Shown here piece after piece: positions 1 to 64,000 of a DNA stretch of 64,000 bases (within the stretch, counting starts at the first letter, position 1; each line of letters begins with the position of its first letter). This DNA comes from Candidatus Methanoperedens sp. BLZ2 (GTDB taxonomy: Archaea > Halobacteriota > Methanosarcinia > Methanosarcinales > Methanoperedenaceae): assembly GCF_002487355.1 (NCBI RefSeq), contig NZ_NTMG01000066.1, positions 1 through 64,000 of the forward strand, read 5' to 3'. The position numbers and the translations under genes were made by a program. The notes below the pieces were generated by a model. That model was not told the DNA's origin. It made no database searches and saw nothing but the letters and a program-made list of their open reading frames with translations.

Positions 1-98
1 TTCCTCATGCTGGATTTGCACCAGCTGGCGAGTATGAGCTTTGCTCGGCGCGCCTGCGCACTCTGTGGTTTTTCAATCGCTAAAATTTTATTTCTATG

Positions 99-121
99 CG
101 TTATCTCCACCCGCCAGCATC
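99..121. repeat. Left copy of a short direct repeat flanking the HEPN-MNT pair
   Basis: On the minus strand this reads GATGCTGGCGG, then GTGGAGA, then TAACG. The same series (GATGCTGGCGG, AG, TAACG) recurs at 848-866, where it forms the end of an HsdS remnant. The two copies bracket the HEPN-MNT module, as expected if the module was inserted at, or duplicated with, the 3' end of hsdS. The match is imperfect, with about 5 extra bases in this copy. Confidence 0.5.
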
Positions 122-452
122 ATGCAGCATACATTACTTTCCCTTTTCTCGCAAATTCAGTAATAAGGGATTTCCCGCTTTCAAATTCTTCAGAGGTAAG
201 AGTGATAATATCAAGAGGCACTCTGAATTTTTTTATGGTGTTTATCTCTGCTTCTTTCGTCAATCTTGCCCTTTCAAAAATATCTTTATTTTTAAAATCC
301 TGAGAAATTATCAGAATATCCACATCGCTATCTATAGTCGCTTTTCCCGTGCTATGCGACCCGAATAGAATTATCTTTGAAACTTTCAATCCTTTTTCTT
401 TCAAACAATTCTCAAAGAATTTAATGGCTTCTGCTATTTTGACTTTAACCAT
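120..452 (-). CDS. MNT-type minimal nucleotidyltransferase (antitoxin of HEPN-MNT pair)
   Basis: This 110-aa protein carries the nucleotidyltransferase signature of the MNT family: GSHSTGK at about residues 31-37, followed by SDVDILI, which supplies the metal-binding Asp-x-Asp pair. A third acidic position lies in PLDIITL near residue 80. In characterised HEPN-MNT modules the MNT protein neutralises the HEPN RNase, in some systems by AMPylating it. The gene follows the HEPN gene and overlaps it by 19 bases, so the two are probably co-translated. The family assignment is from motifs; antitoxin activity is inferred from the pairing. Confidence 0.85.
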   Translation of the reverse strand: MVKVKIAEAIKFFENCLKEKGLKVSKIILFGSHSTGKATIDSDVDILIISQDFKNKDIFERARLTKEAEINTIKKFRVPLDIITLTSEEFESGKSLITEFARKGKVMYAA

Positions 453-805
453 TTTAATAACTCCTTCCCTTTTCCAAGCATCTTTTCTGTAATATCCATG
501 TTGTATTCGTTCAGCATTCTTTGCAGATTATCAGGATATCGAGTGAGAACGCTTACTCTGTTCAGAGTGAAGACAAAATCATACATATCTTCAGGTAATT
601 CCAGATCGATAATTTCAATGAGATAAAGCAGATTGTGAGTTTTGGGTGGAGCTTCTTTATTTTTTTGAATGATAAGCCCCTTGAGTGCTTTTTCTATAGA
701 TAGATGGCACATGAAGACAGTATAAAAATACCGTTCTCCTTTGAACATGAATTCTGCGGTTTCCATGTCATAATCAGCTTGTTTGAACCATTCATCTTTA
801 TCCAT
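434..805 (-). CDS. HEPN domain protein (toxin of HEPN-MNT pair)
   Basis: The start MDKDEWFKQADYD gives a protein of 123 aa. An upstream in-frame ATG at 877 would add 24 residues that read through the HsdS-remnant region, so I prefer the internal start. The sequence is the all-helical HEPN type: a helix with the family-typical DYDMETAEFMFK, then CHLSIEKALKGLI, then PPKTHNLLYL, which carries the His of the usual RNase motif, and a C-terminal HN-less helix with RVSVLTRYPDN. HEPN proteins of this kind act as RNases or RNA-binding proteins in toxin-antitoxin and defence modules. The stop overlaps the start of the downstream MNT gene. The toxic role is inferred from gene pairing. Confidence 0.82.
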   Translation of the reverse strand: MDKDEWFKQADYDMETAEFMFKGERYFYTVFMCHLSIEKALKGLIIQKNKEAPPKTHNLLYLIEIIDLELPEDMYDFVFTLNRVSVLTRYPDNLQRMLNEYNMDITEKMLGKGKELLKWLKSK

Positions 806-847
806 GTATTTCGTTTGTAATTGTTTTAATTGCTTATTTGCTTTTCC

Positions 848-866
848 CGTTACTCCGCCAGCATCC
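848..866. repeat. Right copy of the short direct repeat flanking HEPN-MNT
   Basis: This is the second copy of the repeat described at 99-121. Here it coincides with the last codons and stop of the HsdS remnant (M-L-A-E-stop), which suggests that this copy is the original. Confidence 0.5.
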
Positions 867-980
867 TCTCCCCACAACCGCCTCCATCAGCTTCTCGCTG
901 TCCGCCTGCGATCGCAGGAGTCCGGCTTCAAGCTCATCGCAGAGGGAAAGGCGCTGTTTGTTTCCATAAAATCTCAAATT
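850..980 (-). pseudogene. Remnant of a type I restriction HsdS C-terminus
   Basis: Translating the minus strand gives NLRFYGNKQRLSLCDELEAG, then LLRSQADSEKLMEAVVGR and, after a frame shift, MLAE-stop. The block LCDELEA...SQADSEKLMEAVV is the typical C-terminal helix of HsdS specificity subunits. The frame breaks at GGGGAGAGGATG: removing one AG dinucleotide restores GRMLAE-stop. A TAA lies immediately upstream of the fragment, so only about 40 codons survive. The base composition is richer in GC than the neighbouring genes. No hsdM or hsdR gene is visible in the window. Confidence 0.7.
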
Positions 981-1082
981 TTAGGCGCCGATGTTTCCAG
1001 AAGACGGAGCAGATTCCGACTTTTCAAGATATGACCTATAACTTAATATATATAAAAGTGTGTGGTTATGATACGATCCAGG

Positions 1083-1430
1083 TTATGATACTATCCATTT
1101 TCCTAAAGCCACACCTGCGCCGCATATAAGCAGGCTCAACAGAATATTAGCTCCAAAAATATTATACTCCCTGCGTTCAAGGAGCTTTAAGCTCTCATAA
1201 CTGAAAGTGGAGAAGGTAGTAAATCCACCGAGTATTCCTGCATCTGCAAAGTAAGGAAGGGGATTTGTCCCGAATGTGATCACAGAAAGGGTCGTTGAGC
1301 CAAGAAAATTCACAAGCAATGTCCCTGTCGGAATATCCCTCCAGACAGGATATATCCCTGAGACCAGATAGCGCAGAACTGCACCAATTGCACCCCCGGC
1401 ACCTGCTAATAGTATAGGGATCAAGCTCAT
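1083..1430 (-). CDS. crcB: Fluoride channel subunit, CrcB/FluC family (second of pair)
   Basis: The protein has 115 aa and four hydrophobic segments, the usual length and topology of FluC. Family motifs are visible: GAGGAIGAVLRYL near the N-terminus, GTLLVNFLGS around residue 36, and GGFTTFSTFSYE around residue 68, which forms the fluoride pore and central Na+ site in studied FluC proteins. FluC exports fluoride across the cytoplasmic membrane. The start codon overlaps the stop of the upstream crcB by 4 bases (ATGA), which points to translational coupling. Paired genes of this family usually encode oppositely inserted subunits that work as a heterodimer. Confidence 0.92.
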   Translation of the reverse strand: MSLIPILLAGAGGAIGAVLRYLVSGIYPVWRDIPTGTLLVNFLGSTTLSVITFGTNPLPYFADAGILGGFTTFSTFSYESLKLLERREYNIFGANILLSLLICGAGVALGKWIVS

Positions 1431-1783
1431 GCTCCCAGCCCCTTTGCTGCAAATATTTTTCCCAGGAAAACGCTAACCAGGCAAAAACCAATGTTAGCCG
1501 TAACATTTAATAAGACAATTGAGCCCTGAAATTGCATTGACTGAACAATGAATGTTGAAAATGTTGTCAGGCCGCCGCAAAAACCAAAACCTATAAGATA
1601 CCGTTCACGTTCGCTGAAAAAACCAAGTTCTGTTGCATACATCAGGTAGCCCAGGACAAAACTTCCGGTAATATTTACAAATAAAGTGCCGTAAGCACCG
1701 GGAAGAGACAATAAGAGGTATTCTCTCAATGCAGAACCAAAAAATCCCCCGATCAAAATATAAACAAACCTGGTTTTTTCCAT
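1427..1783 (-). CDS. crcB: Fluoride channel subunit, CrcB/FluC family (first of pair)
   Basis: The chosen start (MEKTRFVYILIGG, 118 aa) is preceded by AGGAA and matches the family length; the frame is open for 24 more codons upstream, but that part is charged and does not look like FluC. Motifs include IGGFFGSALREYL, GTLFVNITGSFVLGYL and GGLTTFSTFIVQ. The gene overlaps the second crcB by 4 bases. I looked for the conserved sequence of the fluoride riboswitch upstream and did not find it; the upstream space holds a tRNA-like element instead. Confidence 0.92.
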   Translation of the reverse strand: MEKTRFVYILIGGFFGSALREYLLLSLPGAYGTLFVNITGSFVLGYLMYATELGFFSERERYLIGFGFCGGLTTFSTFIVQSMQFQGSIVLLNVTANIGFCLVSVFLGKIFAAKGLGA

Positions 1784-1858
1784 TTCCTGGTTCAACAGTG
1801 GGATTATATAAATATTTTGAGTTCGCCTGAAAGCTTTGAATTTAATAAAAATCAAGTG

Positions 1859-1927
1859 GTCCGAGGGGGGATTTACACCCCCATATAGCGAACAGAGGAG
1901 CTACCCGTTAGGAGGTCGGGCTCGGAC
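1859..1927 (-). ncRNA. tRNA-like cloverleaf lacking canonical D- and T-loop residues
   Basis: The 69-nt minus-strand sequence folds like a tRNA. It has a perfect 7-bp acceptor stem (GTCCGAG with CTCGGAC), a 4-bp D-like stem (CCCG/CGGG, 9-nt loop), a 4-bp anticodon-like stem (TAGC/GCTA, 10-nt loop TCCTCTGTTC), a 3-nt variable region, and a 5-bp T-like stem (GGGGG/CCCCC) with a 7-nt loop, TGTAAAT. Departures from a normal tRNA are the absence of GG in the D-loop, TG in place of TTC at the start of the T-loop, no linker between acceptor and D stems, an oversized anticodon loop, and no exact CCA after the discriminator position. It may be a degenerate tRNA, an unusual isoacceptor or another structured RNA. 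The four stems are what I see; the function is unknown. Confidence 0.5.
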
Positions 1928-2173
1928 ACTGATTATTCAATCATCATAATCATATAAATCATATTGTGTTATGTGTATTTAAGGTTATCCGTTGGAGTGG
2001 TTTTGTGTGTAGTTTTGGATTTTTTTGTTTAATAATTCCACTGAATTTTAAGATGCAGAAAAAAAACATCATTTTAATATAATAGATATACGTTTTATAA
2101 TCATAAGTATTGCAAAAAACGTCACAAAAAGTGACCTTTGCTGGCGCAGGGGTTAGCGGAAAGAGGTTCATGA

Positions 2174-5100
2174 ATGACCGTATTGAATGATGCAGAAGAG
2201 AATAATAAAAGAAGTATATTAAAATTACAGCGGACTGCACGTTTTTTCGAGGCGCTGCTTCGTGCATCAGCTGATGGCATAGTGATCACTGATGCGGCTA
2301 AAAACATCATTTTTGTTAATGATACATTCTGTAAATTTATTTCATGTAACAGGCATAATTTGATCGGAACAAGCATTTTCGTATGGCTTGAAAAGCTCAG
2401 TTCCAATGCCAATGAGATATGGAATGAACTGGAAAGCCAGACCAAAAAAAATGGCATAGCCAGAGATGTTGAGTTCCGGATGAATACAGATTCAGATACG
2501 AGATACTTTACTGTAAATTCATCTCTTCTTGAACACGTTGACATTGAAGAGACGGGTCTTATTATCAGTATCTGGCAGGATGAGACCGAACGCATACTGA
2601 CAGAAAAAGCGCTTGCTGGTGCATATGCTGAAAAAATGGAGATTTTCAAAGCTATCGTTCATACAATATCAGATGCGGTATTTTGGCTCGATCCGGAAGG
2701 TAATTTCATTTATGTCAATGAATCTGCATGCAAATCTCTGGGTTATGATCATGACGAATTGATGAAGTTAAAGGTATTTGATGTGAATCCACGGGCTGAT
2801 TCCGCCAGATGGAACGCTGTGGTCAGGCAATTCCGTAAAGAAAAAGTATTCCATGCCGAATCGATACATCGCCGTAAAGATGGCAGTGAGTTCCCGGTGG
2901 AGATCGTCTCAAGTTATATCAAGTTAGATAATAAAGAATATTTCTGCGGATTCGGCCGGGATATCACCGAGCGCAAGCATGCCGAGGAATTCATATCCCG
3001 GCGGAACATCCAGCTTCGTATCCTGTCAAAGGCGGCACAGAAAATAAATACCGTTCTTGAAATCCCGGTCATCATGCAAAATCTTATAACTTCGGCAATG
3101 GAAATTACAGATTCTACAGCCGGAACTGCAGGTTTGATCGTCAACGAAAAAATTGTGTTTTCCGAATATAATGAAAATGGAAAGCTTTTTCCCATAGATT
3201 ATGTTTTCAAGAAGGGGTACGGTGTCCCGGGGCATGTAATGGAGACTAAATCGCCTTATATTTCCAATGATGCCCGGAATGACCCTTATGTGATCCAGGA
3301 TATCCGGAAAACTCTTTGTTTTAATAATCTCGCCAATGTTCCTATACTGGACAGGAAAGGCCAGATGCTGGGTTCATTTCAGATCCATAATACAAAAAAA
3401 CACCGCCAATTCGACCACTCGGATATCGAGATGCTGCAAGGACTTGCTTCAAGTGCAGCGATCGCGCTTGAAAATGCACGGCTGATGGAAGATATCAGAA
3501 AAGTGGGGAAAGAAAAGAAGAGTCTCTCATTAATTCTTGATAAAAGCCTTAATGAGATTTATATTTTTGATTCCGAAAAATTCCGGTTCACATATGTGAA
3601 TTCAGGGGGATGTAAGAATCTGGGTTATTCTCTGAAATCTTTGAGATCCATGACTTTTCTTGACATCACACCCGGATATGATGAAGTGTTATTCCGCAAG
3701 TATATTACGCCACTTATCCAGCATAAAAAAAAGAAACTCTTGCTATATACTGACCTTCGAAGGGCGAACGGAAGTCATTATCCGATCGAGTTACATCTGC
3801 AATTGATAGAGCAGGAAGGATCACATCTTTTCCTGGCAATCATCATTGACATCACCGAGAGAAAGCGCGCTGAAAAGGCTCTGAGCCTATCAGAGGAGAA
3901 GTATCGAACCCTGTATGAAACAATGGCGCAGGGAGTAATTTACCATAATGAATCCGGAACAATAATTTCAGCGAACTTTGCAGCTCAGAAGATACTTGGT
4001 TTATCACCGGGCCACTTGATAGGACGGACATCCATTGATCCGATGTGGAAAGCGATCCATGAGGATGGATCTGACTTTCCTGGTGAGAAGCATCCGGCAA
4101 TGGTGGCTCTTCGGACCAGAAAGGAAGTAAGAAATGTGGTCATGGGTGTATTCAATCCTGAAGTTAAAGAATACCGGTGGATACAGGTAAACGCAATACC
4201 TCAAACCAGGTATGCAGAAACAAGGCCATATCAGGTTTATACTACAATTAATGATATTACGGAGCTAAAACGCGCAAAAGACGAGATGCAATTAGCAAAT
4301 GAGGACCTCAGGATTATCAATAAAATAATCTCAACTGCGACCGGGCTTCTTGACATAAATCAAATACTTGATACAGTCCTTGATGAGTGCATAAAGATCG
4401 TCGGGCTTGAAGGAGGAACTATTTGCTTTGTAGAACCGGATGAAACTTTGAAGTTAGGTGCACACAGGAGCACATCAAAAGAGACTATTATTGACCTTAC
4501 CACAAATAAGATAAGGATAGGTGAATGCCTGTGTGGGGCAGCAGCACGCGACCTTAAGCCGCTTATTCTTCCTGACCGTGAAGCTGTGATCAAATTTGCG
4601 ACAAGGGAAGCTACACGCAAAGAGGATATACGGTATCATGCAGCATTCCCGCTTATCACAAGAGGAAAGTGCGTGGGAGTACTATGTTTATTCACCCGCA
4701 CAGATAAAAAACCTGATGTGAAAAAATTGAAAATCATTGAACTTATTTCCTCACAGGTTGCGCTTTCAATCCGGAACGCACAGCTTTACGAAGAAACAAA
4801 AGAATATGCATTAACACTCGAGAAAAAAGTAGCACAAAGGACAAAGCAACTGCATGAGAGCCAATTAGGTCTCCTCAATCTCATGGATGATATAAACAAA
4901 ACGGCGGTTGAACTTGATAAAGCGAACAAGCGCCTTATTGAACTTGATCTCATGAAATCGATGTTCATAGCCAGCACAAGTCATGAGCTCAGGACGCCAC
5001 TTAACTCCATAATCGGGTTTACAAGCATTCTTCTTGAGGGCTGGTCAGGAGAACTCACACCCGAACAAAGAGAACATATCCAGATAGTCAACACTTCAGG

Positions 5101-5635
5101 AAAACATCTCCTTTCATTGATAAACGATGTTATTGACATTTCGAAGATAGAAGCAGGGAAACTTGAGGTCCGTGTTTCCAGGTTCAATTTGAAAGAAGTA
5201 ATAGATGAAGTAGTTTCTACCTTGAAACAAGAACTCAATGGAAAGGGTCTTTTGGTGATTATCGATGTGGCAGACATGGAGTTAAACACTGACCGCAGGC
5301 GACTGCTCCAGTGCATAATGAATCTTTTTTCAAATGCAGTGAAATTCACAGAAAAAGGTGAAATCAAAATAATAGCAAAGTCTACTAATAATGAAATAGA
5401 AATATCTATTGGAGATTCAGGGATCGGGATAAAGAAAGAAGATATTCCGAAACTTTTTACCCCATTTGTGAGGCTTGATTCACCACTCACGGCCAAAACT
5501 TCCGGAACCGGGCTTGGGTTATATCTTAGCAGGAAGCTCACGCAGGAAGTGCTTGGCGGTACGATAAACGTGGAAAGTGAGTATGAAAAGGGCAGTATAT
5601 TTTCTCTGCGCATACCACGGGAGGTTAAAATTTGA
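2174..5635 (+). CDS. Soluble multi-PAS/GAF sensor histidine kinase
   Basis: This 1153-aa protein has no membrane segment, so it should sense a cytoplasmic signal. Reading along it: PAS (about 20-140), PAS (155-270, ending in the usual DITERK), GAF (280-440), PAS (450-570), PAS (575-700), GAF (715-875), a coiled coil (880-930), HisKA with the phospho-accepting His at about residue 937 in SHELRTPLN, and HATPase_c (about 1040-1150) with the N box NLFSNAVKF, the G1 box GDSGIGI and the G2 box GTGLGL. There is no C-terminal receiver; instead the next gene, overlapping by 4 bases, is a stand-alone receiver. The start follows AGAGGT at a suitable distance, and a TATA-like TTTAATATAAT lies about 100 bases upstream. 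The ligand cannot be read from the sequence. Confidence 0.93.
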   Translation: MTVLNDAEENNKRSILKLQRTARFFEALLRASADGIVITDAAKNIIFVNDTFCKFISCNRHNLIGTSIFVWLEKLSSNANEIWNELESQTKKNGIARDVEFRMNTDSDTRYFTVNSSLLEHVDIEETGLIISIWQDETERILTEKALAGAYAEKMEIFKAIVHTISDAVFWLDPEGNFIYVNESACKSLGYDHDELMKLKVFDVNPRADSARWNAVVRQFRKEKVFHAESIHRRKDGSEFPVEIVSSYIKLDNKEYFCGFGRDITERKHAEEFISRRNIQLRILSKAAQKINTVLEIPVIMQNLITSAMEITDSTAGTAGLIVNEKIVFSEYNENGKLFPIDYVFKKGYGVPGHVMETKSPYISNDARNDPYVIQDIRKTLCFNNLANVPILDRKGQMLGSFQIHNTKKHRQFDHSDIEMLQGLASSAAIALENARLMEDIRKVGKEKKSLSLILDKSLNEIYIFDSEKFRFTYVNSGGCKNLGYSLKSLRSMTFLDITPGYDEVLFRKYITPLIQHKKKKLLLYTDLRRANGSHYPIELHLQLIEQEGSHLFLAIIIDITERKRAEKALSLSEEKYRTLYETMAQGVIYHNESGTIISANFAAQKILGLSPGHLIGRTSIDPMWKAIHEDGSDFPGEKHPAMVALRTRKEVRNVVMGVFNPEVKEYRWIQVNAIPQTRYAETRPYQVYTTINDITELKRAKDEMQLANEDLRIINKIISTATGLLDINQILDTVLDECIKIVGLEGGTICFVEPDETLKLGAHRSTSKETIIDLTTNKIRIGECLCGAAARDLKPLILPDREAVIKFATREATRKEDIRYHAAFPLITRGKCVGVLCLFTRTDKKPDVKKLKIIELISSQVALSIRNAQLYEETKEYALTLEKKVAQRTKQLHESQLGLLNLMDDINKTAVELDKANKRLIELDLMKSMFIASTSHELRTPLNSIIGFTSILLEGWSGELTPEQREHIQIVNTSGKHLLSLINDVIDISKIEAGKLEVRVSRFNLKEVIDEVVSTLKQELNGKGLLVIIDVADMELNTDRRRLLQCIMNLFSNAVKFTEKGEIKIIAKSTNNEIEISIGDSGIGIKKEDIPKLFTPFVRLDSPLTAKTSGTGLGLYLSRKLTQEVLGGTINVESEYEKGSIFSLRIPREVKI

Positions 5636-6003
5636 AGATACTGATAATTGAAGACAATCCACAGAATATGAAGTTATTGGCTTTTGTCCTGAAAAAATAT
5701 GGACATGATGTTATTGAGGCTTTCTGCGGTCTTGAGGGTGTGGAAAAAGCAACTGATTCGCACCCTGAACTCATTCTTATGGATATACAGCTTCCCGACA
5801 TCGATGGGCTTGAAGTCACAAAGAGGATCCGCGCTAAAGAACCCGTACAAAAGATACCGATAATGGCAATAACTTCATATGCAATGGCAGGAGATCGGGA
5901 AAAAGTAATGGAGGCCGGATGCAATGGATATTTTGAAAAACCCATAAATCCTCTTACGATTATGAAAGATATTGAAAAAGTCCTTGAGATGAAAAAACCA
6001 TGA
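5632..6003 (+). CDS. Single-domain response regulator (CheY-like receiver)
   Basis: The 123-aa protein is only a receiver domain. It has the acidic pair in IIEDNP, the phospho-acceptor Asp51 in LILMDIQLP, the Thr/Ser switch in AITSYAM and the Lys in FEKPINP. The start is TTG, overlapping the kinase stop by 4 bases and preceded by GGGAGGT, so translation is probably coupled to the kinase. It is the obvious phosphotransfer partner of the upstream kinase. With no output domain it must act by binding another protein or by passing phosphate on, possibly to the receiver-PAS protein encoded just downstream. Confidence 0.95.
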   Translation: MKILIIEDNPQNMKLLAFVLKKYGHDVIEAFCGLEGVEKATDSHPELILMDIQLPDIDGLEVTKRIRAKEPVQKIPIMAITSYAMAGDREKVMEAGCNGYFEKPINPLTIMKDIEKVLEMKKP

Positions 6004-6119
6004 AAACGCTGGCCATGGAAGATGAATATTATCAAATCCAACACGAAAGGAGGAAAGTAGAAATAGATGCAGGTAGAAAAGATAAATACATTCTTGTTTA
6101 CGGTTCCAGTGGAGGCTGA
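6000..6119 (+). CDS. Possible 39-residue coupled small protein
   Basis: An ATG overlaps the stop of the receiver gene (ATGA) and opens a 39-codon frame, MKTLAMEDEYYQ...YGSSGG, ending 3 bases before the next gene's ATG. It fills the gap between the two genes almost exactly and is hydrophilic and charged, with no membrane segment. I do not recognise it. The arrangement (stop-start overlap on one side, immediate junction on the other) is suggestive, but the ORF is short and has no clear ribosome binding site of its own, so it may be chance. Confidence 0.3.
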   Translation: MKTLAMEDEYYQIQHERRKVEIDAGRKDKYILVYGSSGG

Positions 6120-6122
6120 GAA

Positions 6123-8975
6123 ATGAAAGTCCTGGTAGTGGATGATAACAGGCTTGACAGGATGATGCTGTCTAAAATGCTCTCATCCAATAACTATGTG
6201 GTATTCGAAGCCGGGAACGGGGTCGAGGCATTGAAACTCGCATCATTGGAAAAACCTGACATTGTGGTTTCAGACATCATGATGCCTGAAATGGACGGAT
6301 TTACACTGCTTCGTGAGATAAGGAAAAGCATATCTTCGAAAGAATTGCCATTTATATTCTACAGCGCATCTTATGTGACTGAAAAAGACAGGGAACTGGC
6401 TGAGGCGCTTGGAGTCTGCCGATTCATAATTAAACCTGTTGAACCCAGGGAACTTGTGAATGAAATTACACAAGCTCTTCTTGATATTTCCAGTGGCAAA
6501 CTGAAAATATCACAACCCACTCCAATAAAAGAAGAAGAGTATCTTGAACGATACAGCCGCCGTATTTTCAATAAGCTTGAGGAAAAAGTGAGCCAGCTTG
6601 AAAAGGAAATTGAAAAGCGAAATAGGATTGAAGAAGAGCTTCGAAAAAGCGAGGCGCAATTCAAGGCTACTTTTGAAGAGGCCCCCATCGGTATGTCCCG
6701 TGTGGATGCAGAAGGACGAACCCTGGAAACAAACCATATATTGCAGCAGATGCTTGGGTTTATGGATGAAGAACTCAAGGGTAAGCTGTTTACCGGGTTC
6801 ACTTATCCTGATGACGTGGAACTTGATATAGACCAGTTCAATGAATTGATCCTGGGAAAGAAAGACCAATACATGATAAAGAAACGCTACATCCGGAAGA
6901 ACGGTACCGTGTTCTGGGCCAGGATGACAGTTTCCCTTGTCCGGGATGCAAAAGGTGATCCGCAATTTGCAATCATTATGGTTGAGGATATCACAGAACG
7001 TAAGGAAGCTGAAGAAAAACTCCAGCAATCAGAAGAAAAACACCGGACTTTGATCGAAAATATCCAGGATGGGGTTTTTATTATCTTTGATGGGAAGTTC
7101 CAATTCGTAAATGAAGCTTTTGCGAGGTTGTCCGGATATGAAGTGGAAGAAATAATAGGGATGGATTTCAGGCACTTCATTGCGCCTGAGGATTTGGAGA
7201 AGGTTTCCGATTATTATGTACGCAGACAGGCCGGTGAAAATGTACCCCATGAATACGAATTCAATGCCCTTCATCGCGACAGGAAAACACGTTTGATCCT
7301 GAATATGACTGTGGCGCTTATAAATTTCGGCGGAAAGGTAGCTACCATGGGGACGCTTAAGGATATAACAGAACGCCGGAAGGCAGAAGAAAAGCTTCGC
7401 TTGTTCAGAACACTTTTTGAGAACTCAACAGATGCCGTTTTTATTAACGATCCGGAAACAGGACACATCATTGACTGCAATGAAACGGCATGCAAGAGCC
7501 TTCAATATTCAATGGAAGAACTGCTGGATATGCATGCTTTTGATTTCGAGGAAACAATCCCGGATAAATTTTCATGGGATGAGCATGTGAAATACATGAT
7601 GAACAAACGGAATGTGACCATGGAAGGCCTCCATAAACGTAAAGATGGTTCGGTGTTTCCGGTTGAAGTAAATCTCAACATTTTAGTCATCGGGCAAAAA
7701 ATATATATGATGGCAGTCGTTCGTGACATTACCGAACGTAAGCGCGCTGAGGAAATTATTCGCCAATCAAAAGAATTCTCTGAGACCGTGCTTAACAGCA
7801 TCAATGATTCAATTTCTATTATTAATACAAAAGATTTCTCAATAATCGACACCAATAAGGCTTTCCTTGACGTCTATGGCCTGAATAAAGAACAGGTGAT
7901 AGGAAAGCATTGTTATGAAATAACGCATAAAAATGATCATCCCTGTTATTCACCTGAAACATGTCCTTTAATTGAGACGTTGAATACGGGTAAACCTTCT
8001 TTGTGTGAGCATGTCCATAGTGCGAAGGGTGGTGTTATTCAAAATGTAGAAGTTTCTGCATATCCGATCAAGAATGAAAATGGAGAAATTGTCAGTGTTG
8101 TGCATGTAACAAGGGATATCACTGAGCGTAAGCGTGCGGAAGAAGAATTGAGAATAAAAGCGCAGCTTCTTGATAGCGCTTCTGACTTGATCTATGTCCA
8201 TGACATGAATGGAAATTTCATTTACCTGAATGAAGCTGCGTATGAATTGCGCGGGCTTACCAGGGATAAGATGATCAGGATGAACCTGCGTGATATTCTG
8301 GCTCCCGAATACAGGAATTTTATGGATCAAAGGATGAATGATCTGCTGGAAAAAGGAGAAGCTGTGTTTGAGTCAGTTCAATCAGGAAAAGGTAATACAT
8401 TGATGCCTGTTGAAGTCCATTCCAGGGTAATAGAATATGGTGGTAAGAAAGTTATCCTGAGCGTGACCCGGGATATAACCTTGCGAAAGCAGGCTGAAAA
8501 GCTGCTCAAAGAAAAGGCAAGGGCAGAATTACATGGCTTTATCGTGAGCGCACTTCCTGTTTTTGCATCCGGTGTCCCATCCCAGGTAAGAGATATCCTT
8601 ATTAAAAATTTTTCTGAAAGATTTGAGATGAATGTAAAGCCCAGGTTTAAGGACGAAATGAAACAAAAGGGTATTAATCATGATCCTGCGCAATTGCTTA
8701 CAGCATATATGATCTGGGTCTCAGGATTATTTTCAAATTTCGGGATTGAAAATAAAACGACAATAGATGGAAAGAAAGAAGTGCTTGAGTTCAATAATTG
8801 CCCCTGGAGAAATGAAGCTCGCGGAAATCCGATATTTTGTTTTATATGCAGGAGTCTTGCAAAACGCAGTTTCACATGGACCGGGCTTAAAGGCAGCGTG
8901 GAGCAAAAATCAAGCATTGCCAGCGGTTCAAAGATGTGCAGATTTGAAATTCAAGTCAGGGACGAAAAAAAATGA
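6123..8975 (+). CDS. Receiver-PAS5 protein with C-terminal methanogen output-type domain
   Basis: This 950-aa soluble protein begins with a receiver (1-120, phospho-acceptor Asp51 in VSDIMMPEMDG), then a coiled coil (about 145-175) and five PAS domains (about 180-295, 300-420, 423-545, 548-680, 682-795), most closing with DITERK. There is no HisKA or HATPase. The last 150 residues form a different domain, with a conserved-looking NNCPWRNEARGNPIFCFICRS and a later Cys in SKMCRFEIQV. This resembles the methanogen output domain 1 family; that name is my recollection, not a search result. The Cys cluster could bind a metal. It probably receives phosphate from the upstream kinase and integrates further signals, with an unknown target. 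It is followed after 7 bases by a KaiC-like gene. Confidence 0.88.
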   Translation: MKVLVVDDNRLDRMMLSKMLSSNNYVVFEAGNGVEALKLASLEKPDIVVSDIMMPEMDGFTLLREIRKSISSKELPFIFYSASYVTEKDRELAEALGVCRFIIKPVEPRELVNEITQALLDISSGKLKISQPTPIKEEEYLERYSRRIFNKLEEKVSQLEKEIEKRNRIEEELRKSEAQFKATFEEAPIGMSRVDAEGRTLETNHILQQMLGFMDEELKGKLFTGFTYPDDVELDIDQFNELILGKKDQYMIKKRYIRKNGTVFWARMTVSLVRDAKGDPQFAIIMVEDITERKEAEEKLQQSEEKHRTLIENIQDGVFIIFDGKFQFVNEAFARLSGYEVEEIIGMDFRHFIAPEDLEKVSDYYVRRQAGENVPHEYEFNALHRDRKTRLILNMTVALINFGGKVATMGTLKDITERRKAEEKLRLFRTLFENSTDAVFINDPETGHIIDCNETACKSLQYSMEELLDMHAFDFEETIPDKFSWDEHVKYMMNKRNVTMEGLHKRKDGSVFPVEVNLNILVIGQKIYMMAVVRDITERKRAEEIIRQSKEFSETVLNSINDSISIINTKDFSIIDTNKAFLDVYGLNKEQVIGKHCYEITHKNDHPCYSPETCPLIETLNTGKPSLCEHVHSAKGGVIQNVEVSAYPIKNENGEIVSVVHVTRDITERKRAEEELRIKAQLLDSASDLIYVHDMNGNFIYLNEAAYELRGLTRDKMIRMNLRDILAPEYRNFMDQRMNDLLEKGEAVFESVQSGKGNTLMPVEVHSRVIEYGGKKVILSVTRDITLRKQAEKLLKEKARAELHGFIVSALPVFASGVPSQVRDILIKNFSERFEMNVKPRFKDEMKQKGINHDPAQLLTAYMIWVSGLFSNFGIENKTTIDGKKEVLEFNNCPWRNEARGNPIFCFICRSLAKRSFTWTGLKGSVEQKSSIASGSKMCRFEIQVRDEKK

Positions 8976-8982
8976 AGGAGAA

Positions 8983-9699
8983 ATGAACATGGAAAGGATA
9001 AAAACAGGTATTTCGGAACTGGATGATATAATAGGAGGATTTCCTGCGGGAAAGACTATTATTATCACGGGTGATCCGGGAAACGGAAAGACTATTTTCG
9101 GGCTTCAATTCGCATATACGAATTGCCTGGAAGGCAAAAAGACAGTATATGTTTCCACGGAGGAAGATGCGCCGGAGCTCAGGCAGCAGGGAAAATCATT
9201 TGGCTGGAACCTTGAAGCTATCGAGAAAAAAGGATTGTTGAATTTCGTTGAGCTTGCAGGATACAGGGCGATGGAAATAAAGACAGCATTATCCATCAGT
9301 CTGGAAGCTGTTAAAGGTGATTTTACACAATTTTTGGATAATCTGCCTGTTGATACCAATATTCTCATTATTGATAGCCTCGGTAGCCATGTATCAAATC
9401 TTACTTCATCCGAGTTCCGTGACAGGTTCAATCTTCTTGTTTATAACATGTCACAAAAAGGAATTACTACATTCATCCTTCTTGGTGGAGTTGTTTCCAG
9501 GGAATTCGTTGAATTTGCACTTTTCTCGGCTTACGGCGCTATCCAGCTTATGAAACGAGAAAATCCTTACACCGGGCGCAGGGAAAGGGTGATGGATATC
9601 GTGAAAATGAGAAATACAAAGACTCCTGTCCAGTTATTATCTTATGAAATCTCATCTAAGGGAATAATTATTACTAGTCCTATTGATTCATCCGATTGA
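8983..9699 (+). CDS. KaiC-like RecA-fold ATPase
   Basis: The start at 8983 follows AAGGAG with correct spacing and gives 238 aa. A longer frame exists upstream but lies inside the previous gene. The protein has one RecA/KaiC domain: GISELDDIIGGFPAGKTIIITG, Walker A GDPGNGKT at about residues 29-36, the acidic pair STEEDA near 60, and Walker B NILIIDSLGS around 125. It is half the size of cyanobacterial KaiC and lacks the second domain. Single-domain KaiC-like proteins are common in archaea next to signalling kinases; some are thought to act as regulated ATPase switches. Here it closes the kinase/receiver operon. Its 3' end overlaps the convergent downstream gene by 12 bases. Confidence 0.9.
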   Translation: MNMERIKTGISELDDIIGGFPAGKTIIITGDPGNGKTIFGLQFAYTNCLEGKKTVYVSTEEDAPELRQQGKSFGWNLEAIEKKGLLNFVELAGYRAMEIKTALSISLEAVKGDFTQFLDNLPVDTNILIIDSLGSHVSNLTSSEFRDRFNLLVYNMSQKGITTFILLGGVVSREFVEFALFSAYGAIQLMKRENPYTGRRERVMDIVKMRNTKTPVQLLSYEISSKGIIITSPIDSSD

Positions 9700-10362
9700 T
9701 GTATTTACCTTTTCCCGGATATTGCGCTCAATCTCATCAAAAGCTGGCGGCCTGATCTGGAAGATATCAATACCTTCAGGGAATTCTATTGGCCTTCCAT
9801 CAGTGATGATGAGGATACCGCTTGAATCAGCATGTAATTCTCCAAGTATCCTGGTTGCCGATTTTCCCATTTCATCCTGTATTTCCTGTATCTTTTTTGT
9901 CAGGTATTCCCTCCATCTGTCAAAATTGATGTCTTTGCCATAATAACCTTTATGGATTTCTTGTACTTCAGGATAAAAAGATTTTGAGTATTCCTCAAAT
10001 AGCAGCTTTGACCGCTCCAGCTGGCCGGTTTTTTCAATGCCCTTCACAACTGCTCCATTATCCAGAAGACCTTTTATTAACTTGTAGTGATTATTATCTT
10101 TTCCAATTTTTTCGAAATATTCAAGACCTGCTACTTCGTCTTCGTTTACTCCTTCTATATAAATTATACTGATCTTTCCATAGGTTGATATGAAATAATT
10201 TATCTTTTCCCTTACTTCTCCCCAGAATCTTTCCACTTTTACCATATCAATATTATATTGTGAAGCGAGTTCTTCAAAAGGAAGTGTGGGGACAACATAT
10301 AATTTACGTTTTGCCAAAAAGGTTGATGCTTCCGGTTTTTCAATTTTCCCTAACTCTGCCAT
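9688..10362 (-). CDS. Uncharacterised 224-aa soluble protein
   Basis: I do not recognise this family. The protein is soluble and mixed alpha/beta: a first strand-rich part (KLYVVPTLPFEELA), a segment that looks like a Rossmann-type strand (KISIIYIEGV, about 63-72), a long helical middle with many charged residues (100-180) and a second strand with an acidic end (GILIITDGRPIEFPEG, about 184-199). It has a good start but only a weak ribosome binding site (AGAAGAG). It is convergent with the KaiC-like gene, overlapping it by 12 bases, and is separated from the surface operon by a hairpin, so it is probably transcribed alone. Confidence 0.75.
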   Translation of the reverse strand: MAELGKIEKPEASTFLAKRKLYVVPTLPFEELASQYNIDMVKVERFWGEVREKINYFISTYGKISIIYIEGVNEDEVAGLEYFEKIGKDNNHYKLIKGLLDNGAVVKGIEKTGQLERSKLLFEEYSKSFYPEVQEIHKGYYGKDINFDRWREYLTKKIQEIQDEMGKSATRILGELHADSSGILIITDGRPIEFPEGIDIFQIRPPAFDEIERNIREKVNTSIG

Positions 10363-10456
10363 AATACTCTTCTTATCAGTGAAGAAATATAAACATTACC
10401 AACAATTCAAACATTCAAAATTCTTGAGCATGAAACCCTGGTGATGGAGAAACTAT

Positions 10457-10493
10457 GCTGACTTTGAAGAGGCGATCCAATCCCAAAGTCAGC
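10457..10493 (-). terminator. Strong hairpin downstream of the surface-protein operon
   Basis: Perfect 10-base arms, GCTGACTTTG and CAAAGTCAGC, surround a 17-base loop. The hairpin lies 55 bases past the stop of the last gene of the dockerin/cohesin operon and 95 bases before the start of the next minus-strand gene. It could mark transcript end or processing. Archaeal termination usually relies on T-tracts rather than hairpins, so an RNA-stability role is equally possible. Confidence 0.5.
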
Positions 10494-10548
10494 TTAATGC
10501 TAAAATTTAAAAATCTGGTCAACATTTTATTTTCATTTTTACATCCGT

Positions 10549-11208
10549 TCAGATTTTACCCCATTTCTTCAGTGCGACACCTGTCAATCCGATGACTGCA
10601 AAAACACCCAAAATCGTATAGAAGTTGAATGCGGATTCAGTTTTTAAAGGTGCTGCGTTGGTAGTAGTCGGGATTTCCTTTGTTATTTCCTTTGTTGTTA
10701 CTTCCGATGCGGATTTTATGGGTGTAACTGCAGACTGTGGTACAGTTGTTGGTTTAATTCCGCCTCCGGAAACTCCTCCTCCACTTCCGCCACTTGGTCC
10801 GTTAGTGGATCCGCCAGGGCTACCTCCAGATTTTTCACTGATAGCATTGAGATTAACACGAATAAGTGTGCCAGCATTCTTTGAATCATACGTGAACTGG
10901 GTTGATGGTGTTGCTTTGATGCCATTTACATAAAAATCAACACTAGCTCCATCACTTGCAGCTACTGGAAGCCTGTCGTTCGCTTTTTCTCCATAAGTTC
11001 CTCCAGTTAGAACACTAGTAGCTCCAGCCGGGCTAGTTCCTGCTTTTGCGGTTATTGTTGTACCCGCCGGCGCTGGATTTCCGTCAATTTTAACGTCCCC
11101 GTACAACATTACAGGTAAACTTGGTGGGCTTTCGGCGCTCGCCATACCAGCCGAGAAAGCGATAGCTATACAAATTATTATTATAGTTAATATTTTTTTA
11201 CTTGACAA
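10549..11208 (-). CDS. Secreted, membrane-anchored surface protein (219 aa)
   Basis: The start is TTG, chosen because AGGTGA lies six bases before it and the frame then begins with a clean signal peptide (IIIICIAIAFSAGMASAE, cleavage near residue 26). The extracellular part begins with a strand-rich domain (YGDVKIDGNPAPAGTTITAKAG) that resembles the carboxypeptidase-regulatory/transthyretin type of fold. A low-complexity Gly/Ser linker follows (about 125-145), then a Thr-rich stretch and a C-terminal membrane helix ending in KKWGK. The layout resembles archaeal C-terminally sorted proteins, but I do not see a PGF motif. It is the last gene of the dockerin-cohesin operon and could anchor part of that complex. 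Confidence 0.8.
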   Translation of the reverse strand: MSSKKILTIIIICIAIAFSAGMASAESPPSLPVMLYGDVKIDGNPAPAGTTITAKAGTSPAGATSVLTGGTYGEKANDRLPVAASDGASVDFYVNGIKATPSTQFTYDSKNAGTLIRVNLNAISEKSGGSPGGSTNGPSGGSGGGVSGGGIKPTTVPQSAVTPIKSASEVTTKEITKEIPTTTNAAPLKTESAFNFYTILGVFAVIGLTGVALKKWGKI

Positions 11209-11296
11209 ATTGTATCACCTTTTGATAAACAAAAAATTAAGGAATAAACCCTTATAGAAAGTTTATTCCCATTTTACATTTTATTATTCACCTCTT

Positions 11297-12808
11297 TTAG
11301 GGACTATATGCAGGCAATGACGTATTCTGAGTTGCCCAAACCCAGTAACTTATTTTGGGCTGCATCATGAATACATCGGTTCCGACATGTGTTTCGTCAA
11401 TATTACCACTCTTGCCGTTGATGCCTGCCTTATCATAGCTCTGAGTTGAAACATTAAAGTTCCAGATGCTATAATAGTCAGTATCTATTGCCCCAAGCAT
11501 CGTTTCAGCATTTCTCGCAGTAGTATCGGTGGTTCCTATAAGGTTCCATCCTTTCTTCACATCGAGAGACGAAGGTACCTGTGGTTGTTCGCCGCTCTTG
11601 CGTACAAGATTGGTTATATCCTGCGATGTATCCATATGGATCAGGTAACCTTTCAATGGTTCAAAATTCGTCACTCCGCCAACATATGTCTTAGTAACCG
11701 GGTCAAAGCCGAAAAGCCCGTCATACTGAATTCCATTCAATACGTAAGCTACCGTTGAGTTGTTCAATTGGTAGGGTACTGAAATGAACTTCCAATTAAA
11801 TGCGGGCGTTCCTGATACATTCACTTGTCCATCATTTACCGTAGTGTTGGCAATAGTGGTCGTGGTAGTGTCCATTAAGCTCACATTATCCAGGTCAAGA
11901 CTATAGATTCCTGATGCGCTGTTCATCGCTGTGAATTGCACGGTTATAAATGTGCCATTTACAGGCGCTGCAGCACTGGATGTTCTGGCAATTCCATATT
12001 TTATCCTCCCAGAACTGATTCCACTTCCAGGCTCAGTCAGTGCATCTACACCCAACAGGTTTCCTGCAGTAACTGAATTAGCTGCAAGTTGTGTTGCATC
12101 GTAGTTCAGTTCAACATGCGCAAACTGTACATTAGCGCTTCCCGAATCGATATTCACAGTAAAAGTGAATGTTCCGCCAGGCGCCACTACCTGTGTTGAA
12201 GGAGACACGAATACTGTGGCTCCTCCAGTACCTGGTGTGGGTGTTGGTGTCGGAGTTGGAGTTGGCGTTGGTGTCGGAGTGGAAGCACCAGGGGTTCCTG
12301 ATACATTCACTTGTCCATCATTCACCGTAGGGTTGGCTATAGTGGTCGTGGTAGTGTCCATTAAGCTCACATTGTCCAGGTCAAGACTATAGATTCCTGA
12401 TGCGCTGTTCATCGCTGTGAATTGCACGGTTATAAATGTGCCATTTACAGGCGCTGCAGCACCGGATGTTCTGGCAAGACCGTATATTACTTTCCCTGGG
12501 GTTCCGGTTCCACTTCCAGGCTCAGTCAGTGCATCTGCACCCAACAGGTTTCCTGAAGTAACTGAATTGGCTGCAAGTTGTGTTGCATCGTAGTTCAGTT
12601 CAACATAAGCATACTGCATATTAGTGGTTCCCGAATCGATATTCACGGTAAAAGTGAATGTCCCGCCGGCTGCCACATTCTGTGTCTGGGGTGACACGCT
12701 AACAGTCGCTGCTGATCCTGCGCCTGCAATTGCTAAAATAATAAAAAGGGAAAGAGAATAGACCAGTATTGGTCTATTTCTTTTTTCCTTTTCAATTTTG
12801 GTGTTCAT
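11297..12808 (-). CDS. Secreted protein with two cohesin domains
   Basis: This 503-aa protein starts after AAGAGGT and has a signal peptide to about residue 33. Two cohesin-type domains (about 34-168 and 195-330) share VSPQTQ/VSPSTQ openings, the VELNYDATQLAANSV core and the YSLDLDNVSLMDT closing part, and are nearly identical. A Pro-Thr linker (about 174-192) joins them. The C-terminal 170 residues (FNWKFISVPYQL...GWNLIGTTD...YWVWATQ) contain two W-N-L/F-I-S/G motifs seen in other archaeal surface proteins, of unknown role. Cohesins bind dockerins through calcium-dependent contacts. The gene immediately upstream, 21 bases away, encodes a dockerin, so the two products are likely partners outside the cell. 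There is no membrane anchor in this protein. Confidence 0.88.
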   Translation of the reverse strand: MNTKIEKEKRNRPILVYSLSLFIILAIAGAGSAATVSVSPQTQNVAAGGTFTFTVNIDSGTTNMQYAYVELNYDATQLAANSVTSGNLLGADALTEPGSGTGTPGKVIYGLARTSGAAAPVNGTFITVQFTAMNSASGIYSLDLDNVSLMDTTTTTIANPTVNDGQVNVSGTPGASTPTPTPTPTPTPTPTPGTGGATVFVSPSTQVVAPGGTFTFTVNIDSGSANVQFAHVELNYDATQLAANSVTAGNLLGVDALTEPGSGISSGRIKYGIARTSSAAAPVNGTFITVQFTAMNSASGIYSLDLDNVSLMDTTTTTIANTTVNDGQVNVSGTPAFNWKFISVPYQLNNSTVAYVLNGIQYDGLFGFDPVTKTYVGGVTNFEPLKGYLIHMDTSQDITNLVRKSGEQPQVPSSLDVKKGWNLIGTTDTTARNAETMLGAIDTDYYSIWNFNVSTQSYDKAGINGKSGNIDETHVGTDVFMMQPKISYWVWATQNTSLPAYSP

Positions 12809-12829
12809 AGTTTATACCTCTTTAGCTTG

Positions 12830-15800
12830 TTACACACTGCAGCTTGTTCCGTAGTTGGCCGCGAACAACACGAAGTCCTGGCTGTTTATTTCACTGTTGT
12901 TGTTCATGTCAGCTTTGACGTTGTACCTCGAATCTCCACTCACTGAATTGTATGCACTGGCGAATAATACGAAGTCTGCACTATTTATGGAGCCATCGCC
13001 GTTTATATCGCCCTGGCATGTTGTTCCTGGTTGTGGTGTTGTCGTTGTTGGTGTTGGTGTCGGTGTCGTCGGTGTCGGTGTTGATGCTGCTTGACCATTG
13101 ACATAGATATCTTCTGCATTTGCCGGGTCATGCCAGAACTTGAGTCTATCTCCGATCTTGGTTTCAATTGGTTTCACTGGATCATTGTCCCAGATATGCG
13201 TTACCGCTTCTGGTGCAACAAAGCCGGTTGTTACCAGGTATTGCTGTTCTTTCGGTAGAATGAACTCAGTGAACTGATCAGGCTTTGTTTGGAACCATTC
13301 GATTGTCCAGTGTTCCTTTAGTGTATTGTTGACAAAGGTCTCCCAATAGATTTCCTTGAGTTCACCTTTGAATCTGGATTCTTTCTCCTCTTTTATCCAG
13401 GTAATTCCAAGCGGATTCCTCTCTACCAGTGGGCCCATCTTATCGTGAGTCCATGTATCCTGTACGTCTTTCATCACAGTATGTTTCATGTTGTACTGTG
13501 GCATCTCTGGCAGCACTTCTCCATTCTTCCAGTCTCTCAGGTGGACGCCATAGAGTTTGATCGGTTCCTTTGGCAGTTTCTGCCTGAACGTGATGTACTT
13601 GAATGTGTCATCTGAGTTACTGTTAGCCTTTATTGCTACGACATTGTAGAACACATTATCCACAATGAATGCTTTCTGGTTCCAGTATTTATTTGCACCG
13701 ATGTTCGCAGACAATTGGCCGAACAACCTGCCGACCTTTATTGTAATAGTATCCGGGCCATTTCCTCTGGCTACGGCCTCGACCTTTACAAAGAACGGTC
13801 CCTGGACTGAAGCACCTGTGTTATCCATACCTCTTGAGAAGAATTTCACTTCACCAGATCCAAGGACGACTTCAGCCGTCTTCAAACCGGTCGGTGTAGA
13901 CCCTTCTTGTGAGTATATTTCCAGAATAGCTGCATCTATGCCATTTACTTTTGTCGTACTCTTGAAACTCACTTTGTGATCGAAGAACTGGACTTCATCA
14001 CCAATATTGAGAGTGTTATGGTCGCCTTCCTGTGGATCAGCAAGCAGGAGAACTACACTTTCATCAGAGCTTACCCCTTTGCCGTCCGGATCCATTTTCT
14101 CAACTATTCCGTCATTATCTATGTCCATTCCAAGAGTCCTTTCGCTCTCAATCTGTACAAGGTCCGGTACTCCATCGGAATCTGCATCAAAGCTGTCTAT
14201 GCCATTATCAGCTACTGCGGAAGCCATCGGTATATAGAATCTGCTTCCGTTTGGCACAAGCGTTGGTTGCTTATTGTCATCCAGGAACATGAAAGTGAAT
14301 TCCTGATTAACGGATGGTCCATATACGTCACCTTCCCCTGAAACATCATTTTCAGGATTGTTGTGCTCTCTGAGCCTCCAGCCGTCGTGGTGAGACTTCG
14401 GTAGGTTATCATGGAAGACCGTTTCCCAATCCTTTAAATCTATTGGGTTTTCCAGGGAATTGCCATTCTTATCTTTGGTGACCTTGGTACCATTCTTGTC
14501 TTCAACAATAACATCCCATTCTCCATCTTTGTCTTCATCCTTGAACCACTCTTTCTCGTACCACATTCGCTTGAAGAGTTTCTCTGCAGGCGTCTGGATG
14601 TTGGCATCCCTTATGAATATTCTGCTGTAAACGTTGTCTATAACACCGTTGTTGTCAAAGTCATTGTCGTTATGCAGCATAATAATCGGATCGAATGTTA
14701 CGTGATCTTTTCTCGGTGCCTCTCCAGCCTGTGGGAAGAATGGTGCTACTGGATCAGTGTATGGTTTGTTCTCTGGATCTAATCCGGTTAATGGGTCTTC
14801 GATTTCAAAGTTACCCGGTCCTTCACCGAAGGTACCGTATAATCTCAGCGAACCAATGGATTGTCCTCCGTTTGTCCCTGTGACCTCATTGACATAAAGA
14901 CCAAAATTATTCTGGGGTTCATGTCTGAACTTCAAGCGATCACCTGTCCATGTCTTAATTGGAGTCTTCGGGTCATTGTTCCACAGGTGGAATTTTGCCT
15001 CCGGTGCTTCGAATCCTGTGGTTACAAGATAGTCCTGCCCTTTTGGCAACACGAATTCTGTGAACTGCTCGGGCATTGTATTGAACCATTCAATTGTCCA
15101 TATTTCATCTGATCCACCTGGTACTATTGGTGCCTTACATGCCAAAGTGCTTGTAGAGTTAACCATAAGCTCAAACTGAATCATCTTATTCAGTTCTGTT
15201 CCATTGCCAAAATTGGCAAAGTCCCAGTCAAGTGCACTATATGTTATGAACCCTTTGCCCTGTGAACCACCAACTCTTGAATACATATGGCCCGGACCAC
15301 TTACGTTCAATATATTCGTGGCATGCATATCTTCACACCAATCAGTTCCATTAGTTGTCACCACATTAGCATCTCCGACTGCATCGGTTGATGTTGTTAA
15401 GGCCAATGTATTAATATATTTTGGAGTTCCATTAACTGAGTTGGAAAGATCATTCTCTTCAGTTATATTGAGTATGCCTCCCCTTGCTCCCGCCTGTCCT
15501 GGGACTGATGTTTGGAAGATAAGGTTTGTTGGTAGCCAGTCATAAATGTTTGGTTGTAACGTCGTTGCTCCGGCATCACTATCCCATATTATGATTTTGC
15601 CTCCACCATTTACAAAGTTGACAAGTTCTGTTTTCTGGGCCGGGGTCATATCTGCAATGTTCACCTGGAATAGGATCACTGTATCGTTTGATCCGGTACT
15701 GACGAAACTGCCTATCGGTACCCTGGTTATGTTTAAGACACCTGCATCAAATGATCCATTTACCATATAGTCGGCAGGATTTAATGCAGTTACACCGCCA

Positions 15801-17527
15801 ATATTTACACCATCTACAATCAACACATTCCGGCTTGATATGAATGTTGAAGGACCAATTGGCCCGGGTGTGCCGCTGCCTGCTTTACGGGTCTCATTGT
15901 ATATCTCCTTGAGTTCGCCCCTGAATCTTGGTTCTTTTTCTTCTTTGATCCAGGTTATTTCAAGTGGCTCCTTCTGGGCAATTGGGCCCATCTTATCGTG
16001 AGTCCATGTATCCTGTACATCTTTCATCACAGTATGTTTCATGTTGAACTGAGGCATCTGTGCTAGCACATCTCCATTTTCCCAGACTCTCATATGTATT
16101 CCGTAGAGCTTGATCGTGTCTTTTGGCAGTTTCTGCCTGAACGTGATGTACTTGAAAGTGTCAGTTGTTCTATCACTGTGAGCTTTTATTGCTACAATAT
16201 TATAGAATACATTATCCACAATGAATCCTTTCTCGTTCCAGTAATTATTTGCTCCAATGTTCGCGGCCAACTCACCGAACAATCTTCCGACCTGTATTGT
16301 AACTGTATCCGGGCCATTTCCTCTGGCTACGGCCTCGACCTTTACAAAGAACGGTCCTTGGATTGCCTTCCCTGTATTGTCAATGCCCCTGGAGAAGTAC
16401 TTTACGTCACCTGATTGCATGATCACCTGTGCGGTAATCTTGCCTGTAGGCGCTGTGTCTTCCTGTGAGGAGATTTCAAGGATAGCTGCATCCACACCAT
16501 TTACTTTGGTTGTGCCCTTGAAATTTACTTTGTGATCGAAGAATTGTACTTCGCCGCCTATACTGAGAGTATTATGGATACCTTCATTTGGATCGGCAAG
16601 TACAAGCACTACATTTTCATCAGAACTTACTTCTTTGCCGTCCGGGTCCATTTCCTGGTTTCTATTGTCAATATTGATCCCAAGGCTCCGCTGGCTCTCT
16701 ATCTGCACAAGGTCCGGTACTCCATCGGAATCCGCATCAAAGCTGTCTATGCCATTAGTAGCTACTGCGGAAGCCATCGGTATGTAGAACCTGCTACCTG
16801 TTGGGGCAAGAGTCGGCTGCTTATTGTCATCAAGGAACATATAGGTGAATTCCTGAATAATAGATGGGCTGTATACATCACCATCTCCTCCATTATTTTC
16901 TGGATTGTTGACCTCCCTGAGCCTCCAGCCTTTTTCTTGAGACTCCGGTAGATTGTCATGGAAGAATTTTTTGAAATCATCCAGATGGATTGTTTTTACT
17001 AGATTACCGTTCTTGTCTTCAACAATAACATCCCACATTCCATCTTTGTCTTCATCTTTGAACCAGTCTTTCTCGTACCACATCCGCTGAAAGACTTTCT
17101 CCGCTGGTGTCTGGCTGTTAGGATTATTTATAATTATCCTGCTGTAAACACTATCATAGACACCATTTTTGTCGAAGTCATTGTCGTTGTGTAACATAAT
17201 TATTGGATCAAAAGTAATGAAATCCTTAACAGGCGACTGATTCGACTGCGGGAAGAAGGGCGCAATTGGATCCGTATATGGTGGATTCTCAGGTTTCAAT
17301 TTTGTTAAGGGATCTAAAAGTGTATGATTCCCCGCCCCTTCACCGAACGTGCCGTATATTCTTAAACTATCCGTGGCTGCATTTTCTGTTGCAAATGCAA
17401 TTCCAGTCAATGCCACCATTACTGCAAGCACAGTAATAATTCCGATTTTTTTCTTTAATTCTACTCTTTGTATACATAAAACTGCAAGCATTGCAGTTAA
17501 TATTCCTGTTCTATTTTTCTTTTTCAT
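12830..17527 (-). CDS. Giant duplicated surface protein with C-terminal dockerin
   Basis: The start at 17527 follows a strong GGAGGAG, giving 1565 aa with a signal peptide near residues 27-46. An upstream in-frame ATG at 17602 lies in the leader and is not needed. The protein has two homologous halves, about residues 50-550 and 890-1400, both opening with RIYGTFGEG or RLYGTFGEG. Each half has many Asp-rich loops of EF-hand or thrombospondin-3 type (DNDFDKNG, DEDKDG, DADSDGVPD) that suggest calcium binding. Only the first half is followed by an extra domain (about 552-805) with DTVILFQVNI and FVNGGGKIIIWDSD, like a class I amidotransferase/ThuA-type fold. After a Thr-Pro linker (about 1480-1500) the last 60 residues are a dockerin: two Ca-binding repeats, GDINGDGSINSADF and ADMNNNSEINSQDF. 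It may be an S-layer or sheath component. Confidence 0.87.
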   Translation of the reverse strand: MKKKNRTGILTAMLAVLCIQRVELKKKIGIITVLAVMVALTGIAFATENAATDSLRIYGTFGEGAGNHTLLDPLTKLKPENPPYTDPIAPFFPQSNQSPVKDFITFDPIIMLHNDNDFDKNGVYDSVYSRIIINNPNSQTPAEKVFQRMWYEKDWFKDEDKDGMWDVIVEDKNGNLVKTIHLDDFKKFFHDNLPESQEKGWRLREVNNPENNGGDGDVYSPSIIQEFTYMFLDDNKQPTLAPTGSRFYIPMASAVATNGIDSFDADSDGVPDLVQIESQRSLGINIDNRNQEMDPDGKEVSSDENVVLVLADPNEGIHNTLSIGGEVQFFDHKVNFKGTTKVNGVDAAILEISSQEDTAPTGKITAQVIMQSGDVKYFSRGIDNTGKAIQGPFFVKVEAVARGNGPDTVTIQVGRLFGELAANIGANNYWNEKGFIVDNVFYNIVAIKAHSDRTTDTFKYITFRQKLPKDTIKLYGIHMRVWENGDVLAQMPQFNMKHTVMKDVQDTWTHDKMGPIAQKEPLEITWIKEEKEPRFRGELKEIYNETRKAGSGTPGPIGPSTFISSRNVLIVDGVNIGGVTALNPADYMVNGSFDAGVLNITRVPIGSFVSTGSNDTVILFQVNIADMTPAQKTELVNFVNGGGKIIIWDSDAGATTLQPNIYDWLPTNLIFQTSVPGQAGARGGILNITEENDLSNSVNGTPKYINTLALTTSTDAVGDANVVTTNGTDWCEDMHATNILNVSGPGHMYSRVGGSQGKGFITYSALDWDFANFGNGTELNKMIQFELMVNSTSTLACKAPIVPGGSDEIWTIEWFNTMPEQFTEFVLPKGQDYLVTTGFEAPEAKFHLWNNDPKTPIKTWTGDRLKFRHEPQNNFGLYVNEVTGTNGGQSIGSLRLYGTFGEGPGNFEIEDPLTGLDPENKPYTDPVAPFFPQAGEAPRKDHVTFDPIIMLHNDNDFDNNGVIDNVYSRIFIRDANIQTPAEKLFKRMWYEKEWFKDEDKDGEWDVIVEDKNGTKVTKDKNGNSLENPIDLKDWETVFHDNLPKSHHDGWRLREHNNPENDVSGEGDVYGPSVNQEFTFMFLDDNKQPTLVPNGSRFYIPMASAVADNGIDSFDADSDGVPDLVQIESERTLGMDIDNDGIVEKMDPDGKGVSSDESVVLLLADPQEGDHNTLNIGDEVQFFDHKVSFKSTTKVNGIDAAILEIYSQEGSTPTGLKTAEVVLGSGEVKFFSRGMDNTGASVQGPFFVKVEAVARGNGPDTITIKVGRLFGQLSANIGANKYWNQKAFIVDNVFYNVVAIKANSNSDDTFKYITFRQKLPKEPIKLYGVHLRDWKNGEVLPEMPQYNMKHTVMKDVQDTWTHDKMGPLVERNPLGITWIKEEKESRFKGELKEIYWETFVNNTLKEHWTIEWFQTKPDQFTEFILPKEQQYLVTTGFVAPEAVTHIWDNDPVKPIETKIGDRLKFWHDPANAEDIYVNGQAASTPTPTTPTPTPTTTTPQPGTTCQGDINGDGSINSADFVLFASAYNSVSGDSRYNVKADMNNNSEINSQDFVLFAANYGTSCSV

Positions 17528-17712
17528 GACACTCCTCCTATACATTTCAGCGATGCGGTGTCCAACGATGCCACTCAAGCCTGGAAGCAATGCGAAACCC
17601 AAAATTCAGGCTCCGCCACTACTACACTCCCATTTTTTGTCTTGAATCGCCATTTCCCGATGGCTGCTTTCGTCTGATTTCCCTGATTTGGGGATAGTAC
17701 CGGAAAGGTACC
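17528..17712 (-). promoter_or_regulatory. Long, possibly structured 5' leader of the dockerin operon
   Basis: A TATA-like TTAAATAAC on the minus strand near 17734-17742 predicts a transcript start near 17712, leaving about 185 bases before the ATG at 17527. The leader is clearly richer in GC than the AT-rich DNA upstream and contains several possible hairpins: GTACC/GGTAC at 17697-17711, GCCAT/ATGGC at 17649-17664, and AGCCTG/CAGGCT at 17578-17612. I could not match it to a known riboswitch; c-di-GMP-I and cobalamin patterns were considered and do not fit. It may control translation or mRNA stability of an abundant surface protein. Confidence 0.4.
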
Positions 17713-17840
17713 GTTTAATTATGATATTCGTTATTTAAGAATGTATAAGTAGTTATGACAACTGTTAAAAATATATAGTAAAAGCACATAGTATTAATGC
17801 GTTGATGTTTTAAATAACAGTTATATGAATTATAATTATT

Positions 17841-18044
17841 ATGCGATATATAGACAAATTACTTACACTACTTCAGGATTCTAAATGGCATAAGCTTGAT
17901 GAAATTAGCAAAAATATGCCTGTTTCTGCGTACCAGCTAAATGAAATTATATATTTCCTTCAGGAACAATCATTAATCGAATATGAGAATTCGGAACTGA
18001 AAATAACAAGTAAAGGTCTCCTATTTTTAAACCTTCCCATTTAA
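17841..18044 (+). CDS. Small winged-helix protein (67 aa)
   Basis: This short protein is a single winged-helix unit: MRYIDKLLTLLQDSKWHKLDEIS, a helix-turn-helix with MPVSAYQLNEIIYFLQEQSLIEY, and a wing ending ELKITSKGLLFL. It is probably a DNA-binding transcription regulator that acts as a dimer. No ribosome binding site is visible before the ATG, so it may be translated from a leaderless or very short-leader mRNA; a TATA-like stretch lies in the AT-rich upstream DNA. Its 3' end overlaps the convergent winged-helix gene by 18 bases. It sits between the dockerin operon and the glycan cluster and could regulate either; that is inference. Confidence 0.7.
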   Translation: MRYIDKLLTLLQDSKWHKLDEISKNMPVSAYQLNEIIYFLQEQSLIEYENSELKITSKGLLFLNLPI

Positions 18045-18338
18045 CATTTCATCTACCTGATCCAATCTTCTGATCAATTCCTCTCCTCTTTTTGTGAGTT
18101 CATAGCAATTTGTATCACAATTTGTGATGAACCCTTCTTCCAATAAAAAACTAAAATATCTCTGGAAATTTCTCCAATCAAGATATGCTTTTTGCATGAT
18201 CCTGGTCTTTTTTCCTTTTTTTTCTTCCCTGGTCACCTTGAGCAAATCCTGAACTATCTCCCATCTACTCCTATCTTTTCTTAAATTAGCTCCAATTAAG
18301 TTCTTATTGGATATATCAATAAGTTCTCTCATAATCAA
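18027..18338 (-). CDS. Archaeal winged-helix regulator (103 aa)
   Basis: The protein matches the small archaeal winged-helix type that opens with a DRSRWEIVQDLLKV helix, continues with TRIMQKAYLDWRNFQRYFSFLLEEGFI (recognition helix) and closes with CYELTKRGEELIRRLDQVDEML (wing plus dimerisation helix). This is the standard composition of HTH_45-like proteins. It likely binds DNA as a dimer. The gene is tail-to-tail with the 67-aa winged-helix gene and directed away from the glycan cluster, whose first gene begins 450 bases further on. The Met at position 3 is an alternative start. Confidence 0.8.
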   Translation of the reverse strand: MIMRELIDISNKNLIGANLRKDRSRWEIVQDLLKVTREEKKGKKTRIMQKAYLDWRNFQRYFSFLLEEGFITNCDTNCYELTKRGEELIRRLDQVDEMLNGKV

Positions 18339-18786
18339 CGTTTTCTACCACCCAACCAGTATTGAAATTAATATTTTGTTTGCAATCATTCCCATAGAAT
18401 GCAATTCAGACCATTTTGTCTTCTTAATTCTTAGGTTAATAGTATAATAAGTTTTCTATTTAAACTTGTTCCAAAAATTTATTTGAAACCATTTTACTAT
18501 CCATTTTACAAAATTCATACTAATAGATTATGGTTTCTGCTAAGATAAATCCTTAAATTGAAGGTTCTGGTGCAATCCACAGAAAGATTTAAGTGTTACA
18601 ACCAGTATAATACTATACGGGAGTAGAGAAACGATCTGATCTGATTATTTACGATTTCATTTAAATGGAAATTTAAATTGGAAATTCAGCGGGTAAATTA
18701 AGTAAATATTTTCATCTAAATGATCTTAAAAATATAATCGCGGATAGGTGCGAAGTTTTTCCTACTCTATCAATGGGGGTATATAA
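18339..18786. other. Intergenic region before the glycan cluster
   Basis: This AT-rich 448-base gap has no convincing ORF. It holds the promoter of the glycosyltransferase cluster: a TATA-like TTAAAAATATAAT near 18725-18738 and GGGGGT just before the ATG. The motif ATAGATTATGGTTT at 18523-18536 recurs nearly unchanged at 33614 and 40316. A short self-complementary stretch (ATTTCATTTAAATGGAAAT, around 18655) may form a hairpin. Confidence 0.5.
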
Positions 18787-19596
18787 ATGAGTCTGATGGA
18801 TAAGAAAAAGCAGATGAAGAAAATTAGTGTGGTAATACCAACGATGAATGAATCTAAAAATATTAAGGAAGTATTTTCAAATATTCCTGATTTTGTGGAT
18901 GAGATTGTTGTTGTGGATGGGAACTCAACCGATGGAACAAGAGAAGAGATTAAAAAATACAGGAGTGACACGAAAATCATAACAGAACAACCATCCGGAA
19001 AAGGCGCTGCAATGAAAACCGGTTTTGAAATGGCAACAGGCGATTTAATAATTATGATGGATGCAGACGGCAGTCATGACCCGGGAGAAATTCCATTGCT
19101 TCTTGACCCCATCCTCGATGGATTCGATGTTGCAAAAGGTTCACGTTTGCTGCCAGGAGGAGGATCTGCGGATTTCACGCCTTTCAGGAGACTGGGCAAC
19201 AAAATATTTGTGTCAATGGTTAACACCCTGTACAGTACAAATTACACAGACCTCTGCTATGGTTATCGTGCTTTTAAGAAAGAAGCATTGGACCGGATAT
19301 ATTGCAGTTCAAATGGATTTGAGATCGAGACTGAACAATCAATACTTATGAAAAAAGCCGGGCTGAAAATCAAAGAAGTGCCCTCCTTTGAAGCAAAAAG
19401 GAAGAATGGGAATTCAAATCTTAATTCCATAAGAGATGGATTCAAGATTCTTAATGTTATATTGAAAGAGTATTTGAAACCATCCGATACAATAAATAAA
19501 AAGGATAAACATATTATTAGTTATACTAATAAAGTTAACACTGAATCCAGACAACGAATATCCGCCCCTGACCATCGTCCACTGGATTTCAAATAG
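18787..19596 (+). CDS. Glycosyltransferase family 2 (dolichyl-phosphate sugar synthase-like)
   Basis: The protein has 269 aa and a GT-A fold of the DPM1/DPG synthase type: ISVVIPTMNESKNI at the N-terminus, the nucleotide-binding VVDGNSTDGT, and the metal-binding DAD in IIMMDADGSHDPGEI near residue 91. There are no C-terminal membrane helices. Such enzymes transfer a sugar from a nucleotide donor to dolichyl or another polyprenyl phosphate at the inner membrane face, supplying glycan assembly. The start follows GGGGGT. A nearby second Met at position 4 is possible. The C-terminal 40 residues are polar and unlike the family. It is the first gene of the plus-strand glycan cluster. Confidence 0.9.
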   Translation: MSLMDKKKQMKKISVVIPTMNESKNIKEVFSNIPDFVDEIVVVDGNSTDGTREEIKKYRSDTKIITEQPSGKGAAMKTGFEMATGDLIIMMDADGSHDPGEIPLLLDPILDGFDVAKGSRLLPGGGSADFTPFRRLGNKIFVSMVNTLYSTNYTDLCYGYRAFKKEALDRIYCSSNGFEIETEQSILMKKAGLKIKEVPSFEAKRKNGNSNLNSIRDGFKILNVILKEYLKPSDTINKKDKHIISYTNKVNTESRQRISAPDHRPLDFK

Positions 19597-19730
19597 TTAA
19601 ATGATTTATTTTTTCTTTATAAAACCGAAAAAGATAATAAGAAGAAGTTCAATAATAAGAATACGGGGGCAAAGAATATTTCAAAATCGTTATTTGAAAG
19701 TATCTTGGTACATAAATGTGGGTGGTCAAG

Positions 19731-20945
19731 ATGAACATTGCACTTTTAGCGCCTGAGTTTATGCCAAACTGGGGGGGAGCTGGAACGTATATAGTTGGAC
19801 TGGCTAAAAATCTGTCAAAAAAACATAATGTCCATGTTGTGACAGTTAGAAGAAAAATTGATAAGGGTTCTGCTTATACCGATGAAAAAATCCTTGATTT
19901 TTTTGAAAATAAAATCCAACTACATACAATTTCAAATGCTAATGATACCTTTCTTTATAATGCTGCCTTCCAATATTCATGTTTTAAGGAACTCCCCATG
20001 ATATGCAAAGAAAATAAAATAGATATTATCCATGCTGATGTTCCCCATATGTCTGACGTGATATTGAGATTATTAAAATCAAATAAGAACATGGTAACAA
20101 CAGTACATACTATTATCGAAGGGCATAAAGAGGGGATTCTGGCTTCTGGACTTGATTTCAGTCAGATGGAGGCCTCTGAGAAATATACACTTGAGCTATA
20201 TCCCCTGCTAAAAATTATTCAGAGACTCTATTTGAAAAGATCTCCTACAATTATAGCGGTTTCAAATTGGATGAAAGGACTACTTGAGCAGAACTATGGA
20301 ATTAAGGATGTGAATGTGATCCATAACGGGGTAGATCATGAGCAATTTTTACCAAAGAGAAAAAATACTGGAAAAGTATTTGAAACAAATAAACCTGTTG
20401 TGTTATTTTCAGGAAGGTTCATTGCATTAAAGGGGATCAATATTCTGGTAAAAGCAATGCGGTATGTGATCAGTGAAACTAAATGTGTTCATTTTGTTTT
20501 TGCTGGTCCGGAAGCAGATAGAAAGTGGGTAAGCATGTTTGAAAATGAAGGTATTCCGTCACATTATTATTCTTTGTTAGGATATATTCCACATGCCGGG
20601 ATGCCTGAAATATATTCAAATTCATCAATTTTTGTTCTTCCAAGTCTAATAGAAAGTTTTCCGTTTAGTGTTCTTGAAGCAATGAGTTCAGGACTTGCTG
20701 TAATTGCATCAAATGTTGGTGGTGTTCCTGAACTCATAGAAGATGGGGTTGATGGGTTGCTGGTTCCTCCCGGAAATCCAGAAATATTAGCTAAAAAATT
20801 ATTATTTTTATTGAACAATGAATCCGAAAGAAACAAAATATCAAAGAAAGCACGTGAAAAAATATTAGAGAAATTTACGTCTGAAATAATGACAAATGAA
20901 ACAGAGAAAATTTATGAACAAATATTAAAAGGGATTACTACATGA
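19731..20945 (+). CDS. Glycosyltransferase family 4
   Basis: The start MNIALLAPEFMPNWGG (404 aa) places the typical GT-B N-terminus first; an ATG 15 bases upstream adds five residues. The N-domain has NWGGAGTYIVGLAKNLSKKH. The C-domain has VVLFSGRFIALKGINILVKA and the donor-binding ESFPFSVLEAMSSGLAVIASNVGGVPELI, with the E-x7-E signature of GT4. The acceptor is unknown. The stop overlaps the start of the next radical SAM gene by 4 bases. The last 20 residues (TSEI...TEKIYEQILKG) recur at the end of the deacetylase two genes downstream, an echo of a local duplication. Confidence 0.92.
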   Translation: MNIALLAPEFMPNWGGAGTYIVGLAKNLSKKHNVHVVTVRRKIDKGSAYTDEKILDFFENKIQLHTISNANDTFLYNAAFQYSCFKELPMICKENKIDIIHADVPHMSDVILRLLKSNKNMVTTVHTIIEGHKEGILASGLDFSQMEASEKYTLELYPLLKIIQRLYLKRSPTIIAVSNWMKGLLEQNYGIKDVNVIHNGVDHEQFLPKRKNTGKVFETNKPVVLFSGRFIALKGINILVKAMRYVISETKCVHFVFAGPEADRKWVSMFENEGIPSHYYSLLGYIPHAGMPEIYSNSSIFVLPSLIESFPFSVLEAMSSGLAVIASNVGGVPELIEDGVDGLLVPPGNPEILAKKLLFLLNNESERNKISKKAREKILEKFTSEIMTNETEKIYEQILKGITT

Positions 20946-22378
20946 ATGTACTATTAGTTAACCCACCCAGATTTAAAAAAATGTCTGTTATCAGGGAAGA
21001 GCGGTGTGAGATTATTGAAAGAAACTCAGTTTTACCCCCATATAGTCTTCTCCAGATCGCATCTCTTCTTCGAAAAAAAGGACATAAAGTTAATCTTATT
21101 GATGCAAACGGAGAGGATATCGAATATACAGATCTTGAAAAATTGCTTTCTGAAAAAGATTATGAAGCAGTTATCTTCAGGTTCACACCTACAACTTTCG
21201 ATTGGGACACAAAGGTTGCCACAATTTCAAAAAAGTATTTTGATGCTCCTACAATTGGCATCTGTTACACTCTTGGCAATTTTGCACGGACTGTACTGAA
21301 TGAAGCGAAAGACCTGGATTTTTATATATGGCATGAATATGAGGTTGTGGCGCCACAGCTTATTGACCAGCTCTCTAAGGGTGAAGATCTCCTAAATGTG
21401 GCAGGAATTGCATATCACTGCAATGGTGTAATACAAGTTAACGAAGATGCCCGGCCTATAGAAAATTATGATGATATACCTTTACCTGCATATGATTTGC
21501 TAAAGTCTTTTCAATTCTACTATGAGAATACAAAACATGGGCAACCCTTCACAATAATATACACGAGCAAGGGTTGTACATATTCTTGCATTTACTGTAC
21601 TGTTGCTAAAACAAAATGGAAGGCAAGGTCTGCTGAGAGTGTGATCAGGGAATTGCTGTATCTTAAACAGAATTACAATATTAAAACCGTAATGTTTTTC
21701 GATGAAACTTTCACTATGGATAGGAAACGGGTTGAGAAGATTACGCAGGCAATTGTGGATGAAAAGCTGGATATCAAATGGTATTGTAACTCCAGGGTTG
21801 ATCTTATAGACATGGATCTTCTTCAAAAAATGAAGCAGGCAGGATGTGGTGCGGTTAGCATGGGAATAGAATCCGGGAGTCAGAAGATTATGGCTGGAAC
21901 GGATAAGAAAGCATCTGTTGAAATGGCGAGTGAAGCAATTAAAATGGTAAAAGATGCGGGGATCAAAGTAAATTGCAGCTTTATTTTTGGATTGCCAGGT
22001 GAGAACTGGGAGACTGTGAATGATACAATTAATTTTGTCAGGCAGACTCTTCCCACTGGCGCTCAATTCAATGTAGTGGCGCCTTATCCGGGAACAAAAT
22101 TGTATGACATTGCTATGGAAAAGGGATGGATAACGAAAAAGACAGATTTCAGGAGCATGTTTCAGCATGAATCGATTATGAGGACAGATGAATTAACAAC
22201 AGAAGAACTGGAAAGTGCAAGAAAAAAGGCATACAGGGCAATATATTTTTACCCTCGATGGTGGATTCAGAATATTGGATATGTACTTAAGAATCCGGAT
22301 GATTTGATCCTTGCAAGTAATCACATTATTAAAATACTGAGTAATTATTTAATTAACAAAATGGATTTTGCGCATTAA
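20942..22378 (+). CDS. B12-binding radical SAM enzyme (copy 1)
   Basis: The 478-aa protein has an N-terminal cobalamin-binding-type domain (about 1-150; LLVNPPRF...LPPYSLLQIASLLRKKGHKVNLIDANG) that lacks the usual DxHxxG His ligand, so the cobalamin may be bound base-off without it. The radical SAM core follows, with the cluster motif CTYSCIYC (CxxxCxxC) near residues 212-219, then MGIESGSQKI and the FIFGLPGE motif. A C-terminal helical extension follows. Relatives act as methyltransferases or rearrangement enzymes on lipids, sugars or cofactors; the substrate here is unknown, though the setting suggests a glycan or lipid carrier. It is very similar to the gene at 23276. Confidence 0.9.
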   Translation: MNVLLVNPPRFKKMSVIREERCEIIERNSVLPPYSLLQIASLLRKKGHKVNLIDANGEDIEYTDLEKLLSEKDYEAVIFRFTPTTFDWDTKVATISKKYFDAPTIGICYTLGNFARTVLNEAKDLDFYIWHEYEVVAPQLIDQLSKGEDLLNVAGIAYHCNGVIQVNEDARPIENYDDIPLPAYDLLKSFQFYYENTKHGQPFTIIYTSKGCTYSCIYCTVAKTKWKARSAESVIRELLYLKQNYNIKTVMFFDETFTMDRKRVEKITQAIVDEKLDIKWYCNSRVDLIDMDLLQKMKQAGCGAVSMGIESGSQKIMAGTDKKASVEMASEAIKMVKDAGIKVNCSFIFGLPGENWETVNDTINFVRQTLPTGAQFNVVAPYPGTKLYDIAMEKGWITKKTDFRSMFQHESIMRTDELTTEELESARKKAYRAIYFYPRWWIQNIGYVLKNPDDLILASNHIIKILSNYLINKMDFAH

Positions 22379-22397
22379 AAGAGTGAGGCATGAAATC

Positions 22398-23273
22398 ATG
22401 GACAATGAGATTAAAACAATATTAGTCTCTCCGCATTCAGATGATATTGCATATTCAATTGGTGGGACCTTGTTACAAAATTTTTTCAATCGACCTATTT
22501 TAATGGTGACTATTTTTACAAAATCTAATTATTCACCATGTATTAAAATATCTGGCTCTGAAATAATATCAAAATTAAGGCACCTGGAAGATATTGGATT
22601 TACAGATAAATTAGAAATGGGCTACCAGGGTCTCAATTTCAATGAACCACCACTTAGAGGTTACTCACGTATGGGTATATTCACAAACAATAATCCTGAT
22701 TCAGATCCGATTTATACCGAGGTGCATAATAGTTTATTAAAATTAATAAAATCATATCCATGTGATTTGATAGTATCGCCAATGGGTCTTGGGAACCATA
22801 TAGACCATATTATGTTATGCGATATTTGCTGCAGGATTGCCAAAGAAAATAATATAAGAATTGTTTTTTATGAGGACCTTCAGTACGCATCGATGTTAAC
22901 TTTGAAACAAATAAAAATTAGGGCATACTCTATTAATCCAAATCTTAAATATTTTAACATAAATATTAGTCCTATATTTAATAACAAAATTGAAAACATG
23001 AAATTTTATAAGACACAGGCACGCAGGACTGTCTTTACATTGATCAAGTCACATGCTCTTCGTCTTGGTATTGAAAATAAAAGTTTAATAGATATGTTCG
23101 GACCATATAACTTATATAAATATTTATTATTTTTATTTACTAACAAAAGAGTAAATATTCCATTATACGAACGTATATGGTATGAGAATGGTGGAACAAA
23201 TGAACATAACACATCTGAAATTAAGATTAATAAAACAGAAAAAATTTATGAACAAATATTGAAAGGGGATTAG
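22398..23273 (+). CDS. PIG-L/LmbE family deacetylase
   Basis: The start MDNEIKTILVSPHSDD (291 aa) is preceded by GTGAGG; an ATG at 22368 would overlap the previous gene. The family motif appears as PHSDDIAYSIGG (His13, Asp15, Asp16), in place of the usual PHPDDE, and the second zinc-site motif is GNHIDHIML around residue 130. PIG-L enzymes remove N-acetyl groups from amino sugars by zinc hydrolysis, consistent with a glycan cluster. The Ile in place of the usual Glu after the Asp pair is unusual and could lower activity. The last 20 residues resemble the end of the GT4 gene at 19731 and not the family. Confidence 0.82.
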   Translation: MDNEIKTILVSPHSDDIAYSIGGTLLQNFFNRPILMVTIFTKSNYSPCIKISGSEIISKLRHLEDIGFTDKLEMGYQGLNFNEPPLRGYSRMGIFTNNNPDSDPIYTEVHNSLLKLIKSYPCDLIVSPMGLGNHIDHIMLCDICCRIAKENNIRIVFYEDLQYASMLTLKQIKIRAYSINPNLKYFNINISPIFNNKIENMKFYKTQARRTVFTLIKSHALRLGIENKSLIDMFGPYNLYKYLLFLFTNKRVNIPLYERIWYENGGTNEHNTSEIKINKTEKIYEQILKGD

Positions 23274-23275
23274 AT

Positions 23276-24694
23276 ATGAAAGTTTTACTGGTGAACCCAC
23301 CAAGGTTTAAAAAAATGGCTGTTATCAGGGAAGAGCGGTGTGAAATTATAGAGAAAAATTCAGTATTACCTCCATACAGTTTGCTCCAGATAGCCTCTCT
23401 TTTACGAAGACAGGGGCATAAAGTTAGTCTTATTGAAGCGAACGGGGAGAATATCGAATATCCGGATTTTGAGAAATTGCTTTCCGGGGAGGATTATGAA
23501 GCAGTTATTATCAAGTTCACTCCTTCAACTTTTGACTGGGATATGAAAGCTGCATCAATTTCAAAAAAGCACTCAGATGCCCCTACAATTGGCATCTGCT
23601 GGACTCTTGGAAATTTTGCACGGACTATCCTGAATGAGGCAAAAGATCTTGATATTTACATAAGACATGAATATGAGGTGGTAACGCCGGATCTTATTGA
23701 CAGGTTAGCTAAAGGACCCGAACTTTCAGATGTGGCCGGGATTGCATACCGTTCTGATGGTGAAATAATAATCAACAGGGACGCTGATCCTATAAATAAT
23801 TATGACGACATACCTATCCCTGCTTATGATTTATTGAAATCCTTTAATTTATATTATGCGGATACCAAACATGGCCAACCTTTTACGATAATGTATACAA
23901 GTAAGGGCTGCCCCAACTCCTGTATATATTGTACAATGGCAAAAACCAAATGGAAAGCAAGATCTGCGCACAGCGTACTTGAGGAACTGAGATATCTTAA
24001 GCAGAATTACAATATTAAAACTATAATGTTTTTTGATGAGGTCTTTACTTTAGATAAGAAACGGGTCGAGAAGATTACTCAGACAATTGTAGATGAAAAG
24101 CTGGATATCAAATGGTATTGTAATTCCAGGGTTGATCATATAGACATGGATCTTCTTCAAAAAATGAAGCAGGCAGGATGCACGGCCGTTAGCATGGGAA
24201 TAGAATCCGGGAGTCAAAAGATCATAGGTGGAGCCAATAAAAGAATATCAGTTGAAGAATCAGCTAAAGCAATACAAATGGTCAAAGATGCAGGAATTAA
24301 GGCGTATTGCAGTTTCATTTTCGGATTACCGGGTGAAAACAGCACCACTGTCAAAGAAACGATCGAGTTTATTAAACGAACACTTCCCACAGGCGGTGAA
24401 TTCAATGTTGCAACGCCTTATCCGGGAACCAGGCTTTATGAAATCGCTCTGGAAAAAGGGTGGATAACAGAACAAACGGATTTCAGGAGCTTGCTTCAGA
24501 ATAAATCGATTATGAGAACTGAGGAATTAACAAGTGAAGAGATAGATAAAGCCAGGGAAATGGCGCATCAGGCGATATTTTTGAATCCTAAGTGGTGGAT
24601 TCAGAATATCAGATACGTCATCCAGAATCCGGACGATTTCAACCTTGCCAGTAAATACGCCATCGGCGCATTAAAATTAGCTTTCGGACATTAA
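23276..24694 (+). CDS. B12-binding radical SAM enzyme (copy 2)
   Basis: The 472-aa protein is a close paralog of the gene at 20942, with the same domain order: B12-type domain, CPNSCIYC (CxxxCxxC) cluster near residue 212, MGIESGSQKI, FIFGLPGE. By eye the two are roughly three-quarters identical, and long DNA stretches are also the same. The start follows GGGGATTAG after the deacetylase stop, with a 2-base gap. Keeping two similar copies in one operon may reflect two sequential modifications, or simply a recent duplication. The substrate is unknown. Confidence 0.9.
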   Translation: MKVLLVNPPRFKKMAVIREERCEIIEKNSVLPPYSLLQIASLLRRQGHKVSLIEANGENIEYPDFEKLLSGEDYEAVIIKFTPSTFDWDMKAASISKKHSDAPTIGICWTLGNFARTILNEAKDLDIYIRHEYEVVTPDLIDRLAKGPELSDVAGIAYRSDGEIIINRDADPINNYDDIPIPAYDLLKSFNLYYADTKHGQPFTIMYTSKGCPNSCIYCTMAKTKWKARSAHSVLEELRYLKQNYNIKTIMFFDEVFTLDKKRVEKITQTIVDEKLDIKWYCNSRVDHIDMDLLQKMKQAGCTAVSMGIESGSQKIIGGANKRISVEESAKAIQMVKDAGIKAYCSFIFGLPGENSTTVKETIEFIKRTLPTGGEFNVATPYPGTRLYEIALEKGWITEQTDFRSLLQNKSIMRTEELTSEEIDKAREMAHQAIFLNPKWWIQNIRYVIQNPDDFNLASKYAIGALKLAFGH

Positions 24695-24716
24695 ATAAAC
24701 CAAAGGACGAATATTT

Positions 24717-25973
24717 ATGGAGAAAAAAATATTTCTTATGACCTCTTCTTACTATCCGCCATACCATATAGGAGGAGACGCTACACATGTAAAATATCTC
24801 TCAGAAGAACTGGTGAAGCTTGGACATGAAGTGCATGTTATGTTCAGCCTGGATGCATATAGTTACAAGAAACCAGATTTTAATGGGGATTTTAAAGAAA
24901 CTGATGAAAGTAATGGTGTTTTTCTTCATCCTCTGAAATCGCCTTTAGGTAAATCAGACTTGTATCTCACCTATCTCACAGGAAAATCAACGTATGTTAA
25001 GAAGACATTTGATAATCTGTTAGGTGAAATCAAACCTGATGTCGTCCACCATCATAACATCTTCTTTCTTGGATACAATATCCTGAAAAAGCAGGGAAAT
25101 TATAACAATCTTTACACTGCCCATGATTATTGGCTGATATGCCAGAGATTCGATTTGATGAAATATGGCCAAAAAGAATGTGAAAATAAAAGTTGCCTTT
25201 CATGCACCTTCCATTCAAAAAGGTTACCTCAGACATGGCGGGGAAGTAAAGGATTTATTCAGGCAGTTGGAGATATTAATACTATTATTGCTCCAAGTAA
25301 CTTTATGAAAAAAAAACTTTCTAAATGGCTGCCTGTAAAGGCTAATATTGTACATATACCCAACTTTGCTCCCGCTCCGCCCAACGATATAAAAGAATCC
25401 GGTTATTCAAACTATTTTTTATTTGTTGGAGTGCTTGAAAAGTATAAGGGAATCTGCAATCTCCTCAAAGTATTCATAGAACACGAGAAGGAGATAGATG
25501 CAAAGCTTATTATCGTTGGAGAAGGCAGTCTCAGGGAAAAAATCACGGATCACATAGCCAGAAATAAATTGGAGAATAAAATTATTGTTTTGGGGTGGTT
25601 AAGTCATCATGATCTCTGGTCGCTTTATAATGGTGCTCGGGCGTTGATAGTTCCTTCAATCAATCTTGAAAATAATCCTCTTGTTGCACTGGAGGCAATG
25701 TCAGTGGGCACTCCTGTAACCGGAAAGGATTCTGGGGGGATTGGGGAAATTATCGGAAAAGTGGATAAAGATATAATTTTTAAAGGTGAGGGGATAGAGG
25801 AGATTAGACTATTTTTGCAGAATAAAAAATTTTATTCCAAGGAAAAAATCAAGCAAATCTATGCCAGATATTATTCGCTGGAGGGATTTATGAGAGAGTA
25901 TGTATCGCTTATTAGGAATGATAATGAAGCACAGGTAAAAGCTTCGGGCAGCCCTTCTTTTAAGTATTTGTGA
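24717..25973 (+). CDS. Glycosyltransferase family 4
   Basis: This 418-aa protein is a GT-B enzyme: IFLMTSSYYPPYHIGGDATHVKYLSEEL at the start, a middle Cys-rich loop (CENKSCLSCTFHSKR, around residues 157-171) and a C-domain with FLFVGVLEKYKGI and PLVALEAMSVGTPVTGKDSGGIGEI. The Cys-rich loop, with four cysteines if an earlier one is included, also occurs in some archaeal and bacterial GT4 proteins that add sugars to polyprenyl-linked glycans. It is separated by 22 bases from the radical SAM gene and belongs to the same operon. The sugar donor cannot be told from sequence. Confidence 0.9.
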   Translation: MEKKIFLMTSSYYPPYHIGGDATHVKYLSEELVKLGHEVHVMFSLDAYSYKKPDFNGDFKETDESNGVFLHPLKSPLGKSDLYLTYLTGKSTYVKKTFDNLLGEIKPDVVHHHNIFFLGYNILKKQGNYNNLYTAHDYWLICQRFDLMKYGQKECENKSCLSCTFHSKRLPQTWRGSKGFIQAVGDINTIIAPSNFMKKKLSKWLPVKANIVHIPNFAPAPPNDIKESGYSNYFLFVGVLEKYKGICNLLKVFIEHEKEIDAKLIIVGEGSLREKITDHIARNKLENKIIVLGWLSHHDLWSLYNGARALIVPSINLENNPLVALEAMSVGTPVTGKDSGGIGEIIGKVDKDIIFKGEGIEEIRLFLQNKKFYSKEKIKQIYARYYSLEGFMREYVSLIRNDNEAQVKASGSPSFKYL

Positions 25974-25979
25974 GGAAAT

Positions 25980-27683
25980 ATGCCTGCATATATAAGAAAA
26001 TGGTTTTCTTCTCCCCCTAATTCAAAAACATATATATGTATTGCACTTATCAGTTTCTTATTTTTATTTTATAGTATCTGGGAAATAAAACCTGTTTTAA
26101 TTGATGTAGGAGATTTTCTCGGATTGTTATCTCACTTAACCTTAGCATATTGGACAGGATATGTCCTGGTGTTGGTGTTCTCTATCAGACTGTTTTTAGA
26201 CAAACAAATAAAACATGATAGTATATATTTACTATTTCTGATTGCTATTGGATTATTCCTTTTTGGAGTGCCGATATTTGCGGAAGAAAATCCGCGATTC
26301 CCTTGGTCTTACTATCCCGCAGGAGAAGTTCAGGCAGTTTTAGATACAAACCATGTGGACATTGCATCAAATTATCCTCTTATGACGTATCGTTCCTGGC
26401 CATCTATGCATCTTATTTCCGCAAGCATTTTGTATTTGATGGATATCAAAATAGCTGATTTATTAAAATATATGCCTTTATTTTGGGTTTTCTCAGTAAT
26501 TTTAATTACTTTCAGTATCGGAAAACGTCTTGGATTGTCACCGAACCAATATTTTGCATCATCTTTTCTCTTCCTGGCATCATTCTGGACGGGTCTTTAC
26601 TACTATGGACCTCCGTCTCTCGCATATTTGCTATATCTTTTGTTATTTCTGTTTATCGTTGCATTCAGTAGAATTAATCCTAATTCGAGTTTGATAGAAC
26701 CCCACAAGGATAAAAAAAGTGGCAGAATTGAAAATACAATACTGATAAGTCTGACTTTTGCATCATTGGTAATAACACATATATTGACTCCAATTGCGGT
26801 AATACTAGGATTTATTTTTTCATCACCATTTATTAGAGCACTCAATAAACAACGTGTTAAATTCATAATACTTTTTTTTCTAATCTTTATTGTCTGGCAT
26901 ATATACTTTGCACCTGTTATGTTTAAAACCGGCTTAGTAGAGTTCATGAGAATAGTTACTGAATTTGATTTTCTTGGCTTTTTTAAAACTGAAAAGTACA
27001 GTCCAGGGGAGTTCTTGACACGGTGGATAGTACATTACAGCCGTCTTTTTTACTTAGTAGTATACGCTATTGCTATGATTGCCGCAACTTTTCTCTACCT
27101 AACCCGCCGAATCAAAGAAAATTATATGGAATCAACTAAAATTTGTTTTTTTTGGCTCGTTGGTATTTTGACCCTTTTTGCATTAAGGTATGGTCGAAAT
27201 GAAATAGATGATAGGATTTTCCTATTTTCATTAGTACCAATGGTGTTTATCATATCCTTTGCATTTGATAGGAAAATCATTGCCGTCATGGCAATTTTGC
27301 TGGTACTTTTCCACATGCCAGCGCATTATGGGACTGAAAGTTTTGATTCGATACGAACAACTGAACTAAGCGGTACGAAGTTCTTTGCCACAAACGCGGT
27401 ATTTGCTGGCACAGAAACATATTTTTCTATGTGGGATACGTTCATAGATTACTATAATCCTGAGATGATTAAAGTATTATACTGGACAATGCCAGTTGCG
27501 GACAAACCAGATCCCTCAATTATCGGTAATGCAACTTATATAATAAATAGTATTGGAAGTCATAATTTTATATATTATTCTTTTGGTTCAGACCCACTTG
27601 AAGAATGGATACAGGTGAATAGGCAAACCTTAAATGGCCTTTACGATAATGGTTATTATCAGATATACAGAAATAGTAAATGA
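25980..27683 (+). CDS. GT-C-like polytopic membrane protein
   Basis: The 567-aa protein has about 11-12 hydrophobic segments (residues 15-460) and a soluble C-terminal domain (about 460-567). An extracytoplasmic loop follows early segments (FAEENPRFPWSYYPAGEV...), and the acidic NHVDI in this loop could be the catalytic loop of a GT-C glycosyltransferase. No firm family name can be given. Membrane GT-C enzymes use polyprenyl-phosphate sugars, such as the GT2 product of this cluster. The start follows GAGGAAAT six bases after the preceding stop. It ends the plus-strand operon, tail-to-tail with the first beta-helix gene. Confidence 0.7.
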   Translation: MPAYIRKWFSSPPNSKTYICIALISFLFLFYSIWEIKPVLIDVGDFLGLLSHLTLAYWTGYVLVLVFSIRLFLDKQIKHDSIYLLFLIAIGLFLFGVPIFAEENPRFPWSYYPAGEVQAVLDTNHVDIASNYPLMTYRSWPSMHLISASILYLMDIKIADLLKYMPLFWVFSVILITFSIGKRLGLSPNQYFASSFLFLASFWTGLYYYGPPSLAYLLYLLLFLFIVAFSRINPNSSLIEPHKDKKSGRIENTILISLTFASLVITHILTPIAVILGFIFSSPFIRALNKQRVKFIILFFLIFIVWHIYFAPVMFKTGLVEFMRIVTEFDFLGFFKTEKYSPGEFLTRWIVHYSRLFYLVVYAIAMIAATFLYLTRRIKENYMESTKICFFWLVGILTLFALRYGRNEIDDRIFLFSLVPMVFIISFAFDRKIIAVMAILLVLFHMPAHYGTESFDSIRTTELSGTKFFATNAVFAGTETYFSMWDTFIDYYNPEMIKVLYWTMPVADKPDPSIIGNATYIINSIGSHNFIYYSFGSDPLEEWIQVNRQTLNGLYDNGYYQIYRNSK

Positions 27684-27700
27684 TCAAAATCGAGAATCAG

Positions 27701-29080
27701 TCATGAGATATATTGAAAAGCTCCGATGTCATAACCCGCATATTGGGAATATATTTTACCATCGAAATCCATGTTTGGAACATTTATGACCGATCCCCTA
27801 TTTATGGCTGGCGAAGTGTTCATTAGACGGAAGTCTGCATTGGCTTGATTAACGAACTCGGGGTCTCCTTCAACATAATTGCTTCCTTTGGTTTCATCCT
27901 GCCTCCCCTTGTAATCATCTATAAGATTGTGATCAATTACTGCATTGACATTATTTACTTTGATCGAATAGTGATTATTCTTGCTGACTATATTATTCCT
28001 GATAGTTACATTAACAGCTGAGGAATAATCTAAAGAGATTCCACCTCCCCAATCATCGACCAACCCGTTGTTATACACAGTATTACCTATTATCGATATG
28101 TTTTCCATAAGGCCGTTACTATACCATGAAATGTCTATCCCTGTTGCTGCATTGTCATAGATTAAATTGCTGTATGCGTTGACATTTCTGAGGCTGCCTC
28201 CATTCTCGATGGCAATAGCTATTCCGCGGCCGCTTCTTCTACCATCATGTACCCTGTTACTAAATATCTCAATGTCACTAGAAGATCTATTCCATGAATC
28301 TATATAAATACCTGCACTTTCATGCTGGCTTATATCATTGTGATGTATCCTTCCGTTGCTTGACCCGTCTTTTACGTCTATGCTCTCGGCATTATTCAGG
28401 TAAAGTTTATTATTTTTTATTTCGAATCCATTGACATTTGCCAGTGAAATAGTCTCATGCTTCCTCTGGCTTAAACCTTCCAGAGTCTGAGCTTTTGTGA
28501 TTTCATTCCCATCTATAGTAATGTTCTTCCCGTCTTCTACATATATTGCAGAAGATGCAGTATTCCGAATGTAGTTTTTCTCGATAGTTATGTTTGTTGG
28601 AAAATTCGATCCATAATCACTTGTTACTACGATCCCCATGAACATGGAATTTATTATCCTGAATCCTGAAATATTTATATAACTTGAGCCATGGATTTGA
28701 ACCAAGCCATCCCAATATGATACAGGTATACCCATACCATCAATAGTAACGTTATCGCCCGGATATACGGAAAATGTAATATAATTTCCTTGATCTCCTG
28801 AGTTTTTAACGTAAATTCTTTCATTATAAGTCCCATTCTTGATGTAAACAGTATCTCCGGCGACCAAAGTGTCTGTGGCTTTCATAATAGTCTTCCACGG
28901 TTGTTGCTCTGTGCCAGGGTTATAATCGTTTCCATTTTTGGCTACAAAATAGGTTTTTGAAGAAACCGGTGTTGGTGGTAAAGGAGTAGGTGACAATATG
29001 AGTGATAAAAAGTAGACGAGTATTGACAACATGAGAGTTAAGAATAATATAAGTTTCAAAATGTTCATTTTGGTCATCAT
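27701..29080 (-). CDS. Membrane-anchored right-handed beta-helix protein (copy 1)
   Basis: The 459-aa protein begins with a single membrane helix (ILFLTLMLSILVYFLSLIL) and a Pro-rich stretch that probably leaves the rest outside the cell. The body starts with YFVAKNGNDYNPGTEQQPWKTI, the opening of DUF1565/pectate-lyase-like folds, and continues with beta-helix coils rich in N-I-T-I-x-x-N patterns to the end (DFRLMNTSPAINRGS). Such proteins often bind or cleave polysaccharides. It ends the copy-1 cassette and is a shorter paralog of the gene at 33990, lacking that protein's two carbohydrate-binding-type modules. The start follows AAGGTGAC plus AGGA. Catalytic residues cannot be named with confidence. 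Confidence 0.85.
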   Translation of the reverse strand: MMTKMNILKLILFLTLMLSILVYFLSLILSPTPLPPTPVSSKTYFVAKNGNDYNPGTEQQPWKTIMKATDTLVAGDTVYIKNGTYNERIYVKNSGDQGNYITFSVYPGDNVTIDGMGIPVSYWDGLVQIHGSSYINISGFRIINSMFMGIVVTSDYGSNFPTNITIEKNYIRNTASSAIYVEDGKNITIDGNEITKAQTLEGLSQRKHETISLANVNGFEIKNNKLYLNNAESIDVKDGSSNGRIHHNDISQHESAGIYIDSWNRSSSDIEIFSNRVHDGRRSGRGIAIAIENGGSLRNVNAYSNLIYDNAATGIDISWYSNGLMENISIIGNTVYNNGLVDDWGGGISLDYSSAVNVTIRNNIVSKNNHYSIKVNNVNAVIDHNLIDDYKGRQDETKGSNYVEGDPEFVNQANADFRLMNTSPAINRGSVINVPNMDFDGKIYSQYAGYDIGAFQYIS

Positions 29081-29266
29081 TTTTTCCTTGTCACCTTCCT
29101 ATCTATTCGAAATAATTCAATCCAATAAACGTTATAGAAGCAAAATTTCTATCTAATATACTTATAAAGATTGATTACATATGAGCATATATTGGTTTCC
29201 AAAAATAAAAGGTTTGGCTTTGGATAGTAATCTGAAAATTCATAGTTTTCAATTTTCATATCACCA

Positions 29267-29797
29267 CTATCTGGTTTTTCTATTGATTCCACCGGCTGCC
29301 ATCGCTGCAGAAATAATCAATAATACACTAGCTGCGATATTCTCACTTGATATTGCCGGCTCTCCTATTCCCATGTTCATTATTCTATCACTGATACCGT
29401 ACTCTAATGCGGGTATGAAACTGCCATCGGTGAATAAAAGTTCTGCATGGACAAAAAATATATCGTGGTAAACAGGATAAAACAGAGATATACCTCCGGT
29501 AAAAAGGTCAAGAATAAGATGCGACGTAAGGTAGAAGCAAATTATGCCGGACACTTGCCGTCTTTTTTTTACAAAAATAAGTAACAATAGAGGGATTATT
29601 ACTATGAATACATTGTGAAATAGTACTCTGTGAAGCGGGGTAGGGCTAAATTTCAGCACGAAAAAAAGGCTATCTGCATCTGGAAGTGCTGCAAAAAAAC
29701 TAAGGGTAATCACTTCTGTCGGATTCAGTTTAAGCTTCTTTGAAAATAAGAAAAGTATCGCAACCGGAATAAATATATGATTGAACAAAGAGGACAT
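29267..29797 (-). CDS. DUF457/YdjM-like membrane protein (copy 1)
   Basis: The 176-aa protein has four hydrophobic segments and the conserved residues of the DUF457 (YdjM) family of putative membrane metal-dependent hydrolases: NHIFIPVAI at the start, LPDADSLFF, LHRVLFHNVF (two histidines) and SHLILDLFTGG. The conserved Asp and His residues lie near the membrane and may hold a metal. The biological role is not known. It is separated by 6 bases from the flippase gene in both cassette copies, or slightly more in copy 2, which suggests the two act together. It is roughly 70% identical by eye to the protein at 37194. Confidence 0.85.
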   Translation of the reverse strand: MSSLFNHIFIPVAILFLFSKKLKLNPTEVITLSFFAALPDADSLFFVLKFSPTPLHRVLFHNVFIVIIPLLLLIFVKKRRQVSGIICFYLTSHLILDLFTGGISLFYPVYHDIFFVHAELLFTDGSFIPALEYGISDRIMNMGIGEPAISSENIAASVLLIISAAMAAGGINRKTR

Positions 29798-29803
29798 TGT
29801 TCA

Positions 29804-31084
29804 TCACTTTGTCACTGTTAATATCGATTTTAGGACAAATCCTGCCATGTTTCTCATTTTATAGACCACAAAAAGCGCAACCAAAGTATTTGCTGCAAGA
29901 TAAGCAAAGGCTGCACCCTCGATGCCTGAACTCCTTAGAAGAGGCAGGGCAAAGACAAGAGTAAAAACAGCAATTGCAGAATTGATCTTCACCACACTAA
30001 ATACTCTTTTTTGAGCATTCCTTATTGTGATGAAAATAATGTTCAGAGACATAGGCAGGCTTGCAGCTGCAAGGATCATAAGTGTGGTTGATGAGTTTAA
30101 GGCATAGGTTGGATTAAAAAGATTCAGGATAAATTTGCCGAAAAACACAAAAATAAGAATCCCCGGAAAAAGAAGGGCTGCATTTAATTTTATTGCCTTC
30201 TTCACTTTCTGCCACAATTCTCCACTATCTGAGGATTCTGCGAGAAGTGAATTTGATATTGCCTGTGGGATTCCATATAGCAAACCTGCAATCATCATTG
30301 CGATGTAAAAGAATCCTGTTGATTCAGTAGAAACCATATTAATTATCATTATAGGCAGTATAAGTCGCGGAAGAGTAAAGAATACATCTGCAAGATAGTT
30401 CCCTGCCGAGTATCCTGCCATGCTCTTGATTATGGGATCAAGCATAGGAATGGGTAAATATCCTTTCCATAACAAGGACAACAAAAAAAAACCCGTTATC
30501 ACCGAAAGCAGCACACCTATGCCCCATGCCATAAATATACCCATAGCTCCGAAAACTGAAAAAACCTGGAGGGGAAGAATCTTGAATAAACCGAAAAGCA
30601 TTTCTTTCGTCATATGAAATGATGATTTTCTTCCTGCTATGAATGCGCTGCTTATGTTCGCTGAAGTAGTGTAAAAGGACGTAACTGCAGCAAAAAGTAT
30701 GACGTACTTTAAATTACTAAGGATAGATTTCAATGGTGGCGCCCAGATATCAAGCCCAAAAACAAATATGGATGAGAAAACAAGCGATGCAACGATACTT
30801 GAAGTCAGGCATGAGTTTATTATCTTGCTGGCATTTTCCCTGTTCCTTGGTAGGTAGAATATGAAAGCCGTTTGGAAGCCCAGGCCGCTTATCATTGAAA
30901 GCAGGAGCATGCTTGATAATAATGCCGATATTGTTCCAACTTCATCCGGTGAATAGTATCTGGCAGCTATAATCCAGAAAACGAAGCCAAGGAGGAGGTT
31001 CAAAAAATTTGCTCCTATGAGATAGAAAGAATTTTTGAGAAGAGGGTCATTATAGATTTCGCTGAATAAGCGCATATTGTTCAT
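29804..31084 (-). CDS. Polysaccharide flippase, Wzx/MATE-like (copy 1)
   Basis: The 426-aa protein has 12-14 predicted membrane helices and the usual opening of the oligosaccharide flippase family: NSFYLIGANFLNLLLGFVFWIIAARYYSPDEVG. It should move polyprenyl-linked glycans across the membrane for assembly outside. The paralog at 37745 starts at a Met equivalent to residue 4 here (MRLFSEIYND), so that Met at 31075 may be the true start; neither has a strong ribosome binding site. In copy 2 the FemAB gene lies directly next to the flippase, whereas here a radical SAM gene intervenes. Confidence 0.92.
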   Translation of the reverse strand: MNNMRLFSEIYNDPLLKNSFYLIGANFLNLLLGFVFWIIAARYYSPDEVGTISALLSSMLLLSMISGLGFQTAFIFYLPRNRENASKIINSCLTSSIVASLVFSSIFVFGLDIWAPPLKSILSNLKYVILFAAVTSFYTTSANISSAFIAGRKSSFHMTKEMLFGLFKILPLQVFSVFGAMGIFMAWGIGVLLSVITGFFLLSLLWKGYLPIPMLDPIIKSMAGYSAGNYLADVFFTLPRLILPIMIINMVSTESTGFFYIAMMIAGLLYGIPQAISNSLLAESSDSGELWQKVKKAIKLNAALLFPGILIFVFFGKFILNLFNPTYALNSSTTLMILAAASLPMSLNIIFITIRNAQKRVFSVVKINSAIAVFTLVFALPLLRSSGIEGAAFAYLAANTLVALFVVYKMRNMAGFVLKSILTVTK

Positions 31085-31127
31085 ATAGTGCGAAGTGATA
31101 AAAACATTCCGAAGGGAAATTCAATTT

Positions 31128-32192
31128 TCATTCAAAATAACAGCTTTTACAAAATTCAGGTATATTATGGGTTCTAATCCTCTCACGTAATACCATATAT
31201 TCTCTTGAATTCCAAATATCACTAAAACTTGTTTCAAAAAGATTTCCCATTTTTAACGTATGGGAATCAGCAATATTGCAGCAGGGAATAACGTCACCAT
31301 TCGCTGCAATATAAGCACTGGTCCAAGGCCAATAACATTTATTCTTTCTTGAAAAACCTGTGCTCATTATTTCCAGAATTATTTTTTCTTTTTCAGCAGC
31401 ATTTTTTGCTTCTAGCCATATATAGTCAAATTCTTTAGATTTTAAATCTATTCTAATAGTTTTATTATATCGGTCAATGTTGTTTTTTCCCCAATTTACA
31501 AGAGTGGTTTGTAAATAAATGGAATCTACGCTTAATAATTTTGACAGTTTGACTATTTGGGTGGCTTCATGAATGTTGTTTTTAGTAATTACAGACCATA
31601 TTGATAAACGAGGATATATATTCAAACCTCTATGATTAGCCAAATCTCCAATATTCCTAAGGATTTTTTCAAAATTACTCCCTTTTCTAATCTTTTCATG
31701 GATTTCCGGGGTTGCCCCATCAATACTAAAACAAATATGAGTATTTTTTAATTGAATCAATTTTTTAGCTAAGTGTTCATCATAAATAGTTCCATTAGTA
31801 AAAACTAGCATTGAAATTCCACGCTCTTCTCCTTCTTTCAACATAAAAGGTAATTGTCTGTTAAGAAAAGGTTCTCCCATCCCCTGTAATTTAGCTGATA
31901 ACAGATAAGGAAATTGGTTTAAGATGTATCGATAAGATTTTATATCTAAATATCTGATGTCTTTTGTCCAATGGCTCACTTGACAGTGCTCACATCTTAA
32001 ATTACAATTGTTGTTAGGTTCAATATCAATCGTTGCTGGCAAAAAGGGTACTTTCTTTAACTTGAAAAAGTAAGCAACTATTATGCCAACTAAATTAATA
32101 CTTTTATATATTTCACCACGTTTTATCGCCAAAATAAATAACTTATAGTATTTTGATTTATTTCTAATATATCTGAACCATTTAAATAGCAT
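31128..32192 (-). CDS. Radical SAM/SPASM domain protein
   Basis: The 354-aa protein has the radical SAM motif CNLRCEHC (Cys63, Cys67, Cys70), then LQGMGEPFLN and SIDGATPEIHEKIR, typical of the SPASM group. The C-terminal SPASM region has CYWPWTSAYIAANGDVIPCCN and ends in CKSC, enough cysteines for one or two extra iron-sulfur clusters. SPASM enzymes modify peptides, proteins or small molecules. Within this cassette a surface-polysaccharide or anchor substrate is plausible. It is present only in copy 1: in copy 2 the flippase and FemAB genes are separated by 27 bases. It may be a lineage-specific insertion or a deletion from copy 2. Confidence 0.88.
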   Translation of the reverse strand: MLFKWFRYIRNKSKYYKLFILAIKRGEIYKSINLVGIIVAYFFKLKKVPFLPATIDIEPNNNCNLRCEHCQVSHWTKDIRYLDIKSYRYILNQFPYLLSAKLQGMGEPFLNRQLPFMLKEGEERGISMLVFTNGTIYDEHLAKKLIQLKNTHICFSIDGATPEIHEKIRKGSNFEKILRNIGDLANHRGLNIYPRLSIWSVITKNNIHEATQIVKLSKLLSVDSIYLQTTLVNWGKNNIDRYNKTIRIDLKSKEFDYIWLEAKNAAEKEKIILEIMSTGFSRKNKCYWPWTSAYIAANGDVIPCCNIADSHTLKMGNLFETSFSDIWNSREYMVLRERIRTHNIPEFCKSCYFE

Positions 32193-32278
32193 TTTATACC
32201 ATCATTTGACAGTGGTTTTTTCCATATATAGTTTTCACATTCTTTTAGTAGCCACATTCGTTAGAATTGACTATATTC

Positions 32279-33460
32279 CTAAGTAACCTGGGTTACGGTT
32301 TTAAATTTTATTTTTTTACTTTCCTCCATTTGTTTTATCCTGTAACAATATAATCTATAATTCTCCAATAAACTATGTTTCTTAATTTCTTCAAATAGAA
32401 ATAAGTAATTTAACATTTTAAACTTTAACCTGGAAATGGGACCTTTTGTCATCATGACGACCCTGTTGTTGCTCCTTAACTTAGGCTGCCATCTTAGCTT
32501 ATATGCCTCCTCCCCTCTTAAGAAGTCAAATTCTTTTAAGCCTCTACCGATCAAATCCTTTAGTATATATAAAATATGAATGTTACCAACCGAATTAGAA
32601 TAATCGGGGTCAAATGCAGTCTGATAATAGTAATATTTCCCATAATATTCAAAACCCAGAACACCGGACGCATGCTGTCCATTTATATCTAAGAAGGAAA
32701 GATTCAGCCAGCCATTCTGTGCAAATTTTTTTGCAACTTCAGTCAAAAATCCTTTTTGGGTTGTACTAAAACAGGGTACACCCTGGTAATTCATTTTCTT
32801 TTGATGCATTTCCCAGAAGTCAATCAAGTTTTTTTCCAATGAAATTGTTGTTGAGAATTTTTTAAATTGTATATGGCCTATTTTTTTCTCGATTTTTTTC
32901 TCACCTTTGCGTAAATTTCCCCTGAACTTAGTACTCAGCATCTTCAGGTGGTCGTCCAATGATGATTGGATAAGTATGTATGGGGAAAAACCTGTATTTT
33001 TTTCTCCTATGAACATTGAATCCTGGCTGAAAGATGGGTTTTTCAGTATATTAAAGAACTTTGAATCACCGGGTATCTGATCGAAACGAAGTGTAAGTTT
33101 ATTATTGTCAAGATAATATTTTATCAGGCTAAACATCTCCTTGAGTTGACCGTCATCAGGGTCGGAATAAATAATACCTCCGTAATCAGATGAATTCAGC
33201 CCGATATTTTCAACAACATCATGGCTGAAAAGAAAGGTGCGATAAGTTGAACAGAGCAATGGAATAATTCCAATTATTTCATCCCGATCTTCTATCATTA
33301 ATATTTTTAACTTTTTGTTATCGCTAAAGTGACCCCACCATTCGAAGAGCCATTCCCATGTTAAAAATATGTTTTTATCTCTACCCTTTGCCAGCACATC
33401 ATTCCATGTCCCCCTCATAGATTTGAAATCATCAACTCTATTTATTTCTCTTATTCTCAT
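32279..33460 (-). CDS. FemAB/BioF2-like GNAT acetyltransferase (copy 1)
   Basis: The 393-aa protein belongs to the double-GNAT FemAB/BioF2-like group: MRIREINRVDDFKSMRGTWNDVLAK at the N-terminus, FLTWEWLFEWWGHF, and in the second half FLRGEEAYKLRWQP, a conserved signature of this family. Members transfer aminoacyl or acyl groups to amino sugars or peptides, often in polysaccharide loci. The acceptor here is unknown. It is the first gene of the copy-1 cassette; upstream, beyond about 170 bases, lies the 109-bp MITE. It is a paralog of the protein at 39026. Confidence 0.9.
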   Translation of the reverse strand: MRIREINRVDDFKSMRGTWNDVLAKGRDKNIFLTWEWLFEWWGHFSDNKKLKILMIEDRDEIIGIIPLLCSTYRTFLFSHDVVENIGLNSSDYGGIIYSDPDDGQLKEMFSLIKYYLDNNKLTLRFDQIPGDSKFFNILKNPSFSQDSMFIGEKNTGFSPYILIQSSLDDHLKMLSTKFRGNLRKGEKKIEKKIGHIQFKKFSTTISLEKNLIDFWEMHQKKMNYQGVPCFSTTQKGFLTEVAKKFAQNGWLNLSFLDINGQHASGVLGFEYYGKYYYYQTAFDPDYSNSVGNIHILYILKDLIGRGLKEFDFLRGEEAYKLRWQPKLRSNNRVVMMTKGPISRLKFKMLNYLFLFEEIKKHSLLENYRLYCYRIKQMEESKKIKFKTVTQVT

Positions 33461-33989
33461 TCGATCCCCCTTTTTTAGAATAATCCCATTGGTTGAATCC
33501 CATAACTTAACCCCATCGCCTGTAAAAGGAAAGCTTTAAATGTTTAATCAAAAACAAAGTTTAAATTGTAATTTTTCCAATATTCAAATTTAATATTATT
33601 CGGCATGATTGAAATAGATTACGGTTTTTTGGTTCTGTCAAGTTGTCGGTTGTTAATATTATAATATCAAGTAAATCATATATGGTTGCCATTCTTAAAG
33701 TAGCGATTTCCTTCTAACAACCGAAGACTTGACAGTACCCGGTTTTTTCCATGTGTGTAGTCCCGAAACCTTTGGCTTTATATACCCATCTTCTCAGCAT
33801 GGGAAATCAAAATAAGACTGTTTGCAATTTTTATTTAACTTTCTAAAAGTCCCTTAAAAAGGAATCGTTGCAAGGATTCTCGCCAGGAATAGAAAAAAAT
33901 AATGTTTAAAAAGGCAGAAGCCAGGCGAGATAATCTATCACGCCCAGCATATCGGTTTATGGATTATCTACTTCGCGGGAAGTTCACGG
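33461..33989. other. Intergenic region between cassette copies
   Basis: This 529-base gap between FemAB copy 1 and beta-helix copy 2 is AT-rich and has no ORF I trust. It contains the MITE at 33631-33739 and the motif ATAGATTACGGTTT at 33614-33627, part of which became the target duplication. Near 33870-33935 an imperfect inverted repeat (TCTCGCCAGG with CCAGGCGAGA) could form a hairpin downstream of the FemAB promoter region, in the 3' flank of the beta-helix copy 2 gene. Confidence 0.5.
33631..33739. mobile_element. 109-bp MITE with 25-bp terminal inverted repeats and 9-bp target duplication
   Basis: The left end GGTTCTGTCAAGTTGTCGG and the reverse complement of the right end GGTACTGTCAAGTCTTCGG match at 22 of 25 positions over their full length, which ends in TTGTTA. 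Both ends are directly flanked by the same 9 bases, CGGTTTTTT (33622-33630 and 33740-33748), as expected for a target-site duplication. The interior is AT-rich and has no ORF, so the element would depend on a transposase elsewhere. The GGTTCTGT start resembles some IS6-like ends, but TSD length and the rest do not settle the family. The near-identical, unoccupied site at 40316-40329 resembles the empty site in the other cassette. Confidence 0.72.
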
Positions 33990-36557
33990 TCAATATTCAT
34001 ATGCTCCGATATCGTAATCTCCTCCCTGTGGTCTCGATTTTCCGTCAAAGTCCACAATAGCTATCTTGGGAGTCGCCCCTTTATTTATTGCGGGAGAAGT
34101 GGATTGGATGCGGAAATCCCCCGATGAAGGATTGACGAATTGTGGACTTCCTGTTATGTAACTGGTGCCAGTCGTACCAGTTGAGCCGTCGATAAGATTG
34201 TTTTGAATTGTGTTGCTTCCTACGACCCATATTTGATTGCCATAATTCTGGCTGACTATATTATTACTTATGACCACATTGGTGGATTTACTATATTTAT
34301 TTATAATTCCGCCGTCCCATCCTATTGCGTTGTTTTGGTATACGGTGTTTCCTTCTATTAATATGTTGTCTATAGTCCCGCTGAGGCAGAGAGTACCAGG
34401 ATCGTTGCCACAGTCAGCATAATAATCTACGACTATTCCATTTGCCCCGTTTCTATATACTAGATTGTTGTATATCTTGACATTTTTAATAGTGCCGCCT
34501 CCTTCAACAGCAACGGCTATTCCTCGAGAAGCACCCGGACCATCATGGATTATATTGTCATATACTTCCACGTTTTCCTGGTACTCGGTAAAAGGATCCA
34601 TATAAACACCTGCGCTTGAAGTCGGTTTTATGTTGTTATGATGAATGCGCCCGTTGCTCGATCCCATTTTTGCGTTAATGCTCTCGGTATTGATATTATC
34701 ATGGATCTTATTGTTTTTTACATCAAAACCATTGACATGAACAAGACTGACAATCTCGTTTTCAGTTCCTGCTCCTGCAGTATGAGCTCCTGTTACCTCA
34801 TTATTGTCTATGGTAATGCTTGAGGCCCTCTCTACATATATTCCGGAAGAATATGCACCATTAATATAATTGTTCTGGATATTAATATTCGAAGGGCTTC
34901 CGCCTGATACCATGATTCCTACGTATGAGGATTTTAGCACCCTGAATCCTGAGATTTGTATATAACTTGCACCATTTATACGGATCAGTCCGTCCCATGA
35001 TCCTAAAGATATACCGGTGCCATCAATCGAAACAGTTTGCCCCGGATACGCTGCAAATATGATGTAATTTCCTGGGCTTCCTGATCTCGTTATTGTAACT
35101 TTCTCATTGTACGTTCCGCCCATGACATAAACCATATCTCCTGCAGACACCGTGTCTGCTGCGTGTTGAATAGTTCTCCATGGAGACGAAGATGAGCCAG
35201 AGTTGCCATCATTACCATTAGTGGCTACATAATATTTAGGGCCATTTGAAACTGGAGCAGGCACGCTCGCAGGAGATGGGGTTGCAGTTGGCGTCGCCGT
35301 AGGATCCGGTGTTGTGATTGGTGCTGGTGCTAGTTTTAGTGCTGGTGCTGGTGTTAGTGCTGGTGCTGGTGCTGGTGCTGGTGCTGGTGCTGGTGCTGGT
35401 GTTAGTGCTGGTGTTAGTGCTGGTGTTAGTGCTGGTGCTGGTGTTGGTGCTGGGATAACTGCGTTTTTCAGGCTTAATGAAACATCATCCACCCAGAAAG
35501 TCCCATAACCATTCCAGATATTTGCATAGATAAAAAGATATACTGTATTGGAACCTGTCCTAAAATCCATACTATTCTTTGTCCAGTCATTCGTACCCTT
35601 GTTGAAATAAAGGTTTGTCTGTTTGATCCAATTCATGTTTGCATCAAGTTCAGCTACCCTGACCGCAGGGGGATTAGTGCCGCCTGCAGCGTTGGTTTTA
35701 CCCTGAGCAGATACCGTGTAATCTGTAAGAGGTTTAGCAATTATTAAATCAGAGTGTGGAGACCCTGATATAGAATTGGTTGTTCCTGGTAGACTAATTT
35801 TAATCGATCTTGCTCCAGTCGCTGATATGCTGTCCGATACAGGGGTGTTTCCATTGTTTGTCACAAATGCCCAATTGTCAGGTGTGTTGATTCCTTTTTC
35901 AAAGCTTGGGTTAGCAACAAGACTGGAAACTATTGGTGTTGGTGCAGGTGTGGAAGTTGGTGTTAGTGTTGGGATAACTGCGTTTTTCAGACTTAATGAA
36001 ACATCATCCACCCAGAAAGTCCCATAACCATTCCAGATATTTGCATAGATAAAAATATATGCTGTATTGGAACCTGTCCTAAAATCCATACTATTCTTTG
36101 TCCAGTCATTCGTACCCTTGTTGAAATAAAGGTTTGTCTGCTTGATCCAATTATTGTTTGCATCAAGTTCAACTAACCTGACCGCAGGGGGATTAGTGCC
36201 GCCTGCAGCATTGGTTTTACCCTGAGCAGATAACGTGTAATCTGTAAGAGGTTTAGCAATTATTAAATCAGACTGTGGAGATCCTGATATAGAATTGGTT
36301 GTTCCTGGTAGACTAATTTTAATCGATCTTGCTCCAGTCGCTGATATGCTGTCCGATACAGGGGTGTTTCCATTGTTTGTCACAAATGCCCAATTGTCAG
36401 GTGTGTTGATTCCTTTTTCAAAGCTTGGGTTAGCAACAAGGTTCACATCTAAAGTAGCTGCCGACGATATTGATATGGAAAGCAAGATTAGATTAATAAT
36501 AATAAATCCTGCATTTATATATCTTATCGCTTTTAATTCTATTTTTTTTTTGTTCAT
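33990..36557 (-). CDS. Large beta-helix surface protein with two carbohydrate-binding modules (copy 2)
   Basis: The start MNKKKIELKAIRYINAG (855 aa) gives a signal peptide (FIIINLILLSISISSAA); two upstream ATGs at 36569 and 36584 are possible. Two nearly identical modules (about residues 35-195 and 205-360) begin with LVANPSFEKGINTPDNW and end TFWVDDVSL, typical of CBM_4_9-like carbohydrate-binding folds. A Pro/Ala/Thr linker (about 365-430) with many PAPA repeats follows, and then a right-handed beta-helix (430-855) starting YYVATNGNDGNSGSSSSPWRTI. The repeated modules are almost identical at DNA level. It is probably secreted and binds surface or extracellular polysaccharide. There is no C-terminal anchor motif. 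Confidence 0.86.
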   Translation of the reverse strand: MNKKKIELKAIRYINAGFIIINLILLSISISSAATLDVNLVANPSFEKGINTPDNWAFVTNNGNTPVSDSISATGARSIKISLPGTTNSISGSPQSDLIIAKPLTDYTLSAQGKTNAAGGTNPPAVRLVELDANNNWIKQTNLYFNKGTNDWTKNSMDFRTGSNTAYIFIYANIWNGYGTFWVDDVSLSLKNAVIPTLTPTSTPAPTPIVSSLVANPSFEKGINTPDNWAFVTNNGNTPVSDSISATGARSIKISLPGTTNSISGSPHSDLIIAKPLTDYTVSAQGKTNAAGGTNPPAVRVAELDANMNWIKQTNLYFNKGTNDWTKNSMDFRTGSNTVYLFIYANIWNGYGTFWVDDVSLSLKNAVIPAPTPAPALTPALTPALTPAPAPAPAPAPAPALTPAPALKLAPAPITTPDPTATPTATPSPASVPAPVSNGPKYYVATNGNDGNSGSSSSPWRTIQHAADTVSAGDMVYVMGGTYNEKVTITRSGSPGNYIIFAAYPGQTVSIDGTGISLGSWDGLIRINGASYIQISGFRVLKSSYVGIMVSGGSPSNINIQNNYINGAYSSGIYVERASSITIDNNEVTGAHTAGAGTENEIVSLVHVNGFDVKNNKIHDNINTESINAKMGSSNGRIHHNNIKPTSSAGVYMDPFTEYQENVEVYDNIIHDGPGASRGIAVAVEGGGTIKNVKIYNNLVYRNGANGIVVDYYADCGNDPGTLCLSGTIDNILIEGNTVYQNNAIGWDGGIINKYSKSTNVVISNNIVSQNYGNQIWVVGSNTIQNNLIDGSTGTTGTSYITGSPQFVNPSSGDFRIQSTSPAINKGATPKIAIVDFDGKSRPQGGDYDIGAYEY

Positions 36558-37193
36558 ATTTAATCCCATCGTTTTATTGTTCATAGTTGATTTTTCATTA
36601 TTATCATTAGAATAATGAAATATTTTTATTATTTGAATGATATTTGTTCTTATACTTAAACATTATGATAATCACGATACTTATTATAATTAAAATTCGT
36701 GTCGCTCTAAATTGTTTTTGTATGTATAATCCCGACTTATTCGATAATAAAATTGAGATTTCTTTGATATGTCACATTTTTTATTAATTTCAATACTAAT
36801 TGTTTCGTCGATATACACTTATTTATTATGTTTTTATTTAATATTTTCATTGAAATCACCGATTCATTCCACATTTTTATAGAATAAAAGTAAATCGATA
36901 GTTTTATACGGTTTTTAAAGTTTTTAAAGATTTATTGGATTTTTTCTTTATTTTTAATTCTTCAATATACCTTATTTTTGTTTTTAATTTAATAACAATT
37001 ATTATTTAACTATTTTATATATTTATGCCTATTGTTGGCTTTATGCAAAAATGTATTGGGCATACTTATTTCTTGTAGCAATATTTAAATCCCACATGTA
37101 TGGCGGCAACTTCACAATGTCACTTAAGAATAGCGTAGGGATGGGATAAATGGTAACCAAATTCTTAAGATCGAATCTCTTATAAGTATTACT
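36558..37193. other. AT-rich intergenic region upstream of beta-helix copy 2
   Basis: The 636 bases are mostly A and T with runs of T and A; beyond promoter-like TATA stretches I see no gene. There is a short GC-containing island near 37095-37150 (GTATGGCGGCAAC, GTAGGGATGGG), just past the DUF457 copy 2 stop, that I cannot interpret. Confidence 0.5.
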
Positions 37194-37718
37194 TTACTCT
37201 GTTTTTCTATGGAATGCGATAGCTGATATTGCTGCACAAATAGCCAATAATATAACGAATGCGACATTCTCACTTGATACTGCTGGCGCTCCTATACCAT
37301 TGTTCATAATTCTATTGCTAATACCATATTCCAGCGCTGGTACAAAACTACCATGGCTTAACAAAAGTTCTACATGGGCAAAAAATACTTTGTTGTAAAC
37401 AGGATAAAACAGGAATATACCGCCGGTAAACAGGTCTAGAATCAGATGGGACGTAAGGTAGAAGATAATTATGCCGAAAACTTCCCGCTTGCTCTTTGCG
37501 AACATAAAAAACAAGAGAGGAATGATTACTATAAAAATATTATGAAATAGTACTCTATGAAGCGGGATACCATTTGAGCTGAAAAAAATGCTGTCTATAT
37601 CCGGAAGCATTGCAAAAAAACTAAGAGCAATTACTTCTCTTTGATTCAATTTGAGCTTCTTTGAAAATAAGAGAAGTATCGCAACCGGGATAAAAATATG
37701 GTCAAGAGGAGAGGACAT
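37194..37718 (-). CDS. DUF457/YdjM-like membrane protein (copy 2)
   Basis: The 174-aa protein is a paralog of the one at 29267, with the same four hydrophobic segments and metal-site pattern: LPDIDSIFF, LHRVLFHNIF and SHLILDLFTGG. The spacing before the first conserved HR is a little shorter. It follows the flippase gene by 26 bases on the minus strand. Conservation of the Asp/His residues in both copies supports a real function, whose substrate is unknown. Confidence 0.85.
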   Translation of the reverse strand: MSSPLDHIFIPVAILLLFSKKLKLNQREVIALSFFAMLPDIDSIFFSSNGIPLHRVLFHNIFIVIIPLLFFMFAKSKREVFGIIIFYLTSHLILDLFTGGIFLFYPVYNKVFFAHVELLLSHGSFVPALEYGISNRIMNNGIGAPAVSSENVAFVILLAICAAISAIAFHRKTE

Positions 37719-37744
37719 AAATTATTACTTTTTATTTGCATTCA

Positions 37745-38998
37745 TTAACTGTTTTCATTATTATGCACGAGGTTTTTCATCTTGTATATCACAACAATCG
37801 CAGCAAGAGAATTTGCTGCAAGAAATGCAAAGGCTGCCCCCTCTATACCTGAACTTCTTGAAAGAGGAAAAGCGAAGGCAAGTGTAAGAACAGCAATTCC
37901 AGCATTTATCTTTATCACGCTAGAAACTCTTTTTTGAACGTTTCTGACGGCTGTAAACAACGTGTTAATAGAAACGGGAAGACTTGCAATTGTAAGTATT
38001 AATAGAGTAGTGGATGCATTCTCGGCATAGAGCGGATTAAAAATATTCAGTACAAATTTACCAAAAAATACGAAAAATATAACTCCTGGAAAAAGAATAA
38101 CGGCATTTAATTTTATTGATTTTTTCACTTTATGCCATAATTCCCCACCGTCTGAGGATTCTGCGAGAAGTGAATTTGATATCGATTGTGGGATCCCATA
38201 GAGAAGACCTCCTACCATCATTGCGATATAGAAGAAACCTGTGGATTCTGCAGAAACCAAATTAACTATCATTATAGGTAGGACAAGACGTGGAAGAGTA
38301 TAAAAAATTTCTGCAAGATAGTTCCCTACTGAATATCCTGCCATGCTTTTAATTATTGAATCCAGCATGAGGGCAGGCAAATATCCTTTCCATACCAAAG
38401 ATAACAAAAAAAATCCAACAGCTACTGCAATCATTACTCCTATACCCCATGCCATAAATATACCTATAGCTCCGAAAACTGAAAACATCTGGAGGGGAAG
38501 AATCTTAAAAAAACCAAACAGTATCTCTTTTGTCATGTGAAATGAAGATCTCCTTCCTGCTATGAAAGCACTGCTTATATGCGCTGATATAGTCGTAACA
38601 GTCGTAACTGTAGCAAAAAGTATGACAAATTTCAAATCATTAAAAATAGATCTCAATACCGGCGCCCAGATATTAATTCCCAAAATAAAAATAAATGAAA
38701 AAACAAGCGATGCAACGATACTTGAAGTTATGCATGAGTTTATAATTCTATTGGCGTTTATTCGGTCTCTTGGCAGATAGAATATAAAAGCTGTGTGAAA
38801 ACCTAAGGTGCTTATCATTGAAATCAGGGACATACTTGATAATATTGCCGAAGTTGTTCCAACTTCATCCGGTGAATAGTATCTGGCAACTATAATCCAG
38901 AAAAAGAAACCGAGGATCAGATTTAAAAGATTGGTCATCATGAGGTAAAAAAAATTTTTAACGAGTGAGTCGTTATAAATTTTCTTGAGAAAACGCAT
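37745..38998 (-). CDS. Polysaccharide flippase, Wzx/MATE-like (copy 2)
   Basis: The 417-aa protein matches the flippase at 29804 along its whole length, with the same RYYSPDEVGTTSAILSSM opening and the LPRDRINANRIINSC loop. It has 12-14 membrane helices. It directly follows the FemAB copy 2 gene (27 bases), without the radical SAM gene found in copy 1. The two flippases might handle different glycans or be redundant after duplication. Confidence 0.92.
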   Translation of the reverse strand: MRFLKKIYNDSLVKNFFYLMMTNLLNLILGFFFWIIVARYYSPDEVGTTSAILSSMSLISMISTLGFHTAFIFYLPRDRINANRIINSCITSSIVASLVFSFIFILGINIWAPVLRSIFNDLKFVILFATVTTVTTISAHISSAFIAGRRSSFHMTKEILFGFFKILPLQMFSVFGAIGIFMAWGIGVMIAVAVGFFLLSLVWKGYLPALMLDSIIKSMAGYSVGNYLAEIFYTLPRLVLPIMIVNLVSAESTGFFYIAMMVGGLLYGIPQSISNSLLAESSDGGELWHKVKKSIKLNAVILFPGVIFFVFFGKFVLNIFNPLYAENASTTLLILTIASLPVSINTLFTAVRNVQKRVSSVIKINAGIAVLTLAFAFPLSRSSGIEGAAFAFLAANSLAAIVVIYKMKNLVHNNENS

Positions 38999-39025
38999 AA
39001 TTCAGTCTCGTTTCAAAATTTATGA

Positions 39026-40195
39026 TTATATTTTATTTTTTAGTTTTTCATTTTCATTTATTTGTTTAATTTTATATTTATATAATTTATAATTTTCTAT
39101 CAGATTATGCTTTTTAATTTCATCATATAGAAATATCCAATTTAGAATTTTAAATTGGAACTTAGAAATGTAACTTTTTGGCATCATCACAATCCTATTA
39201 TTACTCCTTAATAGAGACTGCCATCTAAGTTTATATGCTTCATCTCCTCTTAAAAAATCAAATTCTTTTAAACCTCTGGAAATTAAATCTTCTAATATGT
39301 AGAGTATATGAATGTTACCAATGGAATAGGATGAATAATTTGGGTCAGATCCTGTCTGGTAATAATAGTATCTATCTTCGTATTCAAAACCTAAGACAAC
39401 GGATGCATGTTGTCCATTTACATCCAGAAAGGAGAGATTTAACCATCCGTTGTTTGCCAGTTCTTTTGATACCTCAGTCAAAAATTCCATTTGAGTTTTA
39501 GTAAAATATGGTAAATTTTGGTGATTCACTTTTTTTTGATTCAAACTCCAAAAGTCTTTTAAATTTTTATCTAAAGAATTTAGTGTTAAAATTTTTTTAA
39601 ATTCTATTTTACCATAATTTTTTTCAATATCTTTCTCTCCTCTTCGCAGATTTTTCCTGAATTTTTTACTCAGTTTATTTAAGTGATCATTCAATGACGA
39701 TTGAACTGGTAAATATGAAGAAACACCTGTTTTCTTCTCTCCTACAAATAATGAATCGCAGAATGATTGGTTATGCAATATCTTAAAGAACTTTGAATTA
39801 TCAGGCAGCTGGTCAAAACGAATAATAATTTTATTATAGTTAAGATAATATTTTATCAAATTAAACATCTTATTAATTTGATTATCATCCATATCAGAAT
39901 AAATAATACCTCCTCCATAATCAGATAGATTTATTCCAATATTTTCGACAACATTATAGCTAAAAAGAAAAGTATGATAAGTTGAACAAAGCAATGGCAT
40001 AATCCCAATTATATCATCCTGATCTTCAATTACCAATATTTGCATCTTTTTGTTATTGCTAAAGTATTCCCACCACTTGAAAAGCCATTCCCAGGTTAAA
40101 AATATGTTTTTATCACGGCTCTTTCCAAGAAGATCATTCCACGTTTCTCTTATAGATTTGAATTCATCAACACAATTTATTTCTCTTATTTTCAT
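39026..40195 (-). CDS. FemAB/BioF2-like GNAT acetyltransferase (copy 2)
   Basis: The 389-aa protein is a paralog of the one at 32279: KIREINCVDEFKSIRETWNDLL, FLTWEWLFKWWEYF and, near the C-terminus, FLRGDEAYKLRWQS. Lys and Asn are frequent and the DNA is AT-rich, which suggests a more drifted base composition than copy 1. It is the first gene of the copy-2 cassette. The upstream DNA has a TATA-like box and the ATAGATTATGGTT motif. Confidence 0.9.
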   Translation of the reverse strand: MKIREINCVDEFKSIRETWNDLLGKSRDKNIFLTWEWLFKWWEYFSNNKKMQILVIEDQDDIIGIMPLLCSTYHTFLFSYNVVENIGINLSDYGGGIIYSDMDDNQINKMFNLIKYYLNYNKIIIRFDQLPDNSKFFKILHNQSFCDSLFVGEKKTGVSSYLPVQSSLNDHLNKLSKKFRKNLRRGEKDIEKNYGKIEFKKILTLNSLDKNLKDFWSLNQKKVNHQNLPYFTKTQMEFLTEVSKELANNGWLNLSFLDVNGQHASVVLGFEYEDRYYYYQTGSDPNYSSYSIGNIHILYILEDLISRGLKEFDFLRGDEAYKLRWQSLLRSNNRIVMMPKSYISKFQFKILNWIFLYDEIKKHNLIENYKLYKYKIKQINENEKLKNKI

Positions 40196-40500
40196 TGTAT
40201 CCCCATTATATCCCCTTTAAAGAGTTTTTCTAAGCTTATCCCACATAAGCAGCTCATAAATGGAAAAAATATAAATTTTCCAACAGGCAATATAGTATTG
40301 ATATATTAGATTGAAATAGATTATGGTTGTTTATACTTACCTTCTCAACTTACGGTATTACTGTAAATAAAGACACATGGAGGGTGTAAGTAATTGTCTC
40401 AAATTGACAAGAAAACAAAACATAACCTTTATACCTATCACTATGGTTATTTAATGAAGATAAAATAACGACTGAATAAATAGGGGTTTGATTTAATAAA
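40196..40500. other. Divergent promoter region between FemAB copy 2 and CPBP protease
   Basis: The 305-base AT-rich gap separates two divergent genes. The motif ATAGATTATGGTTG (40316-40329) matches those at 18523 and 33614. TATA-like stretches (TATAAATTTT, TTTATACCTA) could serve either direction. I see no ORF. Confidence 0.5.
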
Positions 40501-41253
40501 ATGAAAAGAGAGATCTATTTTCCTGCATTGGGAATAGTGGTCGGCGAACTAATGATGTTTTTTGGCCAGGTGAATATTGGCTTGCCAATACATATAATAA
40601 ACCTTCAGTTAATAAGTCTGGTCTTAATTCTCAGCAATATCCGACCAGATATCAAAAAAGTTCTCCAGAGTATGATATTATTGATCCTGATGCGGATTAT
40701 AAGTCTTGTAATGCCCCAATTCTTTACATTTACTATGCTCTGGTATGTCTTAATATATGGTGTCATGTTCATACCAATTTATATTATAATAAAAAACCAG
40801 AATATTTCATTAAGTGAAATCGGAATAAATTTCAAACGTCTCCATATTTACCTCCCCATTGCTCTTGTTATCGGTATAGATTTTGCAGTACTTGAGTACC
40901 GCATTCTTGACCCTTCCGCCCTGATCGGAAATGTCCAGCCTTCTAACCTTGTACAGATCGCTATTGTAATGTTTGTTTTCATAGGACTGGCGGAAGAACT
41001 TATATTCAGATCAATACTCCAGACCAGGCTTGAAAAAGTAATTGGCTTGAAGAAGGGACTTTTCTTGACCGCTATTTTGTTCGGAGTAATGCATTCTGTT
41101 TATGGGCAAATCAACGAAATATTATTAGCGACCTTATTTGGAGTTGTCATAGGTTATATATTCCAGAAGACAAGGAGCTTTCCCTTTATCCTGGCCATCA
41201 ACGGTATTACAAATATGCTTCTTTTTGGTATATTGCCTATACTATTAAAATGA
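40501..41253 (+). CDS. CPBP family intramembrane metalloprotease
   Basis: The 250-aa protein has about eight membrane helices and the CPBP (CAAX-protease-like) motifs in the right order: AEELIFRSILQTRLEKV (EExxxR) near residue 161, FGVMHSVYG with the His near 198, and INGITNML with the Asn near 236. CPBP members cleave or bind prenylated or otherwise lipidated peptides within the membrane; some archaeal relatives have no known substrate. The gene is next to the glycan cassette but divergent from it. It overlaps the convergent small membrane protein gene by 17 bases. Confidence 0.88.
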   Translation: MKREIYFPALGIVVGELMMFFGQVNIGLPIHIINLQLISLVLILSNIRPDIKKVLQSMILLILMRIISLVMPQFFTFTMLWYVLIYGVMFIPIYIIIKNQNISLSEIGINFKRLHIYLPIALVIGIDFAVLEYRILDPSALIGNVQPSNLVQIAIVMFVFIGLAEELIFRSILQTRLEKVIGLKKGLFLTAILFGVMHSVYGQINEILLATLFGVVIGYIFQKTRSFPFILAINGITNMLLFGILPILLK

Positions 41254-41464
41254 TTCTATAAATAATGATACCTGCGAAAGTAATCAGCATAGGAATTGAA
41301 ATCGCATCAAGGGTGCTTGAAACACATCTGTTCAAATATTTAGAATCCAAAACCAATAACGTGATAAAAACCGAAACAATAAGGGAAATAACTGCGAGAG
41401 CCTCCAAATTAGCATTTAAAGGAAAGGATGTTTGCATATTTGATACTGCAATTATAATACCCAT
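41237..41464 (-). CDS. Small two-helix membrane protein (75 aa)
   Basis: The protein has two hydrophobic helices (about LAVISLIVSVFITLLVL and ISIPMLITFAGIIIYRII) joined by a short polar loop with a single Cys. I do not know the family. The GGTAA before the ATG is a weak ribosome binding site. The opposite-strand ORF in this space lacks such a pattern, so I prefer this frame. The gene is convergent with the CPBP protease and overlaps it by 17 bases. Confidence 0.6.
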   Translation of the reverse strand: MGIIIAVSNMQTSFPLNANLEALAVISLIVSVFITLLVLDSKYLNRCVSSTLDAISIPMLITFAGIIIYRIILIV

Positions 41465-41557
41465 ATATATCTAAATTACCTTTCAGTATTAAGTTCTTTT
41501 CGTTTTCAAAATAATCCTGCAAAACATTTATCATGACTGGAGATAAGAGGGAAAATC

Positions 41558-42598
41558 ATGAAGCTTTTCGTCCCATCCCCAGGACATATCGACAGTCTCA
41601 AGGAATTATTGACCCGGAAGGAGAAGATATACTCTATTTTCATGGCAGGTTCCCCTGATTATATTGGCACGGGAAGGAGCAATCTTGCCTCCCCCCAGCT
41701 TGAGGAAATAAAAGAACAGACTGAGTACGCTCATAAAAACGGGGTTAAGATGGAACTTGTGCTGAATTCAAGCTGCATGGGAGGGCGCCAGCTTACGCCT
41801 GAAGGATACAGGACAAACCACTGGTATGTTGAAAAACTTGTGGATATCGGGATCGATTCCATTGTTGTTGCGGATCCTTATCTTGTTGAGACCATTTCAA
41901 GGGATTTTGATGTGGATGTTGTAGTATCAGTGCTTGCTTTTGTGGATTCCCCGCAAAAGGCCGAGTTCTTCGAGGACCTTGGCGCAAAATCAATAGTGAT
42001 TGATTCAAATGTAAACAGGCATTTCGATGTTCTTCATGCAATCAGGGATTCTGTGGATTGCGAATTAAAGCTCCTTGTCAATGAAGGATGCCTTTACCGC
42101 TGCCCATTCAGATATGCGCATTTTAACTTCTTTTCTCATGCTTTCGGGCCTGAACCAAGACCCAATGTGCTTGATGATTATTATTACTTAAAATGCCTTG
42201 AATTAAGGATTGAAAATCCCGAACTGATCATAAAATCCCCATGGATAAGACCTGAGGATATCAAGCTCTACAGAGATATCACCGATGTGTATAAGATCGG
42301 GGGCAGGACGCATTTTGTGGACTGGATCCTGAATTGTGTGAATGCATACTATAATGAAAGTTATGACGGGAATCTTATGGACATTCTGGATTGTCCCAAG
42401 GATTTGAAAGACCTGTATAATATTCCAAATAAAAGCCTGGATGGTATCCTGGAGAAACAGTGGACTAACTGCAAAAAAGTTTGCAACAAATGCGGTTATT
42501 GCAGGACACTTACAAAGAAGGTCACGCAGGTTTATTCAAATGGGGGAACAGAACACCAGATGTGTCTGCCGTGGGATACGATAGCGGTGAAAACATGA
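41558..42598 (+). CDS. U32-family peptidase-like protein
   Basis: The 346-aa protein has the U32 pattern: KLFVPSPGHIDSL opening, a TIM-barrel-like body with VVADPYLVE and VVVSVLAFVDSPQKAEFFEDLGA, and NEGCLYRCPFRYAHF near residues 180-195. A C-terminal Cys cluster (CKKVCNKCGYC, about 307-317) adds four cysteines, so Fe-S or zinc binding is likely. U32 relatives such as UbiU/UbiV and the tRNA/rRNA hydroxylases bind 4Fe-4S clusters, and peptidase activity is rarely proven. The gene follows AGAGGGAA at a good distance and overlaps the next gene by 4 bases (ATGA). Confidence 0.85.
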   Translation: MKLFVPSPGHIDSLKELLTRKEKIYSIFMAGSPDYIGTGRSNLASPQLEEIKEQTEYAHKNGVKMELVLNSSCMGGRQLTPEGYRTNHWYVEKLVDIGIDSIVVADPYLVETISRDFDVDVVVSVLAFVDSPQKAEFFEDLGAKSIVIDSNVNRHFDVLHAIRDSVDCELKLLVNEGCLYRCPFRYAHFNFFSHAFGPEPRPNVLDDYYYLKCLELRIENPELIIKSPWIRPEDIKLYRDITDVYKIGGRTHFVDWILNCVNAYYNESYDGNLMDILDCPKDLKDLYNIPNKSLDGILEKQWTNCKKVCNKCGYCRTLTKKVTQVYSNGGTEHQMCLPWDTIAVKT

Positions 42599-42978
42599 TT
42601 TTAGAAGAAATTTTGAAAAACAGGGCAGGTTTTGAAGAAAAGTTAAGAAAACTGATAGGCAGGCCAGTACTTTTAATAGAGCTTGATATGTTCGCCCTGC
42701 CCTGCGGATGTTCAGGTATTACAGCAAATATGAGAGGGCTTGAATTTGATGACCTGGAGGTTTTTGAGCAGCAAGTCCTGCCATTGGTCAAAGAAATGGC
42801 CGAAAACCTTGGAGTCAAGCCAACAGTGACATTTGCGCGTCTTGTGCCTGGAAGCTCCATCGTTGCATCGCTTAACTGGCGTACGCTATGCCCACGATGC
42901 TATCCGGAATTTGCAAGAGGCGCGGGGAAAATGCCAAGACCGGATCTGTATATGCTGGTGTTTGAAAGACGAAAGTAA
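42595..42978 (+). CDS. Cys-containing protein coupled to the U32 gene (127 aa)
   Basis: The start overlaps the U32 stop (ATGA). The protein contains LPCGCSGI (CxC) near residue 35 and TLCPRCYPEF (CxxC) near residue 101, with alpha/beta content between. It may bind a metal. I do not recognise the family. Translational coupling with the U32-like gene suggests a shared pathway, perhaps RNA or cofactor modification, but this is only inference. Confidence 0.7.
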   Translation: MILEEILKNRAGFEEKLRKLIGRPVLLIELDMFALPCGCSGITANMRGLEFDDLEVFEQQVLPLVKEMAENLGVKPTVTFARLVPGSSIVASLNWRTLCPRCYPEFARGAGKMPRPDLYMLVFERRK

Positions 42979-42980
42979 TT

Positions 42981-43673
42981 TTAAATTCTTTTTGTAAACC
43001 CATCAATATTACCTATAAATTCCGAAATTGAATTGGCAATCGATATTTTTTTCATATTATCGAGTGGATTAGTACCAATCGTGCCATTCAAATCTATGAA
43101 CTCTTTTTTACAGCTATCGTATATGTTTTTAATGATTTTTATATGATTATTATCGTTTGAATAAATCCTTTCTAATGTCATTATAATTGATGAACCGATT
43201 TCAAGGAAAGACTGAAATGACATATTAAACTCTTGTTTATCACCAACCATGATATTCTCTCTAATTTCTTGCAATTTTTCCAATTGTTCACTGAATGGAG
43301 AAATAGATATTGGTATCGCTTTTGGCAAGAAATATTTGTTTAAAATATTAGATATCCAAGTGCCAATACATGTACCTTCTGTAGTGTGCTGAAATATAAC
43401 CAACAGAGTGATTAAAACTCCTATTCCCAAAAGAATTTTATGAAGCCATGATAAGGAGCTGGGTAATGAATCTGTCAATAAAAATATGAAAATGTATTCA
43501 GCTGAGATTGTAAAGGAGAATATACCGAAGATTTGAGTGCTCAAGACTAAAAAATTCTTATTACCCCTCTCAGACCATTGAACATATAAAATTACTACTG
43601 CAAAAAGAAAGGGGATGACATAGTATGGATTGAAGAAAAAAAGCTGATTGAAATAATCAGAAAAGTTCACCAT
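42981..43673 (-). CDS. Membrane protein of unknown function (230 aa), third gene of an operon
   Basis: The protein has about three or four hydrophobic segments in the first half (YYVIPFLFAVVILYVQW; FSFTISAEYIFIFLL; ILLGIGVLITLLVIF) and a soluble, mostly helical C-terminal half (about 130-230) with many charged residues. I do not recognise it. It overlaps the upstream glycine-zipper gene by 7 bases, which makes co-expression likely. Confidence 0.65.
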   Translation of the reverse strand: MVNFSDYFNQLFFFNPYYVIPFLFAVVILYVQWSERGNKNFLVLSTQIFGIFSFTISAEYIFIFLLTDSLPSSLSWLHKILLGIGVLITLLVIFQHTTEGTCIGTWISNILNKYFLPKAIPISISPFSEQLEKLQEIRENIMVGDKQEFNMSFQSFLEIGSSIIMTLERIYSNDNNHIKIIKNIYDSCKKEFIDLNGTIGTNPLDNMKKISIANSISEFIGNIDGFTKRI

Positions 43674-44002
43674 GAGCTATTGAACCTCTCAACGGCTTTT
43701 CTATCCAGTTCATCTGTGTTAGAGCCAGCTTTCGATCCGATAAGACCACCAATCACTGCTCCAATTGGCCCTGCAACCAGTGCTCCAAGTGCTCCTAAAA
43801 CTATAGCGCCACTTACTGCACCACCTACATTAGTCTCAGCAAAAACTTCATTCCGGGTATAAAATGCATCCCTTCCATAAACGGAACATCCTATTTGTTG
43901 GCATCGTAAAACAAATTGGAATGGCAGTTCTCCTCTAAGTTGGGCTGGGCTATTAATATATATTTTATTTCTGCAATATTGACATTGCACATACAGCCTC
44001 AT
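43667..44002 (-). CDS. Zinc-ribbon-like and glycine-zipper membrane protein (111 aa)
   Basis: The N-terminus has a CQYC motif (residues 7-10) and a second pair of cysteines at about 34 and 39 (RCQQIGC), possibly a zinc site. The C-terminal half is a glycine-zipper stretch (GGAVSGAIVLGALGALVAGP, then IGAVIGGLIG) that should insert into membranes or promote helix association. This combination is known in small archaeal and bacterial proteins of unknown function. The start overlaps the upstream gene by 4 bases. Confidence 0.72.
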   Translation of the reverse strand: MRLYVQCQYCRNKIYINSPAQLRGELPFQFVLRCQQIGCSVYGRDAFYTRNEVFAETNVGGAVSGAIVLGALGALVAGPIGAVIGGLIGSKAGSNTDELDRKAVERFNSSW

Positions 44003-44316
44003 TTTATCTCCAAGGCATACTTTGTCAGTAGGTTTGTTATTGTATCAAACATTGTCTTAACATTTTCCTCGCTTTTACCCCAATCAAAGATCTGAAAATT
44101 TGGATTTGAGGTTACTTTTACTTTAGTATAGTTTGAATCAGAAGAAATTACGATCTCTATAGTTTCCCCCCACGATACAAAAGTAATAGGTGTAGATGCA
44201 TTTATTTTATCTTTTGATTCTTCTATTATTTTCCATTCAAGCTCTTTAAAGGCTTTCTTGATAGCGTCATATATTATTGGTTGTGGAAATTGAAATAATT
44301 GATTTGCTGAAGCCAT
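43999..44316 (-). CDS. Uncharacterised small protein (105 aa), first gene of the operon
   Basis: The protein is soluble and alpha/beta: LFQFPQPIIYDAIKKAFKEL, then a strand KIIEESKDKINASTP, FVSWGETIEIVIS and a final helix ENVKTMFDTITNLL. It resembles a widespread family of small conserved proteins often found with glycine-zipper proteins; I give no name. The gene heads a three-gene operon on the minus strand, with overlaps of 4 and 7 bases linking the members. Confidence 0.7.
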   Translation of the reverse strand: MASANQLFQFPQPIIYDAIKKAFKELEWKIIEESKDKINASTPITFVSWGETIEIVISSDSNYTKVKVTSNPNFQIFDWGKSEENVKTMFDTITNLLTKYALEIK

Positions 44317-44475
44317 GATTATAGAGTAATTTATGCAATATTTTTTATCATTATATAACTTTTAATTATGTACTGGTCAAATAAATACTTATTTGGATGA
44401 AGTTATTGTTTTATCCCTTTTACTGTATGCATATAAATGTAAACTATATCAACAAATCTACCATAGTAACATTAA

Positions 44476-44681
44476 TGACAATGAGTGTTCACTTGCGAAA
44501 AGTGAATGAAAAACAATACAGGCTTTTGAAAAGTGCCGTTGCAAAAAAAAGATGTCATCTTGAGCAGTGCATTATCATTGCCGATGGAAAATTATTGGGG
44601 GCTGAGGACTGTCTGGAAAATGCATGGGCTCTTGCATCTCCTTATGAGACTGCATTGGTGACAAGAATTTCAAAAAAATAA
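44476..44681 (+). CDS. Small conserved-looking protein (68 aa)
   Basis: This 68-aa frame (MTMSVHLRKVNEKQYRLLKS...) has a basic first half with two cysteines (KRCHLEQCIII) and a C-terminal part rich in Ala, Leu and acidic residues. I do not recognise it. The frame is open further upstream, but that part is AT-rich and unlike coding sequence. No good ribosome binding site is visible. Treat it as a possible gene. Confidence 0.45.
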
Positions 44682-44782
44682 TGCATGCAAAAATATTTGT
44701 TAGTTCAATGTGAATACCAGCAAGAAGAAGTCTAAAAAATGATCAAAAACTATATGAAAAATATATAATAAGTGATATAATT

Positions 44783-45343
44783 ATGGAGCTTACACCCCTT
44801 TTAACAACATTTGGCCTTATTGCTCTTGCCGAGCTTGGCGATAAAACCCAGCTTACAGTGATCGCATTATCTGCAAGATATGACAGGAAGAAAGTCTTTT
44901 CAGGCGTCGTACTTGCCTTTATTCTCGTAACCGGGCTGGGCGTTCTTGTCGGGGAAGGACTATTGCGATTGATCCCGGAAAATATTATCAAGATAATAGC
45001 CGGCCTCATGTTCATTATTTTTGGGATAATGATGCTAAGATCGAAAGAAGATTGCGAAGAAGACAATAATTCGCCGGTAATCAATCCGTTTATTTCAACG
45101 TTTAGCATGATAGCTCTTGCTGAAATGGGGGATAAAACCCAGCTTTCTGCTATCACACTTTCAGCAAAATATAATTCGCCATATCTTGTTTTTACAGGCG
45201 CGGTTCTTGCCCTTGCGGCAATAAGCCTTCTGGGGATACTTGCTGGCAAAAAACTATGTGAAATCGTGCCGCTATCAAAAATAAAGCTGGGCGCAGGCGC
45301 GTTGTTTATCCTGTTCGGGATATTGTTTATAGCAGGATTTTAG
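44783..45343 (+). CDS. GDT1/TMEM165 (UPF0016) family cation transporter
   Basis: The 186-aa protein has six membrane helices in two halves, each with the family signature E-x-G-D-K-T: ALAELGDKTQLTVIAL near residue 14 and ALAEMGDKTQLSAITL near residue 113. Proteins of this family move manganese or calcium, usually as exchangers, and protect against metal excess. The acidic signature residues in both halves are intact. An acidic linker (EDCEEDNN) separates the halves. The gene stands alone between a small ORF and the LUD gene. Confidence 0.93.
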   Translation: MELTPLLTTFGLIALAELGDKTQLTVIALSARYDRKKVFSGVVLAFILVTGLGVLVGEGLLRLIPENIIKIIAGLMFIIFGIMMLRSKEDCEEDNNSPVINPFISTFSMIALAEMGDKTQLSAITLSAKYNSPYLVFTGAVLALAAISLLGILAGKKLCEIVPLSKIKLGAGALFILFGILFIAGF

Positions 45344-45366
45344 GTAAAAAAGAAATAAAAGCGGAC

Positions 45367-45981
45367 TTAGAAACCCAGCTTTTCATTTACGAAAATAAGA
45401 TTAATTTTCCTGTTCTTGTTTATTTCCCTCTCAAAGATCAGGTATTTCCCGAGTGTGGTGCCCGTACTACCGATGCTTTTCATTCTCTTATCTTCGAGGG
45501 GAAAGCAATATTCACGAATACGGTTGAATCCTTCTTCCAATGTTGGTACAATTTTTTGCGTTCCCACGATCCATATAACATTATCCGAGGAGTAAGAATA
45601 GGATGGGATCGAGCTCCCTGTCGCATTCACGATAAGAACCTCCCCTGTTTCCACAACAGCATGAACACTTCCAAGGAAGTATTCAGATATGACACTTTTC
45701 TTGCGCAGTTCCATTTGTTTGCCAGGATCTTTTTCCGAAAGGATCTGTCCTTTCAGGTTTTTCCAGGGGTGTTTCCCGGATTTAAGAAGATCAGTAAAAC
45801 CGATTTCGTTAAGTGTTGTTGAGCTGCCGGTCATTACCTCTTTTCCCGGTGGTATAAGAGCATTGATTTTCGTAAGTGCTTCTTCTTTAGTGTTTACCAG
45901 CTCGGCATTGACATTGCGTGTTTTCAAGGCTTCCATTGTTCTTTTAACTACGTCTTTTGAGGCTAATGTTTCATATTTCAT
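45367..45981 (-). CDS. LUD-domain protein (LutC/LldG-like)
   Basis: The start MKYETLASKDVVKR (204 aa) follows GGGGGAC; a longer frame upstream begins inside the promoter. Motifs of the LUD group are ALIPPGKEVMTGSSTTLNEIGF and VVETGEVLIVNATGSSIP, with the P-loop-like GTQKIVPT and REYCFPLEDKR. LutC/LldG proteins belong to lactate-utilisation complexes, but stand-alone archaeal LUD proteins have no assigned reaction. The gene is divergent from mch, with the tandem operator in between, so the two may be co-regulated. Confidence 0.88.
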   Translation of the reverse strand: MKYETLASKDVVKRTMEALKTRNVNAELVNTKEEALTKINALIPPGKEVMTGSSTTLNEIGFTDLLKSGKHPWKNLKGQILSEKDPGKQMELRKKSVISEYFLGSVHAVVETGEVLIVNATGSSIPSYSYSSDNVIWIVGTQKIVPTLEEGFNRIREYCFPLEDKRMKSIGSTGTTLGKYLIFEREINKNRKINLIFVNEKLGF

Positions 45982-46008
45982 AGATGTCCCCCATATAAAT
46001 AAGATATT

Positions 46009-46064
46009 CAATCTATATAAATAGATAATCCTGTTCATGTCCAATCTATATAAACAGATAATCC
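46009..46064. promoter_or_regulatory. Tandem palindromic operator/TATA elements between LUD and mch
   Basis: Two nearly identical 23-base copies (46009-46031 and 46042-46064) read CAATCTATATAAA, then T or C, then AGATAATCC. The first contains a perfect ATCTAT/ATAGAT dyad around ATAA; the second has one substitution in the arm. Repeat-to-repeat distance is 33 bases, about three turns of DNA, so a protein could bind both on the same face. TATATAAA within each copy is also a plausible TATA box. The element lies 28-83 bases upstream of the LUD start and 116-171 upstream of mch. Confidence 0.62.
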
Positions 46065-46179
46065 AAAGAGACCAATGTGAACAATCGTTATCAATAATTG
46101 CCTGTAAAAATAATAATTCAAAAACCTTATAAACTTGTTTTTCCTACTAACTAGGTGTACTATTAGGCGGTGAATTATT

Positions 46180-47130
46180 TTGTTAAGTGTCAATGAAAAA
46201 GCAATGGAAATTGCAGAAGAAATGATGGATTGGTCCGAGGAGTTAAAAATCAAAGCCATGGAACTGAAAAATGGCGGCAAAGTGATAGATTGCGGAATAA
46301 ACGTACCCGGGGGGTATGAAGCCGGTCTTTTGTTTACTGAAATCTGTATGGGGGGATTTGGAGGTTGTTCGGTATCAGTACATAAAATAAGTGATATACC
46401 GCTTGCGTTCATAGATGTTACAACGGATCATCCTGCGATTTCATGCCTCGGAGCGCAAAAAGCAGGGTGGAGGATAAGTGTGGATAAATATTTCGCCATG
46501 GGTTCAGGCCCTGCAAGAGCTCTTGCGTTAAAACCTAAAAAAACCTATGAGCGGATAAAATATGAAGATGATTACGAGTATGCAGTTATCGCTCTTGAAT
46601 CAAACCAGCTTCCTGATGAAAAGGTAATTGACACAATAGCAGAGGCATGCCATGTTGACTCTGAGAATGTGATCGCACTCGTTGCTCCCACAGCCAGCAT
46701 TGTTGGTTCGGTACAGGTTTCAGGACGCGTTGTTGAGACAGCTATATTCAAGCTTAATGAACTGGGATATGATACCACAAAAATAATAAGCGGCACAGGA
46801 TGCGCACCTATTGCGCCAGTCGTCAAGGATGATCTTATGGCCATGGGAAGCACCAATGACAGCGTGATATATTATGGTTCTGTATTTCTGACTGTCAGGG
46901 GATTTGAAGAGGAGAAATTCAAAATGGTGCCGTCCAGTACATCAAAGGATTACGGTAAACCATTCTACAAGACTTTCAAGGATGCAGGATATGACTTCTT
47001 TAAGATCGATGCAAATGTGTTCGCTCCTGCTGAAATTACGGTAAATGACCTGGAAACGGGTAAGACATACCATGCAGGCCACCTGAATAGTGAAGTTATT
47101 CTGGAATCTTACGGCATAAGCGGGATATAG
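46180..47130 (+). CDS. mch: Methenyltetrahydromethanopterin cyclohydrolase
   Basis: The 316-aa protein is a full-length Mch. It catalyses the reversible hydrolysis of N5,N10-methenyl-tetrahydromethanopterin to N5-formyl-H4MPT in the C1 pathway of methanogenesis or, reversed, anaerobic methane oxidation. Diagnostic segments include [37 protein letters not shown], and [10 protein letters not shown] near residue 205. The start is TTG, preceded by GGTGA at six bases; no ATG fits the N-terminus. The gene is alone on the plus strand and diverges from the LUD gene, sharing the tandem operator region. It is the strongest marker of lineage in the window. Confidence 0.97.
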
Positions 47131-47189
47131 AAATAGAATGCAGGCAGCATGAATGATCCTGCCCGGACTGCAAAATTTATTCCTATAAG

Positions 47190-47597
47190 CTATAACATAT
47201 CAGATAACAGATTTTTCTCAGGTATATCCCTTACTTTTTCTTCGAGTTCTTTTAATTCAAAAAAGGCAATAATTTTTGCGCAAATTTTTTTCCGGGTATA
47301 CATCAGCTGGCCCCCTTTTTTAAGGAATGAACTATATACTTCATCAAACTGTGCTTTTTCCTCATCATTAAGCTCGATAGAAGATAATTTCCCGGATAAA
47401 TGATTGATCACGATCATCAAATTTATCTCTCTCACCCTTTTTAGCTTTGCTTTTTCCTCCTCGTTCTCTATATAGACACTTCTTTTTAGTTCTGGCGACC
47501 AGCCAACGAGTTTTCGTTTGAACTCGATAAAAGTGACAGGAACAAATTCCCCTTCCCGGGGTTTGGAAAATTGTTTTATTAAATGATATTCGTCCAT
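47190..47597 (-). CDS. Uncharacterised soluble protein (135 aa)
   Basis: The protein is helical and charged. The first part (KPREGEFVPVTFIEFKRKLVGW) has short strands; residues 45-135 are helical and rich in Lys and Glu (EEEKAKLKRVREINLM; LNDEEKAQFDEVYSSFLKK). I do not recognise it. Its start directly follows, with no gap, the stop of the deoxyribosyltransferase-like gene, so the two are probably co-translated. Confidence 0.65.
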   Translation of the reverse strand: MDEYHLIKQFSKPREGEFVPVTFIEFKRKLVGWSPELKRSVYIENEEEKAKLKRVREINLMIVINHLSGKLSSIELNDEEKAQFDEVYSSFLKKGGQLMYTRKKICAKIIAFFELKELEEKVRDIPEKNLLSDML

Positions 47598-48008
47598 TTA
47601 TCTGAATCTCGATTTCAAATGATTTAATAACTCCGGAACACTCATGCAAATAACCACAGACCGTTCTATCATCAGATTCACAGTTCCCTCAATACCCAGC
47701 GTCCTGAAATCCGTCCTGAGGCCAAGAACGGGCTTGGCTTTCGCGAACGCAAAACCTATTTCCCATGCAGTTCCCGAATCAACATCAGCTCCATCTATAA
47801 CTGCAATGATTATGTCCGAATTCTCAATCCCCTTCAGGTTCTTACTGAAAATTATTTTCTGCCGGTCTAACATGTCTTTTACATTGTTGGAATCCTCTTG
47901 CGGCAGGAATACAGTAAAGCCGGCGCTTATTAACTCATCCCTGAGTTTGCGGTTAAAATCACACTCAGCCTCTGAAAAAAGCGGCGCTGCAAGATAAACG
48001 GTTTTCAT
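47598..48008 (-). CDS. Nucleoside 2-deoxyribosyltransferase family protein
   Basis: The 136-aa protein has the family fold: VYLAAPLFSEAECDFNRKLRDEL, the central GFTVFLPQED, and DSGTAWEIGFAFAKAKPVLGLRTD near residue 75, whose Glu corresponds to the catalytic residue in studied members. The family includes enzymes that transfer deoxyribose between bases and enzymes that hydrolyse nucleotides such as the DNPH1/RCL group; which of the two applies here is not known. It probably acts in nucleotide salvage or clean-up. Confidence 0.85.
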   Translation of the reverse strand: MKTVYLAAPLFSEAECDFNRKLRDELISAGFTVFLPQEDSNNVKDMLDRQKIIFSKNLKGIENSDIIIAVIDGADVDSGTAWEIGFAFAKAKPVLGLRTDFRTLGIEGTVNLMIERSVVICMSVPELLNHLKSRFR

Positions 48009-48044
48009 AATATATACACCACTTGTTAGTTAAATAAGATTTGT

Positions 48045-48145
48045 GAACCACTCCGGGCTAAAGCCACGGAGCGTCCCGCTGCATCGACCCTCTATTGAGT
48101 AGTCCTTGACGGGCGTTAATTCCGGTAGTTCCTACCGTACTTGGT
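48045..48145 (-). ncRNA. IS200/IS605-type right end with omega-RNA-like sequence
   Basis: Directly downstream of the eroded tnpB, the minus strand reads TACGGTAGGAACTACCG, CGCCCGTCAAGG, then GGGTCGATGCAGCGGGACG and a terminal hairpin (CTCCG-TGGCT with AGCC-CGGAG, one bulged A). This order, ending in a subterminal hairpin before TGGTTCAC, is how the right ends of archaeal IS605-type elements look, where the 3' end of the tnpB transcript becomes the guide-scaffold (omega) RNA. The sequence is well kept although the protein is degraded. No guide boundary can be set with certainty. Confidence 0.55.
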
Positions 48146-48916
48146 CTATTTTTGATCAATCGTGAAATTCATCAACTGATTCCAGCCAGCATCAGATATT
48201 GATTTGGCAAGATGATGATTCCGAACCATGTTCTTGATCTGCAAATCCTCAATCCTGATTTTTCTATGGGTTTTTGAAACAATGATTCGCTGTTTATTCC
48301 TTTTCCCTGACCCTTTCCTTTTCCGGCTTAACCGCTTCTGTTCCAGTGTCAGTTTTCCTTCCGATTTTCGCAGGAATTTTGGCGGTTCAATCTCTTCCCC
48401 GCTGCTCAGGGTTATCAGTGAAATTAACCCGGCATCAATATCTTTTTTGATCGTACAGGTCTTGATTTTGCCTTCAATTTCTCTATGCTGGATTATCTTG
48501 ATATTCCCTATTTTCGAGAGGTTGAGTTTTCCATCTTCAAGTCCAAAACCTGGGGGATACGTGAAACTGTTGTACCTGTTCCTTCCCTGAAACCGTGGAT
48601 AGCCAAAGCCATTAAACAAATTCTTGAAACTCTTATCGACTCTTTTTATCACATCTTGAAGTACCTGAGAATAGACATCTTTCTGAAATAATGTTTTTGT
48701 GACTGCCAATTCTCTTTTCTGTTCGTAATAGTTAACCCATTCGGGTTTGCCCCACGAAAATACATCAAAATCCTTTTTCAATCTGTTAAGCTCAGCCTGT
48801 CGTTTTCGTTTTTCAAGACAATCGTTATAAAGATGTCTGCAAGTAGCAAGAGTCCTGTTCAATTTAACCTCTTGATTCTTGTTTGGATAGATTCGGAACT
48901 TGCAGGATTTTTTCAT
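48146..48916 (-). pseudogene. Internally deleted TnpB (IS605-type RNA-guided nuclease)
   Basis: The N-terminus is normal for TnpB (KSCKFRIYPNKNQEVKLNRTLATCRHLYNDCL...). Later parts show small in-frame losses: the segment before GYPRFQGRNRYNS (about residue 102), the segment before RuvC-I (KTCTIKKD joined directly to IDAGLISLITLS at 159-161) and the segment between THRKI and IEDLQIKNM (around 220). RuvC-I Asp161 and RuvC-II Glu223 remain, but the protein stops after WNQLMNF at 256, losing the zinc finger and the RuvC-III Asp. It should be inactive as a nuclease. There is no tnpA nearby. The ORF stays open despite several deletions. Confidence 0.82.
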
Positions 48917-49024
48917 TTAGTGATTGCATTCGTTTCATGATAGATATTACTGATGTTAGTAGTGTGAAAGTATTGATATTCTTTTTCCCGGTATCCAATT
49001 CATTTCTCAGTGGTGAAAAACCAC

Positions 49025-49402
49025 CTATTTACTACTTATATCCAATTTTGGTGGATCCATGAGTTTTAACCATTTATATAATAATAAGATGAGGCATATA
49101 AGTATCCCCAGGACTATGATCTCATCGAGAACCTCAGCATTCTTTTCATCCATTATCCCTTCGAATACTTCTTCCAGTTCCACAATGGCACGGATTATGA
49201 AAAGTATCAATGACATAAGGATCAATTTCCAGTTTTCCTTGAGGAATGACTCATTAAGAAAAGCGCGCGCCCTGAGGGTGGCAGGGTCGATCTTCTTCCG
49301 GGCTATATAGATCCTGGCTGCAAGATAAACACCAATAAGCGCGAAAAATATTGTAAGGATCAATACAGGGATCTTTAATGTCAGCATAATCTTCCTCATC
49401 AT
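49025..49402 (-). CDS. Uncharacterised membrane protein (125 aa)
   Basis: The protein has three hydrophobic helices (ILTIFFALIGVYLAARIYIA; LILMSLILFIIRAIV; IIVLGILICLILLLYKWL) and an acidic loop between the last two (ELEEVFEGIMDEKNAEVLDE). I do not recognise it. Alternative start is the second Met, three bases downstream. It is divergent from thiI. Confidence 0.7.
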   Translation of the reverse strand: MMRKIMLTLKIPVLILTIFFALIGVYLAARIYIARKKIDPATLRARAFLNESFLKENWKLILMSLILFIIRAIVELEEVFEGIMDEKNAEVLDEIIVLGILICLILLLYKWLKLMDPPKLDISSK

Positions 49403-49512
49403 GTATATGATGGATGGTATATATACGAAGGTGTGAAATTCGTGTGAAGTTAGTGTGATATTATGAATTCTTATGCGTTAGTCTTAAATCATGCAAGTAC
49501 AATGGTGTCGGC

Positions 49513-50679
49513 GTGAAACAAACAGACGTTATCATAGTCAGATATGATGAACTTGCACTGAAGAGTAAGAACGTTCGGACAAGATTTGAGCAGATACTAG
49601 TCAGGAATTTAAAATCAATGCTCAAATCAGAAGGCTGCAGTTTTTCCAATATAACACGTGAAATGGGGCGGATCTTCATACATTCCGAGGACCCGAAGGC
49701 TATAAAAAGCGCTTCAAGAGTATTTGGTGTTGTTTCAGTTAGCCCTGCTTATACATGTGAAGCTACACTTTCATCCGCAGCAGGATCATGCGCAGGAATT
49801 GCATCTGATGTTCTAAAAGAAGGCCAATCATTTGCAATCAGGGCTCGAAGAGCGGGGAACCATGATTTTACATCCAGGCATATAGGTATTGCCTGCGGTG
49901 ATGCTGTATTTGAGAAAATGAACAGTAATGTTACGGTTGATCTTGAAAATCCTGATGTTGAAATTTTCGTGGAATTAAGGCAGGAAAAAGGTTATGTGTT
50001 CACAGGATCGGTTAAAGGCGTGGGAGGTCTGCCGCTTGGAACCCAGGGAAAGATGGTAGCTCTTGTTTCAGGAGGTATTGATTCACCTGTTGCTGCATGG
50101 CTAATGATGAAACGGGGTTGCGATATAATACCCCTGTATTTGAATAATGATCCGTTTTCCGATGAGAGCACGCGCGAAAGAGCAATGAACTGCATTGATG
50201 TTTTACAGAAATGGTCGCCGCATAAGAAACTTACAATTTACGAAGCGCCGCATGGTGAAAACCTCCTGGCATTCCTGAGTAATTGCAGTAACAGGCTCAA
50301 TTGTGTACTGTGCAGGCGCATGATGTACAGGATCGCTGGCGAGGTACTGAAAATAGAAGATGCGCACGGGATAATCACGGGTTCATCCCTTGGCCAGGTA
50401 GCTTCCCAGACATCAGAAAATATGCTCGCCGAGATGTATGGCATGGAATACCCGATCTATCATCCCCTTATCGGGCTTGATAAGCTTGAGATAACCAACA
50501 TGGCAAGAAATATCGGCACATTAGAACCCTCAACAAAACCTGCGACATGCTGCATGGCAGTCCCGGAATATCCATCAACAGCATCTAAACCAAAAGAAGT
50601 CGTAGAAGCTGAGAAACTTATAGATGTCCCCTTGCTGGTTGATAACATGTTAAAAAATATTAAGAAGTTCACCCGGTGA
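49513..50679 (+). CDS. thiI: tRNA 4-thiouridine synthase ThiI
   Basis: The GTG start gives 388 aa. The N-terminal ferredoxin-like and THUMP parts (about 1-165; REMGRIFIH, FAIRARRAGNHDFTSRHIG) bind tRNA, and the PP-loop domain begins at KMVALVSGGIDSPVAAW near residue 181, where ATP activates U8. There is no rhodanese domain, as in other archaea. Instead there are NCVLCRR (CxxC) and PATCCMAVPEYPST; in methanococcal ThiI such cysteines hold an Fe-S cluster used for sulfur transfer. The product makes 4-thiouridine at position 8 of tRNA. It overlaps the convergent thioredoxin gene by 11 bases. Confidence 0.96.
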   Translation: MKQTDVIIVRYDELALKSKNVRTRFEQILVRNLKSMLKSEGCSFSNITREMGRIFIHSEDPKAIKSASRVFGVVSVSPAYTCEATLSSAAGSCAGIASDVLKEGQSFAIRARRAGNHDFTSRHIGIACGDAVFEKMNSNVTVDLENPDVEIFVELRQEKGYVFTGSVKGVGGLPLGTQGKMVALVSGGIDSPVAAWLMMKRGCDIIPLYLNNDPFSDESTRERAMNCIDVLQKWSPHKKLTIYEAPHGENLLAFLSNCSNRLNCVLCRRMMYRIAGEVLKIEDAHGIITGSSLGQVASQTSENMLAEMYGMEYPIYHPLIGLDKLEITNMARNIGTLEPSTKPATCCMAVPEYPSTASKPKEVVEAEKLIDVPLLVDNMLKNIKKFTR

Positions 50680-51151
50680 TTCTTTTTTTTATAATCAGCA
50701 GCAAGACCGCTAATAGCAAGTATAATGCCTGAAATCCCGCGGCTTCCTCTGGTAATTTTAATTTACCGCGTGACTCCTGTATAGTTTGTACCATATCTTC
50801 AGGTCCGAGGTATCCGACATGGCGTGAGATCTCACTGCCTTCCGTATCAAGGAATACGATTGTAGGATAATATGCTATATTATATTTATTTTCGATATCG
50901 ATCCTTATCTGCGTATCCACTTTTATAGCAACAAAATCCTTCAGTTCTGAAACAACACGCGGATCCGGATAAGTGCTTTTTTCCATTTCTATGCACGGGC
51001 CGCACCAATCTGCATAAAAATCAAGAATTACGGGTTTTTCCATTGAACTTGCAGCATCCATGCCTTTCTCATAAGTGTACCATTGTGTTGTTTCGGCATT
51101 TGCAGGAATGATTATTAATACTATTAAAAATAATATTACTAATTTGCGCAT
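50669..51151 (-). CDS. Membrane-anchored thioredoxin-fold protein
   Basis: The 160-aa protein has a signal peptide (KLVILFLIVLIIIPANA), a thioredoxin domain with the active site WCGPC (Cys50, Cys53) in LDFYADWCGPCIEME and the cis-Pro in YYPTIVFL, and a C-terminal membrane helix (AGFQALYLLLAVLLLIIKKR). It should work outside the cytoplasmic membrane in disulfide reduction or isomerisation of secreted or cytochrome-type proteins. It is convergent with thiI and divergent from the lipoprotein gene. Confidence 0.93.
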   Translation of the reverse strand: MRKLVILFLIVLIIIPANAETTQWYTYEKGMDAASSMEKPVILDFYADWCGPCIEMEKSTYPDPRVVSELKDFVAIKVDTQIRIDIENKYNIAYYPTIVFLDTEGSEISRHVGYLGPEDMVQTIQESRGKLKLPEEAAGFQALYLLLAVLLLIIKKRITG

Positions 51152-51255
51152 CAGAATAGAATTAGCTTTATAGGTATAAAATTATTCGCAAAAATACCCG
51201 TAGATTATTATACAACATCATGTATCATTATTATAATGAGAAAACTTTTTAAGCA

Positions 51256-52224
51256 ATGAACGCAAATTCTATAATGGTAACAATGAACAAATATATTTCC
51301 ATTATATTAATAATCCTAATTGCCACAGCGTTATCCGGTTGTACAGATGAGGGTGCTACGAAAGGAACACCCATCGAAGTCCAGAAATTCGATCGGGCCA
51401 ATCCAAATCTTGATGCTAAAATAGTTGATGTAAAGTTTGATAAGAACGACATAAGAGCAGGAGAAACTGTAACAGCAGAATTATTTATTGCCAACACAGG
51501 CTCTGAAAAAATCACAAATGAAACCATAGAAATAAAAGCCAAGCTTAAGACGCTTGATGATTCTCTCGCGAATCTTTATTTAAAGACAATGAGCGAGGAA
51601 AAGAAAACAAGGATTATTGACCCGATAGAATTTGGAACCGGGATTGAACCCGGAACAGTAAAATCAATCAGTGCAAAATTCCATACCATCAAAGAGATGG
51701 AAGGAAGAAGCCTTGCAGGTACTTATGATATAACTATAACTTTAACAGTTAATGGGCAAAAGATCGAAGCAAGGGTAATTCCGATAACACTTTATCCCGG
51801 GGATGTAAGGGAATTTACCCCAGCTCCGACACCCGGTCCATCACCAACACCTGCGCCGACTCCAACACGCACTCCCACTCCAGAGATCATCGAGACGCAA
51901 ACGCCGACACCTGCCCCTACACCTGAGCCTGTTGTTGTAGCAACTCCTACTGGAAAGAACTTTACAACATTTGTTAAAGATGACAAGTACTTCCCCAATA
52001 ATCTCAATATAGAGCCAGGAGACATGGTTCTCTGGGTTAATAAGATGGATTCCGACTATACAATTGTTGAAATGGATAAGAAAATCCCGGACATGGTTCT
52101 CAGGGCAAGAAATAGTTATATTTTTAACACTACAGGAGAATACAGGCTTGGATTGTATTTCAAACCGATGCGTGGGGAGCCAGCAATCCAGACAATCAAT
52201 GTAAGAGTTAATGCAACTAAATAA
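51256..52224 (+). CDS. Lipoprotein with CARDB-like and cupredoxin-like domains
   Basis: The signal peptide and lipobox (IIIATALSGC) indicate lipid attachment at Cys; the Met at 51283 (MNKYISIIL) fits best as the start, leaving about nine extra residues if 51256 is used. The first domain (about 45-190) is a beta-sandwich with FIANTGSEKITNETIEI, of the CARDB type. A Pro-Thr-rich linker (about 195-235) follows. The last domain (240-322) starts FTTFVKDDKYFPNNLNIEPGDMVLWVNKM, like a cupredoxin, but I do not see the full set of copper ligands. It probably sits on the outer face of the membrane. Confidence 0.8.
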   Translation: MNANSIMVTMNKYISIILIILIATALSGCTDEGATKGTPIEVQKFDRANPNLDAKIVDVKFDKNDIRAGETVTAELFIANTGSEKITNETIEIKAKLKTLDDSLANLYLKTMSEEKKTRIIDPIEFGTGIEPGTVKSISAKFHTIKEMEGRSLAGTYDITITLTVNGQKIEARVIPITLYPGDVREFTPAPTPGPSPTPAPTPTRTPTPEIIETQTPTPAPTPEPVVVATPTGKNFTTFVKDDKYFPNNLNIEPGDMVLWVNKMDSDYTIVEMDKKIPDMVLRARNSYIFNTTGEYRLGLYFKPMRGEPAIQTINVRVNATK

Positions 52225-52281
52225 CTTGCATTAATTCATAATCTTTTTAAAGTCATAAGACGATACCATATCGGTGAAATT

Positions 52282-53175
52282 ATGGTATTAAAAAATGTTA
52301 TTCTCTTTATTTGTCTTGTATTATTAATCACCGGTTCTGCGACAGCATCAACTCTTGAGGTTGGACAGGGCAAGACCTATACAACTATTCAATCGGCTAT
52401 CGATGCTGCAAAAACAGGCGATACAATTCTTGTCAGTGAGGGCACATACAATGAAAATCCTCTTATCAAAACGAACGAGATTTCAGTAATGGGAAAGAAC
52501 AGGGAAAAAACTATTATTGAAGGCAGAAAGACCAGCAGCGGGATCAGGATAGATGAAGTGAACAATGTAGTAATAAGCGGATTTACCATAAAGAACAGCG
52601 GTGGTGGGGGACAGGAAGATGCCGGAGTTGCTATTTATAAAGGGAATGGAAACACTGTTTCAAACTTGATCATCACTGGTAACTCAGTGGGTATTTCGAT
52701 ATACCAGGGAAGCAATAATAACATCGTTTCAGGAAATATTATCGAATCAAATTCAGGATATGGTATTAATATTTATGCTTCAAATGATAATAAGATTTTC
52801 AATAACAACATAAAGAGCAATAAAATCGGAATTTATTCATATTCTTCAAAAACAAATCGCATATACCAGAATAATTTCATAGAAAACAAAGATCAGGCCT
52901 ATGATAATAGCGGCCTGAATTCATGGGATCTGGACAAAATGGGAAATTACTGGAGTGATAATAAAGAAAGCACGGAGTATATTATTAGCCTTGGCGGAGG
53001 AAAAGCAAAGGACAATTTCCCCCAGGCTCAGGCTTTTTCAGTAAGATCTGAGCCCATCCCCACACAGCCCCCGCAAAAAACAGATGAAGCCGGGAAATCT
53101 ATACCAGGGTTTACAGCCATAGCAGCAATTGTTTTATTAATTGTAACAGGGATATTCTGGAGGAAAACCGGATAA
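52282..53175 (+). CDS. Secreted NosD-like beta-helix protein with PGF-CTERM
   Basis: The 297-aa protein has a signal peptide (FICLVLLITGSATA), a right-handed beta-helix (about 28-235) with the usual TIQSAIDAAKTGDTILVSEGTYNEN opening and N-rich turns (NNIVSGNIIESNSGYGINIY), and a C-terminal PGF-CTERM segment: Pro-rich linker, PGF, a membrane helix and WRKTG. The PGF motif is the recognition site of archaeosortase A, which removes the helix and attaches the protein to a lipid. It is likely a surface protein. A TATA-like sequence lies near 52245. Confidence 0.9.
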   Translation: MVLKNVILFICLVLLITGSATASTLEVGQGKTYTTIQSAIDAAKTGDTILVSEGTYNENPLIKTNEISVMGKNREKTIIEGRKTSSGIRIDEVNNVVISGFTIKNSGGGGQEDAGVAIYKGNGNTVSNLIITGNSVGISIYQGSNNNIVSGNIIESNSGYGINIYASNDNKIFNNNIKSNKIGIYSYSSKTNRIYQNNFIENKDQAYDNSGLNSWDLDKMGNYWSDNKESTEYIISLGGGKAKDNFPQAQAFSVRSEPIPTQPPQKTDEAGKSIPGFTAIAAIVLLIVTGIFWRKTG

Positions 53176-53217
53176 TTTTTGTTGAGTGATATACATAAAC
53201 ATTATTATTTAAGTATA

Positions 53218-54048
53218 TTAATCTATATCATTAAATATGGATTCCAGATATTTTCTTTCACTTTTTAATTCCTTAATTTTTTCCTCTCTCGTCAATTGTC
53301 CTGGATATATCTTATCATCGATCTCAATAGTAAGGTCGCCTTTATATCCGGAATCACGCAAGCGCTGTAATATAATATCCATCTTCTTTTCATAATGTGA
53401 TGGAAAATGAGGTTTTCCATTGTGCGGTGCCCCGATATGAACGTTTATGATCCTATCGCCAAGCTCGCTGATGAAAGATAAGGCCGTCTGCGGCGAATTC
53501 AAACAAGCATGGACTACATCGAATGTGAAAAACAGACCCGGGAATTGATCCAGCACTTCTTTCATTTCCCCGGGATCAGAACACATCGATTGAACACCAG
53601 GCATGCTGTTTTCAAGTGAAAGATTTACACCGCTACCTTTCGCTTTTTTAAAGGAAATTTCAAGATACTTCATGAATTTCTCCCGGTCCTCGTTTGTGGG
53701 TTTGCGGTGGGCTGTCCTCTTGCCAGGGTGTATAGTAACAACCCGGGCATTAAGAATACTGGCAAGCTCAATAGACCATAACGTTTCCTTTATCGTAGCT
53801 TCATGGACAAGGTCATTATAAGAGGAAGGATTCAGGTCCATGACAGGCGCGTGTAAAGTACAACCCTGTGTCATAACTGAAATTGCCTCTATCAACTGCG
53901 CAACAGTGGTTTCGTTATTCCGGTCCATCCAGAAAAAAGGTGTTTCCGCCCAGAATTCGACGCTATTTATGCCTGCTTTTTGCAGGATATCCATGATATC
54001 GTATAAAGGATATTCCCAGAGAAAGAGAGATGAACAGGATAAATGCAT
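53218..54048 (-). CDS. Sugar phosphate isomerase/epimerase (xylose isomerase-like TIM barrel)
   Basis: The 276-aa protein has a TIM-barrel pattern of the AP_endonuc_2 family. Metal-binding candidates include Glu in SVEFWAETPF, His in TLHAPVMDL, His/Pro in VTIHPGK, Glu in LSLENSMPG, Asp/His in FTFDVVHACL, His in VNVHIGAPH-like VHIGAPH and Glu in LTIEIDD. The family includes sugar isomerases, epimerases and endonuclease IV. The substrate is unknown. The gene is downstream of the small membrane protein and winged-helix genes on the same strand, so it may be the third member of that operon. Confidence 0.85.
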   Translation of the reverse strand: MHLSCSSLFLWEYPLYDIMDILQKAGINSVEFWAETPFFWMDRNNETTVAQLIEAISVMTQGCTLHAPVMDLNPSSYNDLVHEATIKETLWSIELASILNARVVTIHPGKRTAHRKPTNEDREKFMKYLEISFKKAKGSGVNLSLENSMPGVQSMCSDPGEMKEVLDQFPGLFFTFDVVHACLNSPQTALSFISELGDRIINVHIGAPHNGKPHFPSHYEKKMDIILQRLRDSGYKGDLTIEIDDKIYPGQLTREEKIKELKSERKYLESIFNDID

Positions 54049-54067
54049 CTGTCACCTGTGATTTTTC

Positions 54068-54385
54068 TTATTCCCGGGTGAAATACAGCAATATGCTTAA
54101 AGCTACAAATTCAAGAATATCCGGGATCACTACGTATATGGGGTTATAGCCCAGCAGATTTATTATTATGGGATACACGTGTTCCGGGGGCGGGCTGTTC
54201 ATTATCAAGAGCAGCATGATCGCCCGTGAAAAACTCTGTAATAATAGCGCGACCGTAAATATAATAAGACCCAGGGTAAAGTTAGACTTGATCTTATTAT
54301 ATATCTGAAAATATGAAACCAGAAGCACTAAAAGTAATACGATATTTCCTGCCGAAACGTAATAAGCGATTTCAGTAATCTGAAT
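54068..54385 (-). CDS. Small membrane protein with a probable ATT start (105 aa)
   Basis: The usual starts would give only 86 aa beginning at GTG (54328) inside a membrane helix. A perfect AGGAGG (54393-54398) lies 7 bases before an in-frame ATT at 54385, which gives IQITEIAYYVSAGNIVLLLV and a complete first helix. The frame is open through this part. The protein then has three hydrophobic helices. I therefore place the start at the rare ATT codon. The gene follows the winged-helix gene by 20 bases. Function unknown. Confidence 0.62.
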   Translation of the reverse strand: MQITEIAYYVSAGNIVLLLVLLVSYFQIYNKIKSNFTLGLIIFTVALLLQSFSRAIMLLLIMNSPPPEHVYPIIINLLGYNPIYVVIPDILEFVALSILLYFTRE

Positions 54386-54405
54386 AGAATTTCCTCCTGT
54401 TATGT

Positions 54406-54693
54406 TCAGTGGCTTTGTTTATCAATTTTTTCCCAAATTTGATTAAATTCATTTATATTAGCCTCCATTGTTTTGGAGATAAAATACATAGCGCCATATT
54501 TGTCACCTTCCATAGTTACTACACCGTTTTTGGTAAGGACATCAAGATGATGCCTTATGGTCTTATAATCCATGTTCATAGCCTCAGCTAGCTGGTTTGC
54601 ATTATAAGGCCTGTCAATGAGCAGTTTCAACATTAATGCACGGGTTTGCCCTCCACGTGTTCCTGCGATCAGATACCATAGCAGCTTCTTCAG
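54406..54693 (-). CDS. Winged-helix ArsR-type regulator with a probable CTG start (95 aa)
   Basis: An ATG-initiated protein would begin inside the conserved N-terminus. Extending upstream gives KKLLWYLIAGTRGGQTRALM before LKLLIDRPYNANQLAEAMN, the full start of a known archaeal winged-helix family (usual form M-K-x-L-L-W-x-L-I-A-G-T-R-G-G). The first possible codon after the AGGAGA (54703-54708) is CTG at 54691-54693; there is an in-frame TAG further upstream. The recognition helix is DYKTIRHHLDVL and the wing TMEGDKYGAMYFI. It forms an operon with the small membrane protein. Target unknown. Confidence 0.68.
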   Translation of the reverse strand: MKKLLWYLIAGTRGGQTRALMLKLLIDRPYNANQLAEAMNMDYKTIRHHLDVLTKNGVVTMEGDKYGAMYFISKTMEANINEFNQIWEKIDKQSH

Positions 54694-54776
54694 AAAATTC
54701 TATCTCCTGTCAACACAAATAGATGATTAATATAATAATTATACCTTGTGGTTACAACAGTTCAAACATTCAACGT

Positions 54777-55400
54777 TCAAACAGAACCACCATAATGTCG
54801 TACTTTGAACTGCGCACAATACTTATCTGCGATCTTCTTGCATTTTTCGATATCCACTATTGGCAGATCAACCACTGTGAACCTCAGTTCAATTCCGGAG
54901 CTTGAAATGTCTTTTGCGAACTCAAGCATTTTATCGTATGCCTTTATGTATCTGGGATCGCATAATTGGTTATAAGTATTAGCATCCTGGGCATTCAGGC
55001 TGAGGGATATAACTTTCATACCCGATTCAGCTAACTCTTCTGCAACATTCCTGTCAGGATACAGGAGTTTTGCATGCCCGCTCGTATCAAGCCTCACCGA
55101 AATCCCACGGGTAGTAAGCCATTTTGTGATCTCAAGCACATCATCCAGACGCACAAGAGGTTCACCAAAGCCTGTGAAAACTACTTCTTCGTATTTTGAG
55201 AGATCGTGTTCAGAAAGCTGCTTTATTATTTCGGAAAGTGAGGGTTCCTTCAAGAGACGGAGATTATAACCATATATACCATCAGAGTAGCGCTTAAGGC
55301 AGAAAATACAATCAGCAGTACATCTATTTGTTATGTTCAGGTAAAGGTTGCCATGTGCCTCGTAAACGATGGTATCTTTATTGTTATTGCTATTGTTCAT
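54777..55400 (-). CDS. Radical SAM protein, TatD-associated type
   Basis: The 207-aa protein starts TIVYEAHGNLYLNITNRCTADCIFCLKR, with the CxxxCxxC motif at Cys27, Cys31 and Cys34, and keeps VVFTGFGEPLVRLDDVLE and SLSLNAQDANTYNQLC. It is short, with only the core radical SAM fold, and matches the group named for its neighbourhood to TatD nucleases. Its reaction is unknown; tRNA or other RNA modification is a guess. It is the last gene of a minus-strand operon with the DMT exporter and map. Confidence 0.87.
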   Translation of the reverse strand: MNNSNNNKDTIVYEAHGNLYLNITNRCTADCIFCLKRYSDGIYGYNLRLLKEPSLSEIIKQLSEHDLSKYEEVVFTGFGEPLVRLDDVLEITKWLTTRGISVRLDTSGHAKLLYPDRNVAEELAESGMKVISLSLNAQDANTYNQLCDPRYIKAYDKMLEFAKDISSSGIELRFTVVDLPIVDIEKCKKIADKYCAQFKVRHYGGSV

Positions 55401-55443
55401 CTTGCTTTGTTTATATTTGTGGCTCCTAGCTCATATTACTTTC

Positions 55444-56283
55444 TCATCTTGTGATTACTTCACATCCTTCTTCGTTGACTATAACAGTATGTTCGGACTG
55501 GGCGACAATTTCACCGTTCTTTTCTATTAATTCATAATATTCTCTTGCTCCTTTCAGTTCATTGAGGTCTGTTACAGGGACCCATCTTGGGGCAAAAGGA
55601 AGCGAACCGAACCTGTTCCTGAGATCATCAGCTATATTTCCCTTAAACCTGTTGGTTATTGCAAAAATAAAGGGGTCGCCGATTCTTATATCTCCCTTTC
55701 CATATGTTGCGAAGGGTTCGATCGCAAAAACCATATCTTTCTTGATAGTATGGCTAAAAAAGCTTTTGTAATTTGGAATTGTGACGCCCGCATGCAGTTG
55801 ATATTGTTCGATGGTATGACCGGTCAGAGATTTTACGGGATTAAAACCACGTTTCTTGATCGTATCTTCAATTATCTTCCCTATATGATTCGTTTCAACC
55901 CCATCCCTTGTGGAGGCAATTGCTCTTTCAAGCGCTTCTTCGCATGCACGGATCAACAGGCTGTGGTTATTTGTCCCGACTTCAACAGTAGCAGCTGTAT
56001 CTGCAATATAGCCTTCAATGTGAGCCCCCAGGTCTAATTTTACGACATCTCCTCTCCGAAAGCATGACTGGTGATCCTGCGGAGTATAATGGGAGGCAAT
56101 TTCATTTATTGAAATATTGCAGGGAAATGCAGGTTTTGCGCCCAGTTCTTCTATCCTTTTTTCAACATATTCCGCGATCTCAAGGAGAGGGGTATCTTCC
56201 TTTATCCTGGAAAGAGCATCAGTTCGGACTTTTGCAGCAATTCTTCCGGCTTCAACATAGTAATCGTGGATATAATGGTTCAT
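55444..56283 (-). CDS. map: Methionine aminopeptidase, archaeal type II
   Basis: The 279-aa protein is complete. It removes N-terminal methionine from new proteins using a two-metal site. Metal ligands are visible: Asp in LDLGAHIEGYIADTA (two), His in GHTIEQYQLHAGVTIPN, Glu in FAIEPFATYG and Glu in QSEHTVIV. The type II insertion is present between the His and the last Glu (about 190-255). The start overlaps the DMT exporter gene by 4 bases. Confidence 0.96.
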   Translation of the reverse strand: MNHYIHDYYVEAGRIAAKVRTDALSRIKEDTPLLEIAEYVEKRIEELGAKPAFPCNISINEIASHYTPQDHQSCFRRGDVVKLDLGAHIEGYIADTAATVEVGTNNHSLLIRACEEALERAIASTRDGVETNHIGKIIEDTIKKRGFNPVKSLTGHTIEQYQLHAGVTIPNYKSFFSHTIKKDMVFAIEPFATYGKGDIRIGDPFIFAITNRFKGNIADDLRNRFGSLPFAPRWVPVTDLNELKGAREYYELIEKNGEIVAQSEHTVIVNEEGCEVITR

Positions 56284-57134
56284 TTTTCTGTAGTAACTAA
56301 TGCAACTCCTGTCAATATAAGTGCGCCTCCGATCATTTCAAGTGCTGATATCTGCTCATGAAGGAGGAGGACAGACAAAATAACAGCACTTACAGGTTCA
56401 ATTAATCCGAGTATGCTGGCGCTGTGTATCTTCACTTTTTTTAACCCGTTAAAATACAGTGAGACAGCCAGGATGGTGGGAAATATTGACAGGAGTATTA
56501 AATAAACCAGATTATCAAGAACTATATCTAAAGGGGCAATACCAACAGGAAGAAGGATTATGGCCGCTACCGGAAAACTCCAGAAAGCCTGGGTGTAGCC
56601 TGAATAAGTTGAACCTGCATATTTTGAGATCATTATCTGGAAAGCATATATGATACCGGATACAATCCCTGCAAGTATTCCTGCAGGATAATGTGCAAGA
56701 TCAAGCTTTTGGGGATCAACTATCAGTAGAATGCCAATTATTGACAGAACAAGGGCGATAAGCCCTTTTTTTGTGGATTTTTCTTTTAAAAGCCATGGGG
56801 ATAATATGGTAATATAAACCGGGGCTGTATATAATAACAATACTGCGATTGAAACTGATCCTTCTAATATGGATATAAAAAATGCCAGCATTGTCCCGGC
56901 CTGCATTATGCCAAATAACAGTAAATAGATTTTTTTGTCTTTTAGCTTAATTATCTTGAGGTTTCCGGAAATGAGAATAAATATGAAAAATATCGCAAAA
57001 GCAAGTATTACCCTGTAAAAAATAATACTCTGGGCTGACATCCCGTGTATCTGTTTTGCAAATATCCCGGCAAGGCTCCACAATACCGCTGCAATGATTA
57101 TTTCCCCGTATCCGGAAAAGCGCTTTTTATCCAT
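56280..57134 (-). CDS. DMT superfamily transporter, EamA type
   Basis: The 284-aa protein has ten membrane helices in two EamA repeats: IAAVLWSLAGIFAKQIHGMSA at the start and GIVSGIIYAFQIMISKYAG in the middle. The family exports amino acids, nucleotide sugars or drugs and metabolites. The substrate is unknown. It overlaps map by 4 bases and is convergent with nothing; upstream DNA diverges to surE. Confidence 0.92.
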   Translation of the reverse strand: MDKKRFSGYGEIIIAAVLWSLAGIFAKQIHGMSAQSIIFYRVILAFAIFFIFILISGNLKIIKLKDKKIYLLLFGIMQAGTMLAFFISILEGSVSIAVLLLYTAPVYITILSPWLLKEKSTKKGLIALVLSIIGILLIVDPQKLDLAHYPAGILAGIVSGIIYAFQIMISKYAGSTYSGYTQAFWSFPVAAIILLPVGIAPLDIVLDNLVYLILLSIFPTILAVSLYFNGLKKVKIHSASILGLIEPVSAVILSVLLLHEQISALEMIGGALILTGVALVTTEK

Positions 57135-57223
57135 TGGGTTCTGGATAGCTCATAAGACAAAAAAGATTGTGGAAAAAATCAAGAAACCACATATTTATTT
57201 TATCATGAGCCTATCTGTTAACA

Positions 57224-58009
57224 ATGAAAAATATCCTCTTGACCAATGATGATGGTGTGTATTCGACCGGGCTTAAAGCGGCTTATGATAGTGTGTGCGA
57301 CCTTGGAGAAGTAACGGTCGTTGCACCCTCTACCCAGAAAAGCGGCGTAGGGCGGGGCATATCTATTTTTGAACCACTCAGGGTTTCACTTGCACCTGTG
57401 AACGGTTTCAAAGCATACGCTGTTGCGGGAACACCCACTGATTCAGTAATAATCGGTTTATTCTCCATACTAAAGAAACAACCTGACCTTGTTCTCTCAG
57501 GTTTCAATATCGGTGAGAACATCAGTACGGATACCGTAACGACAAGCGGAACGATCGGCGCAGCACTTGAAGCCGCAAGCTATGGAATTCCTGCGCTTGC
57601 TGCATCCATACAGGTGCTGGATGAGGGAGATAAGTTTGATGATCACCGCACATATTGTTACGACTTTGGGATAGGTATGAAAATAGTTAACAGGATAGCA
57701 CGTAAAGTGATAAGCAAAGGCCTTCCCGCTGGCGTGGACCTGCTGAATATCAATATACCAAAACATGTGAATATGGATACAGAGATCGAGATAACCCGCC
57801 TTGCCAGGAAAATATTCCTGACAGGTGTGGAGGAAAGGTTTGATCCCAGGGGCAGGCCGTACTACTGGATTAACGGGGAGCTTATCAGGGATGCAGAAGA
57901 AGGAACTGATGTTAAGGCTGTTATGAAAAACGGACATATTTCAGTGACGCCGCTTTCACTTGATGCGACTGCGCGTATTGATTTTAAGGATATTGAAGCC
58001 CTATTGTAA
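57224..58009 (+). CDS. surE: 5'/3'-nucleotidase SurE
   Basis: The 261-aa protein starts MKNILLTNDDGVYSTG, with the metal-binding Asp8 and Asp9, and has AVAGTPTDSVI and LSGFNIGENISTDTVTTSGTIGAA, the conserved loop near residue 90 with an extra Phe/Ile variation. SurE dephosphorylates nucleoside monophosphates with divalent metals and helps with nucleotide salvage and stress survival. It is convergent with the M48 gene, overlapping by 9 bases. Typical length for the family. Confidence 0.95.
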   Translation: MKNILLTNDDGVYSTGLKAAYDSVCDLGEVTVVAPSTQKSGVGRGISIFEPLRVSLAPVNGFKAYAVAGTPTDSVIIGLFSILKKQPDLVLSGFNIGENISTDTVTTSGTIGAALEAASYGIPALAASIQVLDEGDKFDDHRTYCYDFGIGMKIVNRIARKVISKGLPAGVDLLNINIPKHVNMDTEIEITRLARKIFLTGVEERFDPRGRPYYWINGELIRDAEEGTDVKAVMKNGHISVTPLSLDATARIDFKDIEALL

Positions 58010-58798
58010 CATTTTAGATAAGGACATCAATCTTTTAACCCTGCTCTCAGTTGAAGGGCACCTTCTGAATATGTAAGGTGGGCAAGAATAACATTCAAAA
58101 AAGAAAACATCCGGCGGTGTTGAAGTTGTGAATTTCGTATTATGATACGAATTTGTATAATCTTCTACTTTTAGCAGCGCTGAGGCAAGTTTATTCGGCG
58201 CGCTGGTGATCCATGCGGCGGTTTCATCAGCCAGGTACTCCCGGCTTCTTGAAATAAAAGGTTCTATCAGGTGAACGAGGGGATTCAGGAAAAACGCAAA
58301 TCTGATTAGCAGGCCAAATTTGCGAATTTCAAGGTCACAATTCTTGATATGGGTGAGTTCATGAGCAAGTACGGTCTCAAGCTCTTTACTATCTAATATC
58401 TCAATAAGCGGAATGGTCAGGACCAGGACAGGTTTTTTATTGCGCTTGTACACAAAAGCATTCGGGATACTTGATTCCAGGAAGCCGACTTCAGGAACAT
58501 CCATTTTGAGTTTTTTGCTTAGATTTTCTATAATTGTGAAAACCTCCAAGAATTCCATGCGGCTTGTGATTTTAGCAGTCATATCGTTGAATTTGGTGTA
58601 TTTCATCAAAAAAAATAATATACCCACGATTGTTCCTGCGGCCATTACCAATATTTTCAAGTAACCGGGGAATATTTCAAAATCTTTTTCCACAATAAGT
58701 TCGTGCCCGGACAATTTATACACAGTTATAAGAATTGGTATTGCCAGCAGTATAACAGCTTTAAAATCATAACAAAATTTCCTCTTATCTGGATTCAT
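58001..58798 (-). CDS. M48 (HtpX-like) membrane zinc protease
   Basis: The 265-aa protein has two N-terminal membrane helices (VILLAIPILITVYKL; ILVMAAGTIVGILFFLM), a soluble zinc metalloprotease domain with HELTH (around residue 145) as the zinc and catalytic motif, and Glu of SREYLADETAAW near 190 as the third ligand. The C-terminus is STESRVKRLMSLS. It lies directly after the BlaI-type repressor, overlapping it by 14 bases. By analogy with BlaR1/MecR1 (M56) it could cut the repressor to release its target promoters; that is an inference from gene order, since BlaR1 itself belongs to a different family. Confidence 0.88.
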   Translation of the reverse strand: MNPDKRKFCYDFKAVILLAIPILITVYKLSGHELIVEKDFEIFPGYLKILVMAAGTIVGILFFLMKYTKFNDMTAKITSRMEFLEVFTIIENLSKKLKMDVPEVGFLESSIPNAFVYKRNKKPVLVLTIPLIEILDSKELETVLAHELTHIKNCDLEIRKFGLLIRFAFFLNPLVHLIEPFISRSREYLADETAAWITSAPNKLASALLKVEDYTNSYHNTKFTTSTPPDVFFFECYSCPPYIFRRCPSTESRVKRLMSLSKMLQ

Positions 58799-59225
58799 AT
58801 CCTTTCAATGATTCCTCAATTTTTTTCCGCAGTTCCTGTAATTTTATAGGGTCGCTCTTTGCGAGTTCCTCGATAAGGTATGCAGTCATAGGCTCCCGGA
58901 AATCTTTCAGGAGTTTATCCATGACTTTGACAGTTATTATATTATTAAATTCCTCCTTATTTAAGAGAGGAGCATAATAATAACAGAGCCCCCTTACACC
59001 TTTATCACTCCTTCTTTTCAAAAGGTTCTTATCATATAACCTGTTCAGGGTACTGCTTACTGTCGTCATCGCAATATCCCTCTTTTTTCGTAATTCTTCA
59101 AGAACATCATGGGTTGATGTTTCTGTCCTGCTCCAGACTATCTCCATGATCTCCTTCTCAAGCGGCCCCAATACCTCCAATAATTCATTCATATTAAGCG
59201 CATTTTTCTTATTAACATCAATCAT
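58785..59225 (-). CDS. BlaI/MecI/CopY-type transcription repressor
   Basis: The 146-aa protein is a winged-helix repressor: LGPLEKEIMEIVWSRTETSTHDVLEEL, the recognition helix DIAMTTVSSTLNRLYDKNLL, and a wing ending with LCYYYAPLL, all typical of BlaI. The C-terminal helix pair forms the dimer. There is no ribosome binding site before the ATG, so the mRNA may have a very short leader. The operator-like dyad at 59241-59261 lies just upstream, suggesting autoregulation. It forms a translationally linked pair with the M48 protease. Confidence 0.9.
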   Translation of the reverse strand: MIDVNKKNALNMNELLEVLGPLEKEIMEIVWSRTETSTHDVLEELRKKRDIAMTTVSSTLNRLYDKNLLKRRSDKGVRGLCYYYAPLLNKEEFNNIITVKVMDKLLKDFREPMTAYLIEELAKSDPIKLQELRKKIEESLKGYESR

Positions 59226-59240
59226 TAGTTATTATCTTAA

Positions 59241-59261
59241 GCTACTATTCATAATAAAAGT
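59241..59261. promoter_or_regulatory. BlaI-like operator half (proximal to repressor gene)
   Basis: The sequence GCTACTATT, CAT, AATA then AAAGT matches the perfect operator at 59311 for the left arm and the first four bases of the right arm. It lies 15 bases upstream of the BlaI ATG, near the predicted transcription start. Confidence 0.62.
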
Positions 59262-59310
59262 TTCGTAATACAATAAAACTTAAATACTTTTAATACTATT
59301 TCAAATAAAA

Positions 59311-59331
59311 GCTACTATTCACAATAGTAGC
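59311..59331. promoter_or_regulatory. Perfect BlaI-like palindrome before the surface/ABC operon
   Basis: A perfect dyad: GCTACTATT, a 3-base spacer CAC, and AATAGTAGC. It lies 31 bases before the start of the secreted-protein gene and close to the transcription start expected from the TATA-like CTTAAATAC at 59278-59286. A repressor bound here would block transcription of the plus-strand operon. Similarity to the second dyad at 59241 and the position next to a BlaI gene support its role. Confidence 0.72.
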
Positions 59332-59361
59332 AATTATAATTAAAATCAAAAAGAGGAAAAT

Positions 59362-60534
59362 ATGGTGGATATCAAATCTATATTTAATATAAAATATGTT
59401 ATTGCAGCAGCACTGGCTTTTATTTTGATCATTACCCCTGTAAATGCTGAACTTGGGATCGTTCTTGATAGTCTTTCGCCCCAGCCAGTGGAACCTGGCC
59501 AGGATTTTGTGCTTTCAGTAACTCTTTCCAATGAAAATAGCGATGCAAGTGATGTTATGCTTACTCTACTTCCTGATTCGTATATTATATTAAAAAACGA
59601 ACACGACCGGGTCACTACTATTGGAAATATAATCAAATACGGCGCCTTCACAAAAACCTATCAGCTGCATGCTAATTCTAATGCAGTTTCCGGATCTTAT
59701 GAAATTGATTTAAGCACCCGCTGGTTGAATAATGGCCAGTTGCGCATATCCAATAAAACCATCAATGTCATTGTAAGGGGGACGCCACAGCTTGCGATCT
59801 CAAATATCACAATCACTCCGGAACTGATAAGCCCGCTGGATACGTTTGACATTGCATTTGTAGTTTCAAACGAAGGGGCCGGTATCTCACATGACGTTAT
59901 AGTCAGTACTGTTACAGAAGGACTGCCTTTTGTTACAGCAGGAACTGATACAAAGGTCATAAAAACACTCGACAGGGGTGAGCAAATTCAGCTGGGATTT
60001 CGGATTATGGTTAAAGATAAGGCAGATATCTCATCTTACTCGATCCCTGTAAAGATGGAATATAAAGATGAAAATGGGAAAAATATCAGTTCTCAAAGCA
60101 CGGTTGGCGTAAAAGTTCTTGGCAGGGCAAAACTTTCCGTCGCAAACATCAAGACCGAACCTCAAAACCCGTCACAGGGTGAACATTTCACAGTTACAAT
60201 GCGGATTGAGAATTCAGGAACAGGCGATGCTAAATCCTCAAAGATAACGTTTACTACTCCTCTTGAGGGAAATAAAACAGCGTTTCTTGGTAAAATAAAG
60301 CCCAATGATGATGCCCCTGCCATATTCACTTTCATCGCATCCGAAAGCGGCAATATTCCATATTCTGCTTCTGTGGAGTTTGAAGATGACTTGGGGATCC
60401 ACACCCAGACATGGGAACTTAACCAGTATGTGTCCGGCAAAGAAGGGAATAGCCTGATGGCGCCGGTCAGTATTGTTGCAGTCGTTGTTGCAGCGATATT
60501 TTATCGATTCAGATGGAAAAAAAGGGCTAATTGA
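59362..60534 (+). CDS. Secreted multi-domain CARDB-like surface protein
   Basis: The 390-aa protein has a signal peptide (YVIAAALAFILIITPVNA), three beta-sandwich domains of COG1361/CARDB type (about 30-135, 135-250, 250-350) with FVVSNEGAGISHDV and RIENSGTGDAKSSK motifs, and a C-terminal membrane helix (MAPVSIVAVVVAAIFYRF) with a basic tail. Such proteins often stand beside FtsX/MacB-type transporters. It is the first gene of the BlaI-controlled operon. The start follows AGAGG. Function unknown. Confidence 0.85.
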   Translation: MVDIKSIFNIKYVIAAALAFILIITPVNAELGIVLDSLSPQPVEPGQDFVLSVTLSNENSDASDVMLTLLPDSYIILKNEHDRVTTIGNIIKYGAFTKTYQLHANSNAVSGSYEIDLSTRWLNNGQLRISNKTINVIVRGTPQLAISNITITPELISPLDTFDIAFVVSNEGAGISHDVIVSTVTEGLPFVTAGTDTKVIKTLDRGEQIQLGFRIMVKDKADISSYSIPVKMEYKDENGKNISSQSTVGVKVLGRAKLSVANIKTEPQNPSQGEHFTVTMRIENSGTGDAKSSKITFTTPLEGNKTAFLGKIKPNDDAPAIFTFIASESGNIPYSASVEFEDDLGIHTQTWELNQYVSGKEGNSLMAPVSIVAVVVAAIFYRFRWKKRAN

Positions 60535-60574
60535 CAGGGATAGTAGTAAATCCGCAGTTTAAATAAAGAGGATT

Positions 60575-61777
60575 ATGTTAAGTGACCATAAACTGGCTCT
60601 GTTCCTGGCGCAAAAGTCAATAATAAAGGGCAATAAAGGCACATTGGGGTTGACAATATTTATTATGTCCCTCGTTTTTGTAAATTCGGTTTTTGTCTCC
60701 TCCCTTTTTCTCGGGCTTACCAATACGATCAACGATCAGATAATCAATACTGTGTATGGAACTGTTGTGATCGAACCGAAGAAAGATGAAAAATTCATCG
60801 ATGATGTTTATTCCCTGAAACAGAAAATAAGCAGAGTTCCGGGTGTAAAAGGTGTTTCAGCCCAATATATCATGGGGTCTGTGATGTCATATAAGGATAA
60901 AAACGGAGCATGGAGCGTGTATTCGATCAATCCGGATGATGAGGTCACAGTTACAACTACACATAATTTTATAATCGATGGTGAATACTTAAGCAAGCTG
61001 GATGAAAATGATATCCTGCTGGGAAAAGAGATCGCAGGCGGGTATGGCGGGGATGATGAATCCCGGTCGCTTGGCGGGGTCAAAACAGGTGATTCAATTG
61101 ACGTATTATTCAATAACGGTGTTAAGCGCACTTACCGCGTAAAAGGCATTTTCGGCGTTAACTTCCAGCGATCAGACAATATTGCATATATAAGCCAAAA
61201 AGAGATGACTTCCGTGACAGGTATGGAAGATAAGGCTTCGCAGATACTGATACGGACTGAGGATGTCGGAAATGAGGGACAATTCATTAAACAGTTCCTG
61301 GAGCTTGGTATAAATGAAAAAATAAAACCCTGGCAGGATTATGCTTCCATGGTAAAAGAAATAACGCAAAGTTTTGATATAATTTCCATGTTGATATCAG
61401 GAATAGGTTTGTTTGTTGCAGGAGTAACGATATTTATTATTATTTATATGAACACTATCAGCAAGCGAAGGCAGATAGGGATATCGCGTGCGGTTGGAAT
61501 TAAAGAGTCAGTGATAATAAATTCATATTTCATCCAGGCTCTTTTTATAGTGATGAGTGGAATTATTGTGGGATTACTTATCGTGTTTTACATTGTAGCG
61601 CCCTGGTTCATCGCACATCCATTGGATTTCCCGATGGGGCCTGTTTCATTATTAATACTTCCTGAAAACGTTTTTATAAATGCGATAAGCCTGGTAATAG
61701 CGGCATCGGCTGCCGGGCTGATACCATCAATGATGGCTGTGCGTGAAACCATAATAGAATCGATGTGGGGTGATTAA
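60575..61777 (+). CDS. FtsX/MacB-type ABC permease
   Basis: The 400-aa protein has one N-terminal membrane helix, a large extracellular domain (about 40-260) and three C-terminal helices (LISGIGLFVAGVTIFIIIYMN; YFIQALFIVMSGIIVGLLI; NAISLVIAASAAGLIPS), the standard MacB/LolC/FtsX arrangement. It works with the ATPase encoded next; the overlap is 8 bases. These exporters drive mechanical movement or release of extracytoplasmic substrates. The neighbouring secreted protein could be the partner. Confidence 0.9.
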   Translation: MLSDHKLALFLAQKSIIKGNKGTLGLTIFIMSLVFVNSVFVSSLFLGLTNTINDQIINTVYGTVVIEPKKDEKFIDDVYSLKQKISRVPGVKGVSAQYIMGSVMSYKDKNGAWSVYSINPDDEVTVTTTHNFIIDGEYLSKLDENDILLGKEIAGGYGGDDESRSLGGVKTGDSIDVLFNNGVKRTYRVKGIFGVNFQRSDNIAYISQKEMTSVTGMEDKASQILIRTEDVGNEGQFIKQFLELGINEKIKPWQDYASMVKEITQSFDIISMLISGIGLFVAGVTIFIIIYMNTISKRRQIGISRAVGIKESVIINSYFIQALFIVMSGIIVGLLIVFYIVAPWFIAHPLDFPMGPVSLLILPENVFINAISLVIAASAAGLIPSMMAVRETIIESMWGD

Positions 61778-62525
61778 TATAGCAAAAGAGGATCATATCG
61801 CAAATGAATATCCGGATGGAACAGGCAAACAAGCCCTTCTCAGGATCCGGAACCTGTGCAGGACTTATATTATGGGTGAAGTGCGGGTCCCTGCGCTCCA
61901 GAATGTCTCATTTGATATTGGAAGGGAAGATCCGGAATTTGTGGCCATTATGGGAAAAAGCGGAAGCGGTAAATCAACATTGCTGCACCAGCTCGGATTG
62001 CTTGATACACCAACATCCGGCGAGATCATTATAGGCGGTGAGAATGTTTTAAAGATGTCAGAAGCACAAAAGGCAAGATTCAGGCTTGAGCGTTTCGGTT
62101 ATGTCTTCCAGGAGTATGCGCTGCTGCCCGAACTTACCGCACTTGAGAATGTATATTTACCCGCGATGGCGCTTGGCAGGAAAAAAAAGGAGTGTTTTAA
62201 GGCCGCAAGGGAAGTGCTTGGACAGGTAGGGCTTGGTGAAAGGCTGGATCACCGCCCGCGTGAGATGTCAGGAGGAGAACAGCAGCGGGTCGCAATCGCA
62301 AGGGCGCTTATAAATAAGCCGGATATACTCTTTGCCGATGAACCTGCTGCAAACCTGGACAGCGTCTCGTCAAAACAGGTCCTTGAACTTTTCAGGAAGC
62401 TCAATCGCGAGATGGGGCTTACGATATTGATGGTAACGCATGAGCCTGAAGATAGAAATTACGTTGACAGGGTTATATGGCTTAAGGATGGAGAGCTTGA
62501 ACAGCATATGGAGATGTTGAAATGA
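61770..62525 (+). CDS. ABC transporter ATPase (LolD/MacB type)
   Basis: The GTG start gives 251 aa. Motifs: Walker A GKSGSGKST near residue 66, Q-loop YVFQEYALLPEL, signature MSGGEQQRVAIARA near 168, Walker B DILFADEP near 190, and H-loop VTHEPED. It forms the transporter with the upstream permease. The stop overlaps the start of the next small gene by 4 bases. Confidence 0.94.
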   Translation: MINIAKEDHIANEYPDGTGKQALLRIRNLCRTYIMGEVRVPALQNVSFDIGREDPEFVAIMGKSGSGKSTLLHQLGLLDTPTSGEIIIGGENVLKMSEAQKARFRLERFGYVFQEYALLPELTALENVYLPAMALGRKKKECFKAAREVLGQVGLGERLDHRPREMSGGEQQRVAIARALINKPDILFADEPAANLDSVSSKQVLELFRKLNREMGLTILMVTHEPEDRNYVDRVIWLKDGELEQHMEMLK

Positions 62526-62788
62526 AAATGATAAAACCAGGAAAATATACATGGCCTGTCCTTTTCGGTTTATCAATATTCCTGATGCTGGATGCATCCC
62601 TGGCAATCATTGTGGGAGAGCGTTATAGGTATTGGGGATTGGAGAACATGCCTGTATGGTATAGAAATTTTATATTGAATATTTATGAGTCACCCCGACC
62701 TGTATTATGGTTGTTAATGTTAACTGAATTCATGGTTGGGTCCGGGCTGTTTTTGATGGTTCGAAAGTTAATAAAAAGGGAGAAATAA
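62522..62788 (+). CDS. Small membrane protein of the ABC operon (88 aa)
   Basis: The protein has two membrane helices (WPVLFGLSIFLMLDASLAIIVG and VLWLLMLTEFMVGSGLFLMV) with an aromatic-rich loop (RYRYWGLENMPVWYRNFIL) between them. I do not recognise it. The start overlaps the ATPase stop (ATGA) and its stop overlaps the DUF362 start (TAATG), which tightly links the three genes. Confidence 0.7.
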   Translation: MKMIKPGKYTWPVLFGLSIFLMLDASLAIIVGERYRYWGLENMPVWYRNFILNIYESPRPVLWLLMLTEFMVGSGLFLMVRKLIKREK

Positions 62789-63930
62789 TGAGGGTTTCGA
62801 TCGTAAAATGTGAAAACTACGAGCACCAGAAAGTTAAAAGCGCGATTATAAAGAGCCTTGAACTGATAGGCGGCATCGAGGAAATAGTAAAACCCGGCAA
62901 CACTGTGCTGCTCAAAGTAAATGTTATCATAGGCTTTCCACCTGAGCGCGCCGCGACCACTCATCCCTCAATTGTCGGGGCAATGACAGAAATTGTAAAA
63001 GAGGCAGGCGGCATCCCCTGGGTAGGGGACAGCTCGGGCGCATACGGCTACACTGCAAAATCGCTTGAGCTATCGGGAATAAAAAAAGCCTGTGAAGAAT
63101 ACGGTGGCAAGCTCATTAATTTTGAGTCAACAGGCGTGTATTCCATGAATATCGATGGCCAGATATTGAAAACAGCCAACATCGCAAAATCTGCTATCGA
63201 TTGCGATGTGCTTGTTTCCATGCCAAAAATGAAAACTCACCAGCTTACAAAATATACAGGTGCAGTCAAGAATTTTTACGGCGTAATCCCGGGGTCGGGG
63301 AAGGCCGCCATACACAGGCAGGCGCCGACCGAGGAGAGACTTAGCCAGGCTGTGGTCGATATTTATTCTGCCCTGAAGCCGCAGCTTGCAGTAATGGACG
63401 GCGTCGTGGGTATGGAGGGGGAAGGCGCAACGAACGGGACGCCGGTAGCCTCCAACGTAATACTCTCAAGCAAAGATTGCGTAGCACTGGATGCAGTGGC
63501 CTCTGAGATCATGGGATTCCCGCATAAGGATATACTGACTACGCGTTTCACGAACGAGAGGGGGCTGGGGATCGGGGAACTTGATAAAATCGAGGTGATG
63601 GGTGAAAAAATAAATGACGTCAGGCTGGATTTTAAGAAATCGAGATATCTGTACTATAAATTGCCAGCATTCATGGGAAAATTCATGTTTAAATCTGCTG
63701 AAAATATTTCAAAAGTAGCAATTTCTGAAAAGGATTGCAAGCGATGTGGGATTTGTCTTGAAAGTTGTCCGGCCTCTGCAATCACACTTGAACCGCGGCC
63801 ATTGATCGACCAGGAAAAATGCATAAAATGCTATTGCTGCCATGAGCTGTGCAGGAATGGCGCTGTTAAATTGAAAACCTCTTTCCTGGGCAGGCAATTA
63901 TTGAAAAGCATGAAATATAGCCAGCCATGA
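62788..63930 (+). CDS. DUF362 protein with C-terminal 2[4Fe-4S] ferredoxin domain
   Basis: The 380-aa protein has a DUF362 domain (about 1-310) with VKPGNTVLLKVNVIIGFPPERAATTHP, WVGDSSGAYGYTA, SMPKMKTHQLTKYTGAVKN and LAVMDGVVGMEGEGATNGTPV, and a C-terminal ferredoxin domain with CKRCGICLESCP and CIKCYCCHELC. Domain members are redox-related or uncharacterised; the neighbourhood suggests a link to the ABC-exported process. It is the last gene of the BlaI-controlled operon visible here. Confidence 0.92.
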   Translation: MRVSIVKCENYEHQKVKSAIIKSLELIGGIEEIVKPGNTVLLKVNVIIGFPPERAATTHPSIVGAMTEIVKEAGGIPWVGDSSGAYGYTAKSLELSGIKKACEEYGGKLINFESTGVYSMNIDGQILKTANIAKSAIDCDVLVSMPKMKTHQLTKYTGAVKNFYGVIPGSGKAAIHRQAPTEERLSQAVVDIYSALKPQLAVMDGVVGMEGEGATNGTPVASNVILSSKDCVALDAVASEIMGFPHKDILTTRFTNERGLGIGELDKIEVMGEKINDVRLDFKKSRYLYYKLPAFMGKFMFKSAENISKVAISEKDCKRCGICLESCPASAITLEPRPLIDQEKCIKCYCCHELCRNGAVKLKTSFLGRQLLKSMKYSQP

Positions 63931-64000
63931 TCAATAGGAATAATTTATTATCTCAAGAAAGTATAATTAACATGAGAAAACATGATTTTAAACTTCCAGC

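Follow-up and report, generated by a model that had tools for sequence, protein, structure and literature searches.

A dockerin and double-cohesin gene cassette of Candidatus Methanoperedens as a candidate archaeal surface-assembly unit

Introduction

Earlier work on ANME archaea (PMC5244752, PMC9012536, PMC10553843) has reported cohesin and dockerin proteins and, in the passages that deal with them, tied these to adhesion or to attachment at a surface. The relevant passages of Chadwick et al. (2022; PMC9012536) and Timmers et al. (2017; PMC5244752) list such proteins with their counts, including some that resemble scaffoldins and transporter components that bear dockerins, and Murali et al. 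(2023; PMC10553843) describe adhesins reported there as highly expressed in consortia. It has long been noted that methanogens and methane-oxidizing archaea have dockerins and cohesins, to which no partners or role have been assigned. The locus described here carries three genes, called A, B and C, which look like a conserved cell-surface building device without a role in cellulose breakdown.

Results

The three genes lie in the window, that is, the whole stretch of 64,000 nucleotides of Candidatus Methanoperedens sp. BLZ2 that was analysed (Table 1). The start of gene A was placed at an ATG behind GGAGG, giving 1565 aa; a longer alternative open reading frame of 1590 aa begins at a TTG. The large, acidic, secreted protein was predicted to end in a complete two-repeat dockerin, and this was indeed found: Dockerin_1 (PF00404) scored 32.9 bits near the C-terminus (cutoff 22.9, E 7e-8), and the calcium-ligand pattern is kept in both loops, DINGDGSINSAD and DMNNNSEINSQD, position 5 of the second being Asn in place of Asp. 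Among solved structures the nearest to it is the dockerin 2y3n_B of a cellulosome (E 3e-9); in A, the two-loop dockerin is part of a protein that is not cellulosomal. The remainder of A is an internal duplication of two REP+TAIL modules of about 580 aa, with REP parts 74% identical, the first copy being split by a weakly DUF4350-like inserted domain. The duplication, the inserted domain and the second dockerin/cohesin set of the genome (see below) were absent from the original prediction.

Table 1. Positions of the genes and domains of the cassette in the window.
Feature	Position	Strand	Remarks
Gene A, secreted 1565-aa protein: two REP-TAIL modules, one inserted domain, C-terminal dockerin	12830..17527	(-)	
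REP core, first copy, ~aa 54-546, calcium-type acidic loops	15890..17368	(-)	74% identical to second copy
Inserted domain, ~aa 576-805, weak DUF4350-like match	15113..15802	(-)	
TAIL, first copy	14888..15106	(-)	
Second REP-TAIL module	13088..14860	(-)	AF2 model, pLDDT 86, pTM 0.88
Type I dockerin of A, two calcium loops	12866..13012	(-)	Pfam PF00404
Gene B, secreted 503-aa protein: two cohesins and C-terminal WNL domain	11297..12808	(-)	
Cohesin 1 of B	12302..12700	(-)	AF2 + Foldseek
Cohesin 2 of B, 85% identical to cohesin 1	11816..12199	(-)	
WNL domain, aa 341-494 of B, homologous to C-terminus of dockerin-less A proteins	11327..11788	(-)	
Gene C, signal peptide, conserved ectodomain, C-terminal membrane helix, basic tail	10549..11208	(-)	

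No Pfam family exceeded its cutoff on the REP part, no catalytic domain was recognised above cutoff anywhere in A, a PADLOC search of A gave no match, and the REP-TAIL model had no significant Foldseek match in the PDB. In the Thermoplasmata locus L096 and in several dockerin-less relatives, the REP/TAIL slot is filled by a VWA domain. The best fit to this architecture is a display platform with exchangeable modules on the cell exterior, probably adhesive or matrix-forming. The tandem duplicated beta-rich modules also bring to mind an S-layer-like lattice into which A would be tied by B and C, instead of being a separate adhesive or matrix protein, and, ranked by E-value, a Methanosarcina S-layer domain (3u2g, E 0.028, probability 0.41) is indeed second among the PDB matches. 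That match is, however, non-significant and its TM-score low, so that only a weak fold resemblance links A to the S-layer family DUF1608 (PF07752), for which there was no sequence or profile match. An hhalign comparison of the REP profile with 34 DUF1608 domains found nothing, and REP was rejected as a relative of these domains. Moreover, the genome holds many canonical S-layer domains and A occurs in only four of the 31 genomes of the genus. We regard membership of such a lattice as improbable and retain the adhesive or matrix platform.

Gene B starts 21 bp past the stop of A and carries the two cohesins expected in the neighbouring gene, Pfam PF00963 scoring 82.7 bits across two stretches (E 4e-23) of a secreted protein; the profile scores of both module types, proposed from the outset as a check, are thus significant. 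Its C-terminal domain was named WNL after a GWNL motif. Gene C encodes 219 aa with a signal peptide, a C-terminal hydrophobic helix and a basic tail (hydropathy and inspection), consistent with the membrane-anchored surface protein foreseen for the third gene; Gram_pos_anchor gave a sub-threshold match only. A glycoside hydrolase was detected neither in the three genes nor, by Pfam, on any of the genome's three dockerin proteins, and B had no CBM match in Pfam. The unit is accordingly, as the original prediction had it, not a typical cellulosome, which would combine dockerin-bearing glycoside hydrolases with a CBM-bearing scaffold.

The complex, whose modelling had also been proposed, was addressed with AF2 by joining the dockerin through a linker to cohesin 1 in one read-through chain (pLDDT 89, pTM 0.78, with a low-confidence linker at about 43). 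The pTM value suggests a docked arrangement for this single cognate construct; cohesin-dockerin complexes formed part of the AF2 training data. Foldseek matched the model to type I cohesins and to the archaeal cohesin 2xdh.

The cassette is preceded upstream by histidine-kinase and KaiC-like genes on the opposite strand. Farther out, past a winged-helix gene, comes a glycan cluster that encodes beta-helix surface proteins, glycosyltransferases and a flippase-type product. Genes of the flippase type, YdjM and GNAT acetyltransferase are present as two similarly ordered sets in a glycan cluster (window 29267-33460 and 37194-40195), which suggests a segment duplication. Paralogous B12-binding radical SAM genes (20942-22378 and 23276-24694) flank a PIG-L deacetylase gene. 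Structured RNA upstream of A was discarded, with sub-threshold matches only, and the gene at 9688-10362 was dismissed as a fourth cassette member, since it does not directly follow C in the close relative L045.

The cassette was searched for in 200 genomes of the class and in a named genome collection. The A-B-C order recurs in Ca. Methanoperedens, Methanolobus, Methanosarcinaceae MAGs, GoM-Arc1 GB37, an ANME-2 MAG and Thermoplasmata, and the C-ectodomain profile matches the gene after B wherever an A-B locus is long enough to show one. Archaeal dockerin and cohesin proteins were already known; judged from the sequences, A-B-C is a recurring cassette and not an incidental pairing. It is accessory in the genus, since only 4/31 genomes carry A, which was present in 30 of the 393 genomes of the phylum sample. 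Two bacteria-labelled contigs, L086 (CSSED10-310) and L099 (WOR-3), carry near-archaeal A-type genes and are probably misbinned. At L157:10747-15501, A-B-C is followed by a second C-type gene, a papain-family protease whose dockerin is very like that of A, and a cohesin protein whose terminus is of the PGF type.

The cassette of METP1, the Ca. Methanoperedens bioanode strain (PMC9039326), raises another reading, in which the complex would display electron-transfer modules for extracellular electron transfer. In this cassette (L076:10001-17102), B combines a CGVCH motif with a cupredoxin domain (E 1e-10) and A has a cytochrome-like domain below cutoff (E 3e-5); the A of the congener G140 has a CANCH cytochrome domain at cutoff. 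CXXCH motifs are, however, confined to METP1 and G140 among the A and B proteins of the set. The window's own A and B have none, for which reason a redox role was rejected for them, and this reading of the complex seems to us quite unlikely.

The dockerin on A and the cohesins in the next gene occur together. All 25 non-redundant loci with a dockerin on A, including the short bacteria-labelled contig L086 and GB37, whose dockerin was called by Pfam and missed by the local profile, have cohesins in the next gene, whereas a cohesin was detected there at none of the 12 loci with a complete A, no recognised dockerin and a visible next gene, one of which (L161) has a dockerin-like tail; these counts (25/25 and 0/12) are phylogenetically non-independent. 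Seven dockerin-less A proteins carry WNL at their own C-terminus (E 1e-3 to 1e-14), and separately built profiles of 14 B termini and of 10 dockerin-less A termini, the latter including the Methanophagales (ANME-1) locus L101, aligned with 98.9% probability (E 3e-17). WNL is thus fused to the end of A at ANME-1-type loci and stands behind the cohesins in B elsewhere. Because WNL sits at the C-terminus of dockerin-less A proteins, the dockerin-cohesin joint appears to stand in for a covalent REP-WNL link. In two Anaerolineae loci (L080:1-5238, L083:7718-14926), REP repeats, dockerin and cohesin are found in one polypeptide, and these two proteins could chain head to tail.

Co-divergence was evaluated by correlating between-locus distances per domain, with the REP of A controlled for, in a sample dominated by Methanolobus loci. 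The dockerin-cohesin correlation was 0.80 (permutation P 2e-4, 24 loci), and P was 5e-4 for both dockerin-cohesin and WNL-C in 20 loci. With the first REP as control (N=18), the values were 0.80 and 0.79 for dockerin-cohesin and 0.66 for WNL-C ectodomain, as against 0.14 for REP end-dockerin and 0.23 for cohesin-WNL, which are neighbours within one gene; a thinned 10-locus set gave 0.60 and 0.82. Among different domains, strong co-divergence was thus restricted to two pairs, dockerin/cohesin and WNL/C ectodomain. As both pairs span gene junctions and lie near each other in the DNA, single recombination tracts over these junctions could be the source of part of the signal, but equally near domains inside one gene do not co-diverge, which argues against simple linkage. 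Compared with G140 (L045), the window has identities of 84% for WNL and 72% for C, as against 30-35% for the cohesins and 37% for the dockerin, whereas compared with METP1 the dockerin is 76% and the cohesins 69-74% identical. In the window strain, the dockerin and both cohesins therefore look as though they had been exchanged as one block, while WNL and C stayed congener-like.

Partners elsewhere in the genome, which might have explained the pair better, were sought on the genome's contigs, where three dockerins and five cohesins were counted; the assembly comprises 85 contigs and further copies could be missing from these totals. Contig C59 encodes a 628-aa cohesin-cohesin-dockerin protein adjoining a cohesin protein, and contig C40 (L010:242-2536) a dockerin protein that bears a CBM4_9 domain. 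The C59 set (L009:8774-11808) lies beside multiheme cytochrome genes, and its pair has counterparts of 87-90% identity in G140; scattered among the cytochrome genes are three paralogs of 480-491 aa (L009:1443-8165). One cohesin scaffold usually serves several dockerin proteins. B might likewise be a general scaffold for other dockerin proteins, such as the CBM-bearing C40 protein, its adjacency to A being incidental, and two further dockerins are indeed available in this genome. Identity is nevertheless only 24-26% between the dockerin of A and those of C59 and C40, as against 43% between the latter two, and about 30% between the cohesins of B and those of C59; these low identities suggest two dockerin/cohesin specificity groups in the genome, A and B being one. 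Since the dockerin and cohesin of the locus also co-diverge, we consider a general scaffold unlikely and keep A as the probable partner of B.

Discussion

From a mechanistic point of view, A, B and C would likely form a surface-display chain, in which the dockerin of A binds a cohesin of B and the WNL domain of B binds C in the membrane. The domains, gene order, co-occurrence, co-divergence and fused form on which this chain is built are all seen at the sequence level, and gene order, dockerin/cohesin association and co-divergence lend support to the two steps of the original prediction, that A binds B and that the third gene could fix the complex. The C-terminal helix would hold C in the membrane, and its ectodomain may offer the docking site for WNL. 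Each cohesin of B would take one A through a calcium-dependent dockerin, B thus acting as a putative adaptor, two-valent here and up to three-valent elsewhere, that would fix the large, acidic, beta-rich A to the cell surface. So held, A may serve as an adhesive or matrix platform with exchangeable inserted domains. The covalent A-WNL fusion of ANME-1-type relatives would do the same job as the dockerin-cohesin joint. Contact between WNL and C is the weaker step of the chain, since, beside A proteins without a dockerin, the ectodomain of the anchored protein does not look related to that of C.

More broadly, the cassette may be a widespread archaeal surface-assembly unit made of two matched pairs, dockerin with cohesin and the previously unnamed WNL with the C ectodomain, the former pair swapping for a fusion and being exchangeable as a block because its halves are encoded side by side over a gene junction; we find this plausible, if somewhat short of probable. 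If true, block exchange would alter binding specificity while cargo and anchor remain unchanged. The locus supplies a candidate cognate pair, a candidate second anchoring pair and predicted non-cognate controls, and relatives of the cassette exist in cultured Methanolobus species, so that what archaeal cohesin-dockerin systems assemble becomes directly testable here. The cassette also offers new candidate orthogonal binding pairs.

No description of the A-B-C cassette was found in open literature text, and the supplementary list of PMC9012536 may hold members. The non-cellulosomal archaeal systems (Timmers et al., 2017, PMC5244752; Chadwick et al., 2022, PMC9012536; Archaeoglobus fulgidus cohesin, PDB 2xdh) likewise have secreted cohesin or dockerin modules without cellulase context, and the relevant passages of the two papers propose adhesion or surface attachment, as we do; in those passages neither the cassette nor its REP family, WNL domain or fused form is described. 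The adhesins of syntrophic sulfate reducers and ANME-2c (Murali et al., 2023, PMC10553843), likened here by their description only, are similar to A-B in the adjacency of cohesin and dockerin genes and in the adhesion proposed, but belong to different host lineages. Tandem duplicated, secreted, beta-rich modules are shared by A and the Methanosarcinales S-layer protein (DUF1608, MA0829), although A has neither profile similarity nor a significant fold match to it. With the clostridial cellulosome and its type I cohesin-dockerin interaction, A-B shares the module folds, the calcium loops and a multivalent cohesin scaffold. It differs in that there is no cellulase, the scaffold has no CBM, and one large dockerin protein has its own adaptor encoded beside it.
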